64,000 bases of DNA. Origin: Haloplasma contractile SSD-17B. Its GTDB lineage: Bacteria; Bacillota_I; Bacilli_A; Haloplasmatales; Haloplasmataceae. Shown here piece by piece: positions 1 to 64,000 of this stretch. Both the position numbers and the translations under genes were made by a program. Location of the stretch: positions 62,001-126,000 of the forward strand of contig NZ_AFNU02000002.1 in the NCBI RefSeq assembly GCF_000215935.2, in the 5' to 3' direction. Each line of letters starts with the position of its first letter. Position 1 is the first letter of the stretch. Under the pieces are notes generated by a model, which was not told the DNA's origin, did no database searches, and saw only the letters and a list, made by a program, of their open reading frames with translations.

Positions 1-521
1 CTAATTAAAACACCATCTGTTCCATCTTTTTCTAATAACTTTACAATTACTTGTTCCTGTTTAGATGTCGGTATATTTTTTCCAACGTAGTCAGGTCGAA
101 TCGGAAGTTCACGGTGACCACGGTCGATTAACGTTGCGAGTTGAATTTCATTTGCACGACCATAGTCCATTATTGCATCTAATGCAGCTCGTACGGTTCT
201 CCCTGTATAAAGAACATCATCAATTAGGACAACCTTCTTACCCTCTACACTAAACTCTATTTTAGATGTACTATTTAAGGACTCATCCTTCTCAATATCA
301 TCACGATAATTAGTAATATCAAGTTCTCCTACCGATACTTCAACATCTTCTATGGTTTTTATATTTTTTGCAATTCGATTTGCAATATAAACACCTTTTG
401 ATTTTATACCGATAATGACTAAGTCTTTTGTCCCTTTGTTGCGTTCTAGTATTTCATGAGAAATTCGTTTTAATGAACGCCCCATCGTCTCTGCATCAAT
501 TATTTCTTTTGTAAATGCCAT
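1..521 (-). CDS. pyrR: PyrR, pyrimidine attenuation regulator / uracil phosphoribosyltransferase (3' end outside window)
   Basis: The gene runs off the left edge; about 173 residues are visible and only a few C-terminal ones are missing compared with the usual ~180. The PRPP-binding loop is clear (VLIDDVLYTGRTVRAA), followed by LIDRGHRELPIR and YVGKNIPTSK, which match Bacillus PyrR closely. In this family the protein binds pyr mRNA in the presence of UMP to promote termination, and it has weak UPRTase activity. The start is the ATG at 519-521, preceded by AGAGGTGA. It lies 12 bases after the LtaS-like gene on the same strand, so the two may be cotranscribed; pyr genes would be expected to the left. 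Confidence 0.93.
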   Translation of the reverse strand, partial: MAFTKEIIDAETMGRSLKRISHEILERNKGTKDLVIIGIKSKGVYIANRIAKNIKTIEDVEVSVGELDITNYRDDIEKDESLNSTSKIEFSVEGKKVVLIDDVLYTGRTVRAALDAIMDYGRANEIQLATLIDRGHRELPIRPDYVGKNIPTSKQEQVIVKLLEKDGTDGVLI

Positions 522-533
522 ACTACGTCACCT

Positions 534-2495
534 CTAAATCTTTACTTTATCTTTCAAGTCATAATAGTACTCAATGATATCGTACTTATTAATAATGTTT
601 GAAATATCAATTACGTTACTCGCTTCTTTCTTTCTCTTTTCAATATATTCCTCTGTAATAACCGATTCGTCAATTTCATCATTCGTAATATAATAGTCAT
701 CTCTAAAGTCATCATAATATATGTTACCATCTGTCCAATCACCATTATTGAAGACAACCAGATTATCATTCACGTTAAACATATCATTACCCAGTGAAAA
801 TAGGTTATGGATTCCTAACATATTCTGTATGGTAGGTGCTGCATCAACCATTCCCATTGGCGAGTCAATTGTTCTAGGTGCTTTTATATCTTTACTCCAT
901 ATAATAAACGGTACTTTTTGTCGTGCCTTATATTCAATACGGTCCATTTCATGACCAATGAGCACTTCCATATCATCGATTGGTAAATTCGCAGGATGAT
1001 CTCCATATAAGACTACAATTGTTTCATCTAACATACGGCTTTCTTCAAGTTTTAACAGAAATTGACCGAATGCCCAATCCGCATAGTGAGCGGATTTTAA
1101 ATAATTACATGTTATTGATGTCGACTCAAGTTCTCCACATGTAAGCTCAGGTTCTGGCATACCCTCTTCATCATATGTCGTGTATTTATCCACATCCGCA
1201 AATGGAGTATGATTTGTTAAGGTAATAAGTGTCGCATAGTAAGGCTCGTTAGATGCTTTTAAATACTCAATAGACTGCATATAGAATTTATAATCATTAA
1301 TACCAAATCCAACAAGGTCCTCTGGTTCAGCATGATAAAAATCACGATCTAATAAAATATCATACCCAAGAGATGGGTGCATGATATCACGATTCCAGAA
1401 TGAGCCATTGTTTCCATGCATAGACATCGTGAAATAACCTTCTTCTTTCAAGAGTTTTGGTGTTGTCACATAGTTATTATTAAAGTGAGTTAAAAAAATT
1501 GTTCCATTATTAACAGGTAATAGTGAAGTATTAAATGTAAATTCAGTATCTGATGACGTACCAACACTTTCTTGTGAGTACATGTTGCTGAAATAATAAC
1601 CTTCACTTGCAAACTGATTTAAATACGGTGTGATTTCTTGATCATCAATTGTTCTATTAACCAAGAATTGTTCCACACTCTCTGCATGAATGACAATCAC
1701 ATTTTTACCTTTAAACTTATTAGTCATTCCATTTGTTGTGTGTTCTTTATTTTGATTTCTTACAAATTGAATAAAGCGCTCATAGTCAGTTTCAGAGACA
1801 TCTTGTGTTCTTAACATCCCAACTGATTTAAACAGATCTGACATGTGATACGTATAAATGCCGTAGTTTTCTACAACATAAGGACGATTCCATAATTTAT
1901 ATAATCGTGAAACTTGTTTTCCACTTAACGTACAAAGACCAATAATGAGCATGGATAGGCCTGTTCTTAAGAAGGCTGTTCTTATCTTTTTAAGAGTTGT
2001 AGCAGAGTATTCTTTTTTTGAATTTATTGCGTAAACACTTAACAATATTATCCCTGTTATAAAAATCAACCAGTATATGACATCAAATGGCCTTAGAATC
2101 GCAGCTGCCCCATCTGAAACATCATCTAACTGCCCAAGTTGAGAAATTAAAGATAAAGATGTAAAACTTTCATACCATTTGTAATACATGATGTTTGTAA
2201 ATACTAATGCGTAGGATATAAATAGAAAGAAAATTAATGCTGCATTTCGTATTTTTTTATTTTTAATGAAATATGCAACCCCTAGTATTGATAAGACCCA
2301 AAAGGAATTATAGAAGAATGAGCGAAGCGTTGAAAAGTACATTTCCGTGTATATTTTCAATATAAGATGTGGTATGATAGAAAATATTAAATATACTTTG
2401 ATCACATGGTCTTCACTTATATATTCAACAGTATCTGTTAATGAATTCGCTATAATCGATATTAATCTTTTAAAGATATTGCTTGATTTTTTCAT
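534..2495 (-). CDS. LtaS-like lipoteichoic acid synthase family protein (sulfatase fold)
   Basis: About five N-terminal membrane segments (within residues 35-200) are followed by an extracellular alkaline-phosphatase/sulfatase domain. Family landmarks are present: the metal-binding Glu in VIHAESVEQF, the nucleophile Thr in VGTSSDTEF, the His in MHGNNGSFWNRD, and YGDHPANLP near the C-terminus. LtaS enzymes polymerise glycerol phosphate from phosphatidylglycerol on the outer face of the membrane. A GTG at 2504 is possible, but the AGGGGTG six bases before the ATG at 2493-2495 argues for the ATG. The length of 653 residues is typical. It could be a primase-type paralogue rather than the main polymerase. 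Confidence 0.88.
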   Translation of the reverse strand: MKKSSNIFKRLISIIANSLTDTVEYISEDHVIKVYLIFSIIPHLILKIYTEMYFSTLRSFFYNSFWVLSILGVAYFIKNKKIRNAALIFFLFISYALVFTNIMYYKWYESFTSLSLISQLGQLDDVSDGAAAILRPFDVIYWLIFITGIILLSVYAINSKKEYSATTLKKIRTAFLRTGLSMLIIGLCTLSGKQVSRLYKLWNRPYVVENYGIYTYHMSDLFKSVGMLRTQDVSETDYERFIQFVRNQNKEHTTNGMTNKFKGKNVIVIHAESVEQFLVNRTIDDQEITPYLNQFASEGYYFSNMYSQESVGTSSDTEFTFNTSLLPVNNGTIFLTHFNNNYVTTPKLLKEEGYFTMSMHGNNGSFWNRDIMHPSLGYDILLDRDFYHAEPEDLVGFGINDYKFYMQSIEYLKASNEPYYATLITLTNHTPFADVDKYTTYDEEGMPEPELTCGELESTSITCNYLKSAHYADWAFGQFLLKLEESRMLDETIVVLYGDHPANLPIDDMEVLIGHEMDRIEYKARQKVPFIIWSKDIKAPRTIDSPMGMVDAAPTIQNMLGIHNLFSLGNDMFNVNDNLVVFNNGDWTDGNIYYDDFRDDYYITNDEIDESVITEEYIEKRKKEASNVIDISNIINKYDIIEYYYDLKDKVKI

Positions 2496-2549
2496 ATTAA
2501 TCACCCCTGTTTAGTGAATCATTATATTGATATTTTTAATATAAACTAT

Positions 2550-2578
2550 ATTATATCAGAGTTTTATAGGATATACAA
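2550..2578 (-). promoter_or_regulatory. Sigma-A-type promoter of the LtaS-like gene
   Basis: On the minus strand, TTGTAT and TATAAT are separated by 17 bases, about 50 bases upstream of the ATG. Spacing and -10 match the vegetative consensus. Confidence 0.55.
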
Positions 2579-2645
2579 TAAGCCATGTGAATTTAAGAAC
2601 AATGGATAATTTGACGTTTAAATGCTAACAAGGATAGGTGAAACA

Positions 2646-4364
2646 ATGAATCTATTATTCGTAGGAATCAATTCAAAATTTATTCACACTAATCTCGCTA
2701 TACGCTATCTATATACATATCTAAAAGAGGACTTCAAAGTTGATTTTACTGAATTTACTATTAAGGATCAACAAGAGGATGTTACTTCACATATATTAGA
2801 CCTTAATCCAACTCATGTAGGATTCAGCTGCTATATTTGGAACATTCAGTATATCTCTTCTATCGTAAAACAACTAAAGAGAAAAGATCCTGCACTTAAG
2901 ATTTTATTAGGTGGACCTGAAGTATCGTACGATACAGGACATTGGTTTAATACTCTACCTATCGATTACCTAATATATGGTGAAGGAGAACTTGCAACTA
3001 AGCGTTTATTTAGTTCCTTGAAGAATGGTTATCCTGCATTAGATGAAATTCCTCAACTGGCTTACCGAAATGGTCAAGAGATTCACATTAATCCATGTGA
3101 GGAAGCGGTAGATTTTCAGGCACTTCCTACTCCTTATCGACTTAGACGCGACTTCAAACAACTAAAGAATCGCATTCAGTACATTGAAACTAGTAGAGGT
3201 TGTCCATTCAAATGTAGCTATTGCATGGCGTCTCTTGAAAATAATGTCCGTCATTTTGATCATGAGAAAGTTAAAGAAGAAATTCGTTTCCTAATGGAAC
3301 ATGGTGCTAAAGTCTTTAAGTTCTTGGATCGAACGTTTAACATCCGTTTAGACTATGCTCTTGATATGTTTAAATTTATTATTGAAGAACATCACCCAGG
3401 AACTCAGTTTCAATTTGAAATTACAGCTGACATATTAGATCCACAAATTATAGACTATCTAAATAAATACGCACCTAAGAATCTAATACGGTTTGAAATC
3501 GGAATTCAATCTACTAACGAATTAACAAATCGACTAATTCTTAGAAAACAAAATTTAGAAATACTAACTAATAATATAATAAAAATTCAAAAGGGTGGAA
3601 AAATAGACCTCCATCTTGACTTAATCGCCGGATTACCTAAAGAAACATATGATTCATTTATAAAAACCTTTAATGATGTTTTCTATCTAAAGCCTCATGA
3701 ATTACAACTTGGTTTCCTTAAGATGTTAAGGGGAACTAAAATTCGCAAGGAGGCCAATTTATATAACTATGTATATGATGAAAATCCTCCTTATGAGATT
3801 ATAAAACATGACGATATTTCAGAAAGAGAAATTCATGATATCCATCTAGCTGAAGAAATGCTAGAAAAATATTGGAATAGTCATCGATTTGACCGTACAA
3901 TGAATTATATATTTGATACTCACTTCCATGAAGCCTACTATCAATTTTTTGAACAGTTTGGTAAGTTCTATGATGAACACTACGAACAAATTAACCATCA
4001 ATTGTATGAATTGTGTACTAGATTATTGGGGTTTTGGAAGCATTACGGTTACCACAACGAAGGTGAGTTAAAGTCTTTAATTATTGTTGACTATTTAACC
4101 TATCATAAAACCAGACCAAAGAAATGGTATGATAACACGATTACTCAATTTGACTCTAAACAATCAAAAAATAAATTAATTCGTTTATTACTCAATCATA
4201 ATTTAATTGATGTCGATGCAAACACTCTATATAAATATGCTCAAGTTGAAATCCTAAGTATTCATCCTAATACCTATGTAGAAGGAACCTACATCTACGT
4301 AAAACTCTACCATCCACATAATCGCAATCATTTTATTATTGATTATCAGAAATTGAACCTTTAA
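2646..4364 (+). CDS. B12-binding-domain radical SAM protein (DUF4080-like)
   Basis: The N-terminal ~140 residues look like a cobalamin-binding Rossmann domain (MNLLFVGINSKFIHTNLAIR, then LLGGPEVS and YGEGE). The radical SAM core follows, with the CxxxCxxC cluster motif in RGCPFKCSYCMAS around residue 190. The long C-terminal region is typical of the DUF4080 group found in Bacillota; its substrate is not known. An upstream ATG at 2622 exists, but AAGGATAGGTG sits just before the ATG at 2646, and MNLLFVG is the usual family beginning. It is monocistronic, with a strong hairpin terminator downstream. Confidence 0.85.
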   Translation: MNLLFVGINSKFIHTNLAIRYLYTYLKEDFKVDFTEFTIKDQQEDVTSHILDLNPTHVGFSCYIWNIQYISSIVKQLKRKDPALKILLGGPEVSYDTGHWFNTLPIDYLIYGEGELATKRLFSSLKNGYPALDEIPQLAYRNGQEIHINPCEEAVDFQALPTPYRLRRDFKQLKNRIQYIETSRGCPFKCSYCMASLENNVRHFDHEKVKEEIRFLMEHGAKVFKFLDRTFNIRLDYALDMFKFIIEEHHPGTQFQFEITADILDPQIIDYLNKYAPKNLIRFEIGIQSTNELTNRLILRKQNLEILTNNIIKIQKGGKIDLHLDLIAGLPKETYDSFIKTFNDVFYLKPHELQLGFLKMLRGTKIRKEANLYNYVYDENPPYEIIKHDDISEREIHDIHLAEEMLEKYWNSHRFDRTMNYIFDTHFHEAYYQFFEQFGKFYDEHYEQINHQLYELCTRLLGFWKHYGYHNEGELKSLIIVDYLTYHKTRPKKWYDNTITQFDSKQSKNKLIRLLLNHNLIDVDANTLYKYAQVEILSIHPNTYVEGTYIYVKLYHPHNRNHFIIDYQKLNL

Positions 4365-4375
4365 TAGCGCTTATA

Positions 4376-4420
4376 AGCATAGTATGAAACTGAATTCAGT
4401 TAATAATACTATGCTTTTTT
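4376..4420 (+). terminator. Rho-independent terminator of the radical SAM gene
   Basis: A perfect 10-bp stem, AGCATAGTAT/ATACTATGCT, is followed by a run of T. Confidence 0.85.
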
Positions 4421-4461
4421 ATTTGTATTTTTTTAGTATGACTTCCTTTCAACTCTTGTTA

Positions 4462-5844
4462 CTAACCAATAATTAAATCCATCTCTGGATAACGAACACC
4501 ATTATAGTGTCCGCCTTTTTTCTTAAAGGACAGCAAAAGAGCTATTATACCGATCCGTCCTATAAACATTGTCATGATGATGATGATCTTTCCAATGTCC
4601 GATAGTTCACTCGTTATTCCTAAAGATAATCCTGTTGTTCCAAATGCCGAACACACCTCAAATAAAATAACGTGAATTTCCTTAGATTCAGTAAGTGACA
4701 ATAATAATGTACTTGTAAATACAATACAAGCTGCTGAAACTAATACGATAAACGATTTAAAAATTGTTTTTAATTTTATTGAGCGACCTGATAATGTTAC
4801 TTGATCTTTTCCTTTTGCAAATGAGACGATTGCTAGTGAGACTACAATAAAGGTAGTGGTTCTAATGCCACCTCCCGCTGAGTTAGGGGATGAACCTATA
4901 AACATGAAGGCATTAAACAACATATGTGTAACGGGTTGAAATGCTGACACATCCATCGTTTGAAATCCTGAATTCCTTGTTGTTAATGACATGAATAGCG
5001 AATAAAAAAGTGATTCTACTAATCCCTTATCATAAAAGAAATGATTGAATTCAAATATAATAATAAATAAGGCACCAATAATGGTCATAACAATATGCAT
5101 TGAAACAATCAACTTTACATAAATTGAAAATTCGAATCGCTCATTACCTAGTTTTGCTTTTAACCAGTCTTTAGTTTCGACTAACGCCCAAAATCCAACT
5201 GCTCCTGAAAACATTAAGAACATAGAGACTACTTGCACATAGTAATCATTCGAGTAATCGACAAGTGATGTCCCCGTGATATCGAACCCTGCATTTGTTG
5301 TCATAGATATTGCGAGAAAAAAGGCTTGAAAATAAGATTCCTCAAACGAAAAGTATCCTGCATAATAAAAGTGTGTTCCTAATAATAGAAATCCGGTAAA
5401 TTCAATGCAAAACAAAATTATAGCCATATCCCTTACTAGTTTGATTACTCCATTCATATTAATTTGATTTTGATCGGTCATAATGAGTGTCCGTTCTCTA
5501 AATGTAATGCGTCTACCTGTAAATACCCAGAATCCTGCAATCATTAACATAATTCCAACGCCACCCACCTGTATGATTAAGGCCAGTATCACTTGTCCAA
5601 AGATACTTAGTGTCTCTGATATATTGACAGGTGATAAGCCTGTTGTACTCATTCCACTTGCTGAGATAAATAACGCATCTATAAATGTTAATGGAATCAT
5701 ATCAGCATCTTTTAGTGAGATAGGTAACATGAGTAGTAAAGTTCCTATTAGAGTAAATCCTGCATAATAGGATATAAATGTTCTAACATATGACCCAAAT
5801 AACACTTGTCTAATCCATCTAGCTAATGATCCTAGTTTTTTCAT
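4462..5844 (-). CDS. TrkH/KtrB-family potassium (or sodium-coupled K) transporter subunit
   Basis: This 460-residue membrane protein has the four-fold M1-P-M2 architecture of the TrkH/KtrB/HKT superfamily. The four pore loops can be read: SASGMSTTGLSPV, MTTNAGFDITG, LTTRNSGFQTMD and CSAFGTTGLSLG, each with the selectivity-filter glycine. The length is closer to KtrB (~445) than to enteric TrkH. KtrB works with a cytoplasmic KtrA ring; no KtrA/TrkA gene is adjacent, so the gating partner must lie elsewhere. AAGGG lies nine bases before the ATG. Confidence 0.9.
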   Translation of the reverse strand: MKKLGSLARWIRQVLFGSYVRTFISYYAGFTLIGTLLLMLPISLKDADMIPLTFIDALFISASGMSTTGLSPVNISETLSIFGQVILALIIQVGGVGIMLMIAGFWVFTGRRITFRERTLIMTDQNQINMNGVIKLVRDMAIILFCIEFTGFLLLGTHFYYAGYFSFEESYFQAFFLAISMTTNAGFDITGTSLVDYSNDYYVQVVSMFLMFSGAVGFWALVETKDWLKAKLGNERFEFSIYVKLIVSMHIVMTIIGALFIIIFEFNHFFYDKGLVESLFYSLFMSLTTRNSGFQTMDVSAFQPVTHMLFNAFMFIGSSPNSAGGGIRTTTFIVVSLAIVSFAKGKDQVTLSGRSIKLKTIFKSFIVLVSAACIVFTSTLLLSLTESKEIHVILFEVCSAFGTTGLSLGITSELSDIGKIIIIMTMFIGRIGIIALLLSFKKKGGHYNGVRYPEMDLIIG

Positions 5845-5961
5845 GCAAAACAGCCCTTTGCTAACACTTAATCTATAGTTTGTTTTTGTTTTTATATAGT
5901 TAAATATATGATTAGGGATTTCTTTACATGTTCATCACGACAGAGTATTCTTATTTTCGCA

Positions 5962-5990
5962 TAAAAAAAAGGGAGGTGAATCCCTTTTTA
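5962..5990 (-). terminator. Terminator of the HPt gene
   Basis: On the minus strand, AAAAAGGGA and TCCC(T)n form a stem around TTCACC, ending in eight T. It lies directly after the HPt stop codon. Confidence 0.75.
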
Positions 5991-5995
5991 ACTAC

Positions 5996-6352
5996 CTAGG
6001 CAGTAATTACCTTACGTAATTCGCTTAAGACTACTTTAAATTCCTTTTTAAACTCCTTCATGTGCTGCTTGATCATTTTTTTGTCTTGATCGATAATAGC
6101 TACTTCAAATTTCGTAGAGATTTCATATAACTGATTCGCTCCTAAATTTTTAGAAATACCTTTACATGAATGAACCAAACGCCTTGCCTCTTCTAAATCA
6201 TAATCATTTTTTAAGTTAAATTTAATTTCTGATACTAAATTACGTTGGTTTTCTAAGAATTGTTCTGCTATTTTATTATAGATTTTTTTATACCCCCCTA
6301 ATAACTCTAATGCTGAGTCAACATTTACTGATTGATATAGGCCTGTTGTCAT
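5996..6352 (-). CDS. Stand-alone histidine phosphotransfer (HPt) domain protein
   Basis: This is a 118-residue, all-helical protein consisting of little more than one HPt domain. The phosphorylatable histidine is His61 in RLVHSCKGISKNLGA, matching the HPt consensus (H-x-LKG-x-x-x-x-(I/L)GA). HPt proteins shuttle phosphoryl groups between response-regulator receivers and hybrid kinases. No kinase or regulator lies nearby, so the partner is unknown. AGGAGGATTTAAA precedes the ATG. It has its own terminator and appears monocistronic. Confidence 0.8.
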   Translation of the reverse strand: MTTGLYQSVNVDSALELLGGYKKIYNKIAEQFLENQRNLVSEIKFNLKNDYDLEEARRLVHSCKGISKNLGANQLYEISTKFEVAIIDQDKKMIKQHMKEFKKEFKVVLSELRKVITA

Positions 6353-6716
6353 TTTAAATCCTCCTAATACTCTTATAACATATTTTTTATTTTATCAAAC
6401 ATTATTTATAAATTCTAGACTCTAATTATTATCCTACATAGACTAACAAAAAATCACATGGAAATTTGTCATATTTTGCTGTAAGCTTGGTTTTTATTTA
6501 AATATTCTACATCTTTCAACCCAAAAAGGTGAGAACACAGGTTTTAACCATCATGGCTATGTTTACTTTATTTAAATTATAGGATTTACAGTCTAATTTA
6601 CGTAAAGAAAAAACGTATTCGTGTCGTAAACATCAAACCCTTTTGCACAAAAAAACTCTCTCCAATTTAGAAGAAAGTTTTTTGAACTTGTATAACACTC
6701 AATTTATTTTCTTTAG
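6353..6716. other. AT-rich intergenic region, no gene recognised
   Basis: The stretch contains the terminator of the next minus-strand gene at 6649-6680. I see no convincing open frame, tRNA or known riboswitch core in the remainder. Confidence 0.5.
6649..6680 (-). terminator. Terminator downstream of the 146-residue hypothetical gene
   Basis: The minus strand shows AAAAAACTTTCT and AGAGAGTTTTTT, pairing with one G-U, and a T tail. Confidence 0.65.
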
Positions 6717-7157
6717 TTAATTCAGCAATTTGGTCACTAACTCTTCCTTTGAATTAACAGACGTTCCTAAACGTTTAAATTCAAAGAAGTCTACTACTCT
6801 AAACTTGATCCCACGATTATGAAATAGATAGTTATTAACAAACTCAACATTAAGTATTAACTCATCAATTAAGTTCTCATCCTTATTCAGTGCTATAACA
6901 ACCATTGTATGATCTTCTAATTCCATTTCATCAATGAGTTTATTAGCATATATATACTGCTTTGTTATTACACCTACTGATTCTTCTTTTAATTTCTCAA
7001 CAATAAGTAATACTTCTTCCCTTTCGGTGTTTAATTCATAATCGAATGACTGACTAATCGATCCATTCTTATACTCCATCTTGAAGACTGGATTTTTCTT
7101 TAGAACAACATTTTTAAACGTTCTATTAATGAACTTTTCAAATTTTTTATTAATCAT
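6717..7157 (-). CDS. Hypothetical protein, 146 residues
   Basis: I do not recognise this protein. It is soluble with no signal peptide or membrane segment, rich in Lys/Glu/Asn, and has alternating beta/helix character. A basic N-terminus (INKKFEKFINRTFKNVVLKK) is followed by an acidic middle part and a motif VVIALNKDE around residue 87. The gene is real: AGGAGG-like GGGAGGACGAG precedes the ATG and a terminator follows. It stands alone between the HPt gene and a non-coding stretch. No function is proposed. Confidence 0.7.
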   Translation of the reverse strand: MINKKFEKFINRTFKNVVLKKNPVFKMEYKNGSISQSFDYELNTEREEVLLIVEKLKEESVGVITKQYIYANKLIDEMELEDHTMVVIALNKDENLIDELILNVEFVNNYLFHNRGIKFRVVDFFEFKRLGTSVNSKEELVTKLLN

Positions 7158-7281
7158 AACTCGTCCTCCCTATCCTCTACTACTATATTTATATTTATCA
7201 TTAAGCCAAAATATTTATCTTTCTTTACTAATTATTTTTTTCGCAAAGTTAACGGATGAATTTGATTAACTATTGTTGTGA

Positions 7282-7365
7282 TCAAGTTAACTTGTAAAAC
7301 TGGATTATATACACTACAATGCATAGAATAGTGTAGCAAATTTCTAAGTCTATTACTAAATTCAT
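7282..7365 (-). CDS. Possible 27-residue hydrophobic peptide
   Basis: This is a short frame reading MNLVIDLEICYTILCIVVYI... ending in QFYKLT, with one membrane-length hydrophobic stretch. A GAGG lies about ten bases before the ATG, so the ribosome site is weak. It sits next to a strong bidirectional hairpin at 7394-7433. Size and hydrophobicity recall type I toxin or regulatory membrane peptides, but no antitoxin RNA can be demonstrated. It may be chance in AT-rich DNA. Confidence 0.25.
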   Translation of the reverse strand: MNLVIDLEICYTILCIVVYIIQFYKLT

Positions 7366-7393
7366 ATTATTAAAACCTCTTCTTTAACTAATT

Positions 7394-7433
7394 AAAAAGG
7401 TAGCCACTACAGATGTAGTAACTACCTTTTTTT
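7394..7433. terminator. Bidirectional hairpin terminator
   Basis: AAAAAGGTAG and CTACCTTTTT flank an inner CACTAC/GTAGT pairing. Poly-T is present in both directions. No gene clearly ends here, which suggests a short unannotated transcript on one strand. Confidence 0.7.
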
Positions 7434-7581
7434 ATAAATAACCCTCAACACATCATACAAATCTATATATGTATGATTATGGTGCAAAATAATTTCTTTC
7501 AATTTTAACACCCTCTTTATTATACACAGAAGCAATGTATTAATTTGTCTAAATTTGTTGCTTTATTATGTTTAGGATCAA

Positions 7582-8385
7582 TTACAACATAGTTGATAGA
7601 TAATTAATTAATAATCCACCTGTAATTCCTATTAATATATTCAGCAATGTACCCAACAGGTAATATTCGGCAAAATGTTGATGATCAAGTTTTTCATGTC
7701 GCGCAAGTGATTTTGCAGCTATGATTAGTCCTATCGCTCTAAACTGTAAATTAGCTGCTAGTATCAAAATAATTAATCGTTCAAAAATTCCAATATAACG
7801 CCCTAGTTTAAAAGTAGTCTCTTCAATATTAAAATTCTTTAACTGTTCGAGAAACTTTCCTACAAATATACCGGCACCAAAACCAAAGAATAGTAAAATA
7901 CTAAGATAAATTTCAATATGTGTTAAGGTCTCAATATAGTGTTCTACTAGTTTTGTTTCAGTCATTCCTGTAAGGTCCTTTAAGCTAACTAATTCGCTAA
8001 TCCATTTCATAAAATCAATGTTATAATCATTAAATGTCATCTGTTTCACAAAAATAAAACTAACAATGATTAATGTTATAATATGTACAGCCTGATCAAA
8101 CAGAAAACTAACATACGCTTTAGGTAATAATTCTCGCTCTAATAGTGCCTTTATTATATCTATGATAATATGTATGCTCACAATTACCAGGCTTACAATC
8201 AACGCGAGTAACGGATCCACCTTTAGCATTAGAATAATCAAAGTAGTAGAGAACACAATTAAAAAATGTTTGGCTAAAAACTTAAGTTTCAGTTGTTGTT
8301 TCCCCGTGGCTATGCTATTTGTTTGAAAAATAAAGTCTGCTAATATGTGTCCAAGTACACTTGACATTAAAACTGGAATAAGCAT
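7582..8385 (-). CDS. DUF3307 membrane protein
   Basis: The N-terminus (LGHILADFIFQTNSIA) and the second motif HIIIDIIKALLER with conserved His/Asp are typical of DUF3307. About seven hydrophobic segments are spread through 267 residues. The biochemical role of the family is not established; members usually lie beside SatD-type genes, as here (SatD is 233 bases upstream on the same strand). The ribosome site ATAGGGGGGATT is shared almost exactly with the SatD gene, which hints at common control or duplication of the leader. Confidence 0.82.
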   Translation of the reverse strand: MLIPVLMSSVLGHILADFIFQTNSIATGKQQLKLKFLAKHFLIVFSTTLIILMLKVDPLLALIVSLVIVSIHIIIDIIKALLERELLPKAYVSFLFDQAVHIITLIIVSFIFVKQMTFNDYNIDFMKWISELVSLKDLTGMTETKLVEHYIETLTHIEIYLSILLFFGFGAGIFVGKFLEQLKNFNIEETTFKLGRYIGIFERLIILILAANLQFRAIGLIIAAKSLARHEKLDHQHFAEYYLLGTLLNILIGITGGLLINYLSTML

Positions 8386-8618
8386 CTTAAATCCCCCCTA
8401 TTAAAATCAGTACAGTTCTAATCTTTACTTGCTGTCACTCTAAATAAGTGTCTAATATAACGTATTGTTAATGAAAGCTGCTTTATATGGCGTCATAATA
8501 TCTCGCTTTTCACAAGAATGTATAGAGTCTAAATTGATTTAAAAAACTTACTAATCCGCTGTTATTGATAGCTAGAATATAAACAGGGTAAGACTATGTT
8601 TCATAGACTAACAATTTA

Positions 8619-9287
8619 CTAACATAGTCTTTTATAAATTAGTTCATTGATTTCGACTTCACATTTATGAATTTCATACCAGTTTGCAAGTGAGATAGAG
8701 CGTTGTACACTTTGGTATTTTCGATTAAGTACTTTAGCAGCAGTTTCTAATTTTTTATGGTGTTCATATTCTATTATGCAATCCCACTGACTATTCGTCC
8801 ATTTATCAATCGATAAGTCATACAGGGTCAACATGCTATTCATCCATCTATTATGACAGTCACTTATGTCCATACTGTTTAAGAAGTAAGTACGTGGTTT
8901 CTTTCGGTATAATTTATTGTGATCTAACTCTTTTAATGCTTCTCTAGCAAAGTGAAATGCGTCACCATTATTTTCCCATGGATTTCGGTTAGCTAGTTTT
9001 AAACTATTTTCTTCTATTTCAGTAGATATAGTACCTACACCTAATCCCACTCTAACTTCTAATGGTTTAAGGTAATATCTGATGTGCCGTATTATTTTTA
9101 AGACCGGTGTATTTGGTACTAACACACATTGAATTTCGTCTCCGCGATAATATTTAAAGTCAGCAGCAAGTAAATCGTAAAAATCATTGTTTAACTGCCT
9201 TATAACATCTGCTAAGTGACTTACTTGTTCAACATGCTTTTTAGAGTCTATGATATCTACTGTTAAAACACAATAATTTTCACTCAC
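8619..9287 (-). CDS. SatD family protein
   Basis: This 222-residue cytoplasmic protein has an N-terminal domain resembling a nucleotide-cyclase fold (VLTVDIIDSKK, YYRGDEIQCVL, VGLGVGTI, NGDAFHFAREAL) and a C-terminal helix-turn-helix-like segment (AAKVLNRKYQSVQRSISLANW). SatD was named from acid-tolerance work in Streptococcus; the activity is unclear. The start is the GTG at 9287, eight bases after GGGGGGATT; an upstream ATG is absent. Its neighbour is the DUF3307 gene, a recurrent pairing in Bacillota. Confidence 0.78.
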   Translation of the reverse strand: MSENYCVLTVDIIDSKKHVEQVSHLADVIRQLNNDFYDLLAADFKYYRGDEIQCVLVPNTPVLKIIRHIRYYLKPLEVRVGLGVGTISTEIEENSLKLANRNPWENNGDAFHFAREALKELDHNKLYRKKPRTYFLNSMDISDCHNRWMNSMLTLYDLSIDKWTNSQWDCIIEYEHHKKLETAAKVLNRKYQSVQRSISLANWYEIHKCEVEINELIYKRLC

Positions 9288-9433
9288 AGTAATCCCCCCC
9301 TATGATTAGTTTACTAAAAGACAAGACATGTTTTTTACCTCATGGAATTTAGTATCTAACGTTCTGTAAATTACTTACATCATATTAATGAACTCTTTAT
9401 GTCAGTGTAACTCTATAAAAATAGCTATTATTG

Positions 9434-10828
9434 TTATTTTCTCTCAAGCCTAACCACACTCTCTACGTGATGGGTTTGTGGGAACATATCAAGTGGTTGT
9501 ATAGATACAATGTTATAGGAATGGCTTAATTCCTTTAAGTTTTTCGCTAATGTTGAAGGGTTACATGATACATAAATAATCTTCTTAATCGGTGTTTTTA
9601 GTAGTAAATCAATTAGTTTCTGATCTATTCCAGTTCGAGGTGGATCAGTTATTAAAACATCCGGTATATAACCATCTTCATTCACCCACTTAGGAACTAG
9701 TTTCTCTGCAGTTCCAGTTTCATAATAACAATTTTTAAGTCGATTTAGTTTCATATTTTCTTTTGCATCTTTTATAGCAGAGCTCGTGATATCCATTCCT
9801 CTTATTGAATCAACTTCACTGGCTATATATTGACCGATGGTACCTGCTCCGCAATAAGCATCAATCACCTTCTCAGTTCCCGAAAAGGCACCTGCTTTTT
9901 TTACCAAATCATATAGGACTGTTGTTTGCTCTGAGTTCAATTGGAAAAATGAACGTGGCGATAATTTATATGTTAAATCACCTATTTTAGCATAGATTGT
10001 CTTTTTACCTGCAACTTGAATAAATTGCTTCCCAAACAAATCATGCGACTTAAGATTACCATTAATATTTACATAAAATGATTTAACCTGTGGGAAACTC
10101 TTCATTAAATCCTTAGCTACCGTTTCAACTCCCTTTAAATCTTTTTTATAGAATACAAGACAAACCTGGGCCTCGTCAGTATAGAATGAGTGACGAACCA
10201 TAATATTACGAACTAAACCTGAATCATGTTTTTTAAAATAGCTTCTAATCCCTTCTCTTGTTAACAACTCTTTTAATTTTGTCATTATTTGATTGATTAA
10301 ATCGTGTTGTACCCAGCAATAATCGATATAGACGAGTTTATGAGATCCCGATTCATATAATCCAGTTACAATCTGATCTCCATTAAATGCAGTAGGCATC
10401 TGCGCTTTATTACGATAATAATACGGATCGCTCATACCTATTGTATCTTTTATGTCAATGTTAAGTTTTTTATAGTTCGGTATATATTTTTTAAGTGCCC
10501 CAACGACTAATTCTTTCTTCATTGCTAACTGTTCATCATAATCCAGATGCTGTAGTTGACATCCACCACATCGTCCAAAATACTTACATACAGGGCGTAT
10601 TCGCTTAGGTGAACGTTTATTTATATGAATAAGTTTCGCATATATATAGCGATCATGTTCATTAGTAAATGAAACTTCTACCGTTTCATTAGGTAGTGCC
10701 CCTTCTATAAATACGGGCTTTTGTTTGTAATAGCCAATTCCCTCGCCGTTTATTCCTAACTTCTTTACATTGAGCGTTATTGTTTCATTTGACCCTTTAG
10801 TCTTTATATCTTTTACCACTTTTTTCAT
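9434..10828 (-). CDS. 23S rRNA (uracil-C5)-methyltransferase RlmD/RlmCD type
   Basis: The order is that of the RlmD/TrmA family: an N-terminal TRAM domain (residues ~10-75), a four-cysteine iron-sulfur motif (CKYFGRCGGCQLQHLDY, around residue 82), then a SAM-binding methylase domain with DAYCGAGTIGQYIA, TDPPRTGID and the catalytic-cysteine motif YVSCNPSTLAKNL. In Bacillota one enzyme commonly modifies both U747 and U1939. The 464 residues match the family. AAGGAGTG precedes the ATG. It seems to be monocistronic. Confidence 0.92.
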   Translation of the reverse strand: MKKVVKDIKTKGSNETITLNVKKLGINGEGIGYYKQKPVFIEGALPNETVEVSFTNEHDRYIYAKLIHINKRSPKRIRPVCKYFGRCGGCQLQHLDYDEQLAMKKELVVGALKKYIPNYKKLNIDIKDTIGMSDPYYYRNKAQMPTAFNGDQIVTGLYESGSHKLVYIDYCWVQHDLINQIMTKLKELLTREGIRSYFKKHDSGLVRNIMVRHSFYTDEAQVCLVFYKKDLKGVETVAKDLMKSFPQVKSFYVNINGNLKSHDLFGKQFIQVAGKKTIYAKIGDLTYKLSPRSFFQLNSEQTTVLYDLVKKAGAFSGTEKVIDAYCGAGTIGQYIASEVDSIRGMDITSSAIKDAKENMKLNRLKNCYYETGTAEKLVPKWVNEDGYIPDVLITDPPRTGIDQKLIDLLLKTPIKKIIYVSCNPSTLAKNLKELSHSYNIVSIQPLDMFPQTHHVESVVRLERK

Positions 10829-10927
10829 TTTTTCACTCCTTAACTTACTATTTAATTATATCATATAAACTGTTTAATCAAATTATTTTTTAACTTTTAT
10901 TGGAATAATCCAATCGTTAAGAAATAA

Positions 10928-10950
10928 AAAGGAGTCCATAACGGACTCCT
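10928..10950 (-). terminator. Terminator downstream of pdaA
   Basis: AGGAGTCC/GGACTCCT has a five-base loop and is followed by five T on the minus strand. It closes the structured region 10951-11035. Confidence 0.75.
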
Positions 10951-11035
10951 AATCTATGTTAAGAATTTGCAGGTGCAAACTCTTGTATTCGGCCGGAGGG
11001 GCCCTCATGTTGCCCCTCCTAGTCCCTGGAAGTTA
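10951..11035 (-). ncRNA. Structured, GC-rich 3' region of pdaA; candidate small RNA
   Basis: Directly after the pdaA stop codon, two hairpins precede the terminator: GGAGGGGC/GCCCCTCC (10995-11019) and AAGAGTTTGC/GCAAATTCTT with an ACCT tetraloop (10961-10984). The base composition contrasts sharply with the AT-rich surroundings. It could be a stabilising 3' UTR or an independent sporulation RNA; I cannot assign it to a family. Confidence 0.4.
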
Positions 11036-11848
11036 TCACTCCACTAAGGGAACCTTTTGTGTTAGTAGGTTTTTGATTGGTACAAAATCGTAACCTTCTT
11101 CCCTCAAGTCACTTATAATGTGACTAAGGGCTTTCGCATTATCTTCAGATACAGTATGAAGCAATATAACCGCTCCAGGATGTATCCTATTCATAACACT
11201 GTTATAAGCGTATTGCCATCCATGTTGATTTTTGGTCTCCCAATCCTTAAAAGCTAGTGACCAAAAGATATTGTGGTACCCAAGGTCATCCGCAATTTTT
11301 AAGGACCGATCACTGAATCGACCTCTAGGGGGTCTCATGATTTTCATCATATCTTGATTGGTTAGCTTATAAAATTCATCTTCAACTCGTTTTAATTCCT
11401 TTTTATACTGCGTAATATCGATTGCTGTCATATCAGGATGAGTGAAGGTATGGTTGCCAACGGTATGGTGTTCATTAACCATACGTTTAATCAAGTTTGG
11501 GTTGTTTTTCATATATGTACCTGTTACAAAGAATGTTGCAGGTACATCATGTTGTTTTAGAACATCTAGTATGTCATCTGTAAATCCATTTTCATAACCT
11601 GCATCAAATGTTAAATAGATCTCTTTTCGATGACTGTTGCCAACATAATATGCATTATGCCGTTCTAAAATGTCCTTATAAATACCCACTTCAGGTTGCT
11701 TATGATTATCATTAGGTTTAAAACCCCAACCATAACCGGCATTAGCCTGAACTTCAGTGATATAATATGAAGTTGTTAAGAGGAAACCGATTGTACCTAT
11801 AACGATAAGCAATCGCTTGAATACACCGACTTTTTTAATCAAGAGCAT
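11036..11848 (-). CDS. pdaA: Polysaccharide deacetylase, PdaA type (muramic delta-lactam synthesis)
   Basis: A signal/anchor segment at residues 10-28 is followed by the PdaA-specific region WGFKPNDNHKQPEVG and a NodB domain: EIYLTFDAGYENG, ATFFVTGTYMK, the zinc histidines in GNHTFTHPD, RPPRGRFSD, and LLHTVSEDNAKAL. PdaA removes the acetyl group of N-acetylmuramic acid in spore cortex so the delta-lactam forms. The gene overlaps yihY by 10 bases. AAAGGAGTGA abuts the ATG, so a TTG two codons later (11842) with better spacing may be the true start. Confidence 0.85.
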   Translation of the reverse strand: MLLIKKVGVFKRLLIVIGTIGFLLTTSYYITEVQANAGYGWGFKPNDNHKQPEVGIYKDILERHNAYYVGNSHRKEIYLTFDAGYENGFTDDILDVLKQHDVPATFFVTGTYMKNNPNLIKRMVNEHHTVGNHTFTHPDMTAIDITQYKKELKRVEDEFYKLTNQDMMKIMRPPRGRFSDRSLKIADDLGYHNIFWSLAFKDWETKNQHGWQYAYNSVMNRIHPGAVILLHTVSEDNAKALSHIISDLREEGYDFVPIKNLLTQKVPLVE

Positions 11849-12759
11849 TCACTCCTTTCGATGTATCCATTAGTATTATGTGCACTATATTCAGGGTCAT
11901 TCATGGAAAGATTTTCCCTCACATGATTCATAATCATACCGATTACGGCAATCTGACTAATCATAAATAACCATGTTAAAAATATGATAACCGTGGTAAA
12001 TGTACCATAATAATTTTGATAGTTTGCATAACCATCTACATACACTTTAAATAAATAAGAGGCAATTAACCAACCCAGAGTCGTAAAAATTGCTCCTGGG
12101 TAAATTTCTTTAAAAGATTGTTTTTTATTTGGCATCGATTTCATTACGATAAGAACAATAATAATCACCCCAATTATTGATAATACTAAGGTTAATAAGT
12201 CAAATAATATATGATATTCAGATATATTAAATAAATCCACTAATACATAGGTGAACAAATAGTCACCAAATATGTAGAGACTTAGCACACCTAATAAAAC
12301 GACTGTTATGACGATCGTGTTTATAAGTGCTAATAGACGATCTTTAATCGGGTTAATCTTACATTCTATATGGTAGATGATTGCATATGAATTATAAATC
12401 GCGTAATATCCTCGCGACGCTAGATAATAAAGAAATATATTGAAAAAGGTAAAAAGTCTTCCATCTTGACCCTTCGACCCTACGATAATTGTTTTAATAA
12501 CTGTTTGTACATATTCTGGCATATAAGTTTCTACTTGTGCCATTAATTCCTCTATGTTAAACATAAAAAGAGAAATAATCTGAACAACAATCGAAACGGT
12601 TGGCACGAATGCAAACAGTAAAAAATAGGCGATGTATGATGGCAACATACCGATTTCAATTTGAGTAAGTTCTTTGTATGTACCTCTTAAGAGTTTATAC
12701 CAATACTGATCATTAAAAGGCCTAAGCTTTTCTTTTAAAAATTTTATTATTCTTTTCAT
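11839..12759 (-). CDS. YihY/BrkB family inner membrane protein
   Basis: Six hydrophobic segments are spread over 306 residues. The typical motifs are present: a start ahead of the first helix at IEIGMLPSYIAYFLLFAFVP, the central SRGYYAIYNSYAIIY, the region PNKKQSFKEIYPGAIFTTLGW, and YGTFTTVIIFLTWLFMISQIAVIG. The family was once called ribonuclease BN but is now regarded as a membrane protein of unknown function. It overlaps and probably translationally couples with pdaA. GGAGAAGGTGAACGA precedes the ATG. Confidence 0.85.
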   Translation of the reverse strand: MKRIIKFLKEKLRPFNDQYWYKLLRGTYKELTQIEIGMLPSYIAYFLLFAFVPTVSIVVQIISLFMFNIEELMAQVETYMPEYVQTVIKTIIVGSKGQDGRLFTFFNIFLYYLASRGYYAIYNSYAIIYHIECKINPIKDRLLALINTIVITVVLLGVLSLYIFGDYLFTYVLVDLFNISEYHILFDLLTLVLSIIGVIIIVLIVMKSMPNKKQSFKEIYPGAIFTTLGWLIASYLFKVYVDGYANYQNYYGTFTTVIIFLTWLFMISQIAVIGMIMNHVRENLSMNDPEYSAHNTNGYIERSECS

Positions 12760-12884
12760 TCGTTCACCTTCTCCTATTACTATTTTTTAACTACTACCGT
12801 ATATTTATGACTAGATAATATTTCAAATTATAAATATTATGATTTAGACTAAAAATAGTAGTAGAAAGATAAGGAGGCGATAAA

Positions 12885-13151
12885 ATGGACTTAGAAGGTA
12901 TGAAGAATATAGAGAACTGGGAAAAATGGCAACAAAACCTTCATACAGCTATTAACCTCGGAGAACGAATTGGGTTAAACGATGAAACAATTGGTAAAGT
13001 TGCAAAGCGGGTTGGAGATTTTTTAACAAATAGAGTCGATCCTGAAAACCCACAACAACGTCTTTTGAAAGATCTTTGGGAAGTAGCTGACGATGATGAA
13101 CGAAAAATCTTAACCAAAGTTTTGGTGAAACATTTAAAAGCAGATTTTTAA
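12885..13151 (+). CDS. DUF3243 (YmfJ-like) protein
   Basis: A small helical cytoplasmic protein of 88 residues. The pattern NWEKWQQNLHTAINLGERIGL..., then VGDFLTNRVDPENPQQRLLKDLWEVADDDE, matches Bacillus YmfJ/DUF3243. The function is unknown. AAGGAGGCGATAAAATG gives an optimal start, and a long perfect terminator follows. It is monocistronic and divergent from yihY. Confidence 0.75.
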   Translation: MDLEGMKNIENWEKWQQNLHTAINLGERIGLNDETIGKVAKRVGDFLTNRVDPENPQQRLLKDLWEVADDDERKILTKVLVKHLKADF

Positions 13152-13156
13152 TTAGC

Positions 13157-13201
13157 TAAGACCTATATCATAATTTGATTATGATATAGGTCTTATTTTT
13201 T
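13157..13201 (+). terminator. Terminator of the DUF3243 gene
   Basis: An approximately 17-bp perfect stem, beginning TAAGACCTATATCATAAT, has a short loop and a T run. Confidence 0.9.
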
Positions 13202-13393
13202 TATTGTTATTTAATTACACCAAGTAACATATAGGTCCCTAGTATTTTTTTCATCAGTATATTAAAAAGCATGTGATCATTACAACGCCAGTTTCTTTTG
13301 CATATATCACCACGATCTTACTACTAGACATGATTCCGGTGAACTCTAACTTCGTATATTATAATATCAATCATTAAAATACCTAGCCTAAAT

Positions 13394-13421
13394 AAAAAAG
13401 GCCAACCTGTGACCTTTTTAC
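13394..13421 (-). terminator. Terminator of the Gate-domain membrane gene
   Basis: On the minus strand, AAAAAGGTCA and TGGCCTTTTT pair (one G-U) with a five-base loop and a T tail. Confidence 0.7.
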
Positions 13422-13442
13422 GTTTATATTTATAAAATAGCC

Positions 13443-14684
13443 TTATCCAATCTGCATAACGAACTCAAATATAAAGTGCGCACTAATTCCAGCCATTATT
13501 CCACCGATCGTATGACTTAAAATTGCTTTACCTGTTAATTCGCGTGAATTTAACCCATCCATCATTGCTACATGCGTACTTAAGTAGCCACTAAAACACA
13601 TACCCATTGCTGTAAACACAGCAATATCATTCGCCCCTATTAAATTTTCACTTAATAGTTTTGGGATAAGTGCAAGTGCTGCTCCTACAGAACCTAGTGC
13701 TGTGATCGGAAACGCGATTGCCTGTGGAGATTTAAAACCAAATAACGGTTGTAAGATGAATTCTATCTTCTCCGCTACATATGGTAACAGACCGACTCCT
13801 TCAAATGCTGCTCCTGTATACTCAAAATAACCTGGTCTAATCTCAGTAGGACCATTCGTTAATATTAAAACCAAAGTCGAAATAATTACAACCCCCGGAA
13901 TAATAGCAATTCCTAATTCTACACCCGACTTCCCTCCCTCTAAGATCGAGTCTAGTGCGCGTTCTATGAACGAGCCTTCGCGAATCTCGCGGTGTTTTAA
14001 CACATTATATTCGACATTACCAGTTGACTCCATACCCTCTTTGGTTCCATATTTTCTTTTAGTGAAGAATAGCATTAACCGAACGCTAATAATACTTCCG
14101 ATAATAGCACCAACATTTCCAATTAAAGCAGCAGCAATAAAGTTATTCCCTTCATTACTTAGAGTGGACTTTGCAATCATATATGTTGTTACAACTAGCC
14201 CCATTCCAAAGGCAGTTCCTAGGTTTGTAAGTGCAGGTAGCTGGTACCTTTTAAAGTACCTCCTAAATCCTTTATCCTTAGCTAATGAAATAACAGCGGG
14301 GTTATCGGACAGGTAAGTCGTTAAAATACCGATAGCAGAAGCTCCTGGCATATTATATAGTGGCTTCATTACGATTGAAAGACCTTTATTAATCAACGAT
14401 ACAACACCAAACTCAGATAGTAAAGCAGAGAATGCTCCTGTTAAGACAGCTATTCCCATTATAAAGAATACAGTATTAAGTAATAAATGATGAGCAGTTT
14501 GCATCATCGTATTAAACATATTGACTGATCCATTAATTATGGAGGTATAATCCAAAATGTGTTTCGCTTCCCCCATCTCATATGACAAATACATAAAGAA
14601 TAAAAAAATGATGACTAATGTTAGGTACCCTTCAACACTAACAACTCGTTTTAACCTGATATCATTTATTCTACTTCTTTCCAT
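13443..14684 (-). CDS. Nucleoside-recognition (Gate) domain membrane protein, YjiH/CD0519-like
   Basis: A 413-residue membrane protein with about ten hydrophobic segments and two Gate-domain halves; features include NTVFFIMGIAVLTGAFSAL, the internal TTYLSDNPAVISLAKDKGFRRY and the C-terminal MGMCFSGYLSTHVAMMDGLNS. The substrate is unknown. Members occur widely in Clostridia and related groups, and some Gate proteins act in nucleoside or metal transport or in sporulation (SpoIIM/SpoVM-like). An ATG two codons upstream (14690) lies only two bases after AGGGAG; the ATG at 14684 has eight-base spacing and is preferred. Confidence 0.72.
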   Translation of the reverse strand: MERSRINDIRLKRVVSVEGYLTLVIIFLFFMYLSYEMGEAKHILDYTSIINGSVNMFNTMMQTAHHLLLNTVFFIMGIAVLTGAFSALLSEFGVVSLINKGLSIVMKPLYNMPGASAIGILTTYLSDNPAVISLAKDKGFRRYFKRYQLPALTNLGTAFGMGLVVTTYMIAKSTLSNEGNNFIAAALIGNVGAIIGSIISVRLMLFFTKRKYGTKEGMESTGNVEYNVLKHREIREGSFIERALDSILEGGKSGVELGIAIIPGVVIISTLVLILTNGPTEIRPGYFEYTGAAFEGVGLLPYVAEKIEFILQPLFGFKSPQAIAFPITALGSVGAALALIPKLLSENLIGANDIAVFTAMGMCFSGYLSTHVAMMDGLNSRELTGKAILSHTIGGIMAGISAHFIFEFVMQIG

Positions 14685-14956
14685 GCTCATTACTCCCTCA
14701 ATATTAATTATGACACCTCCATTATTATTTAATTTTAGGTAAAAGTCAATACGTTTATTAATATTTCCATATTAAAGTTATATCTACGTGTAAGCGCAAT
14801 CATCTTTACCTAAATAAGAGCCTTTTTTATACCATATTTTATCAATTATTGTTCACACAACAAAGAGTTATTCATATTATATTAATAGTATCAATTATAG
14901 GCTTTTACCCTAACTTAAGCGACCCTCTAATTAGGAATCATTGAAAGGAGTTCTGT

Positions 14957-15160
14957 ATGAAACAATTACTCATTAATTATCTACTTTGTTTATCTGTAGT
15001 TATTATTTCGGTATTTATTAGGTTTGAGTCCTCTTCACTTACAACTAAACTCATATCCTATACCTCAATAGGGCTTGCAGTTTTATCTCTTGTAGTGATT
15101 ACTTATAACTACATAACGATAAGACCTAAATCAATTAAGAGAAGGCAGAAAAAATACTAA
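14957..15160 (+). CDS. Small membrane protein, 67 residues
   Basis: Two predicted membrane helices (residues ~5-22 and 31-52) are followed by a strongly basic tail (RPKSIKRRQKKY). AAAGGAG lies six bases before the ATG and a strong hairpin follows, so the gene is likely real. I do not recognise the family. It sits alone, convergent with truA. Confidence 0.55.
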   Translation: MKQLLINYLLCLSVVIISVFIRFESSSLTTKLISYTSIGLAVLSLVVITYNYITIRPKSIKRRQKKY

Positions 15161-15178
15161 TCATTCATTATAAGACAA

Positions 15179-15220
15179 ACAAAAAGAAATCCTATCACTT
15201 TGGAAAGGATTTCTTTTTAT
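15179..15220. terminator. Bidirectional terminator between the small membrane gene and truA
   Basis: AAAAAGAAATCCT/AGGATTTCTTTTT has a 12-base loop and T runs in both directions. Confidence 0.85.
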
Positions 15221-15232
15221 TTAAATAAACGT

Positions 15233-15994
15233 TTACTTTTTTTCTTCAAAGTGGTTTTTGTATAGGACTAGTCCCTCTGCAGGTGCGGTAAATCCAGCCT
15301 GCTCACGAGATTCAGTTTCAAAAATATGTTTGATTGTATCCTTATTTCGGTCACCGAGCCCTATTTCAATTAATGTTCCTACAATTATTCGGACCATATT
15401 GTAAAGAAAACCATCTGCCGTTAAATAAATGAGAATTTGATCCCCTTCTTGTTCAATTTTAATGTTTTCAATCGTCCTAACCGTGTTCTTTTTTACTTTT
15501 CGCTTACTAAACCCTTGAAATTCTTTTTTTCCAATAAACAATGGTATAGCTTCATTCATTTTATCTAAGTTAAGTTCCTTTCCCAAGTTAAACACATAGT
15601 GTCGCTCAAACAAAGGTGGAATAATAGGATTAGTGTGAATTCTATATAGGTAAGTCTTTTTGTCACTCCAAAATCGGCTATGAAATCGCTCTTGGACATC
15701 TTCAACAGTAACAATGATTATATCCTCGGGTAAATATCTATTTAGATCACGGTGCAAACAATCTAATTCAATATCCGTATCAACATGAAAATTTGCGACC
15801 TGATCAAGCGCATGTGCACCTGCATCAGTTCGTGATGAACCGATGATCGATATATCGGTATCAAAATACTTAGATAAACACTGTTCAATTTTTCCTTGTA
15901 TCGTATTATCTGTATTTTTCAATCGTTGCCAACCTCTATATTTACTTCCATCATAGGCAATAGTTAGTTTGATATTTCGTTTCAATTCAATCAT
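15233..15994 (-). CDS. truA: tRNA pseudouridine(38-40) synthase TruA
   Basis: The catalytic aspartate lies in GSSRTDAGAHALDQVANF; YDGSKYRGWQR and the C-terminal FLYNMVRIIVGTLIEIG are TruA hallmarks. It modifies uridines 38-40 in the anticodon arm. The 253 residues match the family. AAAGGA touches the ATG, so a TTG three codons in (15985) may be the real start. It is the last gene of a likely yitT-traX-truA operon (gaps of 13 and 37 bases). Confidence 0.93.
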   Translation of the reverse strand: MIELKRNIKLTIAYDGSKYRGWQRLKNTDNTIQGKIEQCLSKYFDTDISIIGSSRTDAGAHALDQVANFHVDTDIELDCLHRDLNRYLPEDIIIVTVEDVQERFHSRFWSDKKTYLYRIHTNPIIPPLFERHYVFNLGKELNLDKMNEAIPLFIGKKEFQGFSKRKVKKNTVRTIENIKIEQEGDQILIYLTADGFLYNMVRIIVGTLIEIGLGDRNKDTIKHIFETESREQAGFTAPAEGLVLYKNHFEEKK

Positions 15995-16031
15995 TCCTTT
16001 ATTTAGTAGTAAGTGGCCCTATCCTATATAT

Positions 16032-16784
16032 CTAAGCTGTGAGTGCGTATTTTAAAAAAGATAAAATCAATAGGTGCCCTGGATAAAATATGTAAAAAAG
16101 ATACTTTAGATTTCGACCCTTTTTGTGATTATATAGTAAGATTAACACGAGTGATAATGATGCTACTATTTGAATCGCATGAATATTAAATTGACTTAAT
16201 ACTAGATTTACAAATAGAAATGCAACTGACTTTGCTAGTAAGTGTTCCCTAAATAAGTAAAAGATAAAGATTAGGAGAACTCCTATGCTAAAATAATCCG
16301 TCTTAATGAAATCTGCTAGCAAAAGAATTATAACGATTGAAAGCATTCCTATCAAGATTTTTACGATGTTAATGGTAGGATTTAGTTTATTTCCCTCACT
16401 AGTCATTTTTTGTCCATATTGCTTTAACTCTGTTAGTATAAACTGATCGTATACATAAATAGTAGCTAATCCAAATGACAACGTAAAGAATATATTTTGA
16501 CTGCTAAAATCTATTAACTCACCTTTAAAGGCAAGGTCAAATGGAATTTCTGACACCAATGCAAACAAAAATAATCTGAATAAGTACCTAAGTTTATTAC
16601 TTGTATGAACATATCCTTCTGCTATTAAAAATGCAAATATAGGAAAAGCAAGGCGTCCAAATCCTCGCATTATTATATATATAGGGTCTGATTGCTCGAT
16701 TAATACAACTGCCATATGATCGATTAACATAGAAAGAATAGCTAATAGTTTAAGTTTAGTACTTGTCACACTGTTCCACTCCAT
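16032..16784 (-). CDS. TraX family membrane protein
   Basis: Seven or eight hydrophobic segments are present. The N-terminus KLLAILSMLIDHMAVVL with the conserved His, then MRGFGRLAFPIFAFLIAEGYVHT and SEIPFDLAF, is diagnostic of TraX (related to membrane acyltransferases that acetylate F-pilin). In non-conjugative Bacillota the substrate is unknown. GAAGGA abuts the ATG, and an in-frame GTG at residue 6 has better spacing. The gene follows yitT by 13 bases and precedes truA. Confidence 0.83.
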   Translation of the reverse strand: MEWNSVTSTKLKLLAILSMLIDHMAVVLIEQSDPIYIIMRGFGRLAFPIFAFLIAEGYVHTSNKLRYLFRLFLFALVSEIPFDLAFKGELIDFSSQNIFFTLSFGLATIYVYDQFILTELKQYGQKMTSEGNKLNPTINIVKILIGMLSIVIILLLADFIKTDYFSIGVLLIFIFYLFREHLLAKSVAFLFVNLVLSQFNIHAIQIVASLSLVLILLYNHKKGRNLKYLFYIFYPGHLLILSFLKYALTA

Positions 16785-16797
16785 TCCTTCATTATGA

Positions 16798-17643
16798 TCA
16801 ATTCTTTGCTAAGCCACCTAGTACTTCATGCACTTGAGAAATTGTTACAAATGCTTGTTCATCAATATTGTTAACGATTTGTTTCAATTTACTGATTTCT
16901 AATCGGGTAATAACTGCATAAAGAACACTTTTTTCTTCATGTGAGTATGCGCCAACACCATTTAATATCGTAATCCCTCTTCCGAGCTGATTCATTAATT
17001 GAGAGGTGATGTCTTCCTCTTTTGTAGTAACGATTATAACTGCCCTTGTCTCATTCAACCCTTCTATTGTGATATCAATTACCTTAAATGCTATAAAATA
17101 GGTTATAATTGAGTACATTGCCTCTTCCCATCCGTATACAAATACAGCGCTCGATAAGATAAAGATATTAAAAAACATAACGATTTCCCCGAGAGAAAAG
17201 CCACTCTTTCGATCCATAATGATTGCTACAATTTCGGTACCATCAAGTGATCCACCGTATCGTATGATCAGTCCAACACCAATTCCTAACACGATTCCAC
17301 CAAATATTGCTGCAAGTAGCATTTCATTTGTAATTAATGGCACATCGTCTAGAATATAAGACCACACAGACAATGCGACAATGGAATATAACGTATAAAA
17401 TGCAAATGTTTTCCCAATTAATTTATACCCTATTAGTAAAAACGGTAGATTCAGAATAATGATGTAAAAACCGAGTTTGAATTTTGTGATGGAACTTAAC
17501 ATAATTGAAATACCAACAACTCCACCATCTATTATATTGTTAGGCACTAAGAACATGTTTAATCCAATAGTTGCTAAAAATGCACCAACTGTTATAAAAA
17601 ACACTGCAATTAGATGTTTAAGAACCTTTTGGAACTTTATCAC
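16798..17643 (-). CDS. YitT family membrane protein (DUF161/DUF2179)
   Basis: Five to six membrane segments occupy residues 10-180 (FLVPNNIIDGGVVGISIMLS and RYGGSLDGTEIVAIIMDRKSGFSLGEIV are family motifs), followed by a soluble DUF2179 domain ending FVTISQVHEVLGG. The function is unknown. It starts with GTG at 17643, eight bases after GGGAGG. First gene of the yitT-traX-truA unit. Confidence 0.87.
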   Translation of the reverse strand: MIKFQKVLKHLIAVFFITVGAFLATIGLNMFLVPNNIIDGGVVGISIMLSSITKFKLGFYIIILNLPFLLIGYKLIGKTFAFYTLYSIVALSVWSYILDDVPLITNEMLLAAIFGGIVLGIGVGLIIRYGGSLDGTEIVAIIMDRKSGFSLGEIVMFFNIFILSSAVFVYGWEEAMYSIITYFIAFKVIDITIEGLNETRAVIIVTTKEEDITSQLMNQLGRGITILNGVGAYSHEEKSVLYAVITRLEISKLKQIVNNIDEQAFVTISQVHEVLGGLAKN

Positions 17644-17782
17644 TTATCTTACCTCCCTTACTGTATAGAGATTTATTACTAATAATATTATACTACATTT
17701 TCAAATTATTACCATAATATAACCTGTGTACTGTTATTTATGTAATTAATCTCCCTATTAATAGATAATAGTAATAAACTAT

Positions 17783-17810
17783 TAAAAAAGCACATCTTTT
17801 AAGATGTGCT
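17783..17810 (-). terminator. Terminator of the MFS gene
   Basis: AGCACATCTT/AAGATGTGCT ends with six T on the minus strand, just past the MFS stop. Confidence 0.8.
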
Positions 17811-17814
17811 ACGA

Positions 17815-19068
17815 TTAATTCAAGTTTGCTTTCATTTGTTTTTTCTTTTTACGATTTAAGTGAATTGCAAATATTAGCGAGGTGAACACAAATCCGAGTA
17901 TAATTATAAATACAAGTGAATATGAGTACCACTCGACTAGATAGCCTCCTACTAGTGTTGTTAACCAGTTCATAAAGCCTAAGGCAATTGCTGAGTTCAA
18001 CATAATTCCTGTACTTACTTCCTCTTCCTTTACAATTGATGCAATATAATTAATAATAAGCGGAATAAATAATCCTTGATAGAATCCTCTTAATATTGCA
18101 ATAATAATTAAAATATTTAACTCTTCGGGCTGATCTACAAACATTAGAATTATTATTGTTGGAATTTGTGTTATGATTGCAAATAAAAGTAAAGTGAAAT
18201 CTTTAAATTTATCTTTAAGTAAAATTAGTATAAACATCGTTACTATTTCTGTCGAAACCATTAATGTATTCATAAATCCAATAAATTGTTCTGTTGCGTC
18301 TAAATCTTCTAACTTCATTCCATAAAAAAACGGAACAGCATTTAAGACTCCTACACTAATTGATGCAAATATTAAAAATGTGATAAATACCTTGTTTTTA
18401 AAGATATCTGCTATATGACCATATTTAGATATTGTTTTTTCTTTCCTTTTCTTACGTCTAACCTTTTTAACCTTTAAAAACAAAAGTATAGCAATTAAAT
18501 AGGAAACCCCTGAAAGATACATGATTGAACTATACCCATATTTGTCTACCGCAATTCCTGATACAAAAGTAGCTGTTGCCCAACCTATGGATCCAAATAT
18601 ACGAATACTTCCAAATTTATAATTATATCTTTTAGAGAATAGTACAGACAATCCATCCTGTATAGGCGAAATCGCAAAATTAAATACACCAAATACAATT
18701 GTAAATATAACCATTAAGTAAAACTGATCATTAGTAAATACAAATACTTCCGTAATTCCCAACATGATTAATGCAGAAACGATTATTTTAGTACTCGCAT
18801 TATATCGATCATTAATTATTCCCCATATAGGTTGAGAGATAATGAGAACAAGCGGTAATATAGATTGAATAAGTCCAGTTTGTCCTTCTGAAAATCCTAA
18901 CTCTCTTCTTAGGTAAATAACATATAAAGGTAAGAAAGACCCTACTCCAAAGAAGTAAAAGAAATAATATATGTTATACATCCATTTACTCTTTAATACT
19001 AATTGTTTATGTAATTTTGTACTTGCTTTCATGTAATTCGTTAACATTTCAACCACGCTCATTTCCAT
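17815..19068 (-). CDS. Major facilitator superfamily transporter
   Basis: Twelve membrane segments fit into 417 residues. The first half has FGVGSFLPLYVIYLRRELGFSEGQTGLIQ and QPIWGIINDRYNASTK, an MFS-1-like (LacY/NupG-related) pattern; a basic loop (KKVRRKKRKEKTISKYG) separates the halves. The substrate is unknown; the LacI-type palindrome and a cre-like site upstream suggest a sugar or sugar derivative. No strong ribosome site precedes the annotated ATG; in-frame ATGs at residues 3, 8 and 13 are alternatives. Confidence 0.8.
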   Translation of the reverse strand: MEMSVVEMLTNYMKASTKLHKQLVLKSKWMYNIYYFFYFFGVGSFLPLYVIYLRRELGFSEGQTGLIQSILPLVLIISQPIWGIINDRYNASTKIIVSALIMLGITEVFVFTNDQFYLMVIFTIVFGVFNFAISPIQDGLSVLFSKRYNYKFGSIRIFGSIGWATATFVSGIAVDKYGYSSIMYLSGVSYLIAILLFLKVKKVRRKKRKEKTISKYGHIADIFKNKVFITFLIFASISVGVLNAVPFFYGMKLEDLDATEQFIGFMNTLMVSTEIVTMFILILLKDKFKDFTLLLFAIITQIPTIIILMFVDQPEELNILIIIAILRGFYQGLFIPLIINYIASIVKEEEVSTGIMLNSAIALGFMNWLTTLVGGYLVEWYSYSLVFIIILGFVFTSLIFAIHLNRKKKKQMKANLN

Positions 19069-19094
19069 CTATAAAGTAAATTATTATTATTTTT

Positions 19095-19136
19095 TGAAAC
19101 ATACTTTCGAAACGTTTCAAACAATTACTTATTATA
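19095..19136 (-). promoter_or_regulatory. LacI-type operator overlapping the MFS transcription start region
   Basis: The perfect palindrome GAAACGTTTC (19109-19118) lies within TTcGAAACGTTTCaAA. A wider repeat, TTTGAAAC...GTTTCAAA (19095-19121), overlaps it. A minus-strand TATAAT lies at 19131-19136, directly upstream, so the operator would cover the start site. The -35 is poor. Confidence 0.5.
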
Positions 19137-19170
19137 ATACATTTATAGAGTTTTTGCTAGGTTATATTAG

Positions 19171-19185
19171 TCGAAAGCGTTACCA
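19171..19185. promoter_or_regulatory. cre-like (CcpA) site upstream of the MFS gene
   Basis: TCGAAAGCGTTACCA matches WTGNAANCGNWNNCW with one mismatch. Confidence 0.35.
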
Positions 19186-19195
19186 ATTTATAGCA

Positions 19196-19226
19196 TTAAA
19201 AAGGCAGCCTATGCTAGGCTACCTTA
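19196..19226 (-). terminator. Terminator of the 211-residue membrane gene
   Basis: Minus strand AAGGTAGCCT / AGGCTGCCTT with one mismatch and five T. Confidence 0.65.
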
Positions 19227-19234
19227 TATTCGTA

Positions 19235-19870
19235 TTATGTACTTTGTTTAGATGGATAAAGAAACAACACAGCTATTGCTGCTAGAATATTTATTATGGC
19301 TGTTATGGGGATGTAAATACTATATATAAAGTATGGGTGCTCTAATTTAGAGTTACTTATTAATAACAAAATTGGTAACATAATATTAATTGTTATAGGT
19401 ATTATAAATACTGTTAGTTTGTAATTTCTATATTTAATAAGCTTTAAAATTAACATAATTAATCCCCACAAGCATAATAAAATAAATAAAGGATAAAACA
19501 TAAATGAAATTTTAGAAAAAGCTAAATATAGGTTGTTCCATTCCGAAATTACTATTAACTCTTCAGTTAGTATTTTTTTATCAAGTGTAACGAAAATTAG
19601 TGTCAGAAAATATATACTATACAAGCTATAAGTTGATACTACGTAAAACTTATTTTTTATTATCATCTTGGCTAACTTAGTTAATAGTACAAGATTAGTG
19701 AAAAGAATAATAAAAAATATATCTCGCTCTCTTATATTTCTCTCAATATAATAAGCATTATCGAAAGTAAATATACTGTCTCTAAAGTTCTCTATACTTA
19801 TAAATATAATAATAGATATTATTAAAAATATGTATAGTTTTATGTCATTATTTCTAACTATATTTTTCAT
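19235..19870 (-). CDS. Hypothetical membrane protein, 211 residues
   Basis: Five or six hydrophobic segments dominate the sequence; there are no recognisable motifs. AGGAGTGA precedes the ATG by seven bases, and a terminator follows. It lies 48 bases after the subtilase on the same strand and may be cotranscribed with it, but no functional link can be shown. The very high Ile/Leu/Phe/Lys content fits AT-rich DNA. Confidence 0.6.
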   Translation of the reverse strand: MKNIVRNNDIKLYIFLIISIIIFISIENFRDSIFTFDNAYYIERNIRERDIFFIILFTNLVLLTKLAKMIIKNKFYVVSTYSLYSIYFLTLIFVTLDKKILTEELIVISEWNNLYLAFSKISFMFYPLFILLCLWGLIMLILKLIKYRNYKLTVFIIPITINIMLPILLLISNSKLEHPYFIYSIYIPITAIINILAAIAVLFLYPSKQST

Positions 19871-19918
19871 GTAAATGTCACTCCTGTCTAATGCCTGACA
19901 TTAATTGAATTCAATAAA

Positions 19919-21619
19919 TTAGTCTATTGTATATGTTATTGATAGGTAATCTCTCATGTTAGTTTGACGATCTCCCCACTGTTTTACCTTGATTTCATAA
20001 TACCCGGTTTCCTTTACATAATGCTCATAAAGTTCTATATTATTATCAAATGATCCGATTGATTGAGCTAAATTCATACCACTTCGATATAGTTTTAAAT
20101 CATAATCTGTTAGTACATGGTCATCATAACCAGTTGACGTCTTTTCAACGTTCTTTAACCATGCCAAACTAACACGAAATGTTTGCCCTTGAATTAAATA
20201 GACTTGTTTAGTGTATACAAAGTCATAGGCACCCGTATTATCTCCTATAGAGAAAGAGTATGTCGTTGAAGTACTATTAAGGGCCTCCTCTACATCTAGC
20301 AGTCCTGCCCCTGCTCGAACTTCGAGACCTGAATCTTCATATGTACTATGGTACAAACTTAAGCGATCCATGGTTGCAGATGCTGTAACGATTGAGAGTA
20401 CTTTCTCTGGATAAGATTTAAGGGATGAACTTTTATCCATTAATAGTGTCACTGCTCCTGCTACTATAGCAGATGAATAACTTGTTCCACTATAGGTTGT
20501 GGTCGTACCATCTGGTAAAGTAACATCTTCTCCTGGAGCTACTAGTGTCGGCTTATCAAAAAATTTATTTATGTAAACATATGAAGAAAAGTCTGACACA
20601 TGGTATTTGTTTTTAGAAGAACCTACTGTAATGATATTTGCAGCTGTCTTAGGACTCGAGATTAAAGCATCTTCATCCCCTAGTTCTCCTAGGTTACCCG
20701 CTGAACCAACAAATGTAATCCAATACCTTCTAGTAATATAGTCAATATATTTAGCATTCGATGAATATTCACCTGCATCACCAGCACTATCTGCTATACT
20801 GATATTAATGACATTCACATTACGATCAATTAACCAATCGGTTTCTCCTTGGATATCCGGTCCTGCATATTCAACACTTAACGTCTTTGCATTCGGTGCT
20901 AGTCCATATTTACCACTGATGAATGCTCCAACTCTAGTCGCATGAGCGGACACCGACTCTAAGTACCAAGATTCATTCCTAACCTCAATATCTTGTCCTA
21001 CAAAGTTTTGATCATCAACATCAATAATTCCTGAATCGATAATCCCGACAACAACATTGGTCCCATCATATATTCCTTCATTAATTACTGTTTCTGCATT
21101 CACATCATAAAATGGGGTATATGATTCACTAGTAACATCAGATTCGTTTACTTTTGATACATATATGTTACTAACACCCTGTTTGGTCGATAACTCCTCT
21201 AGGCTAGGTAATAACGCGTCATATGCCATGTCTTCCGTATAATAAATAAAAGGGGCATATTGACTAACACGGATGTTCTGTTTTGACTCTAACTTAAGTT
21301 CTGTCACGTATTGATTGTTATAGGTAGCGTGATGATCTTTTCCTGCATCCTTAATCATACGTAAATAATCATCAACATTATCCTCAATAAAATTCGTATC
21401 TTTATCTAACGAAAATTTTTCATAGTCCAATTCAATTGCAACTTGATAGAGTTCCTTTTCTGTAGTTTGAGTGACATCATCTGCATTTATAGATTCTGCC
21501 TTTGTAACATAATCACCTTCATAAATAATACTTGCTTTGGTACTACCCTCACTATTAATCCCAAGATTACAAATAACAGCGAAGGTAAAACTTAATAAAA
21601 ACACAATGCTTTTCTTCAT
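19919..21619 (-). CDS. Secreted S8 family serine peptidase (subtilisin-like)
   Basis: A signal peptide (KKSIVFLLSFTFAVICNLGINS) and a ~150-residue pro-region are followed by the subtilase catalytic domain: Asp in VVVGIIDSGIIDVDD, His in SAHATRVGAFISG, Asn in TFVGSAGNLGE, Ser in YSGTSYSSAIVAGAV. A C-terminal beta domain (~440-566) resembles pre-peptidase/PPC domains. All three catalytic residues are present, so it should be active outside the cell. The preferred ATG at 21619 follows GGAGG by eight bases; an ATG seven codons upstream is less likely. Confidence 0.87.
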   Translation of the reverse strand: MKKSIVFLLSFTFAVICNLGINSEGSTKASIIYEGDYVTKAESINADDVTQTTEKELYQVAIELDYEKFSLDKDTNFIEDNVDDYLRMIKDAGKDHHATYNNQYVTELKLESKQNIRVSQYAPFIYYTEDMAYDALLPSLEELSTKQGVSNIYVSKVNESDVTSESYTPFYDVNAETVINEGIYDGTNVVVGIIDSGIIDVDDQNFVGQDIEVRNESWYLESVSAHATRVGAFISGKYGLAPNAKTLSVEYAGPDIQGETDWLIDRNVNVINISIADSAGDAGEYSSNAKYIDYITRRYWITFVGSAGNLGELGDEDALISSPKTAANIITVGSSKNKYHVSDFSSYVYINKFFDKPTLVAPGEDVTLPDGTTTTYSGTSYSSAIVAGAVTLLMDKSSSLKSYPEKVLSIVTASATMDRLSLYHSTYEDSGLEVRAGAGLLDVEEALNSTSTTYSFSIGDNTGAYDFVYTKQVYLIQGQTFRVSLAWLKNVEKTSTGYDDHVLTDYDLKLYRSGMNLAQSIGSFDNNIELYEHYVKETGYYEIKVKQWGDRQTNMRDYLSITYTID

Positions 21620-21979
21620 TTTTCTACCTCCAAAACTCATATTTAATTAATTAAATAAACATCTTTTATTTTACATTTTCTGACACTTAATGTAAACAGT
21701 TTTAAATTAATATTAGTAAAATATGTTAAAAATGATCGTTATTTGACACTTTATGTGATTTACTAGTCTATTTAGTCGATTTATCATTACTAATTCGTGT
21801 GTTAACACAAAGTGTATTTTCTCAAGCTGGTTTTCAGTCACATTAGCTTATTGAAGTCATTTATGAATTATTAACTAAGTGAACTTTTATTTTACACATC
21901 AAAAAACCTCTCAATTTGAGAGGTTCATTCATACTCGAGTATTTAGTTAGTATGATATAAATAATAAATCACTTGTTTT
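21620..21979. other. Intergenic region with a terminator, otherwise unremarkable
   Basis: It contains the NADH oxidase terminator (21901-21926) and, presumably, the subtilase promoter. No further open frame or structured element was recognised. Confidence 0.5.
21901..21926 (-). terminator. Terminator of the NADH oxidase gene
   Basis: AACCTCTCAA/TTGAGAGGTT with six T on the minus strand. Confidence 0.85.
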
Positions 21980-23317
21980 CTACTCTTTATTATTAGCTTG
22001 TAGTCCCGCTTGATTTAGTAAATTCCATGGTTTATTAAAAAATGGTTGGAAGAAGAAATCAATAAATGCTAATTCATCAATTGTCATCTTATTTTGAATC
22101 ACAACCGACATAGTATTAACCATCTGTGTTAAATCCGTTTCAGAACGAATTTGTGCTCCTAAAATACGTTTTGATGATTCTTCATATACCACTTTTAACG
22201 TTGCTTCTTCGTGTGTCGGCATAAATTCTGGTCGATAGTGATCTACTACTGTTACTGATTTTGCTATAATTCCATCCTCTTTAGCCTGTGATACCGTCAA
22301 GCCAGTGCTTGCAATATTATGTTCAAAAATTTTAATACCTGATGTACCTTGTGTGCCAAGATGTTTTGTAGTAGGACTAACTAAGTTTCTAGCGGCTAAT
22401 GTACCCGTTCTTACTGCATTAGTAGCGAGTGGTATATAGCGTCTTTCTCCCGTTGGATTGTAGAGTAACGTACAACTATCTCCTACTGCAAATACGTCTT
22501 CCTTACTCGTTCTCATATACTCATCAACCAAAATAGCACCATCTTTCATCCTATCTACCTGACCTTTTAACAATTCAGTATTTGGTCTAAATCCAATGCA
22601 TAGAATGACAAGATCAGCATCATAGGTTGCCTTATTGGTGACTACTCTCCTAACTTTACGCCCTTCTCCCTCAAAGCGCTCAACCATTTCCCCTATTGCT
22701 AGAGTCACTCCATGGTCCCTAAAAGCCTCTTCTGCTACATCAGTAAACTCTTTATCTAGGTATTTACTCAATATTCGATCTTGTGCATCAATTAGCGTGA
22801 CCTCTTTTCCATTATTGCAAAATGCTTCTGCTAATTCCACTCCTATATACCCAGCACCAATCACAACTGTTTTTTTAGCATGTTTAGCACGCTCTATAAT
22901 TGTGTTTGCCTGATAGAAGTTTTTGGATAGCAAGATATTCTCAAATTCAATCCCTTCAAATCTAGGCACAATTGGCCATGAACCAGTTGCTACTATTAAT
23001 TTATCATATTCATCTTGAAATTCATCTTCTGTTTTAAGATTTTTTATGGTTACTACCTTTTTAGTAGTATCAATAGATACTACTTCATGCTTCATTTTAA
23101 TATTGGCACCTAATCTCTCTAACTCTTTTGGAGATGAATAGAATAATCCCTCTACATCTTTAATGACTCCTCCAACATATAAGGCAATCCCACATGATAA
23201 AAATGATACATTATCATTACGTTCATAGACTGTAATTTGAGCATCTTTATGTAAACGTGCTGTATTAATAACAGCGGCTGTTCCTGCATGTGTGCACCCG
23301 ACAACAATAACCTTCAT
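21980..23317 (-). CDS. nox: FAD-dependent NADH oxidase (Nox/CoA-disulfide reductase family)
   Basis: It begins with MKVIVVGCTHAGTAAV and has the single redox cysteine Cys42 in VSFLSCGIALY, which is the signature of water-forming NADH oxidases; a second Rossmann motif (VVIGAGYIGVELAEAF) binds NADH, and DVFAVGDSC binds FAD. These enzymes reduce O2 to water with NADH and regenerate NAD+ in fermentative bacteria. A CoA-disulfide or polysulfide reductase role cannot be excluded, given the sulfur genes nearby. TAAGGAGGACATAAA precedes the ATG. Confidence 0.87.
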   Translation of the reverse strand: MKVIVVGCTHAGTAAVINTARLHKDAQITVYERNDNVSFLSCGIALYVGGVIKDVEGLFYSSPKELERLGANIKMKHEVVSIDTTKKVVTIKNLKTEDEFQDEYDKLIVATGSWPIVPRFEGIEFENILLSKNFYQANTIIERAKHAKKTVVIGAGYIGVELAEAFCNNGKEVTLIDAQDRILSKYLDKEFTDVAEEAFRDHGVTLAIGEMVERFEGEGRKVRRVVTNKATYDADLVILCIGFRPNTELLKGQVDRMKDGAILVDEYMRTSKEDVFAVGDSCTLLYNPTGERRYIPLATNAVRTGTLAARNLVSPTTKHLGTQGTSGIKIFEHNIASTGLTVSQAKEDGIIAKSVTVVDHYRPEFMPTHEEATLKVVYEESSKRILGAQIRSETDLTQMVNTMSVVIQNKMTIDELAFIDFFFQPFFNKPWNLLNQAGLQANNKE

Positions 23318-23594
23318 TTTATGTCCTCCTTATTTAGAACCGAACGTATTATGTTACATCAACTAATAATGCCATTTTTCAAAAACAAGCAAAGAATATA
23401 ATCTACATTATTTTTAGTATATATGATTTCGTTTATACGTTATAAATTTCCTTAATTCTATTTGTTCCTTACTGTGTATGAAACGGTTAAATCATACTAA
23501 ACTAATACATGAGCATATTATTTCTTTTATTATAAACTAGTCGTTATAATTATAAGTGTAGAACAATTAACTAATTTTATAAGGAGTGATTTAA

Positions 23595-24086
23595 ATGCCT
23601 ACATTTGCTGGAAATCCACTAACACTAGAAGGTGCGAAGCTTAAAGTTGGTGATATAGCACCTGATTTTTCAGTTTTAGATAATGATTTAAATGAAAAGA
23701 AGTTATCTGACTATACTGCAAATATAAAAGTAATTAGTGTTGTCCCGTCACTTGATACAGGAGTTTGCGATCAACAAACAAGAAAGTTTAACCAGGAATT
23801 ATCTGAAGACGGTGTTGTAGTCTTAACAATCAGTAACGACTTACCATTTGCACAAGCAAGATGGTGTGGAAGTGCTGGTATTGATAATATCATTACGTTA
23901 AGTGATCACCGTGATCTTGATTTTGCTAACAAGTACGGAACATTAGTTAAAGAATTACGTTTACAAACTCGTGCTGTTTTTGTTTTAGACAATAACAATA
24001 AAATTGCACACGTTGAATATTTAGATGAGATTACAAATCATCCAAACTATGATGCGGTTATAAACAAGGTAAAAGAACTTAAGTAG
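23595..24086 (+). CDS. tpx: Thiol peroxidase Tpx (atypical 2-Cys peroxiredoxin)
   Basis: The peroxidatic Cys58 lies in [12 protein letters not shown] and the resolving Cys91 in ARWCGSAG, the standard Tpx pair; the N-terminal [10 protein letters not shown] and the overall 163 residues agree. It reduces peroxides using thioredoxin. ATAAGGAGTG precedes the ATG. It lies divergent from the NADH oxidase and ends at a strong terminator. Confidence 0.95.
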
Positions 24087-24099
24087 TATAACTTTATAT

Positions 24100-24142
24100 A
24101 AAAAGAAAGCACAGGAATCTTTAGAGATTCTTGTGCTTTTTT
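24100..24142. terminator. Bidirectional terminator between tpx and ldh
   Basis: AAGCACA and TGTGCTT form a stem extended by GAATCT/AGATTC around TTAG, with T runs on the plus strand and A-rich sequence on the other side. Confidence 0.85.
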
Positions 24143-24178
24143 GTTAGCTGATTTGTATTTTAAAATCTTGTATACGTA

Positions 24179-25129
24179 TTAATCTTCTAATGATTGAATT
24201 GTCTCTTTTAGGACAAATTCACTTTTACGTAGCAATGCTTTATCCCTTGGTGTAAGGTTCAAGGAAACAACGTCTCTTACTCCATTTCTATTAATAATGA
24301 CAGGTAATCCAATATATAAATTATTCATAGAAAATTCTCCGTTTGGATTAACCGACACTGTTAGGATACTGTTCTCGTTATCCACAATAGCTTTTGTAAT
24401 TCGCATTAGAGCCATGCCTATACCAAGGTAAGTTGCTTTCTTTTTTTCTATTATCTGATAAGCAGCATCTCGTACATCCGTATAGATTTTTTCTAAGTCT
24501 TTATACTGATACGCTTCATCTTCCTTAATAACATCTAATAGTGGTTTTACTCCTATATAAGCATTACTCCATACAGGAAATTCAGTATCTCCATGCTCAC
24601 CTATAATATACGCATTAATACTTTTACTGCTAATATCTAAATATTTAGAAAGTTCATATTGCAGTCTTGCTGTATCTAACGTAGTTCCTGAACCAATTAC
24701 TTTATTACTTTCTAGGCCCGATTGTTTCCATGCGACGTATGACATGATATCAACAGGATTTGACGCAACTAATAGTATTCCATTAAATCCAGATTCCATG
24801 ATTTGATCCACAATTTGTCGTATTATCTTAGCGTTTTTATTCACTAATTGTAGTCTAGTTTCGCCTGTCTTTTGGCTTGCCCCTGCTGTAATTACAACTA
24901 AGTCAGCATCTTTACAATCATTATAATCGCCTGCTTTTATTTTCATATCCTTAGGGGCATACGATAGACCATGATTTAAATCCATCGCTTCACCTAAGGC
25001 CTTATCTTTACTACGGTTTATAATAGTTAACTCATCAACTACACCTTGGTTTAATAATGCAAATGCATAACTCATCCCTACAAAACCTGCACCGACCAAT
25101 ACTACTTTACGTAAGTCTCTATTATTCAC
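24179..25129 (-). CDS. ldh: L-lactate dehydrogenase
   Basis: The NAD-binding VVLVGAGFVGMSYAFALL, the substrate loop KTGETRLQLVNKN, GSGTTLDTARLQ and the catalytic histidine in IGEHGDTEFPVWS identify L-LDH rather than malate dehydrogenase. It interconverts pyruvate and lactate, with fermentation as the likely role. Start GTG at 25129 behind AAAGGAGG. It follows lctP by 88 bases, so lactate transport and reduction are probably transcribed together. Confidence 0.93.
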   Translation of the reverse strand: MNNRDLRKVVLVGAGFVGMSYAFALLNQGVVDELTIINRSKDKALGEAMDLNHGLSYAPKDMKIKAGDYNDCKDADLVVITAGASQKTGETRLQLVNKNAKIIRQIVDQIMESGFNGILLVASNPVDIMSYVAWKQSGLESNKVIGSGTTLDTARLQYELSKYLDISSKSINAYIIGEHGDTEFPVWSNAYIGVKPLLDVIKEDEAYQYKDLEKIYTDVRDAAYQIIEKKKATYLGIGMALMRITKAIVDNENSILTVSVNPNGEFSMNNLYIGLPVIINRNGVRDVVSLNLTPRDKALLRKSEFVLKETIQSLED

Positions 25130-25217
25130 GTTTAACCTCCTTTATCCTTGATACTAATACTTTTTTGTAAACATCCTAGTAGTCTCAATACCTACTTTCA
25201 ATACATTATCAAACAAT

Positions 25218-26810
25218 CTATAGTAATATATTAACTATTATACCAATTAATAATGCATATATAAGTGATATGCCTATAGTGACACGTAATACTTTCGATT
25301 CCTTTCCAGTTAAACCAACAACTGCACAAGCTGATACGACCTTTGAAACACTAATCATACAACCCGTATTTGCTCCTATAGCTTGGGCTGTCAGCACTTT
25401 TAAAATATCCATATTATTTTGAACTGCAACCTGATATTGAATCTGAGAGAACATGATGTTGCTTGTCGTAGAACTGCCTGCTATAAATGTTCCAAGATTA
25501 CCTATGTAAGGTGCAACATAAATCCAATAGTCTCCAAATGCTTGTGATAGTCGATTAGCTAAAAAAAGTGGCATACCATCAAAACCTGCAGTATTGTAAT
25601 GAGAATTCAAAAATATATACACCATAGCAAGTGCAGGAACCAATGCAAATGTCGTTTTTTTAGCAGAACTCATTGTATTGCTAAAAGCAGCCTGCACTTC
25701 TTTTCTTCTCAGTTTAAACAGTAAAATCATTAAAACCGCAGTGAATAGTAAAACAAACCCTGGCGAATAAAAGAGTTTGAATTTAGATTCAATCTCTGTT
25801 CCTAAGATCTGTTTAAAACTTATTGAGAGCTGTAAGAGGAATTCTTTTAATGGTTTTACAACTCGTGTTAATACTAAAAAAATAACAATAAGAACATATG
25901 GTACCCATGCTTTGATATTATCTTTAAGTGCTTTAACATCTTGTTCGTTTGTCAATGTGTTAGTCTCTTTAGGTAATAAAAAGCGAACTTTAATTAACAT
26001 CATAATGATGACTAGGCCAAGTAAAGCTCCTAGAAGGGCACCGAATTCAGGACCTAATAGTATAGTAGAAAGGTATGCTAAACTTGTATAAATTAAACCT
26101 GACAATATAGCAAATGGCAAGATTTCTAAGGAGTATCTTAAACTTCTTTGAGTTTTCTTAGTAAATATTGTAGTAAGCAAAAGAACCTGCACAGCTGGTA
26201 TTAAACTTCCAATAAATATATCAACAAATGATGCTGAAATAGCTACCTCTCTTATTAACTGGTAGACACCACCATCAATCCCTTCACTTGTCTTAAGTGC
26301 AGCTCCCATTCCATCAATCAAAGGAGTACCAACCGCTCCGAAAGTCATTGGTACTGCATTTCCTAATAAAGATAGGGATGCTGCTGCTACGGGAGTAAAA
26401 CCTAATACAACAAGTAATGGACCTGCGATTGCTGCAGGAGCACCAAATCCTGAGGCTCCTTCGAGTAGACCAATAAAAAAGAAACCAATTATAATTATAT
26501 GTAGTCTTTTATCTCCTGTAAGCCGTTTAAATGTTGTGATAATTGTATCAATCGCACCACTTACTCTTAAAATATTTAGAAGAAAAATCGCACCTATTAA
26601 AATCCATATGATACTAAATGCTTTAATCGTTCCCGCAATCACCGATGCACTAATCGTAACATGATCCATTCCCCATACAAAGTATGAAAGAAATAATACA
26701 ATTATAAAAGAGATTGACATTCCTTTTTTTGCGGACATCTGTAGTATAACTAGAAAGATTAGAGGTAAAATGATTGCTGAAGTCGCAGTTAATAATTTGA
26801 ATAATTCCAT
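25218..26810 (-). CDS. lctP: L-lactate permease family transporter (LctP/GlcA)
   Basis: About 13 membrane segments fit into 530 residues. The family motifs GASGFGAPAAIAGPLLV, GNAVPMTFGAVGTPLIDG and FIAGSSTTSNIMFSQIQYQVA are all present. Members exchange lactate or glycolate with protons. AAAGGAG lies seven bases before the ATG. It is upstream of ldh, with a cre-like site about 100 bases ahead. Confidence 0.92.
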   Translation of the reverse strand: MELFKLLTATSAIILPLIFLVILQMSAKKGMSISFIIVLFLSYFVWGMDHVTISASVIAGTIKAFSIIWILIGAIFLLNILRVSGAIDTIITTFKRLTGDKRLHIIIIGFFFIGLLEGASGFGAPAAIAGPLLVVLGFTPVAAASLSLLGNAVPMTFGAVGTPLIDGMGAALKTSEGIDGGVYQLIREVAISASFVDIFIGSLIPAVQVLLLTTIFTKKTQRSLRYSLEILPFAILSGLIYTSLAYLSTILLGPEFGALLGALLGLVIIMMLIKVRFLLPKETNTLTNEQDVKALKDNIKAWVPYVLIVIFLVLTRVVKPLKEFLLQLSISFKQILGTEIESKFKLFYSPGFVLLFTAVLMILLFKLRRKEVQAAFSNTMSSAKKTTFALVPALAMVYIFLNSHYNTAGFDGMPLFLANRLSQAFGDYWIYVAPYIGNLGTFIAGSSTTSNIMFSQIQYQVAVQNNMDILKVLTAQAIGANTGCMISVSKVVSACAVVGLTGKESKVLRVTIGISLIYALLIGIIVNILL

Positions 26811-26886
26811 TTTCTAGCTCCTTTGGTGTAGTTTAACTTTGTAATTCTTTTATTTATAAAGTAAAATAGTTCATCTCTATTATTAT

Positions 26887-26956
26887 AAACAAAAAAAAGA
26901 CTAAGATAATAGTAAAATGCGTTTACATTTTTTAAATACTATATCTTAGTCTTTAT
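26887..26956 (-). terminator. Terminator downstream of the FMN-binding-like lipoprotein gene
   Basis: A long stem (AAAGACTAAGATA/TATCTTAGTCTTT plus TAGTA/TACTA) with a large loop is followed by seven T on the minus strand. Confidence 0.75.
26914..26928. promoter_or_regulatory. cre-like site upstream of lctP
   Basis: The minus strand reads ATGTAAACGCATTTT, one mismatch from WTGNAANCGNWNNCW. It lies in the loop of the preceding terminator and about 100 bases before the lctP start. Confidence 0.4.
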
Positions 26957-26984
26957 TTAATTATTTTTTTTATAAATTTTATGA

Positions 26985-27572
26985 TTAGGTACCGTAATTC
27001 TCTTTGTGGTAATCACTAAGTCCATCTAAGATTCGCTTAATGTTCTCTGAAGTTACAGTTGCTTGACTTACAGCATCAACAGTGTCAATGTTCTCTTGTC
27101 CTTGATCAACAAACATTGGAATATAAGTGTCTTTCCAGTAGTCTAAATCTTTTCCGTCTCCACTTTCTGTTGGAATTGGGTCACTATCTCCAAAGTAGTC
27201 AAATTTAATTGTCTTAAATGTTCCTTCATCATCTTTGTTAATTTCTACGTATAGTAGAGAACGATAATTTTGGTTAGCTGGTCTACAAGTACATGATGTA
27301 TAGGCTACTTGATATTGTACATATCGTAAGTTTTCATTTTCATAAATGATATATCCGTTTTCTTCGATTTCTTCGTTCTTACCATCAATATGTGTATATT
27401 TAAATATATTTGCATATTGGTCTTCTACAGGAACATCCGCAGGGTCTCCATCACAAGTTCCTTGTACTAACTCAGTAGTGTCACCAGTTGGTACTGCCTC
27501 TTCGTCTGTAATACCGCATCCCACTAAATTAATTGCAAAGCCAATTATTATAAATGCTAAAATTTTCTTCAC
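26985..27572 (-). CDS. Lipoprotein with FMN-binding-like C-terminus
   Basis: A lipoprotein signal (AFIIIGFAINLVGCG, lipid Cys19) precedes a ~175-residue extracellular domain. A CxC pair occurs in TSCTCRPANQ. Near the C-terminus, VDAVSQATVTSENIKRIL resembles the FMN_bind motif where ApbE attaches FMN to threonine, but Gln replaces the usual Gly. Start: GTG at 27572, seven bases after AGGAGG; upstream Met codons would spoil the signal peptide. Only 16 bases separate it from the tandem-rhodanese gene, so they form an operon. An electron-carrying role is inferred only. Confidence 0.6.
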   Translation of the reverse strand: MKKILAFIIIGFAINLVGCGITDEEAVPTGDTTELVQGTCDGDPADVPVEDQYANIFKYTHIDGKNEEIEENGYIIYENENLRYVQYQVAYTSCTCRPANQNYRSLLYVEINKDDEGTFKTIKFDYFGDSDPIPTESGDGKDLDYWKDTYIPMFVDQGQENIDTVDAVSQATVTSENIKRILDGLSDYHKENYGT

Positions 27573-27588
27573 TTTAACTCCTCCTCTA

Positions 27589-28563
27589 TTATGATGTTGG
27601 TAATGAATACTCACCATCACCTAAAGTTTTGTTGTTACCGTCGTAGTTGTTAAAACCACCGATATTATATGTTATATATCCTTCTGCATCTAATATTGCT
27701 TTTACATATCCTGCTCGTGTTCCACTTGCGCACATTAAGAAAATAGCTTTATCTTTATCAAAGTAATTTTCAAATGCAAAGTTATCATTCACTGTACCTT
27801 CTGAAGGGTCCCATACTTTTCCATTTTCAGTAGAGCGTGTCACCATTTCACCTTCTAAGAACTGGAAGAATGGAATCATTTCAAATCCACGAATGTAACC
27901 AGAGTTAAATTTATCATCAAAGTTACGTAGGTCTACATATTGAACATCTGATCTAAATAAATACTGATCAATATTATCTATTGTAATAGCTGAGTCTTTT
28001 ACATCAATCGAAGTTACTGCTTCAGGAAAAGGTTTTACTAATGTAAATTCTCCGTCACCTAGAACTTTATTGTCTCCATCATAGTTATTAAATCCACCGA
28101 CATTGTATGTCGTATATCCTTTATCATCTAAAATTGCTTTTAAATAACCTGCGCGAGTTCCGCTTGCACACATTAAGAAAATCGCCTTATCTTTATCGAA
28201 GTAATTTTCAAATGCAAAGTCATCATTTACAGTTGCCTCAGAAGCATCCCATGCTTTTCCACTCTCTGTAGATCGTGTTACCATATTACCTTCTAAGAAT
28301 TGAAAAAATGGAATTATCTCAAATCCTGAGATATATCCAGAATTAAACTTATCATCAAAGTTACGTAAGTCTACATACTGTACATCGTCTCTAAATAAAT
28401 AGTCATCTACATTGTCCATTGTAATTTTTGAATCTTTTAAATCGATAGAAGTTACAACTTTTGGTAATGCGTTTGTTTCCTCTGTTGTTGTTATTTCCCC
28501 ATTATTGTTACAAGCTGATAAAAATGATACAGAAACAACTAATAATATTAATAGCTTCTTCAT
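27589..28563 (-). CDS. Lipoprotein with two tandem rhodanese domains
   Basis: Lipobox FLSAC (Cys18). Two near-identical units (residues ~37-175 and ~183-321, period 146) each contain VQYVDLRNFDDKFNSGYI and the active-site loop LMCASGTRAGY (Cys132 and Cys278). By my count the units differ at about 24 of 140 positions. Rhodanese cysteines carry persulfide sulfur; this protein would act on the outer face of the membrane. TTGGGAGGA precedes the ATG. Promoter and two palindromic operators lie upstream; the FMN-binding-like lipoprotein follows. Confidence 0.85.
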   Translation of the reverse strand: MKKLLILLVVSVSFLSACNNNGEITTTEETNALPKVVTSIDLKDSKITMDNVDDYLFRDDVQYVDLRNFDDKFNSGYISGFEIIPFFQFLEGNMVTRSTESGKAWDASEATVNDDFAFENYFDKDKAIFLMCASGTRAGYLKAILDDKGYTTYNVGGFNNYDGDNKVLGDGEFTLVKPFPEAVTSIDVKDSAITIDNIDQYLFRSDVQYVDLRNFDDKFNSGYIRGFEMIPFFQFLEGEMVTRSTENGKVWDPSEGTVNDNFAFENYFDKDKAIFLMCASGTRAGYVKAILDAEGYITYNIGGFNNYDGNNKTLGDGEYSLPTS

Positions 28564-28604
28564 GTCTTAATCCTCCCAATACTAATTAATTTATTTTAGG
28601 GAAG

Positions 28605-28622
28605 TATACCTCATACGGTATA
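28605..28622. promoter_or_regulatory. Operator palindrome 1, TATACC-N6-GGTATA
   Basis: TATACCTCATACGGTATA is a perfect inverted repeat just downstream of the -10 of the rhodanese promoter. It resembles CsoR/CstR-type operators (TACC...GGTA). Confidence 0.6.
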
Positions 28623-28629
28623 CTACACA

Positions 28630-28647
28630 TATACCAGTATAGGTATA
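28630..28647. promoter_or_regulatory. Operator palindrome 2, TATACC-N6-GGTATA
   Basis: TATACCAGTATAGGTATA has the same half-sites and spacing as palindrome 1 and covers the -10 element. Confidence 0.6.
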
Positions 28648-28664
28648 ATACAGTAAAATGTCAA
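28636..28664 (-). promoter_or_regulatory. Promoter of the tandem-rhodanese operon
   Basis: On the minus strand, TTGACA and TATACT are separated by exactly 17 bases. Palindrome 2 overlaps the -10. Confidence 0.7.
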
Positions 28665-28669
28665 TAAGT

Positions 28670-28701
28670 TTGTGAAAAATAGTTTAAAATATTTTTCACA
28701 A
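28670..28701. repeat. Inverted repeat upstream of the rhodanese promoter
   Basis: TTGTGAAAAATA and TATTTTTCACAA are perfect inverted copies with an eight-base spacer, just upstream of the -35. The half-sites recall Rex or Crp/Fnr sites, but the spacing is wrong for either. Confidence 0.45.
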
Positions 28702-28724
28702 TAATAACGATTATCAACTACTGT

Positions 28725-28751
28725 AAAAAGACACGTCATTTCAACGTGTCT
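28725..28751 (-). terminator. Terminator of the LysM-SpoIID gene transcript
   Basis: AGACACGT/ACGTGTCT has a seven-base loop and five T on the minus strand, about 220 bases past the stop codon. Confidence 0.7.
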
Positions 28752-28972
28752 CTGATTATAAAAATATACAATTCATTTATATGCTCTTTATGATCCTGTT
28801 GCTAAATACCATCATTGACTCTTGTGCATTATAAAATAAAGTTACTATATTGGATAATATTCAAATAATCTTCCCATTCATGTCCTATACCTATCATAAT
28901 AAGACCATGGTTGAAGCTTTGTTTTATAATTTGAAATAAAATAACAACACGGTTCGCTGAGAAGTCCTATTT

Positions 28973-30997
28973 TTAAGCTAGCTCGATTTGTACTCCTTGG
29001 TAATAATGATTGATAATATCGTCATAAGTATACCCTTCTTGTCCCATGAAGTGTGCACCATATTGACTTAGTCCCACTCTATGACCCCAGCCTCGTTGTG
29101 CTATCCTTACCTGCCCATTTTCAAAGTTTATGTCAAAATCCATCGACCTTAGTCTGAGTCTTCTCCTAACATCCTCGCCACTATAGGTTGTTCCACCAAT
29201 ATTAATGGTGTCGACAGCTCCACCCTCAGTACGTGATATAACATCCGCATATAATCCACGCTCAGAAAGTCCAAATAATCTTGAAAACTCATCGTACGTG
29301 TAAGTATACTCACGATAGAACTCATCAGACTGAGTATCCCAATGACTATCTACACTTTGAAGATAAGGTAATTCTCCTCCCCATACATACTTAGGATTTT
29401 CAGTTCGACCATTACTAGTCGAGAAGAATAAAGCATCTATGTAATCACCATTATAGGTAATAACTTCACCCTCTGTATACTCTACTGCAGATTTAATGCG
29501 ATTATAGTAGAACTCATACTGATTCCCCCATTGATCTCTCAGTTGGAGTTCGTCCTTGTATACTTGGTGATAGTCTGTATCAGATAACCGTCTTCCCTGA
29601 TCTATACGTTCAATGGCATAGGTTCTTGCAGCAACTGCTTGTGCTCTAAGCGCTTGTTCATCAAAATAAGGCGGCATTTCAGCTGCTACTACTCCAACAA
29701 TATATTCTTCTAATGAAATATACTCTACAACTCCATTATAACGTTCTACAGTAACTGTTCGCTCTTCTGTTATTGTTCGGTCTGGTGTTGTTGGCGTAGT
29801 TGTATTTGTCCCCATACGCACATTAAGAACTTGTCCTGGATGAATTAGATCACCTGATAGATTGTTTAGTTCACGAAGTTCATTTGTACTCATACCAAAC
29901 TGTCCTGCAATTGTTGATAAATTATCACCCGACTCGACTGTATAAGTATTTACATTAGTTGCCCCTTGAATAACTTTTAATGTTTGCCCTACATAAATTC
30001 GATCTGATGTCAAATTGTTTAGGGTTATTAGTTCACTTGTTCGCATACCATAGTCGCTCGCTATTTCTGATAACGTGTCTCCTGATTTTACGGTATAGTT
30101 TCCAGATTCCGCTCTAGTATTTACAATTAATAATTCACCAGGATAGATTGCATCTCGTTCTAAGTTATTCATGCTTTTAAGGTGATTTATTGTGATGCCA
30201 TATTGCCTAGCTATATCATATAAGGTATCTCCTGGCTCAACTTCATGCGTAATACCCGTTCGAGCCTCCTGAAGTTTTAATACCTGTCCCTCATAAATTG
30301 TATCACCTAATAAATTATTTATGCGCTTTAACTCGTTTGTGCTTATTTCATATCTCAACGCTATTTCAGATAGTGTGTCTCCAGATTTTACGGTATGTGT
30401 AGTTTTATGTGAGTCCGCTTTTACATTTAATGTTTGCCCAATATATATACGATCACCTGTAAGATTATTCAGTGCCTTTAAGTCGTTTACAGTTGTACCA
30501 AATCGATTTGCAATTCCGGATAAGGTATCCCCACTCCTTACTGAGTAGGTACTAGCTGTTACTGTTTGACCCAACCTTAAACTCTGTCCCTCATAAATTC
30601 GATCTGAGGATAAATTATTGAGCATCATAACTTCATCTACAGTTAGGTTATAACGACTTGCTATTCCAGAAAGTGTTTCGCCATACTGTACTTGATGTGT
30701 AGGATGATTAGCTGTGCTAATGGTGGTTGCTGCTTTTACTTTTCGATTTATGTCAGGAGCTCCACCTAGTAACATTGAGCCTACTACTAGACCACCAGCT
30801 ATAATTTTTACAACTTTTCCCTTAAAGGAAACATCTTGTTCATCAATATAGCCTTCAACTTTTTCTTTTATCCCTTGTTTCTTTTTCTCATCATTACTAT
30901 CTAGAAACTCTTTCGCAAACTCTGTTTTCATCTCATCTAGATATAAATATAATACCTCTTCATTATTTTCATTTTTTATATGATAGTTTACAAACAT
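28973..30997 (-). CDS. SpoIID/LytB-domain protein with six LysM repeats
   Basis: The 674 residues consist of a cytoplasmic N-terminus (1-60), one membrane helix (VKIIAGGLVVGSMLLGG), six LysM modules (~100-405; each like YTVKSGDTLSEIA...GQTLKV) and a C-terminal SpoIID/LytB domain (~415-674: LEEYIVGVVAAEMP, ALRAQAVAARTYA, WGHRVGLSQYGA). SpoIID is a lytic transglycosylase that cuts denuded glycan during engulfment; LysM repeats bind peptidoglycan. This fusion suggests a wall- or cortex-bound SpoIID relative rather than SpoIID itself. TAAGGAGG precedes the ATG. Confidence 0.85.
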   Translation of the reverse strand: MFVNYHIKNENNEEVLYLYLDEMKTEFAKEFLDSNDEKKKQGIKEKVEGYIDEQDVSFKGKVVKIIAGGLVVGSMLLGGAPDINRKVKAATTISTANHPTHQVQYGETLSGIASRYNLTVDEVMMLNNLSSDRIYEGQSLRLGQTVTASTYSVRSGDTLSGIANRFGTTVNDLKALNNLTGDRIYIGQTLNVKADSHKTTHTVKSGDTLSEIALRYEISTNELKRINNLLGDTIYEGQVLKLQEARTGITHEVEPGDTLYDIARQYGITINHLKSMNNLERDAIYPGELLIVNTRAESGNYTVKSGDTLSEIASDYGMRTSELITLNNLTSDRIYVGQTLKVIQGATNVNTYTVESGDNLSTIAGQFGMSTNELRELNNLSGDLIHPGQVLNVRMGTNTTTPTTPDRTITEERTVTVERYNGVVEYISLEEYIVGVVAAEMPPYFDEQALRAQAVAARTYAIERIDQGRRLSDTDYHQVYKDELQLRDQWGNQYEFYYNRIKSAVEYTEGEVITYNGDYIDALFFSTSNGRTENPKYVWGGELPYLQSVDSHWDTQSDEFYREYTYTYDEFSRLFGLSERGLYADVISRTEGGAVDTINIGGTTYSGEDVRRRLRLRSMDFDINFENGQVRIAQRGWGHRVGLSQYGAHFMGQEGYTYDDIINHYYQGVQIELA

Positions 30998-31172
30998 ATG
31001 TATAACCTCCTTATTACATTCATTTTATATTATTTACCATAAAATTCATTTCATACCGTTATATAGGAAGGTCATTTATTTGACTCAATAAGTTAATTTT
31101 TAATAATAGACTGGAAAGTTATCTTTTTAAAAGCATGCGTAAAAGATAGTGCATGCTGTAAACGATTATTAT

Positions 31173-31208
31173 AAAAAAAATCTAGAGCATACTATGCCCT
31201 AGATTTTA
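31173..31208 (-). terminator. Terminator of the cvfB gene
   Basis: AAATCTAG/CTAGATTT with an inner GCATAGTATGC pairing is followed by eight T on the minus strand. Confidence 0.8.
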
Positions 31209-31214
31209 ATTCGT

Positions 31215-32069
31215 TTATTCAGTTAAATGTATTTTTTCGGCTTGTTTATCTTGTGTAATTTTTCCTTCTTTTAAAAGTCTTCCTACTGCACGTTTAAAGG
31301 CTGCTTTACTAATTCCTAGATGTGCTTTTATATCTTCAGGATCCGATTTGTCAGATAGCGGAAGCATTCCAATCTTTTCTAACTTACTTATAATCAATTC
31401 CGCGTCATCATCCATTGCAAGCTCCTTTTGAGGAATTAAAGATAGGTTAATTTCGCCATTTTCCTTAACATTAGTTAAACGTCCTTCAACTAATTGACCT
31501 AGCCTAGGCTCTTCTTTGTATTCACTATTATGAATGAATCCTATATAGCCTTCTTCTGAAATAACATTCGCTCCGTGTTCACCTATATTAAAAATAGTAA
31601 CCGTTAGCTTTCCACTTAGATCGCTTGGTGCAGGTTTTTGAAGTTCTTCTAGTACATTTCTTGAACCCGGCTTTGCTAGTAATTTGCCCTTATGATCTAT
31701 AACACGACAATATAGTTTGTCTCCATTTTTCGGCCAAATGTCCTTATCAATTGGTAAATCATCTTCACTAACCAGTAAGTCTTTGCGAATCCCAATATCT
31801 ACAAATACTCCAGTTCTAATTCCTCCAACTACCTCTACCCAATCATACTTATCTAATGTTATTTTTGATTCACCTAAGGTAGCGGCTACCCGTCCTTTAT
31901 GATCCACATATAAAAAAACGTCGACTAATTCGCCCTCAGTTAATTCTTGTCCATACGTATCGTTATTGTGTATAAATATTTCCTCAGAACTATCTTCTTC
32001 TTCTAATAATATATAACCTATATCCGTTTGCCTTTCGACTATTAACTTATAATGCTTTCCTGCTTGCAT
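31215..32069 (-). CDS. cvfB: CvfB/YitL-like S1-domain RNA-binding protein
   Basis: The 284 residues hold three to four tandem S1-type beta barrels (for example ASLGE-like VAATLGESKITLDKYDW and GVFVDIGIRKDLLV) and a C-terminal winged-helix (MLPLSDKSDPEDIKAHLGISKAAFKRAVGRLLKEGKI). CvfB affects virulence gene expression in Staphylococcus and is thought to bind RNA. The ribosome site is weak (GGTGAT). It is monocistronic, with a terminator. Confidence 0.88.
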   Translation of the reverse strand: MQAGKHYKLIVERQTDIGYILLEEEDSSEEIFIHNNDTYGQELTEGELVDVFLYVDHKGRVAATLGESKITLDKYDWVEVVGGIRTGVFVDIGIRKDLLVSEDDLPIDKDIWPKNGDKLYCRVIDHKGKLLAKPGSRNVLEELQKPAPSDLSGKLTVTIFNIGEHGANVISEEGYIGFIHNSEYKEEPRLGQLVEGRLTNVKENGEINLSLIPQKELAMDDDAELIISKLEKIGMLPLSDKSDPEDIKAHLGISKAAFKRAVGRLLKEGKITQDKQAEKIHLTE

Positions 32070-32193
32070 TTATATCACCACTTTTTAATTTTTTTTACTT
32101 AGTTAACAATTTTTTACAACATCTTTCATTATACTATTATTTTACAGTGTTTTAAAGTTATTCACAATTATATTCGAATATTTAAGTGAAATT

Positions 32194-32228
32194 AAAAAAA
32201 GTACCCTTTCAAATTTAAAAGGATACTT
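32194..32228 (-). terminator. Terminator of the thiamine-precursor ABC operon
   Basis: AAGTATCCTTT and AAAGGGTACTT pair with one mismatch, followed by seven T on the minus strand. Confidence 0.75.
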
Positions 32229-32282
32229 ATTTGACTAGACTATTTATGAAATTATATCTTAATAATAAAACAATTTAACGTA

Positions 32283-33023
32283 TTACCTATTAAGTATATT
32301 TAATATCGTCTGCTTATAGTAATTAAAGTTTTCAGTTGTCAAGAGTTGTTCGTCTCTAGGTTGTGAAAACTCAATATCTAGCTTTTCAACAACCGTAGCA
32401 GGTCGATCAGATAGTACATATACTTGATTTGAGAGCAAAATGGCCTCATCAATGTCATGAGTGATAAACATGATCGTCTTGTGTGTTTTTTCAAATACTT
32501 TAAGTAGCCACTTTTGCAACTTTAAGCGATTAATTGAATCAATCGCTCCAAACGGTTCATCTAATAAAAGAATCTCTTCTCCCATCAGCATTGTTCTTAA
32601 CAGTGCTGCACGTTGCCTCATTCCGCCCGACAATTGATGGGGAAAGGATTTTTCAAATCCTTTTAAGCCAAATAGTTCAATAAGATTATCAATTTCATCT
32701 TCTGAAACACTGTGATCTCTTTTAATGGTTAAGGGGAGTGTCACATTAGCATAAATGCTTTTCCATGGTAAGAGAAGATCTTTTTGTGGCATATAACCAA
32801 CCTTACCCTCATAGTCTTGTATACGATGACCATATATGTGAATATCTCCACTATACTCAAGATTTAATTTTGTTAATAACTTGAAGATAGTTGACTTTCC
32901 ACAACCACTTGGTCCAATAATAGAGACAAAACTATTTTTTTTAATTTCTATATTGATTTTATCTAATACATCTAACGCTTCGAATGATTTAGTTACATCA
33001 CTTAATTTTATAATGGTTTGCAT
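32283..33023 (-). CDS. thiZ: ABC transporter ATPase for thiamine precursor (ThiZ-like)
   Basis: Walker A GPSGCGKST, the signature LSGGMRQRAALLRT, Walker B ILLLDEPFGAID and the switch histidine THDIDEAI are all intact. It belongs to the nitrate/taurine/HMP import subfamily. It is the last gene of the riboswitch-controlled operon, 13 bases after the binding protein, and would energise pyrimidine (HMP or formyl-aminopyrimidine) uptake. Confidence 0.85.
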   Translation of the reverse strand: MQTIIKLSDVTKSFEALDVLDKINIEIKKNSFVSIIGPSGCGKSTIFKLLTKLNLEYSGDIHIYGHRIQDYEGKVGYMPQKDLLLPWKSIYANVTLPLTIKRDHSVSEDEIDNLIELFGLKGFEKSFPHQLSGGMRQRAALLRTMLMGEEILLLDEPFGAIDSINRLKLQKWLLKVFEKTHKTIMFITHDIDEAILLSNQVYVLSDRPATVVEKLDIEFSQPRDEQLLTTENFNYYKQTILNILNR

Positions 33024-33035
33024 GTAAATCCCTTT

Positions 33036-34034
33036 TTATTCAATATAGTCATTTGTATAGGCTTTACTTACATCAATTGACTGTTCTATTTCACCTAGTT
33101 CAACTAACCAGTTCGTATAACGAGACCATACATTTTCTTTCTGGATTCCCCAAACTGATGCATCACTTTGATACTCATCAGCTAAGAACTCTTGACTTCT
33201 TATAACTAAATCTCTGTCTAACTCAGGAGCATGTGTCAGTAAATCTTCAGCTGCCTCAGTTGGATTTTCAATTGCATATTCATATCCCATTTTCGTTGCG
33301 TCCATAAATTTTTGAACTGTTTCATTATTATTTTCAATCATATCCTCACTTGTAATTAAAACAGGTGTATAGTAATCAAATATGTCATTTTCTTCAGCCA
33401 GGTCTATATAGGTATAGTCTACACCCTCAAGTTCTGCTTTTTTTAGCGTCCATGCTTCATATTCCCAGAAGAAATCAATGTCACCAGGTGCAAAGAAATT
33501 ATAGGCACCCACTTGAACAATATTTACTTTATCGTCAATGGTCTCACCCTCTGTAAATAAAACTCCATCTGCTTCCATTAAAGCACGAATCATTGCTTTT
33601 TCAACCGCTGTTCCCCATCCGCCGTATGTCTTACCAACGAAGTCCTTTGGTGATTCGATTCCAGCTTCTTTTAAGGCAGCGAATCCAGAAGTGTTATGTT
33701 GGATTATTGCTGCAATCGATACGATAGGTGTATCTGCTGCTCTAGAATAGGTTACAGACTCTTGATAGCTAACACCAAAATGTGCAGTACCATTTGCAAC
33801 GAGTTGGTCAGATGACCCTGCTGTTGGTTGTATAATTTCAACGTTTAATCCTTGTTCTTTATAATACCCTTCTTCTAAGGCAACGTATAATCCCGTGTGA
33901 TTAGTATTTGGAGTCCAGTCTAGTACAACCGTGATTTCTTCAAGTTCAGCATCAATCGTATTTTCATCTTGGTTACAAGCGGTTAGTGTTCCTATTAAGA
34001 CAAATAATGTAAAAATAGACATTAGTTTTTTCAT
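33036..34034 (-). CDS. thiY: NMT1/THI5-like substrate-binding lipoprotein (ThiY-like)
   Basis: Lipobox LTAC (Cys20), then the NMT1 motif VVLDWTPNTNHTGLYVALEEGYY and GTAHFGVSYQE; GGWGTAVEKAMI is typical of ThiY. Family members bind N-formyl-4-amino-5-aminomethyl-2-methylpyrimidine or HMP. The TPP riboswitch upstream supports the thiamine assignment. GGAGGATTTAAA precedes the ATG. Confidence 0.87.
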   Translation of the reverse strand: MKKLMSIFTLFVLIGTLTACNQDENTIDAELEEITVVLDWTPNTNHTGLYVALEEGYYKEQGLNVEIIQPTAGSSDQLVANGTAHFGVSYQESVTYSRAADTPIVSIAAIIQHNTSGFAALKEAGIESPKDFVGKTYGGWGTAVEKAMIRALMEADGVLFTEGETIDDKVNIVQVGAYNFFAPGDIDFFWEYEAWTLKKAELEGVDYTYIDLAEENDIFDYYTPVLITSEDMIENNNETVQKFMDATKMGYEYAIENPTEAAEDLLTHAPELDRDLVIRSQEFLADEYQSDASVWGIQKENVWSRYTNWLVELGEIEQSIDVSKAYTNDYIE

Positions 34035-34047
34035 TTTAAATCCTCCG

Positions 34048-34800
34048 TTATTTCCATTTTATTAGTATTTTTTCTAAAGATTGTACAATTGCAATTAAAA
34101 AGATACTCAAAAACATGATGACAAATATGACAGCAAAAAGACCTGGGGTATTAAATGAGTGAAGTAGTCGTGACATGTAAATTCCTAATCCACTCTTTCC
34201 ACCCATCCATTCACCGATTACTGCAGCAAGTATTGCATACGTCGTTGAAATTTTTAATCCTGATAATATATAAGGAAATGCATTTGGAATTTTTAGTTTA
34301 AGGTAAACTTGTAATTTACTCGCTTTCATTACTTTCATTAAGTCTAATAAATCTTGATCAACTTCTTTAAAACCAGTTAGTATATTAACGACTAGTGGAA
34401 AAAAACAAACAAGCATTACCACTAAAACTTTTGATAATGAATCAAAACCAAACCAAATAATAAATAATGGTGCTACAGCCGTAAGTGGAATTGTTTGTGA
34501 AATAATCATCCATGGATAGAATAATTTATTAAGTAACTTAAATAAATCCAATAAAATTGATAAAATAATTGCTACTATTAGGGATAAAAGTAACCCAACC
34601 ACAGCCTCATAGACTGTTACAATTGAATGCTTTAATAATAGTTTACGTAATGTATAAATATTACTAAATATGGTACTGGGTTTTGGTAATAGGTTTTTAT
34701 CGATAGAGAAAATTATTACAACCCCTTCCCATATTACTAAAAAAAGAACAATTGAAACAAGTAATATTAATAGATCAACGATGCTTTTCGACTTTTTCAC
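34048..34800 (-). CDS. thiX: ABC permease for thiamine precursor (ThiX-like)
   Basis: Six membrane segments, with the BPD-transport motif around QVYLKLKIPNAFPYILSGLKIS and GEWMGGKSGLGIYM. It is related to SsuC/ThiX permeases. The frame opens at GTG 34824, but that codon lacks a ribosome site; GTG 34800 lies 12 bases after AAGGAG and is preferred. Either way the gene overlaps the preceding thiamine-binding gene (by 26 bases with this start), implying coupling. Confidence 0.82.
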   Translation of the reverse strand: MKKSKSIVDLLILLVSIVLFLVIWEGVVIIFSIDKNLLPKPSTIFSNIYTLRKLLLKHSIVTVYEAVVGLLLSLIVAIILSILLDLFKLLNKLFYPWMIISQTIPLTAVAPLFIIWFGFDSLSKVLVVMLVCFFPLVVNILTGFKEVDQDLLDLMKVMKASKLQVYLKLKIPNAFPYILSGLKISTTYAILAAVIGEWMGGKSGLGIYMSRLLHSFNTPGLFAVIFVIMFLSIFLIAIVQSLEKILIKWK

Positions 34801-35071
34801 TGATCGCAGAAACTCCTTCTTCACTATAATGGATTTTTACATATGAAAGGACTGACTTTGCACCTTTCTCTACACATAGACGTGTGACATCCTCTATGAT
34901 TTTAATTAGTTGTGATAGTTCACCCTCTATAGTGGTCTCAAAAGGTCCTACTTCATAAACAAGTTCTTGTTTCTTAATATATGCAATTACCTCATCGATA
35001 ACCGAATACATCTCTTCCTTGCGGTTACCTTCTAAGAATGGTAGGGTCTGAATTGCTATACTTGCATTCAT
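34775..35071 (-). CDS. MTH1187/YkoF-like thiamine-binding protein (DUF77)
   Basis: A 98-residue cytoplasmic protein: NASIAIQTLPF at the start, EVGPFETTIEGELSQLIKIIEDV in the middle and SYVKIHYS near the end are typical of the DUF77 fold, whose members bind thiamine or HMP. The ATG at 35071 is preceded by AGGAGGCGTTTTAC; the longer frame would run through the riboswitch terminator. It is the first gene of the operon; its role (sensor or shuttle) is not known. Confidence 0.8.
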   Translation of the reverse strand: MNASIAIQTLPFLEGNRKEEMYSVIDEVIAYIKKQELVYEVGPFETTIEGELSQLIKIIEDVTRLCVEKGAKSVLSYVKIHYSEEGVSAISEKVEKHR

Positions 35072-35104
35072 GTAAAACGCCTCCTTATTAGTATATTTAA
35101 CTAT

Positions 35105-35134
35105 AAAAAAAACCCATGGATTTACCATAAGGTT
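35105..35134 (-). terminator. Riboswitch-controlled intrinsic terminator
   Basis: On the minus strand, AACCTTATGG and CCATGGGTT pair, followed by eight T, between the TPP aptamer and the first gene. An alternative stem TATAGTGAT/ATCACTATA lies between aptamer and terminator. Confidence 0.7.
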
Positions 35135-35203
35135 AGAAATCAATTGTTTATATTATAGTGATTTTACACAAACGATAACAAGATCACTATAAATACTCAA
35201 TTA

Positions 35204-35281
35204 TTCCCTACGCTGGCATTATCCAGATCAGGTTCAGGGTCGTTAAATTAATAACCTCTCAGCCGAGTAGAGCTCCCCTAT
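35204..35281 (-). promoter_or_regulatory. TPP riboswitch (THI element)
   Basis: The minus strand carries the conserved THI-box parts in order: GGGGAGC, the CTGAGAGG core, ACCCTGAACCTGATCTGG, then ATGCCAGCGTAGGGA. It lies in the leader of the thiamine-precursor transporter. TPP binding is expected to favour the terminator at 35105-35134. Confidence 0.95.
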
Positions 35282-35300
35282 ATGAACTTATAACACATTC

Positions 35301-35329
35301 ATTATACTAGACAATCTAAAATTTAACAA
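35301..35329 (-). promoter_or_regulatory. Promoter of the thiamine-precursor operon
   Basis: TTGTTA and TATAAT are 17 bases apart on the minus strand, about 20 bases upstream of the TPP aptamer. Confidence 0.65.
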
Positions 35330-35842
35330 GTAATGTACCTATTTATGATTATATCTCTATATCTCCTCTACTACATTATATTTGAAATAGTTATTTACTA
35401 TATTTATTTTGTTTGACTATTATAGAATATAACTAGAAAAATTTGATTTTTAAATTCCTTGTACTCTTAGGTTAAAATCAAACATTTTGATTAAGTATGA
35501 TTTACCACATTAATAAAATGTGTGTCACACTCCTAATCTACTTTTATATACATTATTACAACTTGAATGATTAATTATTATTTTAGTTTAGGAATGAATC
35601 ATACATATTATTCAACTCGAACTTTCTTTATTAAAAATATACTGCTATGTATTCGAATTTTTAATTCTTTCACTTCTATATCTTGCTAGAGGAGCATTTT
35701 TATTAATAAGTATATTAATATTAAATTTTTTTATCAATATTTATAATATTTTCTCGTATATCTCTTATACTATAATTGGAAATTAAATTAAACGATCGAA
35801 TTTAATTTTTAGTTTTAACGCTAATAATTATTATATAAATAG

Positions 35843-35872
35843 TAAATCAGCAATATTATGCTTTTCATAATA
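35843..35872 (+). promoter_or_regulatory. Possible sigma-G-type promoter of the spore protein gene
   Basis: CATAATA matches the sigma-G -10 (CATANTA); TAAATC, 17 bases upstream, matches TGAATA at four of six. The leader would be about 90 bases. Confidence 0.3.
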
Positions 35873-35966
35873 TTTTTTGGTGCTTGCTACAATATTTTAC
35901 CAACTGTATTTTTGTATTAAACAGCTGTTATTTTCACACGATATTAGTGCAGGAGGTGATAAAGTT

Positions 35967-36200
35967 ATGGCAAACAATTCACGAAACACAAACAAATTAG
36001 TAGTGCCTGGTGCACAACAAGCAATCGATCAAATGAAGTATGAGATCGCTAGTGAATTTGGTGTTAACTTAGGTGCTGATACTACTGCTCGCCAAAACGG
36101 TTCTGTTGGTGGCGAAATCACTAAGCGTTTAGTTGCTTCTGCTCAATCTCAAATGGGTCAAAATGGTGCTGGGCAACAAAACAATAATCAAAATCGTTAA
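35967..36200 (+). CDS. Alpha/beta-type small acid-soluble spore protein
   Basis: The protein has 77 residues. The GPR protease site region [18 protein letters not shown] and the DNA-binding block [12 protein letters not shown] match Bacillus SspA/SspB almost exactly; the tail is Gln/Asn-rich. These proteins coat spore DNA and switch it to A-like form. The start is the ATG at 35967, after CAGGAGGTGATAAAGTT; the frame extends upstream but without coding character. Monocistronic with its own terminator. This is the strongest evidence in the window that the organism forms endospores. Confidence 0.96.
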
Positions 36201-36258
36201 TTTGTAATTTGAAGTATCTAGTTTATTAATATGATAGAAGAACGAAAAGTAGTAACAG

Positions 36259-36295
36259 AGTAAACCACAGTTGATTTAAACTGTGGTTTTACTTT
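36259..36295 (+). terminator. Terminator of the spore protein gene
   Basis: AAACCACAGTT/AACTGTGGTTT stem with a TTTTACTTTT tail. Confidence 0.85.
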
Positions 36296-36336
36296 TAAGG
36301 TGGTTTAGTGATTAGGATTGGGAGACGTTTTATAAA

Positions 36337-36378
36337 TAAATGATGCTATGTATAGCTGAGTACATAGCATCATTTTTA
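36337..36378. terminator. Bidirectional terminator between the spore protein and rhodanese genes
   Basis: A 15-bp perfect stem, AAATGATGCTATGTA with its complement, and an eight-base loop; a T run follows on the plus strand, with A-rich flank on the other. Confidence 0.8.
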
Positions 36379-36387
36379 TTTAATAGA

Positions 36388-37338
36388 TTAATCCTTCTCT
36401 ATGGGTAACCCAGACTTTGAATATTCCTTAAATGATCCATCATATACCTTTGCTTGATTATATCCGAGTAGTTCACTTAATACAAAATACGTGTGAGAAG
36501 CTCTTACTCCTTTTGTACACTGTGTATATATTGACTCTAATTCTTGTGTAATACCTTTTGTTCTATATAGTTTTCTTAATTCAGAAGCTTTTTTAAACGT
36601 ACCATCATCATTTAAAGTTTGACTCCATGGTACGTTGACCGCACCAGGTATATGACCATTATTATATTCTTTCTTTGTTCTTACATCAACAACTCGTTCT
36701 TCTTTATTATTAAGACTATTTTTTATGTCCTCTAGCGATGCAATCATTTCTTCATTTAAAGGGGTTGCCTTATAGTTAGACTTTCTCTCAATTTTAGGAA
36801 CAGAAACAGTCTCATAACCTTGGTTCTTCCATTCTTTTAGACCACCATTTAAGAGTTTCACGTCTGCGTGTCCATAGGCCTTTAATGTCCACCATAATCT
36901 TGCTGCATATAACGATTGGTTTTCATCATACACAACGATGGTATCACTTTCTTCTAGACCTTTTTTAGATAATAAGCTTTCAATTTTTTCCCTACTTGCA
37001 ATTAATCCATCGATATTATTTCTTGTTGTCGTAATGTCACTAAGGGTTATTTGAGATGAATCAGGAATAAATTCTTTAAATATATTTCCTTCAGTAATAG
37101 CTATAAGTTCAACTTTCTCTTTTTCAATATTCTTTTTTAATTCTTTCACGGAAATAATACTATTTTTATTAACGTAGTGTTCCTCTTTCTTTTCATTAAG
37201 CGGTTTACTGACCAAGGATGTAAAGATACTAGTGAATAATCGGTTCTTATCTTTATTGCCTCCATTTAATTCAAAGCGATAAGTCATGAATAGAATGAGT
37301 AACATAAATAGTAATAGTACTAATAATCTTTTTTTCAT
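36388..37338 (-). CDS. Membrane-anchored two-domain rhodanese (sulfurtransferase)
   Basis: An N-terminal hydrophobic segment (LLVLLLFMLLILFMTYRF) has no lipobox, so it is probably a signal anchor. Two rhodanese domains follow, as in thiosulfate/mercaptopyruvate sulfurtransferases: the first lacks the active cysteine (around DTIVVYDENQSLYAARLWW), the second has it in YTQCTKGVRASHTYF. DVRTKKEYNNGHIPGAVNVPW is a standard rhodanese entry motif. Unlike the other two rhodanese units nearby, no TATACC palindrome lies in its upstream region. Confidence 0.87.
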   Translation of the reverse strand: MKKRLLVLLLFMLLILFMTYRFELNGGNKDKNRLFTSIFTSLVSKPLNEKKEEHYVNKNSIISVKELKKNIEKEKVELIAITEGNIFKEFIPDSSQITLSDITTTRNNIDGLIASREKIESLLSKKGLEESDTIVVYDENQSLYAARLWWTLKAYGHADVKLLNGGLKEWKNQGYETVSVPKIERKSNYKATPLNEEMIASLEDIKNSLNNKEERVVDVRTKKEYNNGHIPGAVNVPWSQTLNDDGTFKKASELRKLYRTKGITQELESIYTQCTKGVRASHTYFVLSELLGYNQAKVYDGSFKEYSKSGLPIEKD

Positions 37339-37552
37339 TATATTTCCTCCTGTAATAATCCATTAATATCGTTTTTATTATCGGAGGTTTTACATAATAA
37401 ATGCTTTGTATTCATGTGTAATTTTTGTTAAATTTAATAACTTTTTACAAATCGTTTTTAAATAGTTTTAAATTCTCCTATGCGCACATAATAAGAATTG
37501 TATTTTATTGGTAAATAAATTCATTACATTACTACCCAAGGAGTTGATTCAT

Positions 37553-37696
37553 ATGTCATTTAAAGAAATTTTTAAAAAAAGTCGATTGATCTTGCCTTAT
37601 ACAGAGGATGAAATTAGAAAAGAAGAACGAATTATTGATTTTGCCTACTTTATGTATCCTTACATCAATCGTTTTAATCAGGCAGGTATCTATTAA
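37553..37696 (+). CDS. Hypothetical protein, 47 residues
   Basis: Not recognised. The sequence is charged and aromatic-rich (SFKEIFKKSRLILPYTEDE, then DFAYFMYPYINRF). AAGGAGTTGATTCAT precedes the ATG at 37553 and an intrinsic terminator follows within 15 bases, so a real small gene is likely. It might be an alarm or spore peptide; there is no evidence for either. Confidence 0.55.
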   Translation: MSFKEIFKKSRLILPYTEDEIRKEERIIDFAYFMYPYINRFNQAGIY

Positions 37697-37711
37697 ATCA
37701 GATTATAAAGT

Positions 37712-37745
37712 AAAAAAACAAGACTATTCCAATCTTGTTTTTTTA
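37712..37745. terminator. Bidirectional terminator
   Basis: AAAAACAAGA/TCTTGTTTTT stem with T runs on both strands, between the 47-residue gene and the single-domain rhodanese. Confidence 0.8.
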
Positions 37746-37764
37746 CTTGTAGAGCTATCTTTAA

Positions 37765-38148
37765 TTATTTAACTAATTTACCATCCCATGATGAGATGCC
37801 GCCCGTTACATTATAGACTTCTTTGAACCCAAGTTCACTTAGCAATTTTTTAGCCTGCCCTGAACGGTTACCACTTCTACAAATGATAACAGTCGGTTTA
37901 GTTTGATCTAAGTTCTCTAGTAAATCATGATTGTCCTTAAACTGATAATAATCAATATTTTGATCAAATTCTTCTATATGACCAGCATTATATTCCTCAT
38001 CAGTTCTTATATCTATAAACTGATAATCCTTTGATAACATATCTTTCAATTCGTCTGTCGTTATATCCTGTGTATTGCTTGTACTACTACATCCAACCAA
38101 AAAGACAGCTAGTAAAATAGAACTGATTAGTAGTATAATTGATTTCAT
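37765..38148 (-). CDS. Single-domain rhodanese lipoprotein
   Basis: Lipobox FLVGC (Cys20) is followed by one rhodanese domain: FIDIRTDEEYNAGHIE, active-site loop IICRSGNRSGQAKKLL, and GFKEVYNVTGGISSWDG. It should be tethered to the outer membrane face. GAAGGAGAG precedes the ATG. A promoter with a TATACC-N6-GGTATA operator just downstream of its -10 lies 25-70 bases upstream, matching the tandem-rhodanese operon. Confidence 0.88.
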   Translation of the reverse strand: MKSIILLISSILLAVFLVGCSSTSNTQDITTDELKDMLSKDYQFIDIRTDEEYNAGHIEEFDQNIDYYQFKDNHDLLENLDQTKPTVIICRSGNRSGQAKKLLSELGFKEVYNVTGGISSWDGKLVK

Positions 38149-38172
38149 ATATGATCTCTCCTTCTATCTCAA

Positions 38173-38190
38173 TATACCTTTATGGGTATA
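38173..38190. promoter_or_regulatory. Operator palindrome 3, TATACC-N6-GGTATA
   Basis: TATACCTTTATGGGTATA has the same half-sites and spacer length as the two at 28605 and 28630, directly downstream of the -10. Confidence 0.6.
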
Positions 38191-38218
38191 TTATAATACA
38201 TTTATATTATTTACACAA
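38190..38218 (-). promoter_or_regulatory. Promoter of the single-domain rhodanese gene
   Basis: TTGTGT and TATAAT are 17 bases apart on the minus strand; palindrome 3 abuts the -10. Confidence 0.65.
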
Positions 38219-38263
38219 TGGTTTAACTTTGTTACTAGTGTTTCTACTCTACACTTCAACAAC

Positions 38264-38690
38264 TTAAATACGTGGTAGTAATGCTTGGTTTTGATCATCA
38301 GTTGCAAACTCTTTTCATAAAGCAGTAGCAGTTGCAAACTGTAGATCCGATTGATAGCATTTAGAAGTCATATAATCATAATAAAACCGGCAACCATACT
38401 ATCGCCAGCGCCTACTGGATTGATAGCTTCTTCTCTTACAGTATAGGCTCTATATACATCTTTATGTGTGTTCAAAATTGGTCCATCAATTCCAAGTGAT
38501 ATTAATACATTCTTCGCACCTCTATTAATTAATCGCTTACCATATTTAATAATTTTCTCATCGGTATCAATTTTACACCGAAAACCTCTTGTAATTCTTC
38601 TTTGTTGGGTTTAATTAGAAAAGGTTTATGAGGAAGTGTAGATCGTAACAAGTTGTCCGTATGTAAATACTTAGTTAATAAATATTATAT
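38264..38690 (-). pseudogene. Decayed 1-phosphofructokinase/PfkB-family sugar kinase (C-terminal half)
   Basis: Reading three frames together gives PHKPFLIKPNKEELQEVFG, then KNVLISLGIDGPIL, then the PfkB signature NPVGAGDSMVAGF, and an end ...ALLPRI. Damage: a one-base loss in an A/T run near 38571, a second shift near 38380, and an in-frame TGA at 38315-38317. The N-terminal ~170 residues are missing, with no space for them before the next gene. FruK/LacC-type kinases phosphorylate fructose-1-phosphate or tagatose-6-phosphate; this copy cannot work. Confidence 0.85.
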
Positions 38691-38791
38691 CAAAAACAAC
38701 GTCTAAAACCTAGAATCAAAATATTCTTGATAATTGCTTTCAATTTTATTATTTTAGGATATAATAGTACATGACAAAAGAGGTGAATACA

Positions 38792-40030
38792 ATGTATGAT
38801 GTTATTGTAATTGGAGCAGGTCCTTCTGGTATGTTTGCAGCACTCACTGCAGCCAAACAAGGAAAGAATGTATTACTAATTGAGAAGAATGAAGATGTTG
38901 GGAAGAAAATGCGAATCACAGGTGGCGGTCGTTGTAATATTACAAATTTTAAAGATACAAATGAATTTATAAGTAGTTTACCTACTCGTAATGGTCGCTT
39001 TTTATATAGTTCTTTAAATAACTTTAATCCTTATGATATTTATTATTTTTTTGAAAGTATTGGAGTACCGTTAAAAATTGAACCAGATGACAAAGTATTT
39101 CCAGTTAGTGATCAATCAATGGATTTTATCCATGCCCTTAAAAAAGAAATGAACACTCATCATGTAACAATTAAATGTAATACAGAAGTTTTAAACCTTA
39201 AATTAATGGAAGATCACAAACGAGTGATAACAAAACAGGAGATCTATGACACAAAAAATCTTGTAATTGCAACAGGTGGAAAAAGTTATCCACATACTGG
39301 TTCTAGTGGACAAGGACATGAGTTTGGCATTAAGGCTAATCATACACTGACAGAGCTATTTCCCACCGAAACTCCCTTGATTTCAAATGATCCTATTATT
39401 GCTTCAAAACGTTTGCAAGGTTTATCCTTCAAAGAAGTACAACTATCTCTATTAAACCAGGATAATCAAATCGTTAAATCACACCTACACGATCTAATTT
39501 TTACACACTTTGGTTTAAGTGGTCCTGCAGCGCTTAAATTGAGTCAGTTTGTTTATCATCATTTACAGGAACATCGAGTAGCTCACGTAGCCTTAGATGT
39601 GCTTCCTAATGAAACAAATCTATCAATCATTGATGAGATTAAATCTAGACGCCAAGAATCTCCTAACAAAAAAATAAAGAATGTATTATCTAATCTGTCA
39701 CAAAGTAGATATCTTGAGTTTTTATATGAGCATTTAACTATTAATCAAGAGCAAAAAATCGCTAATATGTCAAATAATCAGATTGATGATTTTGTACAGG
39801 CTATAAAAGGACTCGTTATCAACATACATGATGTAAGACCAATTAAAAATGCCTTCGTAACAGGTGGAGGAATCTCTTTAGATGAGATTAATCCTAAAAC
39901 AATGGAATCTAAACTTATACCTGGATTATATTTTATTGGTGAGGTTCTAGATTTACATGGTTACACCGGTGGGTACAATATGACAATCGCTTTATCCACA
40001 GGCTATACTGCAGGAATTAGTATACAGTGA
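38792..40030 (+). CDS. HI0933/BaiN-family FAD-dependent oxidoreductase
   Basis: The N-terminal dinucleotide motif VIVIGAGPSGMFAALTAA is followed by the family-specific MRITGGGRCNITN and IATGGKSYPHTGSSGQGHEF; the C-terminal block ATGGG-like VTGGGISLDEINPKTMESK and GYTGGYNMTIALSTG closes the FAD site. The substrate is not established for most members (BaiN acts on bile acids). The ATG at 38792, preceded by AGAGGTGAATACA, is preferred to the ATG seven codons upstream. Its 412 residues are normal for the family. Confidence 0.87.
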   Translation: MYDVIVIGAGPSGMFAALTAAKQGKNVLLIEKNEDVGKKMRITGGGRCNITNFKDTNEFISSLPTRNGRFLYSSLNNFNPYDIYYFFESIGVPLKIEPDDKVFPVSDQSMDFIHALKKEMNTHHVTIKCNTEVLNLKLMEDHKRVITKQEIYDTKNLVIATGGKSYPHTGSSGQGHEFGIKANHTLTELFPTETPLISNDPIIASKRLQGLSFKEVQLSLLNQDNQIVKSHLHDLIFTHFGLSGPAALKLSQFVYHHLQEHRVAHVALDVLPNETNLSIIDEIKSRRQESPNKKIKNVLSNLSQSRYLEFLYEHLTINQEQKIANMSNNQIDDFVQAIKGLVINIHDVRPIKNAFVTGGGISLDEINPKTMESKLIPGLYFIGEVLDLHGYTGGYNMTIALSTGYTAGISIQ

Positions 40031-40040
40031 TAGTCGATAG

Positions 40041-40078
40041 AAAAAAACTCTCTACGTACGTCTGTAGAGAGTTTTTTT
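40041..40078. terminator. Bidirectional terminator of the flavoprotein gene
   Basis: AAAAAACTCTCTAC/GTAGAGAGTTTTTT with an eight-base loop. Confidence 0.85.
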
Positions 40079-40313
40079 AAAATCTATCCAATACATGTGA
40101 ATAGTTAATAGTTGTCTATCCGGGCGATTTGGTATCCCAAATTCTAATCCTATTGTACACTAAATGTAACAACCTATATAAATAAAATGATAAAGATTAA
40201 AATGGTATATCTCATAAAGTAAATTAACTCTTATGAATCGGTTGATTTATATCAAAGTTTTACTATAGAAGAAAACATAATCTTTTATACACAGTCCAAT
40301 ACCTTTAGGAGGA

Positions 40314-41086
40314 CTACTCTGGTTGTCTGAAGTGTTTAAAGTAAAGTAATCTTATGAAACCAAACCATAATATAAATAGTCCAATCCCCAATAATTCTAA
40401 ATTTATTAAGTACCATGGATAGCTTCCTAGATATGCTAATATCGTGTCCTCATGTGCAACGTCTTCTGCAATCTTAACATACACGTAATGTGTGTCATAG
40501 TGTGTATTAAAGAATAACATAACGACTGCCATTACTTGTAAAATTCCAAGCGTCCGTAGTGTCGTTTTGAACGTTGGAATGTAACGATGGACAATCATAA
40601 AATATAGTAGTATGACGATGATCAGTCCGTGTCCGGTCATAAACTGATAATAACGGAAATATTCATAACTATATCCAACGTCTGGTGTTATCATACTCCC
40701 TAATCTTCCTAATACTCCAGTAAAGATAACAAAAGTATGGATTCCTCTATTCTTTGTGAACGTAAGTATAATTGATAAAACATACTGATTGAGCATAGTT
40801 GAAATGGCAATGTTCCTACATGAATTCCCTCTAAGTACCAGGTAATCCCATAATGAGCAAAATAGAAAAAGGCGAGAATCGTACCCATTATGTAGCGAAT
40901 CCATTTGTCAATACAATACGTCTACTTTGACTGATACGTTTTTGAAAAATAACCCATACCAATGTTTAAACTGCTAAGATTACAAGCGGAATAAGCCATT
41001 CAATAAAGCTCAATCTATAAGGCGTCAATCCTTCTGTTTCATAAGGGTTCGCATACTCAAAGAACCTTTCAAAAAAAATTTTTCAT
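40314..41086 (-). pseudogene. Decayed YwaF-like (TIGR02206) integral membrane protein
   Basis: Joined frames give a YwaF-type protein: start MKNFFERFFEYANPYETEG, then DKWIRYIMGTILAFFYFAHY, GTLPFQLCSIS, LTFTKNRGIHTFVIFTGVLG and YLGSYPWYLINLELLG. Lesions: an in-frame TAA at 40966-40968, a five-base tandem duplication (gtatt twice on the coding strand, about 40909-40919) that shifts frame, and another shift at an A/T run near 40777. The intact 3' frame (40314-40904) on its own lacks the first helices. The function of the family is unknown. Confidence 0.8.
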
Positions 41087-41203
41087 AATCCTTCCTACCC
41101 AAAAATAATAGTTTAATTTTATTATATCAAAGATAATTAGTATTAAGTACATGTTTCCTATTATAATTACATTACTAAGTTTTCTATTTTATCTGGATAT
41201 AAT

Positions 41204-41253
41204 AAAAAGAAACCAATGTGGTAGTACCACGTGTCACTTTGGTTTCTTTTTTG
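41204..41253. terminator. Terminator of the alpha-1,4-type glucosidase gene
   Basis: AAAAAGAAACCAA and TTGGTTTCTTTTT form a long stem with inner pairing and T/A runs. Confidence 0.85.
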
Positions 41254-41274
41254 TTTAGTAGTTTACCTGTTAAA

Positions 41275-42945
41275 TTACTTAATTTCTAGTACAAGTGCTT
41301 CATAAGGTCTTAAAATGTGGTTTCTTAAGTCTTCAATCTTCGCATTATTATAATTACTTAACACCTTTTTAACCATTTGATATTTATAAGAAACTTTAAC
41401 TAATTTATCCGTAAAATTAGTTATAACAAGTAATTTCTTCTTATTGTATTCTCGTATATAACTATAAACAAATTTATTCTTTCTATCGATTAAACGGTAT
41501 GAACCATAGACAATTATATTCTTGTAATCTCCATGGCGTCTTAAATGCGTTACTTGTTTATAGTAATTTAGTATTGAATTTGGATCCTTTAATTGCGATT
41601 CAACATTCACTGTTTTATAGTTTGGATTAACATGGAACCAAGGTTCTCCATCTGTAAATCCAGCATTTAATTTATTACTCCATTGCATTGGTGTTCTTGC
41701 ATTATCACGACTACCATTTTTAACCTTTTTTACATATTCTCGTTCCGATAATCCTTCTTTTTTTGCATACTCATATTGATTTTTAATAGCTACATCATTA
41801 AAATCTTCTAATGTTTCGAAAGGATAGTTCGTCATACCAATTTCTTCACCATTATAAATAAATGGAGTTCCCCACATAAAATAAAGTGCAGTTGCTAACA
41901 TTTTAGCAGATTCATTTCGATATTCACCCGTATTACCGTAATGACTTAATACACGAGGATGATCATGATTCAACCAATATAGTGGGTTCCAGCCTTTTCC
42001 AAAAGTTCCTGTCTGCCATTTATTAAAGATTTCCTTAAGATTCTTTACATTCGTTGTACCATCTTCATTATGTGACCAATTATGATCGAAATTAAATACC
42101 ATATTGAACTCATTTTGATCATACCCAGAATATTTCAGAGCATCCATACAAGTTGCTCCACCACCAACTTCACCTACAGTCATCACATCACGGTCTTTAA
42201 GTACTTCTTTGTAGAATTCCTGCAAGTAATCATGTGCCTTTGGCAGGTTAGAGAATTTTCCCCAATCACACGCATATGGATTTGCTTTCATCTCAGAGTC
42301 AACAAATTCAGATTTTGATAAATGAGCAACAGCATCTACTCTAAATCCATCGATCCCAAGGTCTAGCCACCAGTTTGCCATCTTGTACATTTCTTTACGT
42401 AATGCCTCGTTCTTCCAGTTTAGATCTGGCATCTTATTAGAGAATATTTTCATAAAATATTGACCAGTTTGTTCATCCTTCTTCCAACAACTTCCGCCAA
42501 AGAATGATGCCCAGTTTGTTGGTTCTATTTCATTTCCTTTTTCATCTATTCGACCGTCTGCCCATATATAGTAATCTCTATATTTATTGTCCTTGCTCTT
42601 TCTTGCCTCTACAAACCATTCATGCTCATCTGATGTATGATTTAATACTAAGTCTGCAACGATTTTAATTCCACGTTTATGAGCCTCTGAAATCAGCTCC
42701 TTAAGTTCATCTAGATTACCAAACATTGGGTCAACATCATAGTAATCACTAACATCATATCCGTTATCATCCATTGGTGATTTATAGAATGGACATAGCC
42801 AAACCATGTTAATTCCTAAATTATTAAGGTAGTCTAACTTCTCAGTCACACCCTTTATGTCTCCGATTCCATCACCATTCGTATCGTTAAAACTCTTAGG
42901 ATATATTTGGTAACCAATTGCTTCCATCCACCATTTTCGTTCCAT
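41275..42945 (-). CDS. GH13 alpha-glucosidase, alpha-1,4 type by active-site residue
   Basis: A 556-residue cytoplasmic GH13_31 enzyme (no signal peptide). Catalytic residues: nucleophile Asp204 in DGFRVDAVAHL, acid/base Glu259 in TVGEVGG, and the transition-state Asp in LNHDHPR. The residue after the nucleophile is Ala; in this subfamily Val there marks isomaltases and Thr/Ala marks alpha-1,4-glucosidases, so maltose/maltodextrin hydrolysis is inferred. The ATG at 42945 follows AAGGTGAG; a GTG at 42954 is less likely. It lies 88 bases after pulA and is probably in the same transcript. Confidence 0.88.
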   Translation of the reverse strand: MERKWWMEAIGYQIYPKSFNDTNGDGIGDIKGVTEKLDYLNNLGINMVWLCPFYKSPMDDNGYDVSDYYDVDPMFGNLDELKELISEAHKRGIKIVADLVLNHTSDEHEWFVEARKSKDNKYRDYYIWADGRIDEKGNEIEPTNWASFFGGSCWKKDEQTGQYFMKIFSNKMPDLNWKNEALRKEMYKMANWWLDLGIDGFRVDAVAHLSKSEFVDSEMKANPYACDWGKFSNLPKAHDYLQEFYKEVLKDRDVMTVGEVGGGATCMDALKYSGYDQNEFNMVFNFDHNWSHNEDGTTNVKNLKEIFNKWQTGTFGKGWNPLYWLNHDHPRVLSHYGNTGEYRNESAKMLATALYFMWGTPFIYNGEEIGMTNYPFETLEDFNDVAIKNQYEYAKKEGLSEREYVKKVKNGSRDNARTPMQWSNKLNAGFTDGEPWFHVNPNYKTVNVESQLKDPNSILNYYKQVTHLRRHGDYKNIIVYGSYRLIDRKNKFVYSYIREYNKKKLLVITNFTDKLVKVSYKYQMVKKVLSNYNNAKIEDLRNHILRPYEALVLEIK

Positions 42946-43033
42946 TTTTGTCACTCACCTTCACTGTCTTATCTAGATTATTTTCATTTAAAATAAATGA
43001 TTTCTACTCTTTTTATTTAATAGTTACGATTAT

Positions 43034-45148
43034 TTAAACTCGTTTTAAGATAACTAAAGAACTATGTTCCACATTTAATGTATCTTTAACAATACCTAAT
43101 GAATCAAGCCCGGCTCTAAATTTGTTTGCAAGTACATGATACTTAGATTCAATTTTAAATGGTACCATTTCTTTTGTAGCATTTATTAGCACACGATACT
43201 CCTCGTTTTTATAATTAATTGTGTAATCGATTAAACCAGGTCTTGTTGCTTTTATTGTTACGCATTGTTCAATTTCCTCTGTTGTATTTAATCTAAATCC
43301 TTTAAAAGATTTACGGATTGCAATTAATCCCTTTACAAACTCAACATTATCCATATGTTCATCACGACGATTCCAATCAAACCAGTTGATCTCATCTGGT
43401 GACATGTATGAGTTCTCCACACCTTGTTTCGTTCTTAAGAACTCTTGTCCACCATGTAAGAATGCAATTCCTTGTGAAACAAAGACTAATGAAGTTGCTA
43501 AACGATGAAGCTCCGGAATACGTTCTGGTTCATCTTTATAGGTGATTGATAACTGATCAAACAGTGTGTAATTATCATGACAAGCTGCATAACTGATCGA
43601 TATATCAGGTCTTCCTAAATAGACATCATGTTCCTCTGTTTTTACTGTTGTCGCGAGTAGACAGTTCATTGCTAGATCTGTTTTTTTAACATTACCACCT
43701 ATGAACCCAAGTTCATCTGTATTCGAATGTGGTCCTTTTAATCCATCACGATACCGGTCATTAAAGTGACCAATATTTCCTAGCTTTTTATAGTTACGCA
43801 TTGATGCTTGTAAATCATCATCAAGTAAAGTTGGCATATGCCATCCTTCTCCATATAGCATAATTGATGGATCGATGCGATTTAGTTGGTATCTAATCTC
43901 GTTCATTGTCTCTATATCTTCAATTCCCATTAAATCAAATCGGAATCCGTCAAATCCATAAAAAGTGATCCAGCGTAGACAAGACTCCACGATATACTTT
44001 CTAACCATTAATTTATCACTTGCTACATCATTCCCACAGAATGATCCATTTGATATTTCATTATCGATTCCATAACGGAAATAGTAACCTGGCATTATTT
44101 GATGAAATGCACTTGTATACATATCAAACATATGATTATACACAACATCCATATTTACTCTCAGTCCTGCTTTATGTAATTTAGATATCATAGTCTTTAA
44201 CTCAACTACACGACTATATGGGTCATAAACATCTGTTGCATAACTTCCTTCTGGTACGTTATATTGCATTGGGTCATAGCCCCAATTGTAAAATTTAAAT
44301 TGATTTTCCTCTTCAACACTACCAAAATCATATACTGGTAATAACTGAACATGTGTAATTCCTAACGTTTTTAAATAATCAAAACCTGTCGGATTTCCTT
44401 GTTCTGTTGTTGTTCCTTCTTCTACAACACCTAGAAACTTTCCTTTTTTCTCAATATTTCCATTAGGGTTTACAGTAAAGTCTCTTACGTGCATTTCGTA
44501 AATCACAGCATCAGTAAATGATTTTAGTTCACTTGCTTGATCACGATTTAAATCAATATTTGTTTTTTCTAAATTGATTACATAACTTCTCTTATGATTT
44601 GGTGTTGATGAGAACGCATAAGGATCAGTAGCTTCATTCCATTCGCCATTAATTTTTAGTAAGTAAACATATGAAACACGATCAAGGTCTCCTTTAACTG
44701 TATGTGACCAAACACCCTTGTCATGACGGTCCATATTAAGAGTTGCTATTGTCCCATCAGGATACTTTAAATCTAATTTTACTTCTGTCGCAATCGGAGA
44801 CCAGATTTTAAATGTTGTTGCAGTCTCACTGTAAACATTTCCTAATTCTCCATTATAGAAATACGTTTCATCAAATTCTTTTGTTCTTACTACAGAATCA
44901 ATAATAAGAGGTGCTCTTAGTCCATGGTCATCAAGAATGTCATATTCGATACCAAACTCGATGTTCCCCTCCAATTTAGCATAGTAAGTCGTTTCTTCTT
45001 TCTTTTTCTCAATTTCTACTATATCTAATTCTATTAACTCTTTTCCTTTTTTTAATGTTAATGTTTCTGTTTCTCCGTTATAGTAACTATTTTTTATGGT
45101 TGCTTCGATTAAGTTTAGCTTGGTTAATAATGCTTTAAATGTTGCCAT
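43034..45148 (-). CDS. pulA: Type I pullulanase (cytoplasmic debranching enzyme)
   Basis: A 704-residue GH13_14 enzyme. An N-terminal extension and CBM48-like domain (ATTFKIWSPIATEVKL...) precede the pullulanase signature YNWGYDP and the GH13 residues: Asp in GFRFDLMGIED, Glu in LYGEGW, Asp in YAACHDNYTLFD. It hydrolyses alpha-1,6 branch points of pullulan and limit dextrins. No signal peptide, so it acts on imported branched oligosaccharides. CTGGAGGTATAAAA precedes the ATG; a cre-perfect site is 100 bases upstream. Confidence 0.93.
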   Translation of the reverse strand: MATFKALLTKLNLIEATIKNSYYNGETETLTLKKGKELIELDIVEIEKKKEETTYYAKLEGNIEFGIEYDILDDHGLRAPLIIDSVVRTKEFDETYFYNGELGNVYSETATTFKIWSPIATEVKLDLKYPDGTIATLNMDRHDKGVWSHTVKGDLDRVSYVYLLKINGEWNEATDPYAFSSTPNHKRSYVINLEKTNIDLNRDQASELKSFTDAVIYEMHVRDFTVNPNGNIEKKGKFLGVVEEGTTTEQGNPTGFDYLKTLGITHVQLLPVYDFGSVEEENQFKFYNWGYDPMQYNVPEGSYATDVYDPYSRVVELKTMISKLHKAGLRVNMDVVYNHMFDMYTSAFHQIMPGYYFRYGIDNEISNGSFCGNDVASDKLMVRKYIVESCLRWITFYGFDGFRFDLMGIEDIETMNEIRYQLNRIDPSIMLYGEGWHMPTLLDDDLQASMRNYKKLGNIGHFNDRYRDGLKGPHSNTDELGFIGGNVKKTDLAMNCLLATTVKTEEHDVYLGRPDISISYAACHDNYTLFDQLSITYKDEPERIPELHRLATSLVFVSQGIAFLHGGQEFLRTKQGVENSYMSPDEINWFDWNRRDEHMDNVEFVKGLIAIRKSFKGFRLNTTEEIEQCVTIKATRPGLIDYTINYKNEEYRVLINATKEMVPFKIESKYHVLANKFRAGLDSLGIVKDTLNVEHSSLVILKRV

Positions 45149-45247
45149 TTTTATACCTCCAGTATATTAAATCCTTTACACGGATTTGCACTCTTTATTT
45201 AGTTTATTCAATACAGATTATAGCATACTTTATAGATGTCACTCGCA

Positions 45248-45262
45248 TTGTAAACGGTTACT
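45248..45262. promoter_or_regulatory. cre (CcpA) site upstream of pulA
   Basis: TTGTAAACGGTTACT fits WTGNAANCGNWNNCW at every position and is centred on a GTAAACGGTTAC palindrome. It suggests catabolite control of pulA and the following glucosidase. Confidence 0.6.
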
Positions 45263-45396
45263 GTTTTCAATAAACGACTTAAATCTACACTCTTTTTCTT
45301 ATTATCTAGGATCACGATTAATTGATCACATTATCGGTAAATTATAGTACAATAAAATGAACTATTGTAACAATAATAGCCTATTTTGACATGCTA

Positions 45397-45439
45397 AATA
45401 GACTCCTAATGTGTTCATTACCTATATTTGGAGTCTATT
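45397..45439 (-). terminator. Possible terminator of the isomaltase-type gene
   Basis: AATAGACTCC/GGAGTCTATT is perfect, but the loop is long and the T run short. Confidence 0.45.
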
Positions 45440-45444
45440 CGAAT

Positions 45445-47055
45445 TTATTTAATTTTTAATACACATGCTTCATATGGTCTTAATAATTCTAATTTAGTTG
45501 ATGTATCTATGTAGTTCGAAACAATCACTTCTTTTGCGTCTATTCCTAAATCTACGGATTGTTCGTTTTCAGTGAAGTTTGCAATTACAAATAATTCATT
45601 GTCGCTATCAAAACGGCTGTAGGCAAATATAGCTTCATGGTTCTCTAGAATTAATTGATAATCACCATAAATAATTGTGTCACTGTATTCACTATTTTTA
45701 CGTAAATCGATTAACTGCTTATATGTATAGAATACTGATTTTGGATCATTTAATGCATCTTCTACATTAATCTCTATAAAGTTAGGATTCAGTTTTAACC
45801 ATGGTAAACCATTTGTAAATCCAGCATGCTCATTTCTTGTCCATTGCATAGGCGTTCTAGCATTGTCACGTCCCATTATATAAACACCATTCATGAACTC
45901 ATCATGTGTTATTAATTTATTTTCTTCTACTATATCTCTATACGTACCATGAATTTCAACATCATTATATTCATGTAACGAATCAAATTTTACATTTGTC
46001 ATTGCAATCTCTTCACCTTGATACACATAAGGTGTTCCTTTCATCATGTGCAAGATGGTCGCCAACATTTTAGCACTTTCTACTCTATATATCCCATCAT
46101 TCCCCCATCTCGATACAATACGAGGTAAGTCATGGTTATTCCAAAATAATGAATTCCATCCGTTTTCAAGATCTGTCTGCCATTTACTTAAAATTTGTTT
46201 TAGTTGTTTGAAGTCTAGCTCTTTAGGTGTCCATTTTCCAAATTCTCCCCAGTCTAAAGTCATATGTTCAAATTGGAAAATCATGCTTAATTCTTTTCGA
46301 GAGGGCGAACTATATAGTTCTGCAATCTCAGGGTTTGCACCCCATGTTTCTCCTACTGTAAGTACATCGTAGTTACCAAAGGTTGCCTTGTTCATATCTT
46401 GTAATAACGGATGTAATCTAGGTCCGTTTCCAATGATTTTTTTATCAATCTCTTTACCTATTAAATCGATTACGTCCATTCTAAATCCACTGATCCCTCG
46501 ATCTAACCACCAGTTAATCATATTATGAATTTCATCTTGAACTTTAGGGTTTTCCCAATTTAAATCCGGTTGTCCTTTAGCAAAGTTGTGGAAATAGTAT
46601 TGTCCTGTAGTATTGTCGTAAGTCCAAGCTGATCCACCAAATGTACTTTTAAGGTCTGATGGTTCGTCACGCCAGATGTAGTAATCTCGATATGGATTAT
46701 CCTTACTCTTTCTTGCTTCTTTGAACCATTCATGTTGATCGGATGTATGGTTTACTACTAAGTCCATTACGATTTTTATTTCACGCTCATTTGCTTCTTT
46801 AATAAGTCGATCCATATCATCTAATGTACCAAATAGTGGATCGATGTCTTGATAATCTGAAATATCATAACCGTTATCTTTCATCGGTGATTTGTAGACA
46901 GGACTTAACCAGATAACATCAACACCTAATTCATTTAAGTAATCTAGCTTTTCAATAATTCCATTTATATCACCGACACCGTTTCCTGTTGTATCATTAA
47001 AACTTCTCGGATAGATTTGATAAACAACTGATTTATGCCACCACTTTTTTTCCAT
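45445..47055 (-). CDS. GH13 oligo-1,6-glucosidase type alpha-glucosidase
   Basis: A 536-residue cytoplasmic GH13_31 enzyme close to its neighbour at 41275 (shared YQIYPRSFNDTTG, NHTSDQHEW, GRDNARTPMQW). Nucleophile Asp194 in SGFRMDVIDLIG, acid/base Glu236 in TVGETWGANPE, Asp in NNHDLPR. Val195 after the nucleophile is the residue associated with alpha-1,6 (isomaltose) specificity. It would cleave isomalto-type ends left after debranching. The ATG at 47055 follows AAAGGAG by eight bases. Confidence 0.88.
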   Translation of the reverse strand: MEKKWWHKSVVYQIYPRSFNDTTGNGVGDINGIIEKLDYLNELGVDVIWLSPVYKSPMKDNGYDISDYQDIDPLFGTLDDMDRLIKEANEREIKIVMDLVVNHTSDQHEWFKEARKSKDNPYRDYYIWRDEPSDLKSTFGGSAWTYDNTTGQYYFHNFAKGQPDLNWENPKVQDEIHNMINWWLDRGISGFRMDVIDLIGKEIDKKIIGNGPRLHPLLQDMNKATFGNYDVLTVGETWGANPEIAELYSSPSRKELSMIFQFEHMTLDWGEFGKWTPKELDFKQLKQILSKWQTDLENGWNSLFWNNHDLPRIVSRWGNDGIYRVESAKMLATILHMMKGTPYVYQGEEIAMTNVKFDSLHEYNDVEIHGTYRDIVEENKLITHDEFMNGVYIMGRDNARTPMQWTRNEHAGFTNGLPWLKLNPNFIEINVEDALNDPKSVFYTYKQLIDLRKNSEYSDTIIYGDYQLILENHEAIFAYSRFDSDNELFVIANFTENEQSVDLGIDAKEVIVSNYIDTSTKLELLRPYEACVLKIK

Positions 47056-47367
47056 TATATACACTCCTTTTTTTGTTCAATAATGTTTCATTAGCGATTA
47101 TTATGAAAATTAACCATGATTCTCTTCCCTCTGATTTTACGATATTTATCTGAATATGAAAATGTACGAATTATGCTTTTTTTATACGATTTATACCTTT
47201 CATGTAATCCTTCTTTTGGTTATTGCTAGTAAGGTGACATTAATGGTAGGGAACGTCTCCTATAAACTAATGTAGTGCTTGAGATGCTTTGATAATTTTA
47301 AGCATAATAAAAACCATATAGATGAAACATCTATATGGTTTTAAATCCTTAATATGAACAAGATTTC
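47056..47367. other. Intergenic region between the permease operon and the isomaltase gene
   Basis: It holds the operon terminator at 47308-47343. The rest should contain the glucosidase promoter; a loose TTTCAT...ATGAAA repeat near 47086 was seen but not assigned. Confidence 0.45.
47308..47343. terminator. Terminator at the end of the seven-gene transport operon
   Basis: A 14-bp perfect stem, AAACCATATAGATG with its complement, a short loop and T/A runs. Confidence 0.85.
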
Positions 47368-48489
47368 TTATTCACCTGTAATACCTGATTTGTCAATACT
47401 TTCAACAAACCATCGTTGTACGATTGAGTACATAAAGATTAACGGTACAATTGATAAAAGTGTACCTGCAAATGCTTTTGACTCAGTAAAACTTAAATCT
47501 GGAGCTCTTGAAGCATCTCCACCGCTCTCAAATACGATTCCACCATAGGTTGACTCTAAATTTTCTAGTAACATAGGAATGGATTGATACTTACCATTCG
47601 AATAGACTGTTAAGAAGAAGGTTTCATTCCAATATAAGGCAAACCCATATACGAATGTAATAATGAAAGCCGGTGCTACCATTGGAAGAGCAATTTTATA
47701 GAAAATTTTAAATGCACCTGCGCCATCAATGATAGCAGCTTCTTCTACTGGTTTAGGAATCATTGCAAAGAACTGATAGAAAATTAGCGTAAAGAAAGCT
47801 GCTTGCAATCCTTGTCCCGTTAATGCTGGTAACAGAATTGGCATTAAACTTTTTTTGATACTAGGATCTGTAAACCCAACACCTTCTAGTATTGGTCGAA
47901 GAATACGATCCATTTCAGTATATAACTGGTTAGTTGGAATAAAGAATAATGTTTTTGGCATGATAAATGTAAAAATCATTAAGAAGATAATCACTTTCTT
48001 AAATGGAAAATTGTATCTTGCTAAACCATACCCAATAACAGCAGAAGCTGCTGCTAGACAGAGAGTAGAAATTCCAGCGATAAAAATTGACATATAAAGT
48101 GAATTTGGTAATAGATAAGATAATTTGAATCCATCGCTAGATATCATGCCAAACTGTGGTAGCAATGTATCCCATGTAGGTAAATTCAATGCTTTATACG
48201 TGAATTTATAGTTATCAAAATGGAGTTCAGATGGAATCCACCTAATCGTATTATCCACTAAATCGATATTTGACATCATACTTGTTGAAAACATGTAAAT
48301 AAGAGGATAGATAAATACGAATCCTATCACAATTAATAGGAAATACATAGCAAATTTAAACACAAAACCGTCTGATACTTTCATACCTAACATTATACGC
48401 TTGAATTTAGGAAGCTTTTTCCTCAGACATGTTTTTTTCTCTTCGATGTAATTTTGAACTGACTTTATGCTATTAATTAATTTTGTCAT
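47368..48489 (-). CDS. Sugar ABC permease, MalG type (second pair)
   Basis: Six membrane segments; the EAA loop is PVEEAAIIDGAGAFKIFYKIALPM. A long (~50-residue) basic cytoplasmic N-terminus precedes the first helix, and the first periplasmic-side loop is extended. It belongs to the CUT1 family importing oligosaccharides. It overlaps the upstream permease by four bases and has AGGGGGAG before the ATG. Last gene of the operon. Confidence 0.87.
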   Translation of the reverse strand: MTKLINSIKSVQNYIEEKKTCLRKKLPKFKRIMLGMKVSDGFVFKFAMYFLLIVIGFVFIYPLIYMFSTSMMSNIDLVDNTIRWIPSELHFDNYKFTYKALNLPTWDTLLPQFGMISSDGFKLSYLLPNSLYMSIFIAGISTLCLAAASAVIGYGLARYNFPFKKVIIFLMIFTFIMPKTLFFIPTNQLYTEMDRILRPILEGVGFTDPSIKKSLMPILLPALTGQGLQAAFFTLIFYQFFAMIPKPVEEAAIIDGAGAFKIFYKIALPMVAPAFIITFVYGFALYWNETFFLTVYSNGKYQSIPMLLENLESTYGGIVFESGGDASRAPDLSFTESKAFAGTLLSIVPLIFMYSIVQRWFVESIDKSGITGE

Positions 48490-49514
48490 GTTCTAGCTCC
48501 CCCTTTCTCTCTACGCTTAGTAAGTAGGTATAAAAAGACAATTAATATTGTTTGAATTAGTGCATAAAGTAGCGCCTGTGCCGATGCGTATCCTTCACGT
48601 TTTGAGGCGTCGAACCTTGCCTCTCTAATAATATCGTTGATCGGATTAGCATCAAAGTTTGCTAAGAATACAACAATATATACGATTGTAACACTGATTA
48701 ATGGATAAATAGTCGGTAAGGTAATTTTCCAAAATATATTCCACCCTGATGCACCATCAATCTGTGCAGCCTCATATAAACTCTTATCGATTTTCTGCAA
48801 TGCAGCTAGGAATATTAAGATTGGTAATCCACAATACCATAAGATTTCAAGCACGGTATCAAATAGGAAGATAATAATATCCACCATAGACTCTGGTGCA
48901 ATCTTATGAACGATCCCTATGATTAATCCATTAACATCTAAACTTAGTCCACCATAATCGTTCATATTCTCCATCAGTTCACCATTTAAGATGATAATTG
49001 GTAGGAAAAATATTAAACGGAATAAAGTAGTTCCTTTTAATTTTGTATTTAAGAGCATGGCAATAATAATCGATAATGCAATAATTACTGGTACATAGAT
49101 TAAAACCTCTACTGCAAAATCTTGTGCAGCAACTGAAAACTCTATATTTTCTGTCAGGATACGCTTATAATTATCAAATCCAACATGTTCATAAGTATAT
49201 CCTGTTTCAGCACTCCATAGTACGTTTTTAAAACTAAAAAACACAGTTCTAAATAATGGATAGGCAACAAATATAAGAAATCCTATAATCCATGGAGATA
49301 CGAACAGGAGACCTGTAATCGCATTACGACTTTTATAGGTCAAACCTTTATGACCTTCAAGCTTATCTTCCTGATCACGTTCCATTTCTATTTCCTCTTG
49401 ATTAATTTGTTCCTCTTCCATATTCATATCAAGTTCTTTTGCTTCATCTTGAATAGTAGTCGTTTCTTTTGATTCGTTTACGGGATGAGTGTTTTTATCT
49501 TTATTATTTATCAT
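48486..49514 (-). CDS. Sugar ABC permease, MalF type (second pair)
   Basis: A 342-residue CUT1 permease; the EAA loop is SLYEAAQIDGASGWNIFWKITLP. The first ~75 residues are a hydrophilic, very acidic extension (many Glu/Asp/Gln) not seen in the other MalF-like protein of the locus. It overlaps both neighbours by four bases (ATGA-type junctions), so tight translational coupling is likely. Confidence 0.87.
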   Translation of the reverse strand: MINNKDKNTHPVNESKETTTIQDEAKELDMNMEEEQINQEEIEMERDQEDKLEGHKGLTYKSRNAITGLLFVSPWIIGFLIFVAYPLFRTVFFSFKNVLWSAETGYTYEHVGFDNYKRILTENIEFSVAAQDFAVEVLIYVPVIIALSIIIAMLLNTKLKGTTLFRLIFFLPIIILNGELMENMNDYGGLSLDVNGLIIGIVHKIAPESMVDIIIFLFDTVLEILWYCGLPILIFLAALQKIDKSLYEAAQIDGASGWNIFWKITLPTIYPLISVTIVYIVVFLANFDANPINDIIREARFDASKREGYASAQALLYALIQTILIVFLYLLTKRREKGGART

Positions 49515-51811
49515 AGTACATCATATCCCTTCGCTTCGACTGTTGTACCATTGTATTCAATGTCGTAGGTATTGTAATTTACTATTACTGTTACAGTGTT
49601 CGTTCCATCAGAGAACTCTGATACAGAAACCCCACTCTGAGGAAGACTATGGTCAACCATTTCTAGACCGTTAACTGCGTTTAAACCTTTTTCTATAAAT
49701 GCATCGTATCTAGCAATACGATCTTTTAATACTTTGTACTCAGAAACAAAGACATCGCTTGAATTAGTACGCTTTAAGTGATATGCATTCTTTCCTGTGA
49801 GTAGATAAGAAGGATTGATTCCGTATTCAACTAATCTTAACAATGTGTTAGATTCATTTGAAATAAAGTTCAAATGTGGAGAATACATATTCATATGTCC
49901 ACTTGTTATAAGTTGTACAAGCGGTATTGTTGCGTCAATATACATAAATTCACTTGATGTGATTGGCGCATCATAATATTCATTTGTATATTTGTATAAG
50001 TAAGCATCTGGATTATAAAGATTAGTGCTAATCCCATTCTGATTTAATTTCTCTAGTGACTCATATATGAACGCTACATTTTCATTTCTATAGCGAATTT
50101 CATTTTTGTTTTTTGATGTGAATAATACATGGCTTAAACTATCGAAAGCTAATGAATCGATATCATACTCATTATAACGATCCAAGTCATTTTCAATAAA
50201 TGTAGGTAAATACTCTACATCATTTATATAGCCATATAAATACATACGCGTATATTCGAATGTTGATAACGCTCGTTTATTCATCTTGCTAGCTGTATAT
50301 TTGTTGTTGTTATAGCTTTTCAGATAATCAACGTAGTAGTTAAAGTCAACATCTTCATTATTCAAGTATTTAATCATAGACTCTAATTCATCTTTGTTTC
50401 CTAGCCCCTTATATACATCAAAGCGATAGGCTGACTCATCTTTATTAAATGTTTTATAAGTCACAGCTAGGTTTTCATATCCGGTATCTTTTAGAGCTTC
50501 TATAATATCAATCGCTTCTTTGTATGTAGTAGTTGGCACATATTTCTCAAAGAAAATACCATTTGTTATCTCATTTCCAATCATATCAATTTGCATTGGA
50601 TAATTTAACTCTCTCTTTACTTGTTCATTAGAAAAGCCATTTCCTTCTTCTAATTTTTGACGATATTTTTTAGCTAATCCAACGTAGTCCGCTTCGTCTC
50701 CAGATAAGAATACGTAGCGCTGTTTCAGGTCAAAGTCGTTTGTCTCGGGTTGGAAACCTAAAATATGTTGATCTTCATTTGTACGACTTTGGAACTGTTT
50801 GTAAGTAGCCCTGTAGTTATATATGAAATAAGATTGGTAGTAATGTTTTGAACCACCTTTAGACGTATAATTATATTGAGCGAAGTTTTCACCTGATTCA
50901 GAAACTACAAGTAAACCTGTATTTCCTACATCATGAATGATTCCATATATAGGGAGTGTCACTCGTTCTAATGGTTTAACAGTTTGTACTTTTAATTCCG
51001 ACTCTTCCCCTTCATCCATATATCCTGCATCTTGGCCATACACAAATGCACTATAGTCTAAGTTAAACTTTGGTTCCTCTTTTAATCCTACAATAGCACC
51101 TGAACCATCTGGAATTACTACATAACCATTCTCTTCTTGCATAGTAGACCCCAAATATGGATAAACATATATATTACTTAATGATATATCCGTATTACCC
51201 GGTGTCCATAGTTTAGGATCATATTCTTGAACTGACTCTCTTGGCACCTCTATAACTAAGTCTTCTCCATCTAATTTTACATGTACATCAAATTTAATCA
51301 TAATGTGCGTAAAGTCAACGGTTGCTACAAAGCCATTTGAATCTTTTTTATATTGAATGTCAACCATTCGGTCTCCAAATGAATTCGTCTCAAATAAAGT
51401 ACGAGTAGCCGGTGCAAACTTGTTATATGTATCGATGTAGACACCTGATTTAATTTTATTTACAATTTCTTCTGAGTATTGTTCAGGGTTAAACTCATTC
51501 GTTACATCGTATGAGAACCATACATAACCATTTGATACATTGCGAATTGCAATCGCTAATGTCTCTTCTTCTAAGTATAATTCTAAATAGTCATTAGCCG
51601 CAACTTTCAGAAACCTGTCTGGAATTTCAATATTGTATTCTTTTAGTCCCGTTCCTTGATTCGTAATATAATTATTCATAAAGTCTTTTCCTGATAAGGT
51701 CTTACCAGTTGATACTGTGTAATCAACCTCATTATCTTTAGCGTTAATTACTATAAAACTACTTACTATTAGGGCAATTGCTACAAGACTTCTAACAACT
51801 AACTTTTTCAT
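49511..51811 (-). CDS. Exported DUF5696-like protein of unknown function
   Basis: The signal peptide (VRSLVAIALIVSSFIVINA) has no lipobox. The ~740-residue exported part begins with beta-rich sequence (LELYLEEETLAIAIRNVSNGYVWFSYD) and continues into what could be a TIM-barrel-like region (DTGYENLAVTYKTFNKDE, then DIDSLAFDSLSHVLF), ending in a small beta domain (VTVIVNYNTYDIEYNGT). It resembles DUF5696 proteins often found beside CUT1 transporters. An enzymatic role on glycans is possible, but no catalytic residues can be named. Strong CGGAGGTGATCA start; four-base overlaps on both sides. Confidence 0.65.
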   Translation of the reverse strand: MKKLVVRSLVAIALIVSSFIVINAKDNEVDYTVSTGKTLSGKDFMNNYITNQGTGLKEYNIEIPDRFLKVAANDYLELYLEEETLAIAIRNVSNGYVWFSYDVTNEFNPEQYSEEIVNKIKSGVYIDTYNKFAPATRTLFETNSFGDRMVDIQYKKDSNGFVATVDFTHIMIKFDVHVKLDGEDLVIEVPRESVQEYDPKLWTPGNTDISLSNIYVYPYLGSTMQEENGYVVIPDGSGAIVGLKEEPKFNLDYSAFVYGQDAGYMDEGEESELKVQTVKPLERVTLPIYGIIHDVGNTGLLVVSESGENFAQYNYTSKGGSKHYYQSYFIYNYRATYKQFQSRTNEDQHILGFQPETNDFDLKQRYVFLSGDEADYVGLAKKYRQKLEEGNGFSNEQVKRELNYPMQIDMIGNEITNGIFFEKYVPTTTYKEAIDIIEALKDTGYENLAVTYKTFNKDESAYRFDVYKGLGNKDELESMIKYLNNEDVDFNYYVDYLKSYNNNKYTASKMNKRALSTFEYTRMYLYGYINDVEYLPTFIENDLDRYNEYDIDSLAFDSLSHVLFTSKNKNEIRYRNENVAFIYESLEKLNQNGISTNLYNPDAYLYKYTNEYYDAPITSSEFMYIDATIPLVQLITSGHMNMYSPHLNFISNESNTLLRLVEYGINPSYLLTGKNAYHLKRTNSSDVFVSEYKVLKDRIARYDAFIEKGLNAVNGLEMVDHSLPQSGVSVSEFSDGTNTVTVIVNYNTYDIEYNGTTVEAKGYDVL

Positions 51812-53919
51812 CGGTTGATCACCTCCGTAACGATTTCTTGAATAATTCCAAGCATTTGTCCGCTTAAAGCATTAATGATAAATAAGAATAGTCCCAGAAT
51901 TAACATTGTAAATAAACTCTTAGCGATAATCCATAGCGTTTCTAGAACATTATAGTTGTGAACATCTTTAATCATAAAGAACATTAAGAATCCTGTCCAA
52001 ATTGTAATCACTAAGTATCCAAAATCATAGAATACTTTTTCTTGATATGTAATGACATTACTTATTAGAATATTAATAGGCATGATTAGTAAGATTGGCG
52101 TTAATGAATATGCGGTTGCGTTATAAACATTTTTAAAGCTTCCTTCTCCGTCACTGATTGCACATACCAAGTAATTCGAAATGACCCATAATGTCACAAT
52201 AAAGATTAGAATAAATAACTCATAACCAATATTTACGCCGATTTTAGGTACAAATAAAAGGTTAGCATATCTATAATTAAGTACATAGACTGCTCCTAGT
52301 AATAGGTAAATAATTGTTGATGTTTTGATAGATACTCGATTCTCACGCTTGATCGAATAGAATCCATCAAAAGGTTGTTTTAAGAATTCAAAAATATAAA
52401 GTAATTCATCAAATGTTCGACTCTTATCTCTTAATTTAGAGACGATGTTTTGTCTCCTCTCTTTTAGTCCGTAGAATTTATTTAGAATTCCATAGGCTAC
52501 TCTAAGCACAATTAAGATCACAATTACCATAAACACTACTGACAGATTATCTTTCATCCATTCTTGCCTGATTCCCCAATATGCATCTGACATACCTTCA
52601 GAATCATTTGCATAATTATATTCACGGTACGCATCATCGTAGTTATTTTCACGCATGAACGCGTCACCTAAACCGATATGCGCGTAATCGAATAATGAAT
52701 TGTACTGTAAGATATATTGCCATTTTTCACGACTCGATTCATAGTTACCCGTTTGGTATTCGTCTAAGGCAGTATGGATTGAATTTGTAAATGGTGTTGG
52801 TTCGTAAACTTGTATCAAGCTATCCGCTTGATCTAGAACTAAGAGTTGATCTTTTGAATTAGCCGCAACACTAACTGGAGTAGTAAGCAACCCTACACGA
52901 CCACTTGTAAAGTCTTTTCCACCGAATAGGAATAATAAGTTTCCATTACGGTCGTATTCAAAGATATACCCTTTAGAACTTACAGCGTAGACATTATTGT
53001 ACTGCCCCACCCAAATACTATTCATTGTCTTAATTCCAATATCTGTTTTAAAGTAGTTTGTTCCTGAAACATTAAATTTCTTTATCGGGTTATTTTTAAG
53101 CGCACTCGTAACCGTATAGATATACCCTTTTTGATCAATCGCTACGTTCGATATATACGGCATCGAATTTTCTTCTGTTTCATTTTGCTTCTTCAGTTTT
53201 TCCTCTTGCGTTTCAGTTAAGAACCAAGAACGAACACGTTCAGTTAAAGGAATCCTTACTGGGTTCCCACCAAAGAATGTCATAAAACGTCCATCTTCAT
53301 CAAGCATGATTAGACCATTTGGAGAACTGGTTGCTCTTATATAAATATTTCCTCTAATATCCACCACTAAGTTGATTGGTTGATACTTGTATTCCTCGCG
53401 GTCTTCTCCTTCTTCTGGTTCCTGGAAAATTGGATGAGATGGTTTTCCAATTGTTTTGATTAGTACAACTTGATTATTTGTTAATAATTCATTTTTATCA
53501 AAAACGTTAATTTCCTTTGTTCGTTTATCTAACACATAAACTTCATTTTCAGTTACAAAGGAACTGATTGGGAAACTAAAGTTGTCATGTGTAATCTTTG
53601 TTACATAGTCATAGTTTTCATCCAATACATAAACTGTGTCTTCTAAACTATCCGTAATATAAACATAGTCATTCTCATCAACAAAAATGTGCTCTGGACG
53701 TTCGAACTTAACGCCACCTGCGTCTCTAATTTGTATAGACGGCGTATATGCCTCTGTCGTTTTGATTAATCGTCCATTTGAGTCCTGAGTATATGTATAA
53801 TATGGAGATGCTGTATTCGCTGATTGTGCTACTAGATTCGTTGTTGTTAAACTCGCAATTACCATTACCGTTATCATTATAAATAAAACTTTTGATTGTC
53901 TCATTAATTTTTTCATCAT
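51808..53919 (-). CDS. NHL-propeller / TPR / Yip1-domain membrane protein
   Basis: A signal peptide is followed by an extracellular NHL-like beta-propeller (residues ~45-365; repeats such as FERPEHIFVDENDYVYITDS and PKKFNVSG-type strands), a TPR-like stretch (~380-440: EYQTGNYESSREKWQYILQY, GLGDAFMRENNYDDAYREYNYA), one membrane helix (~455-475), and a C-terminal Yip1 domain with five or six helices (LVCAISDGEGSFKNVYNATAYSLTPI). The propeller probably binds protein or glycan outside the cell. Why this belongs in a sugar import operon is unknown. It lies six bases after a permease and overlaps the next gene by four. Confidence 0.75.
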   Translation of the reverse strand: MMKKLMRQSKVLFIMITVMVIASLTTTNLVAQSANTASPYYTYTQDSNGRLIKTTEAYTPSIQIRDAGGVKFERPEHIFVDENDYVYITDSLEDTVYVLDENYDYVTKITHDNFSFPISSFVTENEVYVLDKRTKEINVFDKNELLTNNQVVLIKTIGKPSHPIFQEPEEGEDREEYKYQPINLVVDIRGNIYIRATSSPNGLIMLDEDGRFMTFFGGNPVRIPLTERVRSWFLTETQEEKLKKQNETEENSMPYISNVAIDQKGYIYTVTSALKNNPIKKFNVSGTNYFKTDIGIKTMNSIWVGQYNNVYAVSSKGYIFEYDRNGNLLFLFGGKDFTSGRVGLLTTPVSVAANSKDQLLVLDQADSLIQVYEPTPFTNSIHTALDEYQTGNYESSREKWQYILQYNSLFDYAHIGLGDAFMRENNYDDAYREYNYANDSEGMSDAYWGIRQEWMKDNLSVVFMVIVILIVLRVAYGILNKFYGLKERRQNIVSKLRDKSRTFDELLYIFEFLKQPFDGFYSIKRENRVSIKTSTIIYLLLGAVYVLNYRYANLLFVPKIGVNIGYELFILIFIVTLWVISNYLVCAISDGEGSFKNVYNATAYSLTPILLIMPINILISNVITYQEKVFYDFGYLVITIWTGFLMFFMIKDVHNYNVLETLWIIAKSLFTMLILGLFLFIINALSGQMLGIIQEIVTEVINR

Positions 53920-53925
53920 TATCGC

Positions 53926-54798
53926 CTACTTAATACCAGACTGTGCCATTGATTCCATTACCTTACTTTGTAAGAATAAGAAGATAATGAAGTTAGGCAA
54001 GAACATAATTAGACTGGCTGCGGCTGCGACCCCGGTACTCGCCACTATGTTCCCACTTGTCTGAGTTAGTGTATTTAGGTAGAACGGTAATGTACGCAAT
54101 GCTTCTTTGTCAACAAATATATTTGATGCCTCTGTATTCATCCAACTTGCTTGGAATGCTAAAACAGCTACGGTAACAAGAGCTGATTTTGTTAAAGGTA
54201 ACATAATCTTTGTGTAGATTTTCCAGTTTGAAGCACCATCTACTATAGCTGCTTCTATTAATTCATCTGGTACTTGATCCATGAACTGCTTAACAAGGAA
54301 TAAACCTACAGGCATGGCAAGCATCGGTATTATGTGCGCCCATATTGTATTAAATATTCCCATTTCTACAATAATCAAGTATCGTGGAATTGCAACTGCA
54401 ATCGGCACGAACATTAGGGCATACGTATTAATCTTAAACATTGTTGATTTTCCTTTAAAGTTCAGCTTAGATAAAGCAAATGCTGATACTGAACTAAAGA
54501 AAACGGTAAATACAACAATAAGAAATGTAATCAATACACTGTTATAAATATAACGTGACATAGGAATTCCAGACTCCGCTGAAAAGTTAAATAACAGTCT
54601 AAAGTTTTCAAATGTCGCATCTCTTACCAAGAATCTTGGAGGGTATGCAAATAGCTCAGTAAAGGGCTTAAATGCATGATTTACTATATAGACAATTGGC
54701 AAACTCATAAAAATCGATAAAGGAAGTAAGATCATGTGAAACTTCATTTGACTTTTATGATATTTTTTTGGATTAAACATTATATTCTGAATCGACAT
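53926..54798 (-). CDS. Sugar ABC permease, MalG type (first pair)
   Basis: Six membrane segments; EAA loop PDELIEAAIVDGASNWKIYTKIMLP. A CUT1 permease of 290 residues. The frame opens at GTG 54804, but GAGGTGAG is correctly spaced from the ATG at 54798, which is preferred. It works with the MalF-type protein just upstream and probably with the 1003-residue binding protein. Confidence 0.88.
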   Translation of the reverse strand: MSIQNIMFNPKKYHKSQMKFHMILLPLSIFMSLPIVYIVNHAFKPFTELFAYPPRFLVRDATFENFRLLFNFSAESGIPMSRYIYNSVLITFLIVVFTVFFSSVSAFALSKLNFKGKSTMFKINTYALMFVPIAVAIPRYLIIVEMGIFNTIWAHIIPMLAMPVGLFLVKQFMDQVPDELIEAAIVDGASNWKIYTKIMLPLTKSALVTVAVLAFQASWMNTEASNIFVDKEALRTLPFYLNTLTQTSGNIVASTGVAAAASLIMFLPNFIIFLFLQSKVMESMAQSGIK

Positions 54799-54819
54799 CT
54801 TCACTCACCTCTTCCTTTC

Positions 54820-55863
54820 TTAATCGTGATCACCAAATAGCTTATAACTAATTCTATTAAAGAATATAACAACAGCAAACAACATTACGGTAACTGCCGA
54901 TGCATATCCCATTTCATATCGAATAAATCCGAAATCACTTGCGTGGTCCATAATCATCCAACCTGTATATTGAGGAGGAGGTGTCCCACCACTTAGCGCT
55001 GCAGCAACTCCAGATATGTTAAATGCACCAACAATTGCCATAACGGCACCGAATAGCATCTGTGGTTTCATCGCTGGAATTGTAATATAGAAGATTTCTT
55101 GCCAACGATTCTTAATTCCGTCGATATAAGCTGCCTCATATAATGTTCTGTCGATATTAAGTAATCCAGCTAACATCGCTAGAAATCCAATTCCGGCACT
55201 ACTCCAAAGTGCAATAATAATCATAATTGGAAATAGTAAATTGGGGTCCTGTAAAAATTGAACCGGTTCCTTAATCGGTGTAAATTTCATTAAGAAATAA
55301 TTAATGTAACCAGCTTGGTCACCACTGAATAGAACTTTCCAAACAATACCCATCATGATTGGACCTGTAATTGATGGTGAATAGATACATAATGTGTAAA
55401 TCGTTCTAACTTTTGGTGTTACTTGAGCCAGTAACCATGCTAATGCAAATGATAGCATATAACCCAAAGGGCCTACAATAATCGCAAACTTGAATGTATT
55501 TGGAACTGCCTTTTGTAAGAATACACTATCGGCAGTAAATAAGTTAACATAGTTCTTAAATCCAACAAAACTTGGAGCTTGAATCGTATTAAAATACGTT
55601 GTAGAAAGAACCCCAGAAATCATTGTTGGTAATAAGATTAATAAGAAAAATAATAGTGCATATGGTAAGACAAACATGTATGGGTGATTAAGTATTTTAT
55701 ATAGTTTTGTGTCCTCATACCACAATTGAAAGTTTCTAAATTTTTCAGATAGGGTTTCTGTCATTGGGCTTAATTTTTTAGAAATTGGTGCAAACAACTT
55801 CTTAAAAGGTGCTTTAATTGCTTGTTTAATACTTGCTTTTACTTTACTGAGTATCTTCATCAT
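54820..55863 (-). CDS. Sugar ABC permease, MalF type (first pair)
   Basis: A 347-residue permease of the LplB/MalF group; EAA loop TLYEAAYIDGIKNRWQEIFYITIPAM. A ~60-residue basic N-terminal region precedes the first helix. It overlaps the end of the binding-protein gene by 20 bases, with GGTGAG inside that gene as ribosome site; two consecutive ATG codons are possible starts. Confidence 0.88.
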   Translation of the reverse strand: MMKILSKVKASIKQAIKAPFKKLFAPISKKLSPMTETLSEKFRNFQLWYEDTKLYKILNHPYMFVLPYALLFFLLILLPTMISGVLSTTYFNTIQAPSFVGFKNYVNLFTADSVFLQKAVPNTFKFAIIVGPLGYMLSFALAWLLAQVTPKVRTIYTLCIYSPSITGPIMMGIVWKVLFSGDQAGYINYFLMKFTPIKEPVQFLQDPNLLFPIMIIIALWSSAGIGFLAMLAGLLNIDRTLYEAAYIDGIKNRWQEIFYITIPAMKPQMLFGAVMAIVGAFNISGVAAALSGGTPPPQYTGWMIMDHASDFGFIRYEMGYASAVTVMLFAVVIFFNRISYKLFGDHD

Positions 55864-58855
55864 CTTTTCTCACCCAACCTTCTACGTTGTCAATAGTAGG
55901 AATCTTGTATGGTTTAATAATATTCCCGTCTTCATCCATGTATTTAAACTCTAGTAATTTTCGTTGTAATTCTCTGTCTATCAGAGAAACAGCTTCGTCA
56001 ATAGCTACACGTGGATTAATCCCATCGAATACAACTTTATTCCATGCATTACTTAATTCACGTTCCACCATGTAATCCCCAGGTACTTTACCTGTCGTTT
56101 GAATCCATTCCCATTGTTCTAATACTTCATCTTTTGATTCTGTTGGCCAAGCCCCCTCTTTGAAGGCCTCAACATTTGCTGACATATATAAGAATTTATC
56201 TCCTAGTGTTGATTGAATATCATAAGAGAAGTTTGTTTGCGCTTCTTTTCCTGACCACCATTTAATTAATTCCCAAGTCGCTTCTTTTTTCTCACTATCT
56301 TTAAAGATAATACTAGAAGAACCATATGTAGGGTCCCAGCGCTCAATTACACCATCTTCATTTTCGACACCAGGTATTGGCATTACACCCCATTGTCCTG
56401 CAAGTTCAGGTGCAGCATATTTTAACTGAATATACATATTTGCTCCATCTATTCCTACTGGTACTTTACCTGTTCTAAAATGCTGATAGAAGTTTGCAGT
56501 CTGTGCTGGCAAGTTATAAACAGTGAATAAGTCTGTCATTAGTTCGAATGCTTCATAGGCTCCATCTTTATCGATGACTGTTGTAAGTGTATCTTGATCA
56601 TACAACATTCCACCATGTTGGTAAATAAATGGAGTTGTAGCATCTAATCCCTTATAAGCATTGACACCACCAATTGGTGTATATAAATCCATATCATACT
56701 TTTGTAAAACTGGCACAAGAGAGATCACTTCTTCCCACGTTTGTGGTGGAGTTTCACCTAAATCACCTAAAATATCTTTACGATAATAGAGGAGCTTAAC
56801 ATCTTGTTCCATTGGAATAGCATAAACACCCTCATCGTAAATATAGGGTACAAATGTATTTGGATTAAATTCTTCTGCTAATTCATAGAATCCATCATAC
56901 TGACTCAAATCTTCAGTTACACCACGAATGGCAAGTTCAAATGGCCTACCAAATGAAATACCAATAACGCCATCTGGTGTTGATCCTGCAGCGTTTGATA
57001 GTACAATTTTATTTTCATCAGGCATTAATGAAAGTTGAACTTTCACCCCTGTTTCTGGCGTAAATTCTTCATCAATCATTTTTTGCATAATCTCTACATA
57101 TAGTCGTGATTTATTTACCCATATTTCAACTGTATCTTCATCAACCTCTGCTACCTTATTGTATTTAGGGTCAGAGAATGAATAGAAGAATGCTTTAATT
57201 CCTTCGAATAAGCGAACAACAAACCATGCGTTTGCTTGTGGTAACTCTTCGTTATTATAGACATACATCTTGTCTAGATGTAATGGATTATAAATTAATG
57301 TTGGTGCAATGGTATTAATACGACCATGTGCTGATCGGTCTCCTTGACTGAATTTATTCATATATGCTGGTATTTCTTCTGGATCTTCAATAAATTCATC
57401 GATTAAATCTTTAGCAATTGTTAACTCTTGTATAGCTGGCACTTCATCATTACCTGTATAGTCAGACAAATCATCAATAACAGTATCTAAGTCATCTGAG
57501 ATAATTTGTAATTTCTGTTCTAGGTCAGGGATATAGTTCGAAATTTTCCAGTTACGTTCTTTATCGACAAGACCACCTGTTAATTTATTTATATCTCTAC
57601 TGATTGCCTCAATCTGATCTAAAATCACTAAAATATTATGATAGATATGACGCACCTCGACATTATCAACACTTAGAGATAGGGTATGTGTTCCCTCTTC
57701 TAAATAAATTTCATATGCATTACCAGTTGCATCACTTAATACCTCATTTGTCCATTTTGTTTGGTACTCAAAATTGTAACTTTCAAGTTCTTTAAATGGT
57801 ACTTTCCCATCAATTAAGATTCTACGGTTACTTGGCAGACCATTATTTGTATTTAAGTAGTATTTTAAAGCTAGTTGGTAATATCCTGACTTCTCTACAT
57901 CGAACGTATAGGAAACACGGTCCCCAGATTCTCCATAAGAGTAACCATCTAACACATTTAGCACACGATTTTTATACTCATATGGTGTTACTTTAGGGTC
58001 ACGCATATATTTAGAACGTATACTTTGTTTACTTTTAGAGGTAATATCTTCTGCTTCTATCTTAATTAACTCTTTTACAGAGGGCTTGTCACCAATTTGA
58101 TCTTTATAGTCTTGATAAGTTGGAATGTTAATTTCATTCGTTTCAATCGTTATATCTCCAATTAACAAATAGCCTTCATTAACAGTTAAAGAAATCTCAT
58201 TCGTTCCTTTATTCAATCTAAATTTTAATGGTTCTACAAAAAAATGATTTGGATCCTGTAAGCCAACTTGACTATTCCAATTGGATGTAATCTCTGATTT
58301 AGGTGTTAATTCATCATCATAACGGTCGAATTGTTTCCCTTCTTCCAATTTCCAATCGACTTCAACCTCTAAATCATTCATCTCTGTATATTGACTAGTT
58401 CCATTTACTGCAATTCCAACCCTTGGCATTAATCTTGTTTTCTGTAAGATATAATAATCATAGTAAAACTGATAAAGACCAGCGTCATCAACATTTATCT
58501 CAAATGTGATTTTTTGACCTGGTTCTAGATAGGTTGTCTTATTGTCATAATGATAACTTTGTGACGCTTCATAAAGTGTTCCACCTGTTACATCTTCCGC
58601 CGTTATAACATGACGGTCATCTCCATCATCTATGTTTCCATTTTCCCATTTTTGATACACCTTGTAGTAGTTCTCTAATTGATTAAAAGAATCGTTGTAG
58701 ATTTGATTATTTTTTAATGCACGATCTTTTAAATGCGTTGATGTCTCATCTCCTGAATCCGCATAAACATTTTTGACATGTTCATGAGCAAAGAAGAAAA
58801 AGAGAAAAAGAAAGACAAAGCTGACTAAGAGAAAAGCCTTCTTCATTTTCTTCAT
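55844..58855 (-). CDS. Large solute-binding protein with N-terminal carbohydrate-binding-like domains
   Basis: The 1003 residues comprise a signal segment (LLVSFVFLFLFFFFAHEHV) without lipobox; beta-sandwich domain 1 (~70-235, VITAEDVTGGTLYEASQSYHY, then YLLIGDITIET); beta-sandwich domain 2 (~265-425, LIKIEAEDITSKSKQS, SYTFDVEKSGYYQLALKYYL, SLSVDNVEV); a helical linker (~430-515); and a CUT1 solute-binding domain (~540-965, with EIWVNKSRLYVEIMQKMIDE, GVKVQLSLMPDE, WELIKWWSGKEAQ). The sandwich domains have the CBM6/CBM35-like EAE...G-Y pattern. Four times the usual amount of non-transport sequence makes it unusual. First gene of a seven-gene operon. Confidence 0.82.
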   Translation of the reverse strand: MKKMKKAFLLVSFVFLFLFFFFAHEHVKNVYADSGDETSTHLKDRALKNNQIYNDSFNQLENYYKVYQKWENGNIDDGDDRHVITAEDVTGGTLYEASQSYHYDNKTTYLEPGQKITFEINVDDAGLYQFYYDYYILQKTRLMPRVGIAVNGTSQYTEMNDLEVEVDWKLEEGKQFDRYDDELTPKSEITSNWNSQVGLQDPNHFFVEPLKFRLNKGTNEISLTVNEGYLLIGDITIETNEINIPTYQDYKDQIGDKPSVKELIKIEAEDITSKSKQSIRSKYMRDPKVTPYEYKNRVLNVLDGYSYGESGDRVSYTFDVEKSGYYQLALKYYLNTNNGLPSNRRILIDGKVPFKELESYNFEYQTKWTNEVLSDATGNAYEIYLEEGTHTLSLSVDNVEVRHIYHNILVILDQIEAISRDINKLTGGLVDKERNWKISNYIPDLEQKLQIISDDLDTVIDDLSDYTGNDEVPAIQELTIAKDLIDEFIEDPEEIPAYMNKFSQGDRSAHGRINTIAPTLIYNPLHLDKMYVYNNEELPQANAWFVVRLFEGIKAFFYSFSDPKYNKVAEVDEDTVEIWVNKSRLYVEIMQKMIDEEFTPETGVKVQLSLMPDENKIVLSNAAGSTPDGVIGISFGRPFELAIRGVTEDLSQYDGFYELAEEFNPNTFVPYIYDEGVYAIPMEQDVKLLYYRKDILGDLGETPPQTWEEVISLVPVLQKYDMDLYTPIGGVNAYKGLDATTPFIYQHGGMLYDQDTLTTVIDKDGAYEAFELMTDLFTVYNLPAQTANFYQHFRTGKVPVGIDGANMYIQLKYAAPELAGQWGVMPIPGVENEDGVIERWDPTYGSSSIIFKDSEKKEATWELIKWWSGKEAQTNFSYDIQSTLGDKFLYMSANVEAFKEGAWPTESKDEVLEQWEWIQTTGKVPGDYMVERELSNAWNKVVFDGINPRVAIDEAVSLIDRELQRKLLEFKYMDEDGNIIKPYKIPTIDNVEGWVRKDDEDTQ

Positions 58856-58891
58856 TCCAAAAACTCCCTTCTTTTTTTAACACTAACATAA

Positions 58892-58926
58892 GAATAGTTT
58901 CCACGTTTTATATGTGGAAACTATTC
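58892..58926 (-). terminator. Perfect hairpin between the two binding-protein genes
   Basis: GAATAGTTTCCAC and its exact complement flank a nine-base loop with no T run. It is more likely an mRNA-stabilising or attenuating hairpin (as after malE) than a full terminator. Confidence 0.6.
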
Positions 58927-58951
58927 AATAGTCGTCTATTAGTTTAAATTA

Positions 58952-60601
58952 TTATTTACTATAGTTTCTTAAATAATCATCTAAGAAAGTATTCATTTCT
59001 TCATCCCAGTCTCCTGCGATATCATCATAATTATAACCCTCAAGACGAATTTGCTCTTTAATGTCCCAAGTGTTTAAGTGCGTATATGCTTTAGCAGCCG
59101 CAGGTATTTGTCTTGGGTACGCTACCGGGTCAGATAATTGCTTTTGGAATTCTGGGTCTTTGAATGCATCGAAGTTATAGATTGCGAATGCACTGTCTTC
59201 AGCGAATCCTTTAACAAATGGATGATTTTCCATAACAGTAGGATTTGCAGTAATTGGCCATCCCATGATGTAATCCATTAAGTGTGTTGAAGGGTGTACT
59301 GTTGGCCAATCTTCTTCAACTCCACCATCTTCGATGAATGCATCATATGATTCACCATGTTCAGCAATATCATCGTCAATTAATCCCCAACGAGCAGCTG
59401 TTCCTGCTTCACCGTATGATAGCCATTTTGCTAAATCATAGACTGCTTGCGCTCTTACAGGGTCTTGTTCTAATTCGTATGATAAACTAAATGTATCATA
59501 GTAAGCATGTAATGCTGTTTGACCACCCTCAGGTGCTTCAGGCATTGGATAAATATCCACTTCTAATTCACGTTCTCCAACTAATGCGTCGATATCAAAA
59601 CTTAGACTATAGAACCAAATGTTATCAATCGCTTGTTTTCCATCTCCCCAAGGCCATCCAAAGTTTTCACATGCAGTTGGTCTTTGGTCTTCTTCTAAGT
59701 CATAGAAGTGCCAACCTTTATCTCCTTCTTCAGCTACTTGCTCAAACCATTCACCAAATTTTTCAGCAGATTCAAAGTCAAAACGCTGTGTATCTAAGTT
59801 GAATCCCATCCATCCATTTGGAATTGAGTCAAAATAGTTTGGTCCATGCTGAGAGAAATCAATGATCCCTGGATAAATACATTGATTACCTGCATCTGTT
59901 AAGGCACCAACTTTTTCACGTAGTGCTTCATATTCTTCATAAGTCCAGTCATAACCTGGAACTTCAATGTTATTTTCCTTTAGTAATCCAACATTTATTG
60001 CTGGCATTTGTGCTACTGACATGTAAGCTACACCATAGATTTCTTCTCCATCGTATGATTTCATAAAGTCCATTGCATTCTGACGAATGAACGTTGCTTC
60101 TTCATCAGTACGTAAGTATGGAGTTAAGTCTAATGATAAATCTTGATCATAAACCTCAGCTGATAACGGAGAGTAGTAGATGTCTGGCATTGTACCCTCT
60201 TGTGCTGCTGCAACTAATAATTCTAATTGAGCAAAGTCATCTCCAGCACTCTTTTTAAATCGTTGGTCACGAACTACTGTGATGTTATCATACTGATCAG
60301 CCCATTTAAGCGCATTTCTGAATAATGTATTGTACTCATCTTCGTCATCGTAGAAGTGAGATGCATAAACAATTTCCATTTCACGCTCTTGCCAATCTGG
60401 AGTACCATTATCATCCTCATCAATATCTATAATATCACCATAGTACTCTTTCCATTCTTCTACTGTCTTGTCTCCAAACAAGTCATTATTAGTTGAAAAT
60501 CCATTTCCTGGATCTGTTGTTTGTGTTCCTGAGTTTCCACCACATGCAGCAAGTGTTAATATAACTGCTGTAGCGAACATCAACGTAACTAACTTCTTCA
60601 T
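58952..60601 (-). CDS. Extracellular solute-binding lipoprotein (sugar ABC importer)
   Basis: Lipobox LTLAACGG (Cys20), then a low-complexity linker and an acidic Ca-like stretch (DIDEDDNGTPDWQERE). The rest is a ~480-residue CUT1 binding-protein fold (EIVYASHFYDDEDEYNTLFRN, LVAAAQEGTMPDIYY, AQAVYDLAKWLSYGEAG). It is long for the family (549 residues). Start ATG 60601 after GAGGAGGATCTATAT; the upstream frame has no signal. It lies 97 bases before the operon and probably shares its transcript through the hairpin. Confidence 0.87.
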   Translation of the reverse strand: MKKLVTLMFATAVILTLAACGGNSGTQTTDPGNGFSTNNDLFGDKTVEEWKEYYGDIIDIDEDDNGTPDWQEREMEIVYASHFYDDEDEYNTLFRNALKWADQYDNITVVRDQRFKKSAGDDFAQLELLVAAAQEGTMPDIYYSPLSAEVYDQDLSLDLTPYLRTDEEATFIRQNAMDFMKSYDGEEIYGVAYMSVAQMPAINVGLLKENNIEVPGYDWTYEEYEALREKVGALTDAGNQCIYPGIIDFSQHGPNYFDSIPNGWMGFNLDTQRFDFESAEKFGEWFEQVAEEGDKGWHFYDLEEDQRPTACENFGWPWGDGKQAIDNIWFYSLSFDIDALVGERELEVDIYPMPEAPEGGQTALHAYYDTFSLSYELEQDPVRAQAVYDLAKWLSYGEAGTAARWGLIDDDIAEHGESYDAFIEDGGVEEDWPTVHPSTHLMDYIMGWPITANPTVMENHPFVKGFAEDSAFAIYNFDAFKDPEFQKQLSDPVAYPRQIPAAAKAYTHLNTWDIKEQIRLEGYNYDDIAGDWDEEMNTFLDDYLRNYSK

Positions 60602-60633
60602 ATATAGATCCTCCTCATCATTTTCTTTTATTA

Positions 60634-60646
60634 GAAAGCGGTTTAC
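60634..60646. promoter_or_regulatory. LacI/CcpA-like operator downstream of the binding-protein promoter
   Basis: GTAAACCGCTTTC on the minus strand is an imperfect palindrome placed between the -10 and the ribosome site. It is not a clean cre but resembles sites of LacI-family sugar regulators. Confidence 0.4.
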
Positions 60647-60661
60647 ACTCACTAATATTAT

Positions 60662-60691
60662 ATTATAATCTTGTTTTATTTTGAATGTAAA
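60662..60691 (-). promoter_or_regulatory. Promoter of the solute-binding lipoprotein gene
   Basis: TTTACA and TATAAT are 18 bases apart on the minus strand. Confidence 0.55.
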
Positions 60692-60924
60692 TTTACGATA
60701 TTCTTTGTTAAATTTAGACCAATAATAATGTTTATATAAAACAACAATGCAAACCATTTATCTAGTAGTCATTGAGAATGTTTCTCAAATATGTCACATG
60801 TATACTATAGCACATGAATGCGCTTTATTCTAATGGTAATTTTTTAGCATAATTAATGCTTGATATCTTTTGATCATTTCCCATTTTTAAAAAATGAATC
60901 TGTTTGTTAGTTCTTATTAATAGA

Positions 60925-60955
60925 TAGAGGGGAACGGGTCTACCGCTCACCTCTA
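60925..60955 (-). terminator. GC-rich hairpin after the CBM41-like surface protein gene
   Basis: TAGAGG-GAGCGG pairs with CCGTTC-CCTCTA (one internal mismatch). No T run follows, so termination would be inefficient and partial read-through into the binding-protein gene is plausible. Confidence 0.5.
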
Positions 60956-60973
60956 GTTATTAATTTCGATTTT

Positions 60974-62629
60974 CTAGTACTTTTTCTTAATAAGCATAGT
61001 ACCAGCAGCACCTGTGATAAGAACAATTGAAATACCACCGATTACTAATGCCATGTTATCTTCAAAGAAGTTACCTTCTTCTACTTCTTCTACTACTGGG
61101 TCTTCTATTATTTCTTCAGCAGCTGGTTCAAACACTTTGAAGTTGAATAATAATTCACTTTCGTTGTCCCAGCTATCTGTAGCAGATACACTTAGGACAT
61201 AGTTTCCTACTATGCTTGAATCCGGTAATTCAGTTTGTTGTAATTGATCTATTAGACTTCCATCACGGTCATCTACAATGTTTAATCGTATATAGTCTTC
61301 TAAGTTAAATGTTGAATCTTTTTCAATTAAGTAAACATCGTTTTTCTCGTCATACTTAGTGCTATCTAATTTAACCTTATTTGTATAACTAATCATCGGT
61401 GCATTATTATCTAAATCAACTACAACCGTTGTTTCACCATTTTTATAGTTTAATTCATAGTTTCCGTCTTTACTTAATTCATCAGCTACATTAGCAGTAA
61501 AGACATATGCTTTCCCATCTACTGGTTCAACTGCAGTTAAATCAGTCATCGCAATTTCTTCACCAGAGTCTAAATCAGTAAGTACAATATTATCTGCAAG
61601 TGTATCCACAATTGCTTCGTACTGGAATTCAATATGTAGTGTAGTAGTTGATGTTGCATGAGTTCCTACACCCTCAACCGCATCAAATGGAGCTAATACA
61701 TTCTTAAGCGTTGCAACATAATCTACCATGAAATCATCATATGTGTAAGATAAGTGATCATTTCCTGCAACGTAGTATACTACTTTTTCTCCACTACCTT
61801 TTACATCCGTAACATCTATGAATAAGTCACTTGAATATTTCTTATTCCAGTCAGGGTCTCTAACGATAAACCCTACTTTGTCTTGAGCATCATCCGCCAC
61901 ATTGATAACAGCAACTTTCATCTCTGCTCCGTCTGGAGAGATATAATCCCATTGGAATGGAAGACCATCACTATGCTGAGAATCATTTATGGCAGTACCT
62001 TCTGCACCTGTATCCCAAGTGTGAAGTGTCCAACTATCGTATGCAGTTTCATCATTACGAACTTCTGGGTCGTAATATAGAACAGTAATAGTTCCTAATG
62101 ACGCATTTTCTCGTCCAAGACGCGCGAAATCTGTTGGGTTGTTAAAGAATGAATAAGCATCTGTGTTTACAAACACTCCATCATTTCCCTGAATAAAGTA
62201 TACATGCAGCTCATCAACTGTTCCATCAATTAATGAAGACCAATCGTATTCAATATTCGCTCCACCAGCTGAATCTTTGTAGTCACCAGGCCAGGTAGCA
62301 GTGTCCGATGCAAGATTTTGACTAATAGGTATAAACGCACCTTTGTCATCTAAAGAATCTGCTGCAGAACGATCAACACAGATTTCTATTACAGCTCCAA
62401 AATCATCTGTTCCTGATTTAGCAACACCGTCCGCTGAACCTGAATCACCATTCCCCCAAGTCCAAACACCAACTTCATCATATACATCATCTAGACGTTT
62501 GTAATGAACAACTACTTTTGCGTCGTCACATGCCTTTTCAGTATATTCGGCATTAATATCTATTATAGAAACCCCAAAAGTTACTATTGTAGCAACCATA
62601 ATTAAAAGAAAAGATAATAATTTCTTCAT
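60974..62629 (-). CDS. Membrane-anchored surface protein with CBM41-like alpha-glucan-binding modules
   Basis: After a signal peptide (LSFLLIMVATIVTFGVSIIDINA) come two CBM41/pullulanase-associated modules (~33-165, VVVHYKRLDDVYDEVGVWTWG; ~185-295, ITVLYYDP...YDSWTLHTWD...FIVRDPDWNKK), two Ig/cadherin-like beta domains (~310-415, ~415-505), an acidic linker (EEIIEDPVVEEVEEG) and a C-terminal membrane helix with KKKY tail. The Trp residues that stack on alpha-glucan in CBM41 appear present. No glycoside hydrolase domain exists. Inferred role: hold starch, glycogen or pullulan at the cell surface. TAGGAGGAG precedes the ATG. Confidence 0.75.
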   Translation of the reverse strand: MKKLLSFLLIMVATIVTFGVSIIDINAEYTEKACDDAKVVVHYKRLDDVYDEVGVWTWGNGDSGSADGVAKSGTDDFGAVIEICVDRSAADSLDDKGAFIPISQNLASDTATWPGDYKDSAGGANIEYDWSSLIDGTVDELHVYFIQGNDGVFVNTDAYSFFNNPTDFARLGRENASLGTITVLYYDPEVRNDETAYDSWTLHTWDTGAEGTAINDSQHSDGLPFQWDYISPDGAEMKVAVINVADDAQDKVGFIVRDPDWNKKYSSDLFIDVTDVKGSGEKVVYYVAGNDHLSYTYDDFMVDYVATLKNVLAPFDAVEGVGTHATSTTTLHIEFQYEAIVDTLADNIVLTDLDSGEEIAMTDLTAVEPVDGKAYVFTANVADELSKDGNYELNYKNGETTVVVDLDNNAPMISYTNKVKLDSTKYDEKNDVYLIEKDSTFNLEDYIRLNIVDDRDGSLIDQLQQTELPDSSIVGNYVLSVSATDSWDNESELLFNFKVFEPAAEEIIEDPVVEEVEEGNFFEDNMALVIGGISIVLITGAAGTMLIKKKY

Positions 62630-62663
62630 AAACTTTCTCCTCCTATATTATTTAATTTTATAT

Positions 62664-62678
62664 TTGAAATCGCTTTCC
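62664..62678. promoter_or_regulatory. cre-like site upstream of the surface protein gene
   Basis: TTGAAATCGCTTTCC matches WTGNAANCGNWNNCW except for the last base, 35-50 bases before the ATG. Confidence 0.5.
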
Positions 62679-62806
62679 TCTAGATTATAAGATTTTATAA
62701 GATTTTTGTAAATTAAAAATTTTGATTTTGTTTGTACAAAACCGACTTCATTATTAAAATTTTTCCGTAACCATGTATAATGTGACTTTTAAATAACATA
62801 AGCGTA

Positions 62807-62850
62807 TAAAAAAATAGGAATCCTGTATCCTTTACAGAAATTCCTATAAT
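62807..62850 (-). terminator. Terminator of the AraC-type regulator gene
   Basis: ATAGGAAT...ATTCCTAT with inner CTGT/ACAG pairing and a seven-T tail on the minus strand; the stem includes the end of the coding sequence. Confidence 0.75.
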
Positions 62851-63758
62851 TTTGTCTTTTTATCTAAACGAGCATTTTTATAAAATTCAAGTGGTGGTAT
62901 TCCGACATATTTTTTAAATAACTTACTGAAATAATAGGGATTATCGATCCCAACTAAATACGCAACGACAGAAATCTTCACATCATTATTTAATAGTATT
63001 TCTTTTGCTTTTTCTATTTTCTTTAATTGAAGATATTGTTGAATACTACAACCATTATACTTCTTAAACAAACGATTTAAATAATCGTAGTTGAATTCGA
63101 ACTTTTCCACAACCATTTCTTTTGTAACCTGTCTATAAGAGTTTGATTCAATAAATTTTTTAACTTGTTGTGCTGTGAAAAAAGTTTTAGAAACCTTTTT
63201 GTAAAATTTATTATTTTTCTCATTTAAAATTAAGCGATATAAACGAATAAAAATTTCAATTAAACGAGTCGCGCATAGTACAGCATGAAAGTCATTTCCA
63301 TTATAATAGTCCTCAGCACCTTCTTCTACGTCATTAATTATTTTATAAAAGGAATTTAAATCCTTAACACTATAATGTTTAGGTAAATACAAATAGAAAT
63401 CTTTAAACTCTTTTTGATCATTAAAATAAGGTGATTTATTATGGTAAATCATATTGTCCAACTCTTTATCATTCTTGTATTCGTATTCTATATCATCAAT
63501 TTTAAAGTGAATATAGTAATAATCACATGCAGAAGCTTTATATCCAATATGCCTCTTCTCAGGTTCTAACACCAAAATGTCACCTTTAGTTAAATGATAG
63601 TGTGTTTCCCCTTCTTTAATATACAAATCACCACCGTTTACTATAAACAAGATGTACTCATCGGATATGCGTTCAAAGTGTTTCCATTTAGTCTGATATT
63701 TTACATGACCAATAAAGGTTACTTTTGGTAGTGTACCTGTGTTTATTTTGAAGTACAT
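62844..63758 (-). CDS. AraC-family transcriptional regulator with cupin sensor domain
   Basis: The N-terminal ~110 residues form an AraC-type cupin (EYILFIVNGGDLYIKEGETHYHLTKGDILVLEPEKRHIGY). The C-terminal ~100 hold the double helix-turn-helix (VTKEMVVEKFEFNYDYLNRLFKKYNG; ISVVAYLVGIDNPYYFSKLFKKYVGIPPLEFY). Such proteins usually activate sugar genes in response to a bound sugar. Position at the head of the alpha-glucan locus suggests control of it. The ATG at 63758 follows AGAGGAGTGATTGC; an ATG seven codons earlier is unlikely. Confidence 0.9.
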   Translation of the reverse strand: MYFKINTGTLPKVTFIGHVKYQTKWKHFERISDEYILFIVNGGDLYIKEGETHYHLTKGDILVLEPEKRHIGYKASACDYYYIHFKIDDIEYEYKNDKELDNMIYHNKSPYFNDQKEFKDFYLYLPKHYSVKDLNSFYKIINDVEEGAEDYYNGNDFHAVLCATRLIEIFIRLYRLILNEKNNKFYKKVSKTFFTAQQVKKFIESNSYRQVTKEMVVEKFEFNYDYLNRLFKKYNGCSIQQYLQLKKIEKAKEILLNNDVKISVVAYLVGIDNPYYFSKLFKKYVGIPPLEFYKNARLDKKTKL

Positions 63759-63848
63759 GCAATCACTCCTCTCTCCCATTTTATCACTTTATAAGTGTAT
63801 AGTAAACAGATTTGTAGGTCTACTAACTTACTTTACAATCATAAAAGA

Positions 63849-63870
63849 ACGCCTACTTTCTAGTAGGCGT
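63849..63870 (-). terminator. Hairpin, probably the terminator of a gene right of the window
   Basis: ACGCCTACT/AGTAGGCGT with a TTCTTTT tail on the minus strand. Confidence 0.55.
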
Positions 63871-64000
63871 CTCGCGTTTCTCGATTTAAAAGATATTTAA
63901 TGTTATGACACTATTTTAAAGTCTAACTGATTAACTCTTGTTTTCAATTAGAAAACACACCTTGAACCAGAGTTTCCATTTATAACTAAATTAACAGTAA

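Follow-up and report, generated by a model that had tools for sequence, protein, structure and literature searches.

The window analysed here is a 64,000-nucleotide stretch of the Haloplasma contractile SSD-17B genome (contig NZ_AFNU02000002.1). On its minus strand, all seven ORFs of a compact cluster were found between positions 47368 and 58855, with the transcription order CBMSBP, permB1, permC1, NHL-Yip1, DUF5696, permB2 and permC2 (Table 1). CBMSBP and permB1 overlap by 20 nt, permB1 and permC1 are 15 nt apart with a GTG start for permC1 and 21 nt apart with an ATG start, and permC1 lies 6 nt from NHL-Yip1. The three remaining junctions (NHL-Yip1/DUF5696, DUF5696/permB2 and permB2/permC2) are all 4-nt overlaps. 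The ORFs, overlaps and Pfam matches agree, and the tightly packed genes described in the first-pass annotation are real.

The unit itself appears to be better described as eight genes than as the seven of that annotation, because a lipoprotein SBP gene with a promoter-like site upstream precedes CBMSBP and a terminator-like hairpin follows permC2. The upstream ORF extends from 58952 to 60757, and its likeliest start is 60601, an ATG behind GAGGAGGA. A transcript from the promoter-like site to the hairpin is predicted to cover 60.66–47.31 kb. The GH13 genes lie beyond the predicted terminator and may belong to a separate unit.

Table 1. Genes and predicted signals in and around the importer cluster, in window coordinates.
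Feature	Position	Strand	Evidence or remark
Second GH13 enzyme	41275..42954	(-)	
Pullulanase (PulA_N1, CBM48, GH13)	43034..45148	(-)	
GH13 enzyme	45445..47064	(-)	Downstream of terminator-like hairpin
Terminator-like hairpin, 15 bp, then T-rich tail	47310..47342	(-)	After permC2; predicted unit end
permC2, CUT1 permease, MalG/UgpE-type, second pair	47368..48489	(-)	Pfam; EAA loop EAAIIDGA
permB2, CUT1 permease, UgpA/MalF-type, second pair	48486..49514	(-)	Pfam; EAA loop EAAQIDGA
DUF5696 (PF18952)	49511..51811	(-)	Pfam, AlphaFold2 model
NHL-Yip1 protein	51808..53919	(-)	Pfam, structure model
permC1, CUT1 permease, first (more conserved) pair	53926..54804	(-)	Pfam
permB1, CUT1 permease, first pair	54820..55863	(-)	Pfam
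CBMSBP, exported, 1003 aa, CBM35-like modules + SBP_bac_1	55844..58855	(-)	Pfam
Intercistronic hairpin, 13-bp stem, about -19 kcal/mol	58892..58926	(-)	Separates the two SBP genes; may tune expression
Lipoprotein SBP, 549 aa from corrected start, eighth component	58952..60601	(-)	Family profile
Promoter-like site TTTACA-18-TATAAT, sigma-70-like	60662..60691	(-)	Consensus match only; upstream of lipoprotein SBP
Surface protein, PUD (pullulanase-associated) domain + C-terminal membrane anchor	60974..62629	(-)	Candidate alpha-glucan-binding protein
AraC-family regulator	62844..63779	(-)	

All seven genes in the same order were present in 93 of the 134 sampled DUF5696 neighbourhoods, DUF5696 being the bait with which most loci were collected. 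The other neighbourhoods mainly showed contig ends, fusions of B2 with C2 (about 620 aa) and ORF-caller gaps, in which genes were masked by antisense ORFs in the simple caller. In this sampling, the set and its order recurred in the neighbourhoods of 53 further loci and of 80 named loci from Bacilli, Clostridia, Erysipelotrichaceae, Halanaerobiales, Chloroflexota and Thermotogota, and the cassette spans Bacillota, Haloplasma/Acholeplasma-type lineages, Chloroflexota and Thermotogota. Most of nine more loci contained it as well, including a divergent member (L189). One locus (G029) is a decayed remnant reduced to half of DUF5696 plus pair 2, and two others (L194 and L195) proved to be a spurious match and a fragment. 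The Haloplasma genome carries three cassettes. Because the same order recurs across phyla, a chance arrangement is excluded.

DUF5696 passed its curated cut-off in 21 of the 60 relatives; in a phylum-level sample of 392 genomes, it did so in 56. Across the 60 relatives it co-occurs with NHL-Yip1, the sole exception being one decayed remnant. The converse search with an NHL-Yip1 profile returned loci at which DUF5696 is also present, setting aside contig fragments on which no judgement is possible; the locus G026:C59 is a cassette truncated by the contig end. The earlier reading would have been refuted by Yip1 and DUF5696 genes lying mostly away from sugar transporters. Instead, the two genes pair with each other, and a CUT1 permease adjoins DUF5696 wherever the contig allows. 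With the order conserved and NHL-Yip1 paired with DUF5696, the proposal of a dedicated importer module is supported, and the module is widely conserved.

A mirror-tree comparison gave correlated distance matrices for the seven proteins (r 0.78–0.95), which is supportive, not decisive, for a coupling of the parts. Co-inheritance of linked genes alone could yield such values. Natural fissions (NHL and Yip1 as separate adjacent genes in one branch, fused elsewhere) and the B2-C2 fusions of another branch also suggest that the parts interact.

Pfam identified four BPD_transp_1 proteins in the window, which make up two heterodimeric CUT1 permease pairs, and the EAA ATPase-docking loop is present in all four. 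Across the 93 cassettes, the loop was found in 92 B1, 88 C1 and 92 C2 proteins; a strict pattern recovered it in 63 B2 proteins, and the misses displayed carry EAA.IEGA. B1, C1, B2 and C2 each form a clade according to their position in the cassette (support 0.999, 0.98, 0.32 and 0.96, respectively), that of permB2 being weakly supported, with the first pair better conserved than the second. No MalK-type ATPase is encoded within the 134 neighbourhoods, including that of the window. The Haloplasma genome contains two: one adjoins the permeases and an SBP-like gene of another transporter, and the other is a stand-alone gene beside addB on a different contig. By analogy with MsmX, the cassettes may share an ATPase encoded elsewhere.

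Two different binding proteins accompany the permeases. CBMSBP has N-terminal CBM35-like modules followed by SBP_bac_1, the family 1 extracellular sugar-binding domain of CUT1 importers, and the nearest PDB protein to its SBP part is Lin1841, a beta-1,2-glucooligosaccharide SBP. The lipobox Cys of the lipoprotein SBP is near-invariant across its family, and the family profile matches SBPs among PDB sequences. An SBP-sized gene lies ahead of CBMSBP on the same strand in 90 of 108 loci, and 66 of these genes match this profile. One homologue with a solved structure, PDB 22hh, is 70–74% identical to SBPs from cassettes of Anaerolineae/Chloroflexota, several of them linked to GH144; no literature on 22hh was found in the open-access library, which is weak evidence of absence.

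The presence of two SBPs, and of two permease pairs that differ from each other, would also fit a pair of ordinary, adjacent importers. CBMSBP would serve B1C1 and the lipoprotein SBP would serve B2C2, the two importers taking in chains of one glucan that differ in length. Several loci do have the lipoprotein SBP gene after permC2, beside pair 2. NHL-Yip1 and DUF5696 would then be accessory surface proteins without direct contact. However, the pairs were not seen apart in intact cassettes, NHL-Yip1 and DUF5696 always lie between them, and the distances of all parts correlate. We therefore regard both this division of labour and the accessory role as possible but rather unlikely.

In the NHL-Yip1 protein, the Yip1 domain (PF04893) scored 49.4 bits against a curated cut-off of 28.6 (E 6e-13), and NHL, SBBP and TPR signals were also detected by Pfam. 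In the structure model (pLDDT 87), a signal helix and an NHL propeller are followed by TPR helices, one long helix in the membrane and the helices of the Yip1 domain. Foldseek related the propeller to TRIM71, Brat and the extracellular domain of PknD. As its NHL propeller and TPR lie outside the membrane and its membrane domain has several helices, the protein could be a sensor, its propeller binding glucan or an SBP and its Yip1 membrane domain signalling, so that import is coupled to regulation. An AraC regulator does lie nearby at the Haloplasma locus. However, no conserved partner regulator was seen: the AraC protein was matched in one other neighbourhood only, whereas NHL-Yip1 is universal and its gene is wedged among the transporter genes. 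A sensor is thus improbable. We infer that NHL-Yip1 probably acts as a membrane scaffold.

DUF5696 matched PF18952 above the curated cut-off over model positions 3–612 of 612 (497 bits, E 1e-148). Its AlphaFold2 model (pLDDT 89.6; alignment of 49 sequences) has a membrane helix at the N-terminus, then a beta-sandwich and a TIM barrel, and a beta domain at the C-terminus. The best Foldseek matches were two GH129 enzymes, ZgGH129 and NagBb (E 4e-29 to 3e-24), with 8rzk at the top (E 3.8e-29, TM 0.62/0.70), ahead of GH101, GH31 and GH36. The DUF5696 profile also matched GH129 enzymes among PDB sequences (E 1e-12). DUF5696 therefore has the GH129 fold, that is, a beta-sandwich plus TIM barrel.

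The active site was compared with five proteins from other genomes of the class (L179–L183) that show weak PF18952 similarity. They were taken as true GH129 references because L180 matches NagBb (E 3e-146) and the five are mutually alignable. The GH129 catalytic residues were assigned by reference to NagBb and to D486N in the title of 8rzk. DUF5696 aligned to the references with an hhalign E of 7.5e-17, and the catalytic Asp fell on D557 of the window protein. The window protein thus keeps Asp at the nucleophile position, yet this column is D in just 14 of 49 members and reads N, D, P, N and A in its five closest relatives. At the acid/base position, no conserved acidic residue was found in the alignment to GH129. 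The catalytic Asp and acid/base Glu of GH129 are accordingly not conserved across DUF5696. A profile search with PF11308 (GH129) gave zero matches even in the controls and is uninformative on absence.

An ordinary GH129 enzyme was rejected, since the catalytic site is not conserved. The first-pass annotation had allowed for cleavage of the glucan by the envelope complex; cleavage by DUF5696 is not supported, as the protein has the GH129 fold but its active site is not conserved. Because the nucleophile position is not conserved, DUF5696 is probably a non-catalytic glucan-binding protein. It is very improbable that DUF5696 is an active glycosidase of GH129 type which shortens the glucan at the membrane ahead of its import, with residues other than the GH129 dyad. 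The fold, the sequence-level link to GH129 enzymes, D557 and residue 414 on strand 1 (D/E in 39 of 49) count for such an enzyme; the variable nucleophile column and the acid/base position count against it.

The enzymes neighbouring the cassettes track the DUF5696 tree. One large cassette group has GH144, GH35, SOGP and GH3 neighbours, the set tied to beta-1,2-glucan (PMC8861115). A second group has a GH161 phosphorylase (E 4e-227 to 9qqk) together with GH16, GH5, GH30 or GH3, the GH5 and GH16 cluster counts being merged in the grouping and not separable. GH161 (with GH16/GH3) occurs in 15 cassettes, pointing to beta-1,3-glucan (PMC6484121). In the clade of the window (8 loci, support 1.0), GH13 was found in 7 of 8 loci compared to 1 of 121 elsewhere; the Fisher value for this association counts related loci as independent. 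Thus, the alpha-glucan first proposed from this locus is supported for the locus and its clade and not family-wide: most cassettes with recognisable enzymes carry beta-glucan enzymes, and alpha-glucan was rejected as the substrate of the family. Because the GH13 genes of the clade are joined at the Haloplasma locus by a pullulanase and a PUD-domain surface protein, the substrate there is most likely a starch-, pullulan- or glycogen-type alpha-glucan, as judged from gene content.

Taken as a whole, the genes somewhat more probably than otherwise encode a single coupled importer, a variant of the CUT1 ABC type, which takes up glucan as chains or as long oligosaccharides. The lipoprotein SBP and the CBM35-like–SBP fusion would bind these outside the cell, and the membrane-tethered DUF5696 would probably hold or guide the chain. 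The NHL-TPR-Yip1 protein would, probably as a membrane scaffold, join the parts. B1C1 and B2C2, as heterodimeric channels that are not equivalent to each other, would import the chain, powered by a shared MsmX/MalK-type ATPase encoded elsewhere, and cytosolic enzymes would complete its breakdown. We infer a physical complex from these parts, with chain handling, the roles of Yip1 and DUF5696 and the use of a distant ATPase as outlined, and such a single-complex mechanism is plausible.

Compared to CUT1 importers of the MalEFGK2 and MsmEFG-MsmX type, the cassette has in common the CUT1-type permeases with EAA loops, SBP_bac_1 and, presumably, the use of an ATPase encoded elsewhere. It differs in its two permease pairs and two SBPs, one of them a CBM35-like fusion, and in the addition of obligate NHL-Yip1 and DUF5696 proteins. 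DUF5696 shares its fold and detectable sequence similarity with the GH129 glycosidases (NagBb, 5wzn; ZgGH129, 5opq/8rzk), whereas its catalytic site is not conserved and it is membrane-tethered inside an importer cassette; true GH129 enzymes, such as L180, are separate genes. The Sphingomonas alginate importer AlgM1M2SS with AlgQ1/Q2 would be a functional analogy for ABC polysaccharide import with more than one SBP, but it is a single heterodimer with its own ATPase in a Gram-negative bacterium. It is not known to include a Yip1 or DUF5696 protein.

The lin1839-1841 system of Listeria innocua (SOGP, GH3 and the Lin1841 SBP) is related in that many cassettes carry SOGP, GH3, GH144 and GH35 and that Lin1841 is closest to the SBP part of CBMSBP. 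However, the available part of its description (PMC8861115) has one SBP and mentions neither NHL-Yip1, DUF5696 nor a second permease pair. The GH161 beta-1,3-glucan clusters share GH161 with the cassettes noted above, and their ABC genes are reported without ATPases/NBDs (PMC6484121, available part). The same part mentions only ordinary permease and SBP components and not the extra proteins. Searches of the open-access literature found no paper on DUF5696, none on Yip1 with NHL or a permease, and no description of the whole module, which is weak evidence of absence.

A further reading, which we hold tentatively and at less than even odds, is that these genes form an ABC importer class of their own, built as a double-channel complex. 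DUF5696, as a dead glycosidase, and NHL-Yip1, as a scaffold, would pass glucan chains uncut from the two binding proteins to two coupled permease heterodimers. If true, this would be a Gram-positive counterpart to the outer-membrane glycan importers.

A module kept across several phyla appears to serve different glucans, and two of its core parts, DUF5696 and NHL-Yip1, had so far been unexplained. DUF5696 can now be assigned a GH129 fold and a likely non-catalytic role. The module would mark utilisation loci for beta-1,2-, beta-1,3- and alpha-glucan, and a dedicated machine for long-glucan import in Gram-positive bacteria becomes directly testable.

L188 (G029:C3) carries a decayed copy of the eight-gene glucan import cassette, retaining only the C-terminal half of the DUF5696 gene, permB2 and permC2, and is the single exception seen on an intact contig. 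One cassette branch (L023, L025-L029, L034-L037 and L040) has NHL and Yip1 as split genes, linked with DUF624 and GH3 or NAGPA-domain proteins.

Stand-alone genes resembling GH129 were present outside the cassette in other genomes of the same class (L179-L183). The L180 gene matched NagBb, a known GH129 glycosidase, at E 3e-146.

Solved SBP structures (PDB 22hh-22hl) are close relatives of the lipoprotein SBPs of Anaerolineae cassettes; an open-access literature search returned no paper on them.

Four further features of the window are listed below. The partial palindrome near the SBP promoter resembles a LacI-family operator and is a putative operator. The inverted repeat between the two SBP genes possibly allows higher expression of the SBP than of the permeases.

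Additional features of the window
Feature	Position	Observation
LysM protein	28973-30997	at least six LysM domains, then a SpoIID domain
TMEM164 match	40314-40904	bacterial protein, E 2.5e-20
Inverted repeat	58892-58926	perfect, 13 bp, about -19 kcal/mol; separates the lipoprotein SBP gene from CBMSBP
Partial palindrome	60620-60650	TGTAAACCGCTTTCTA
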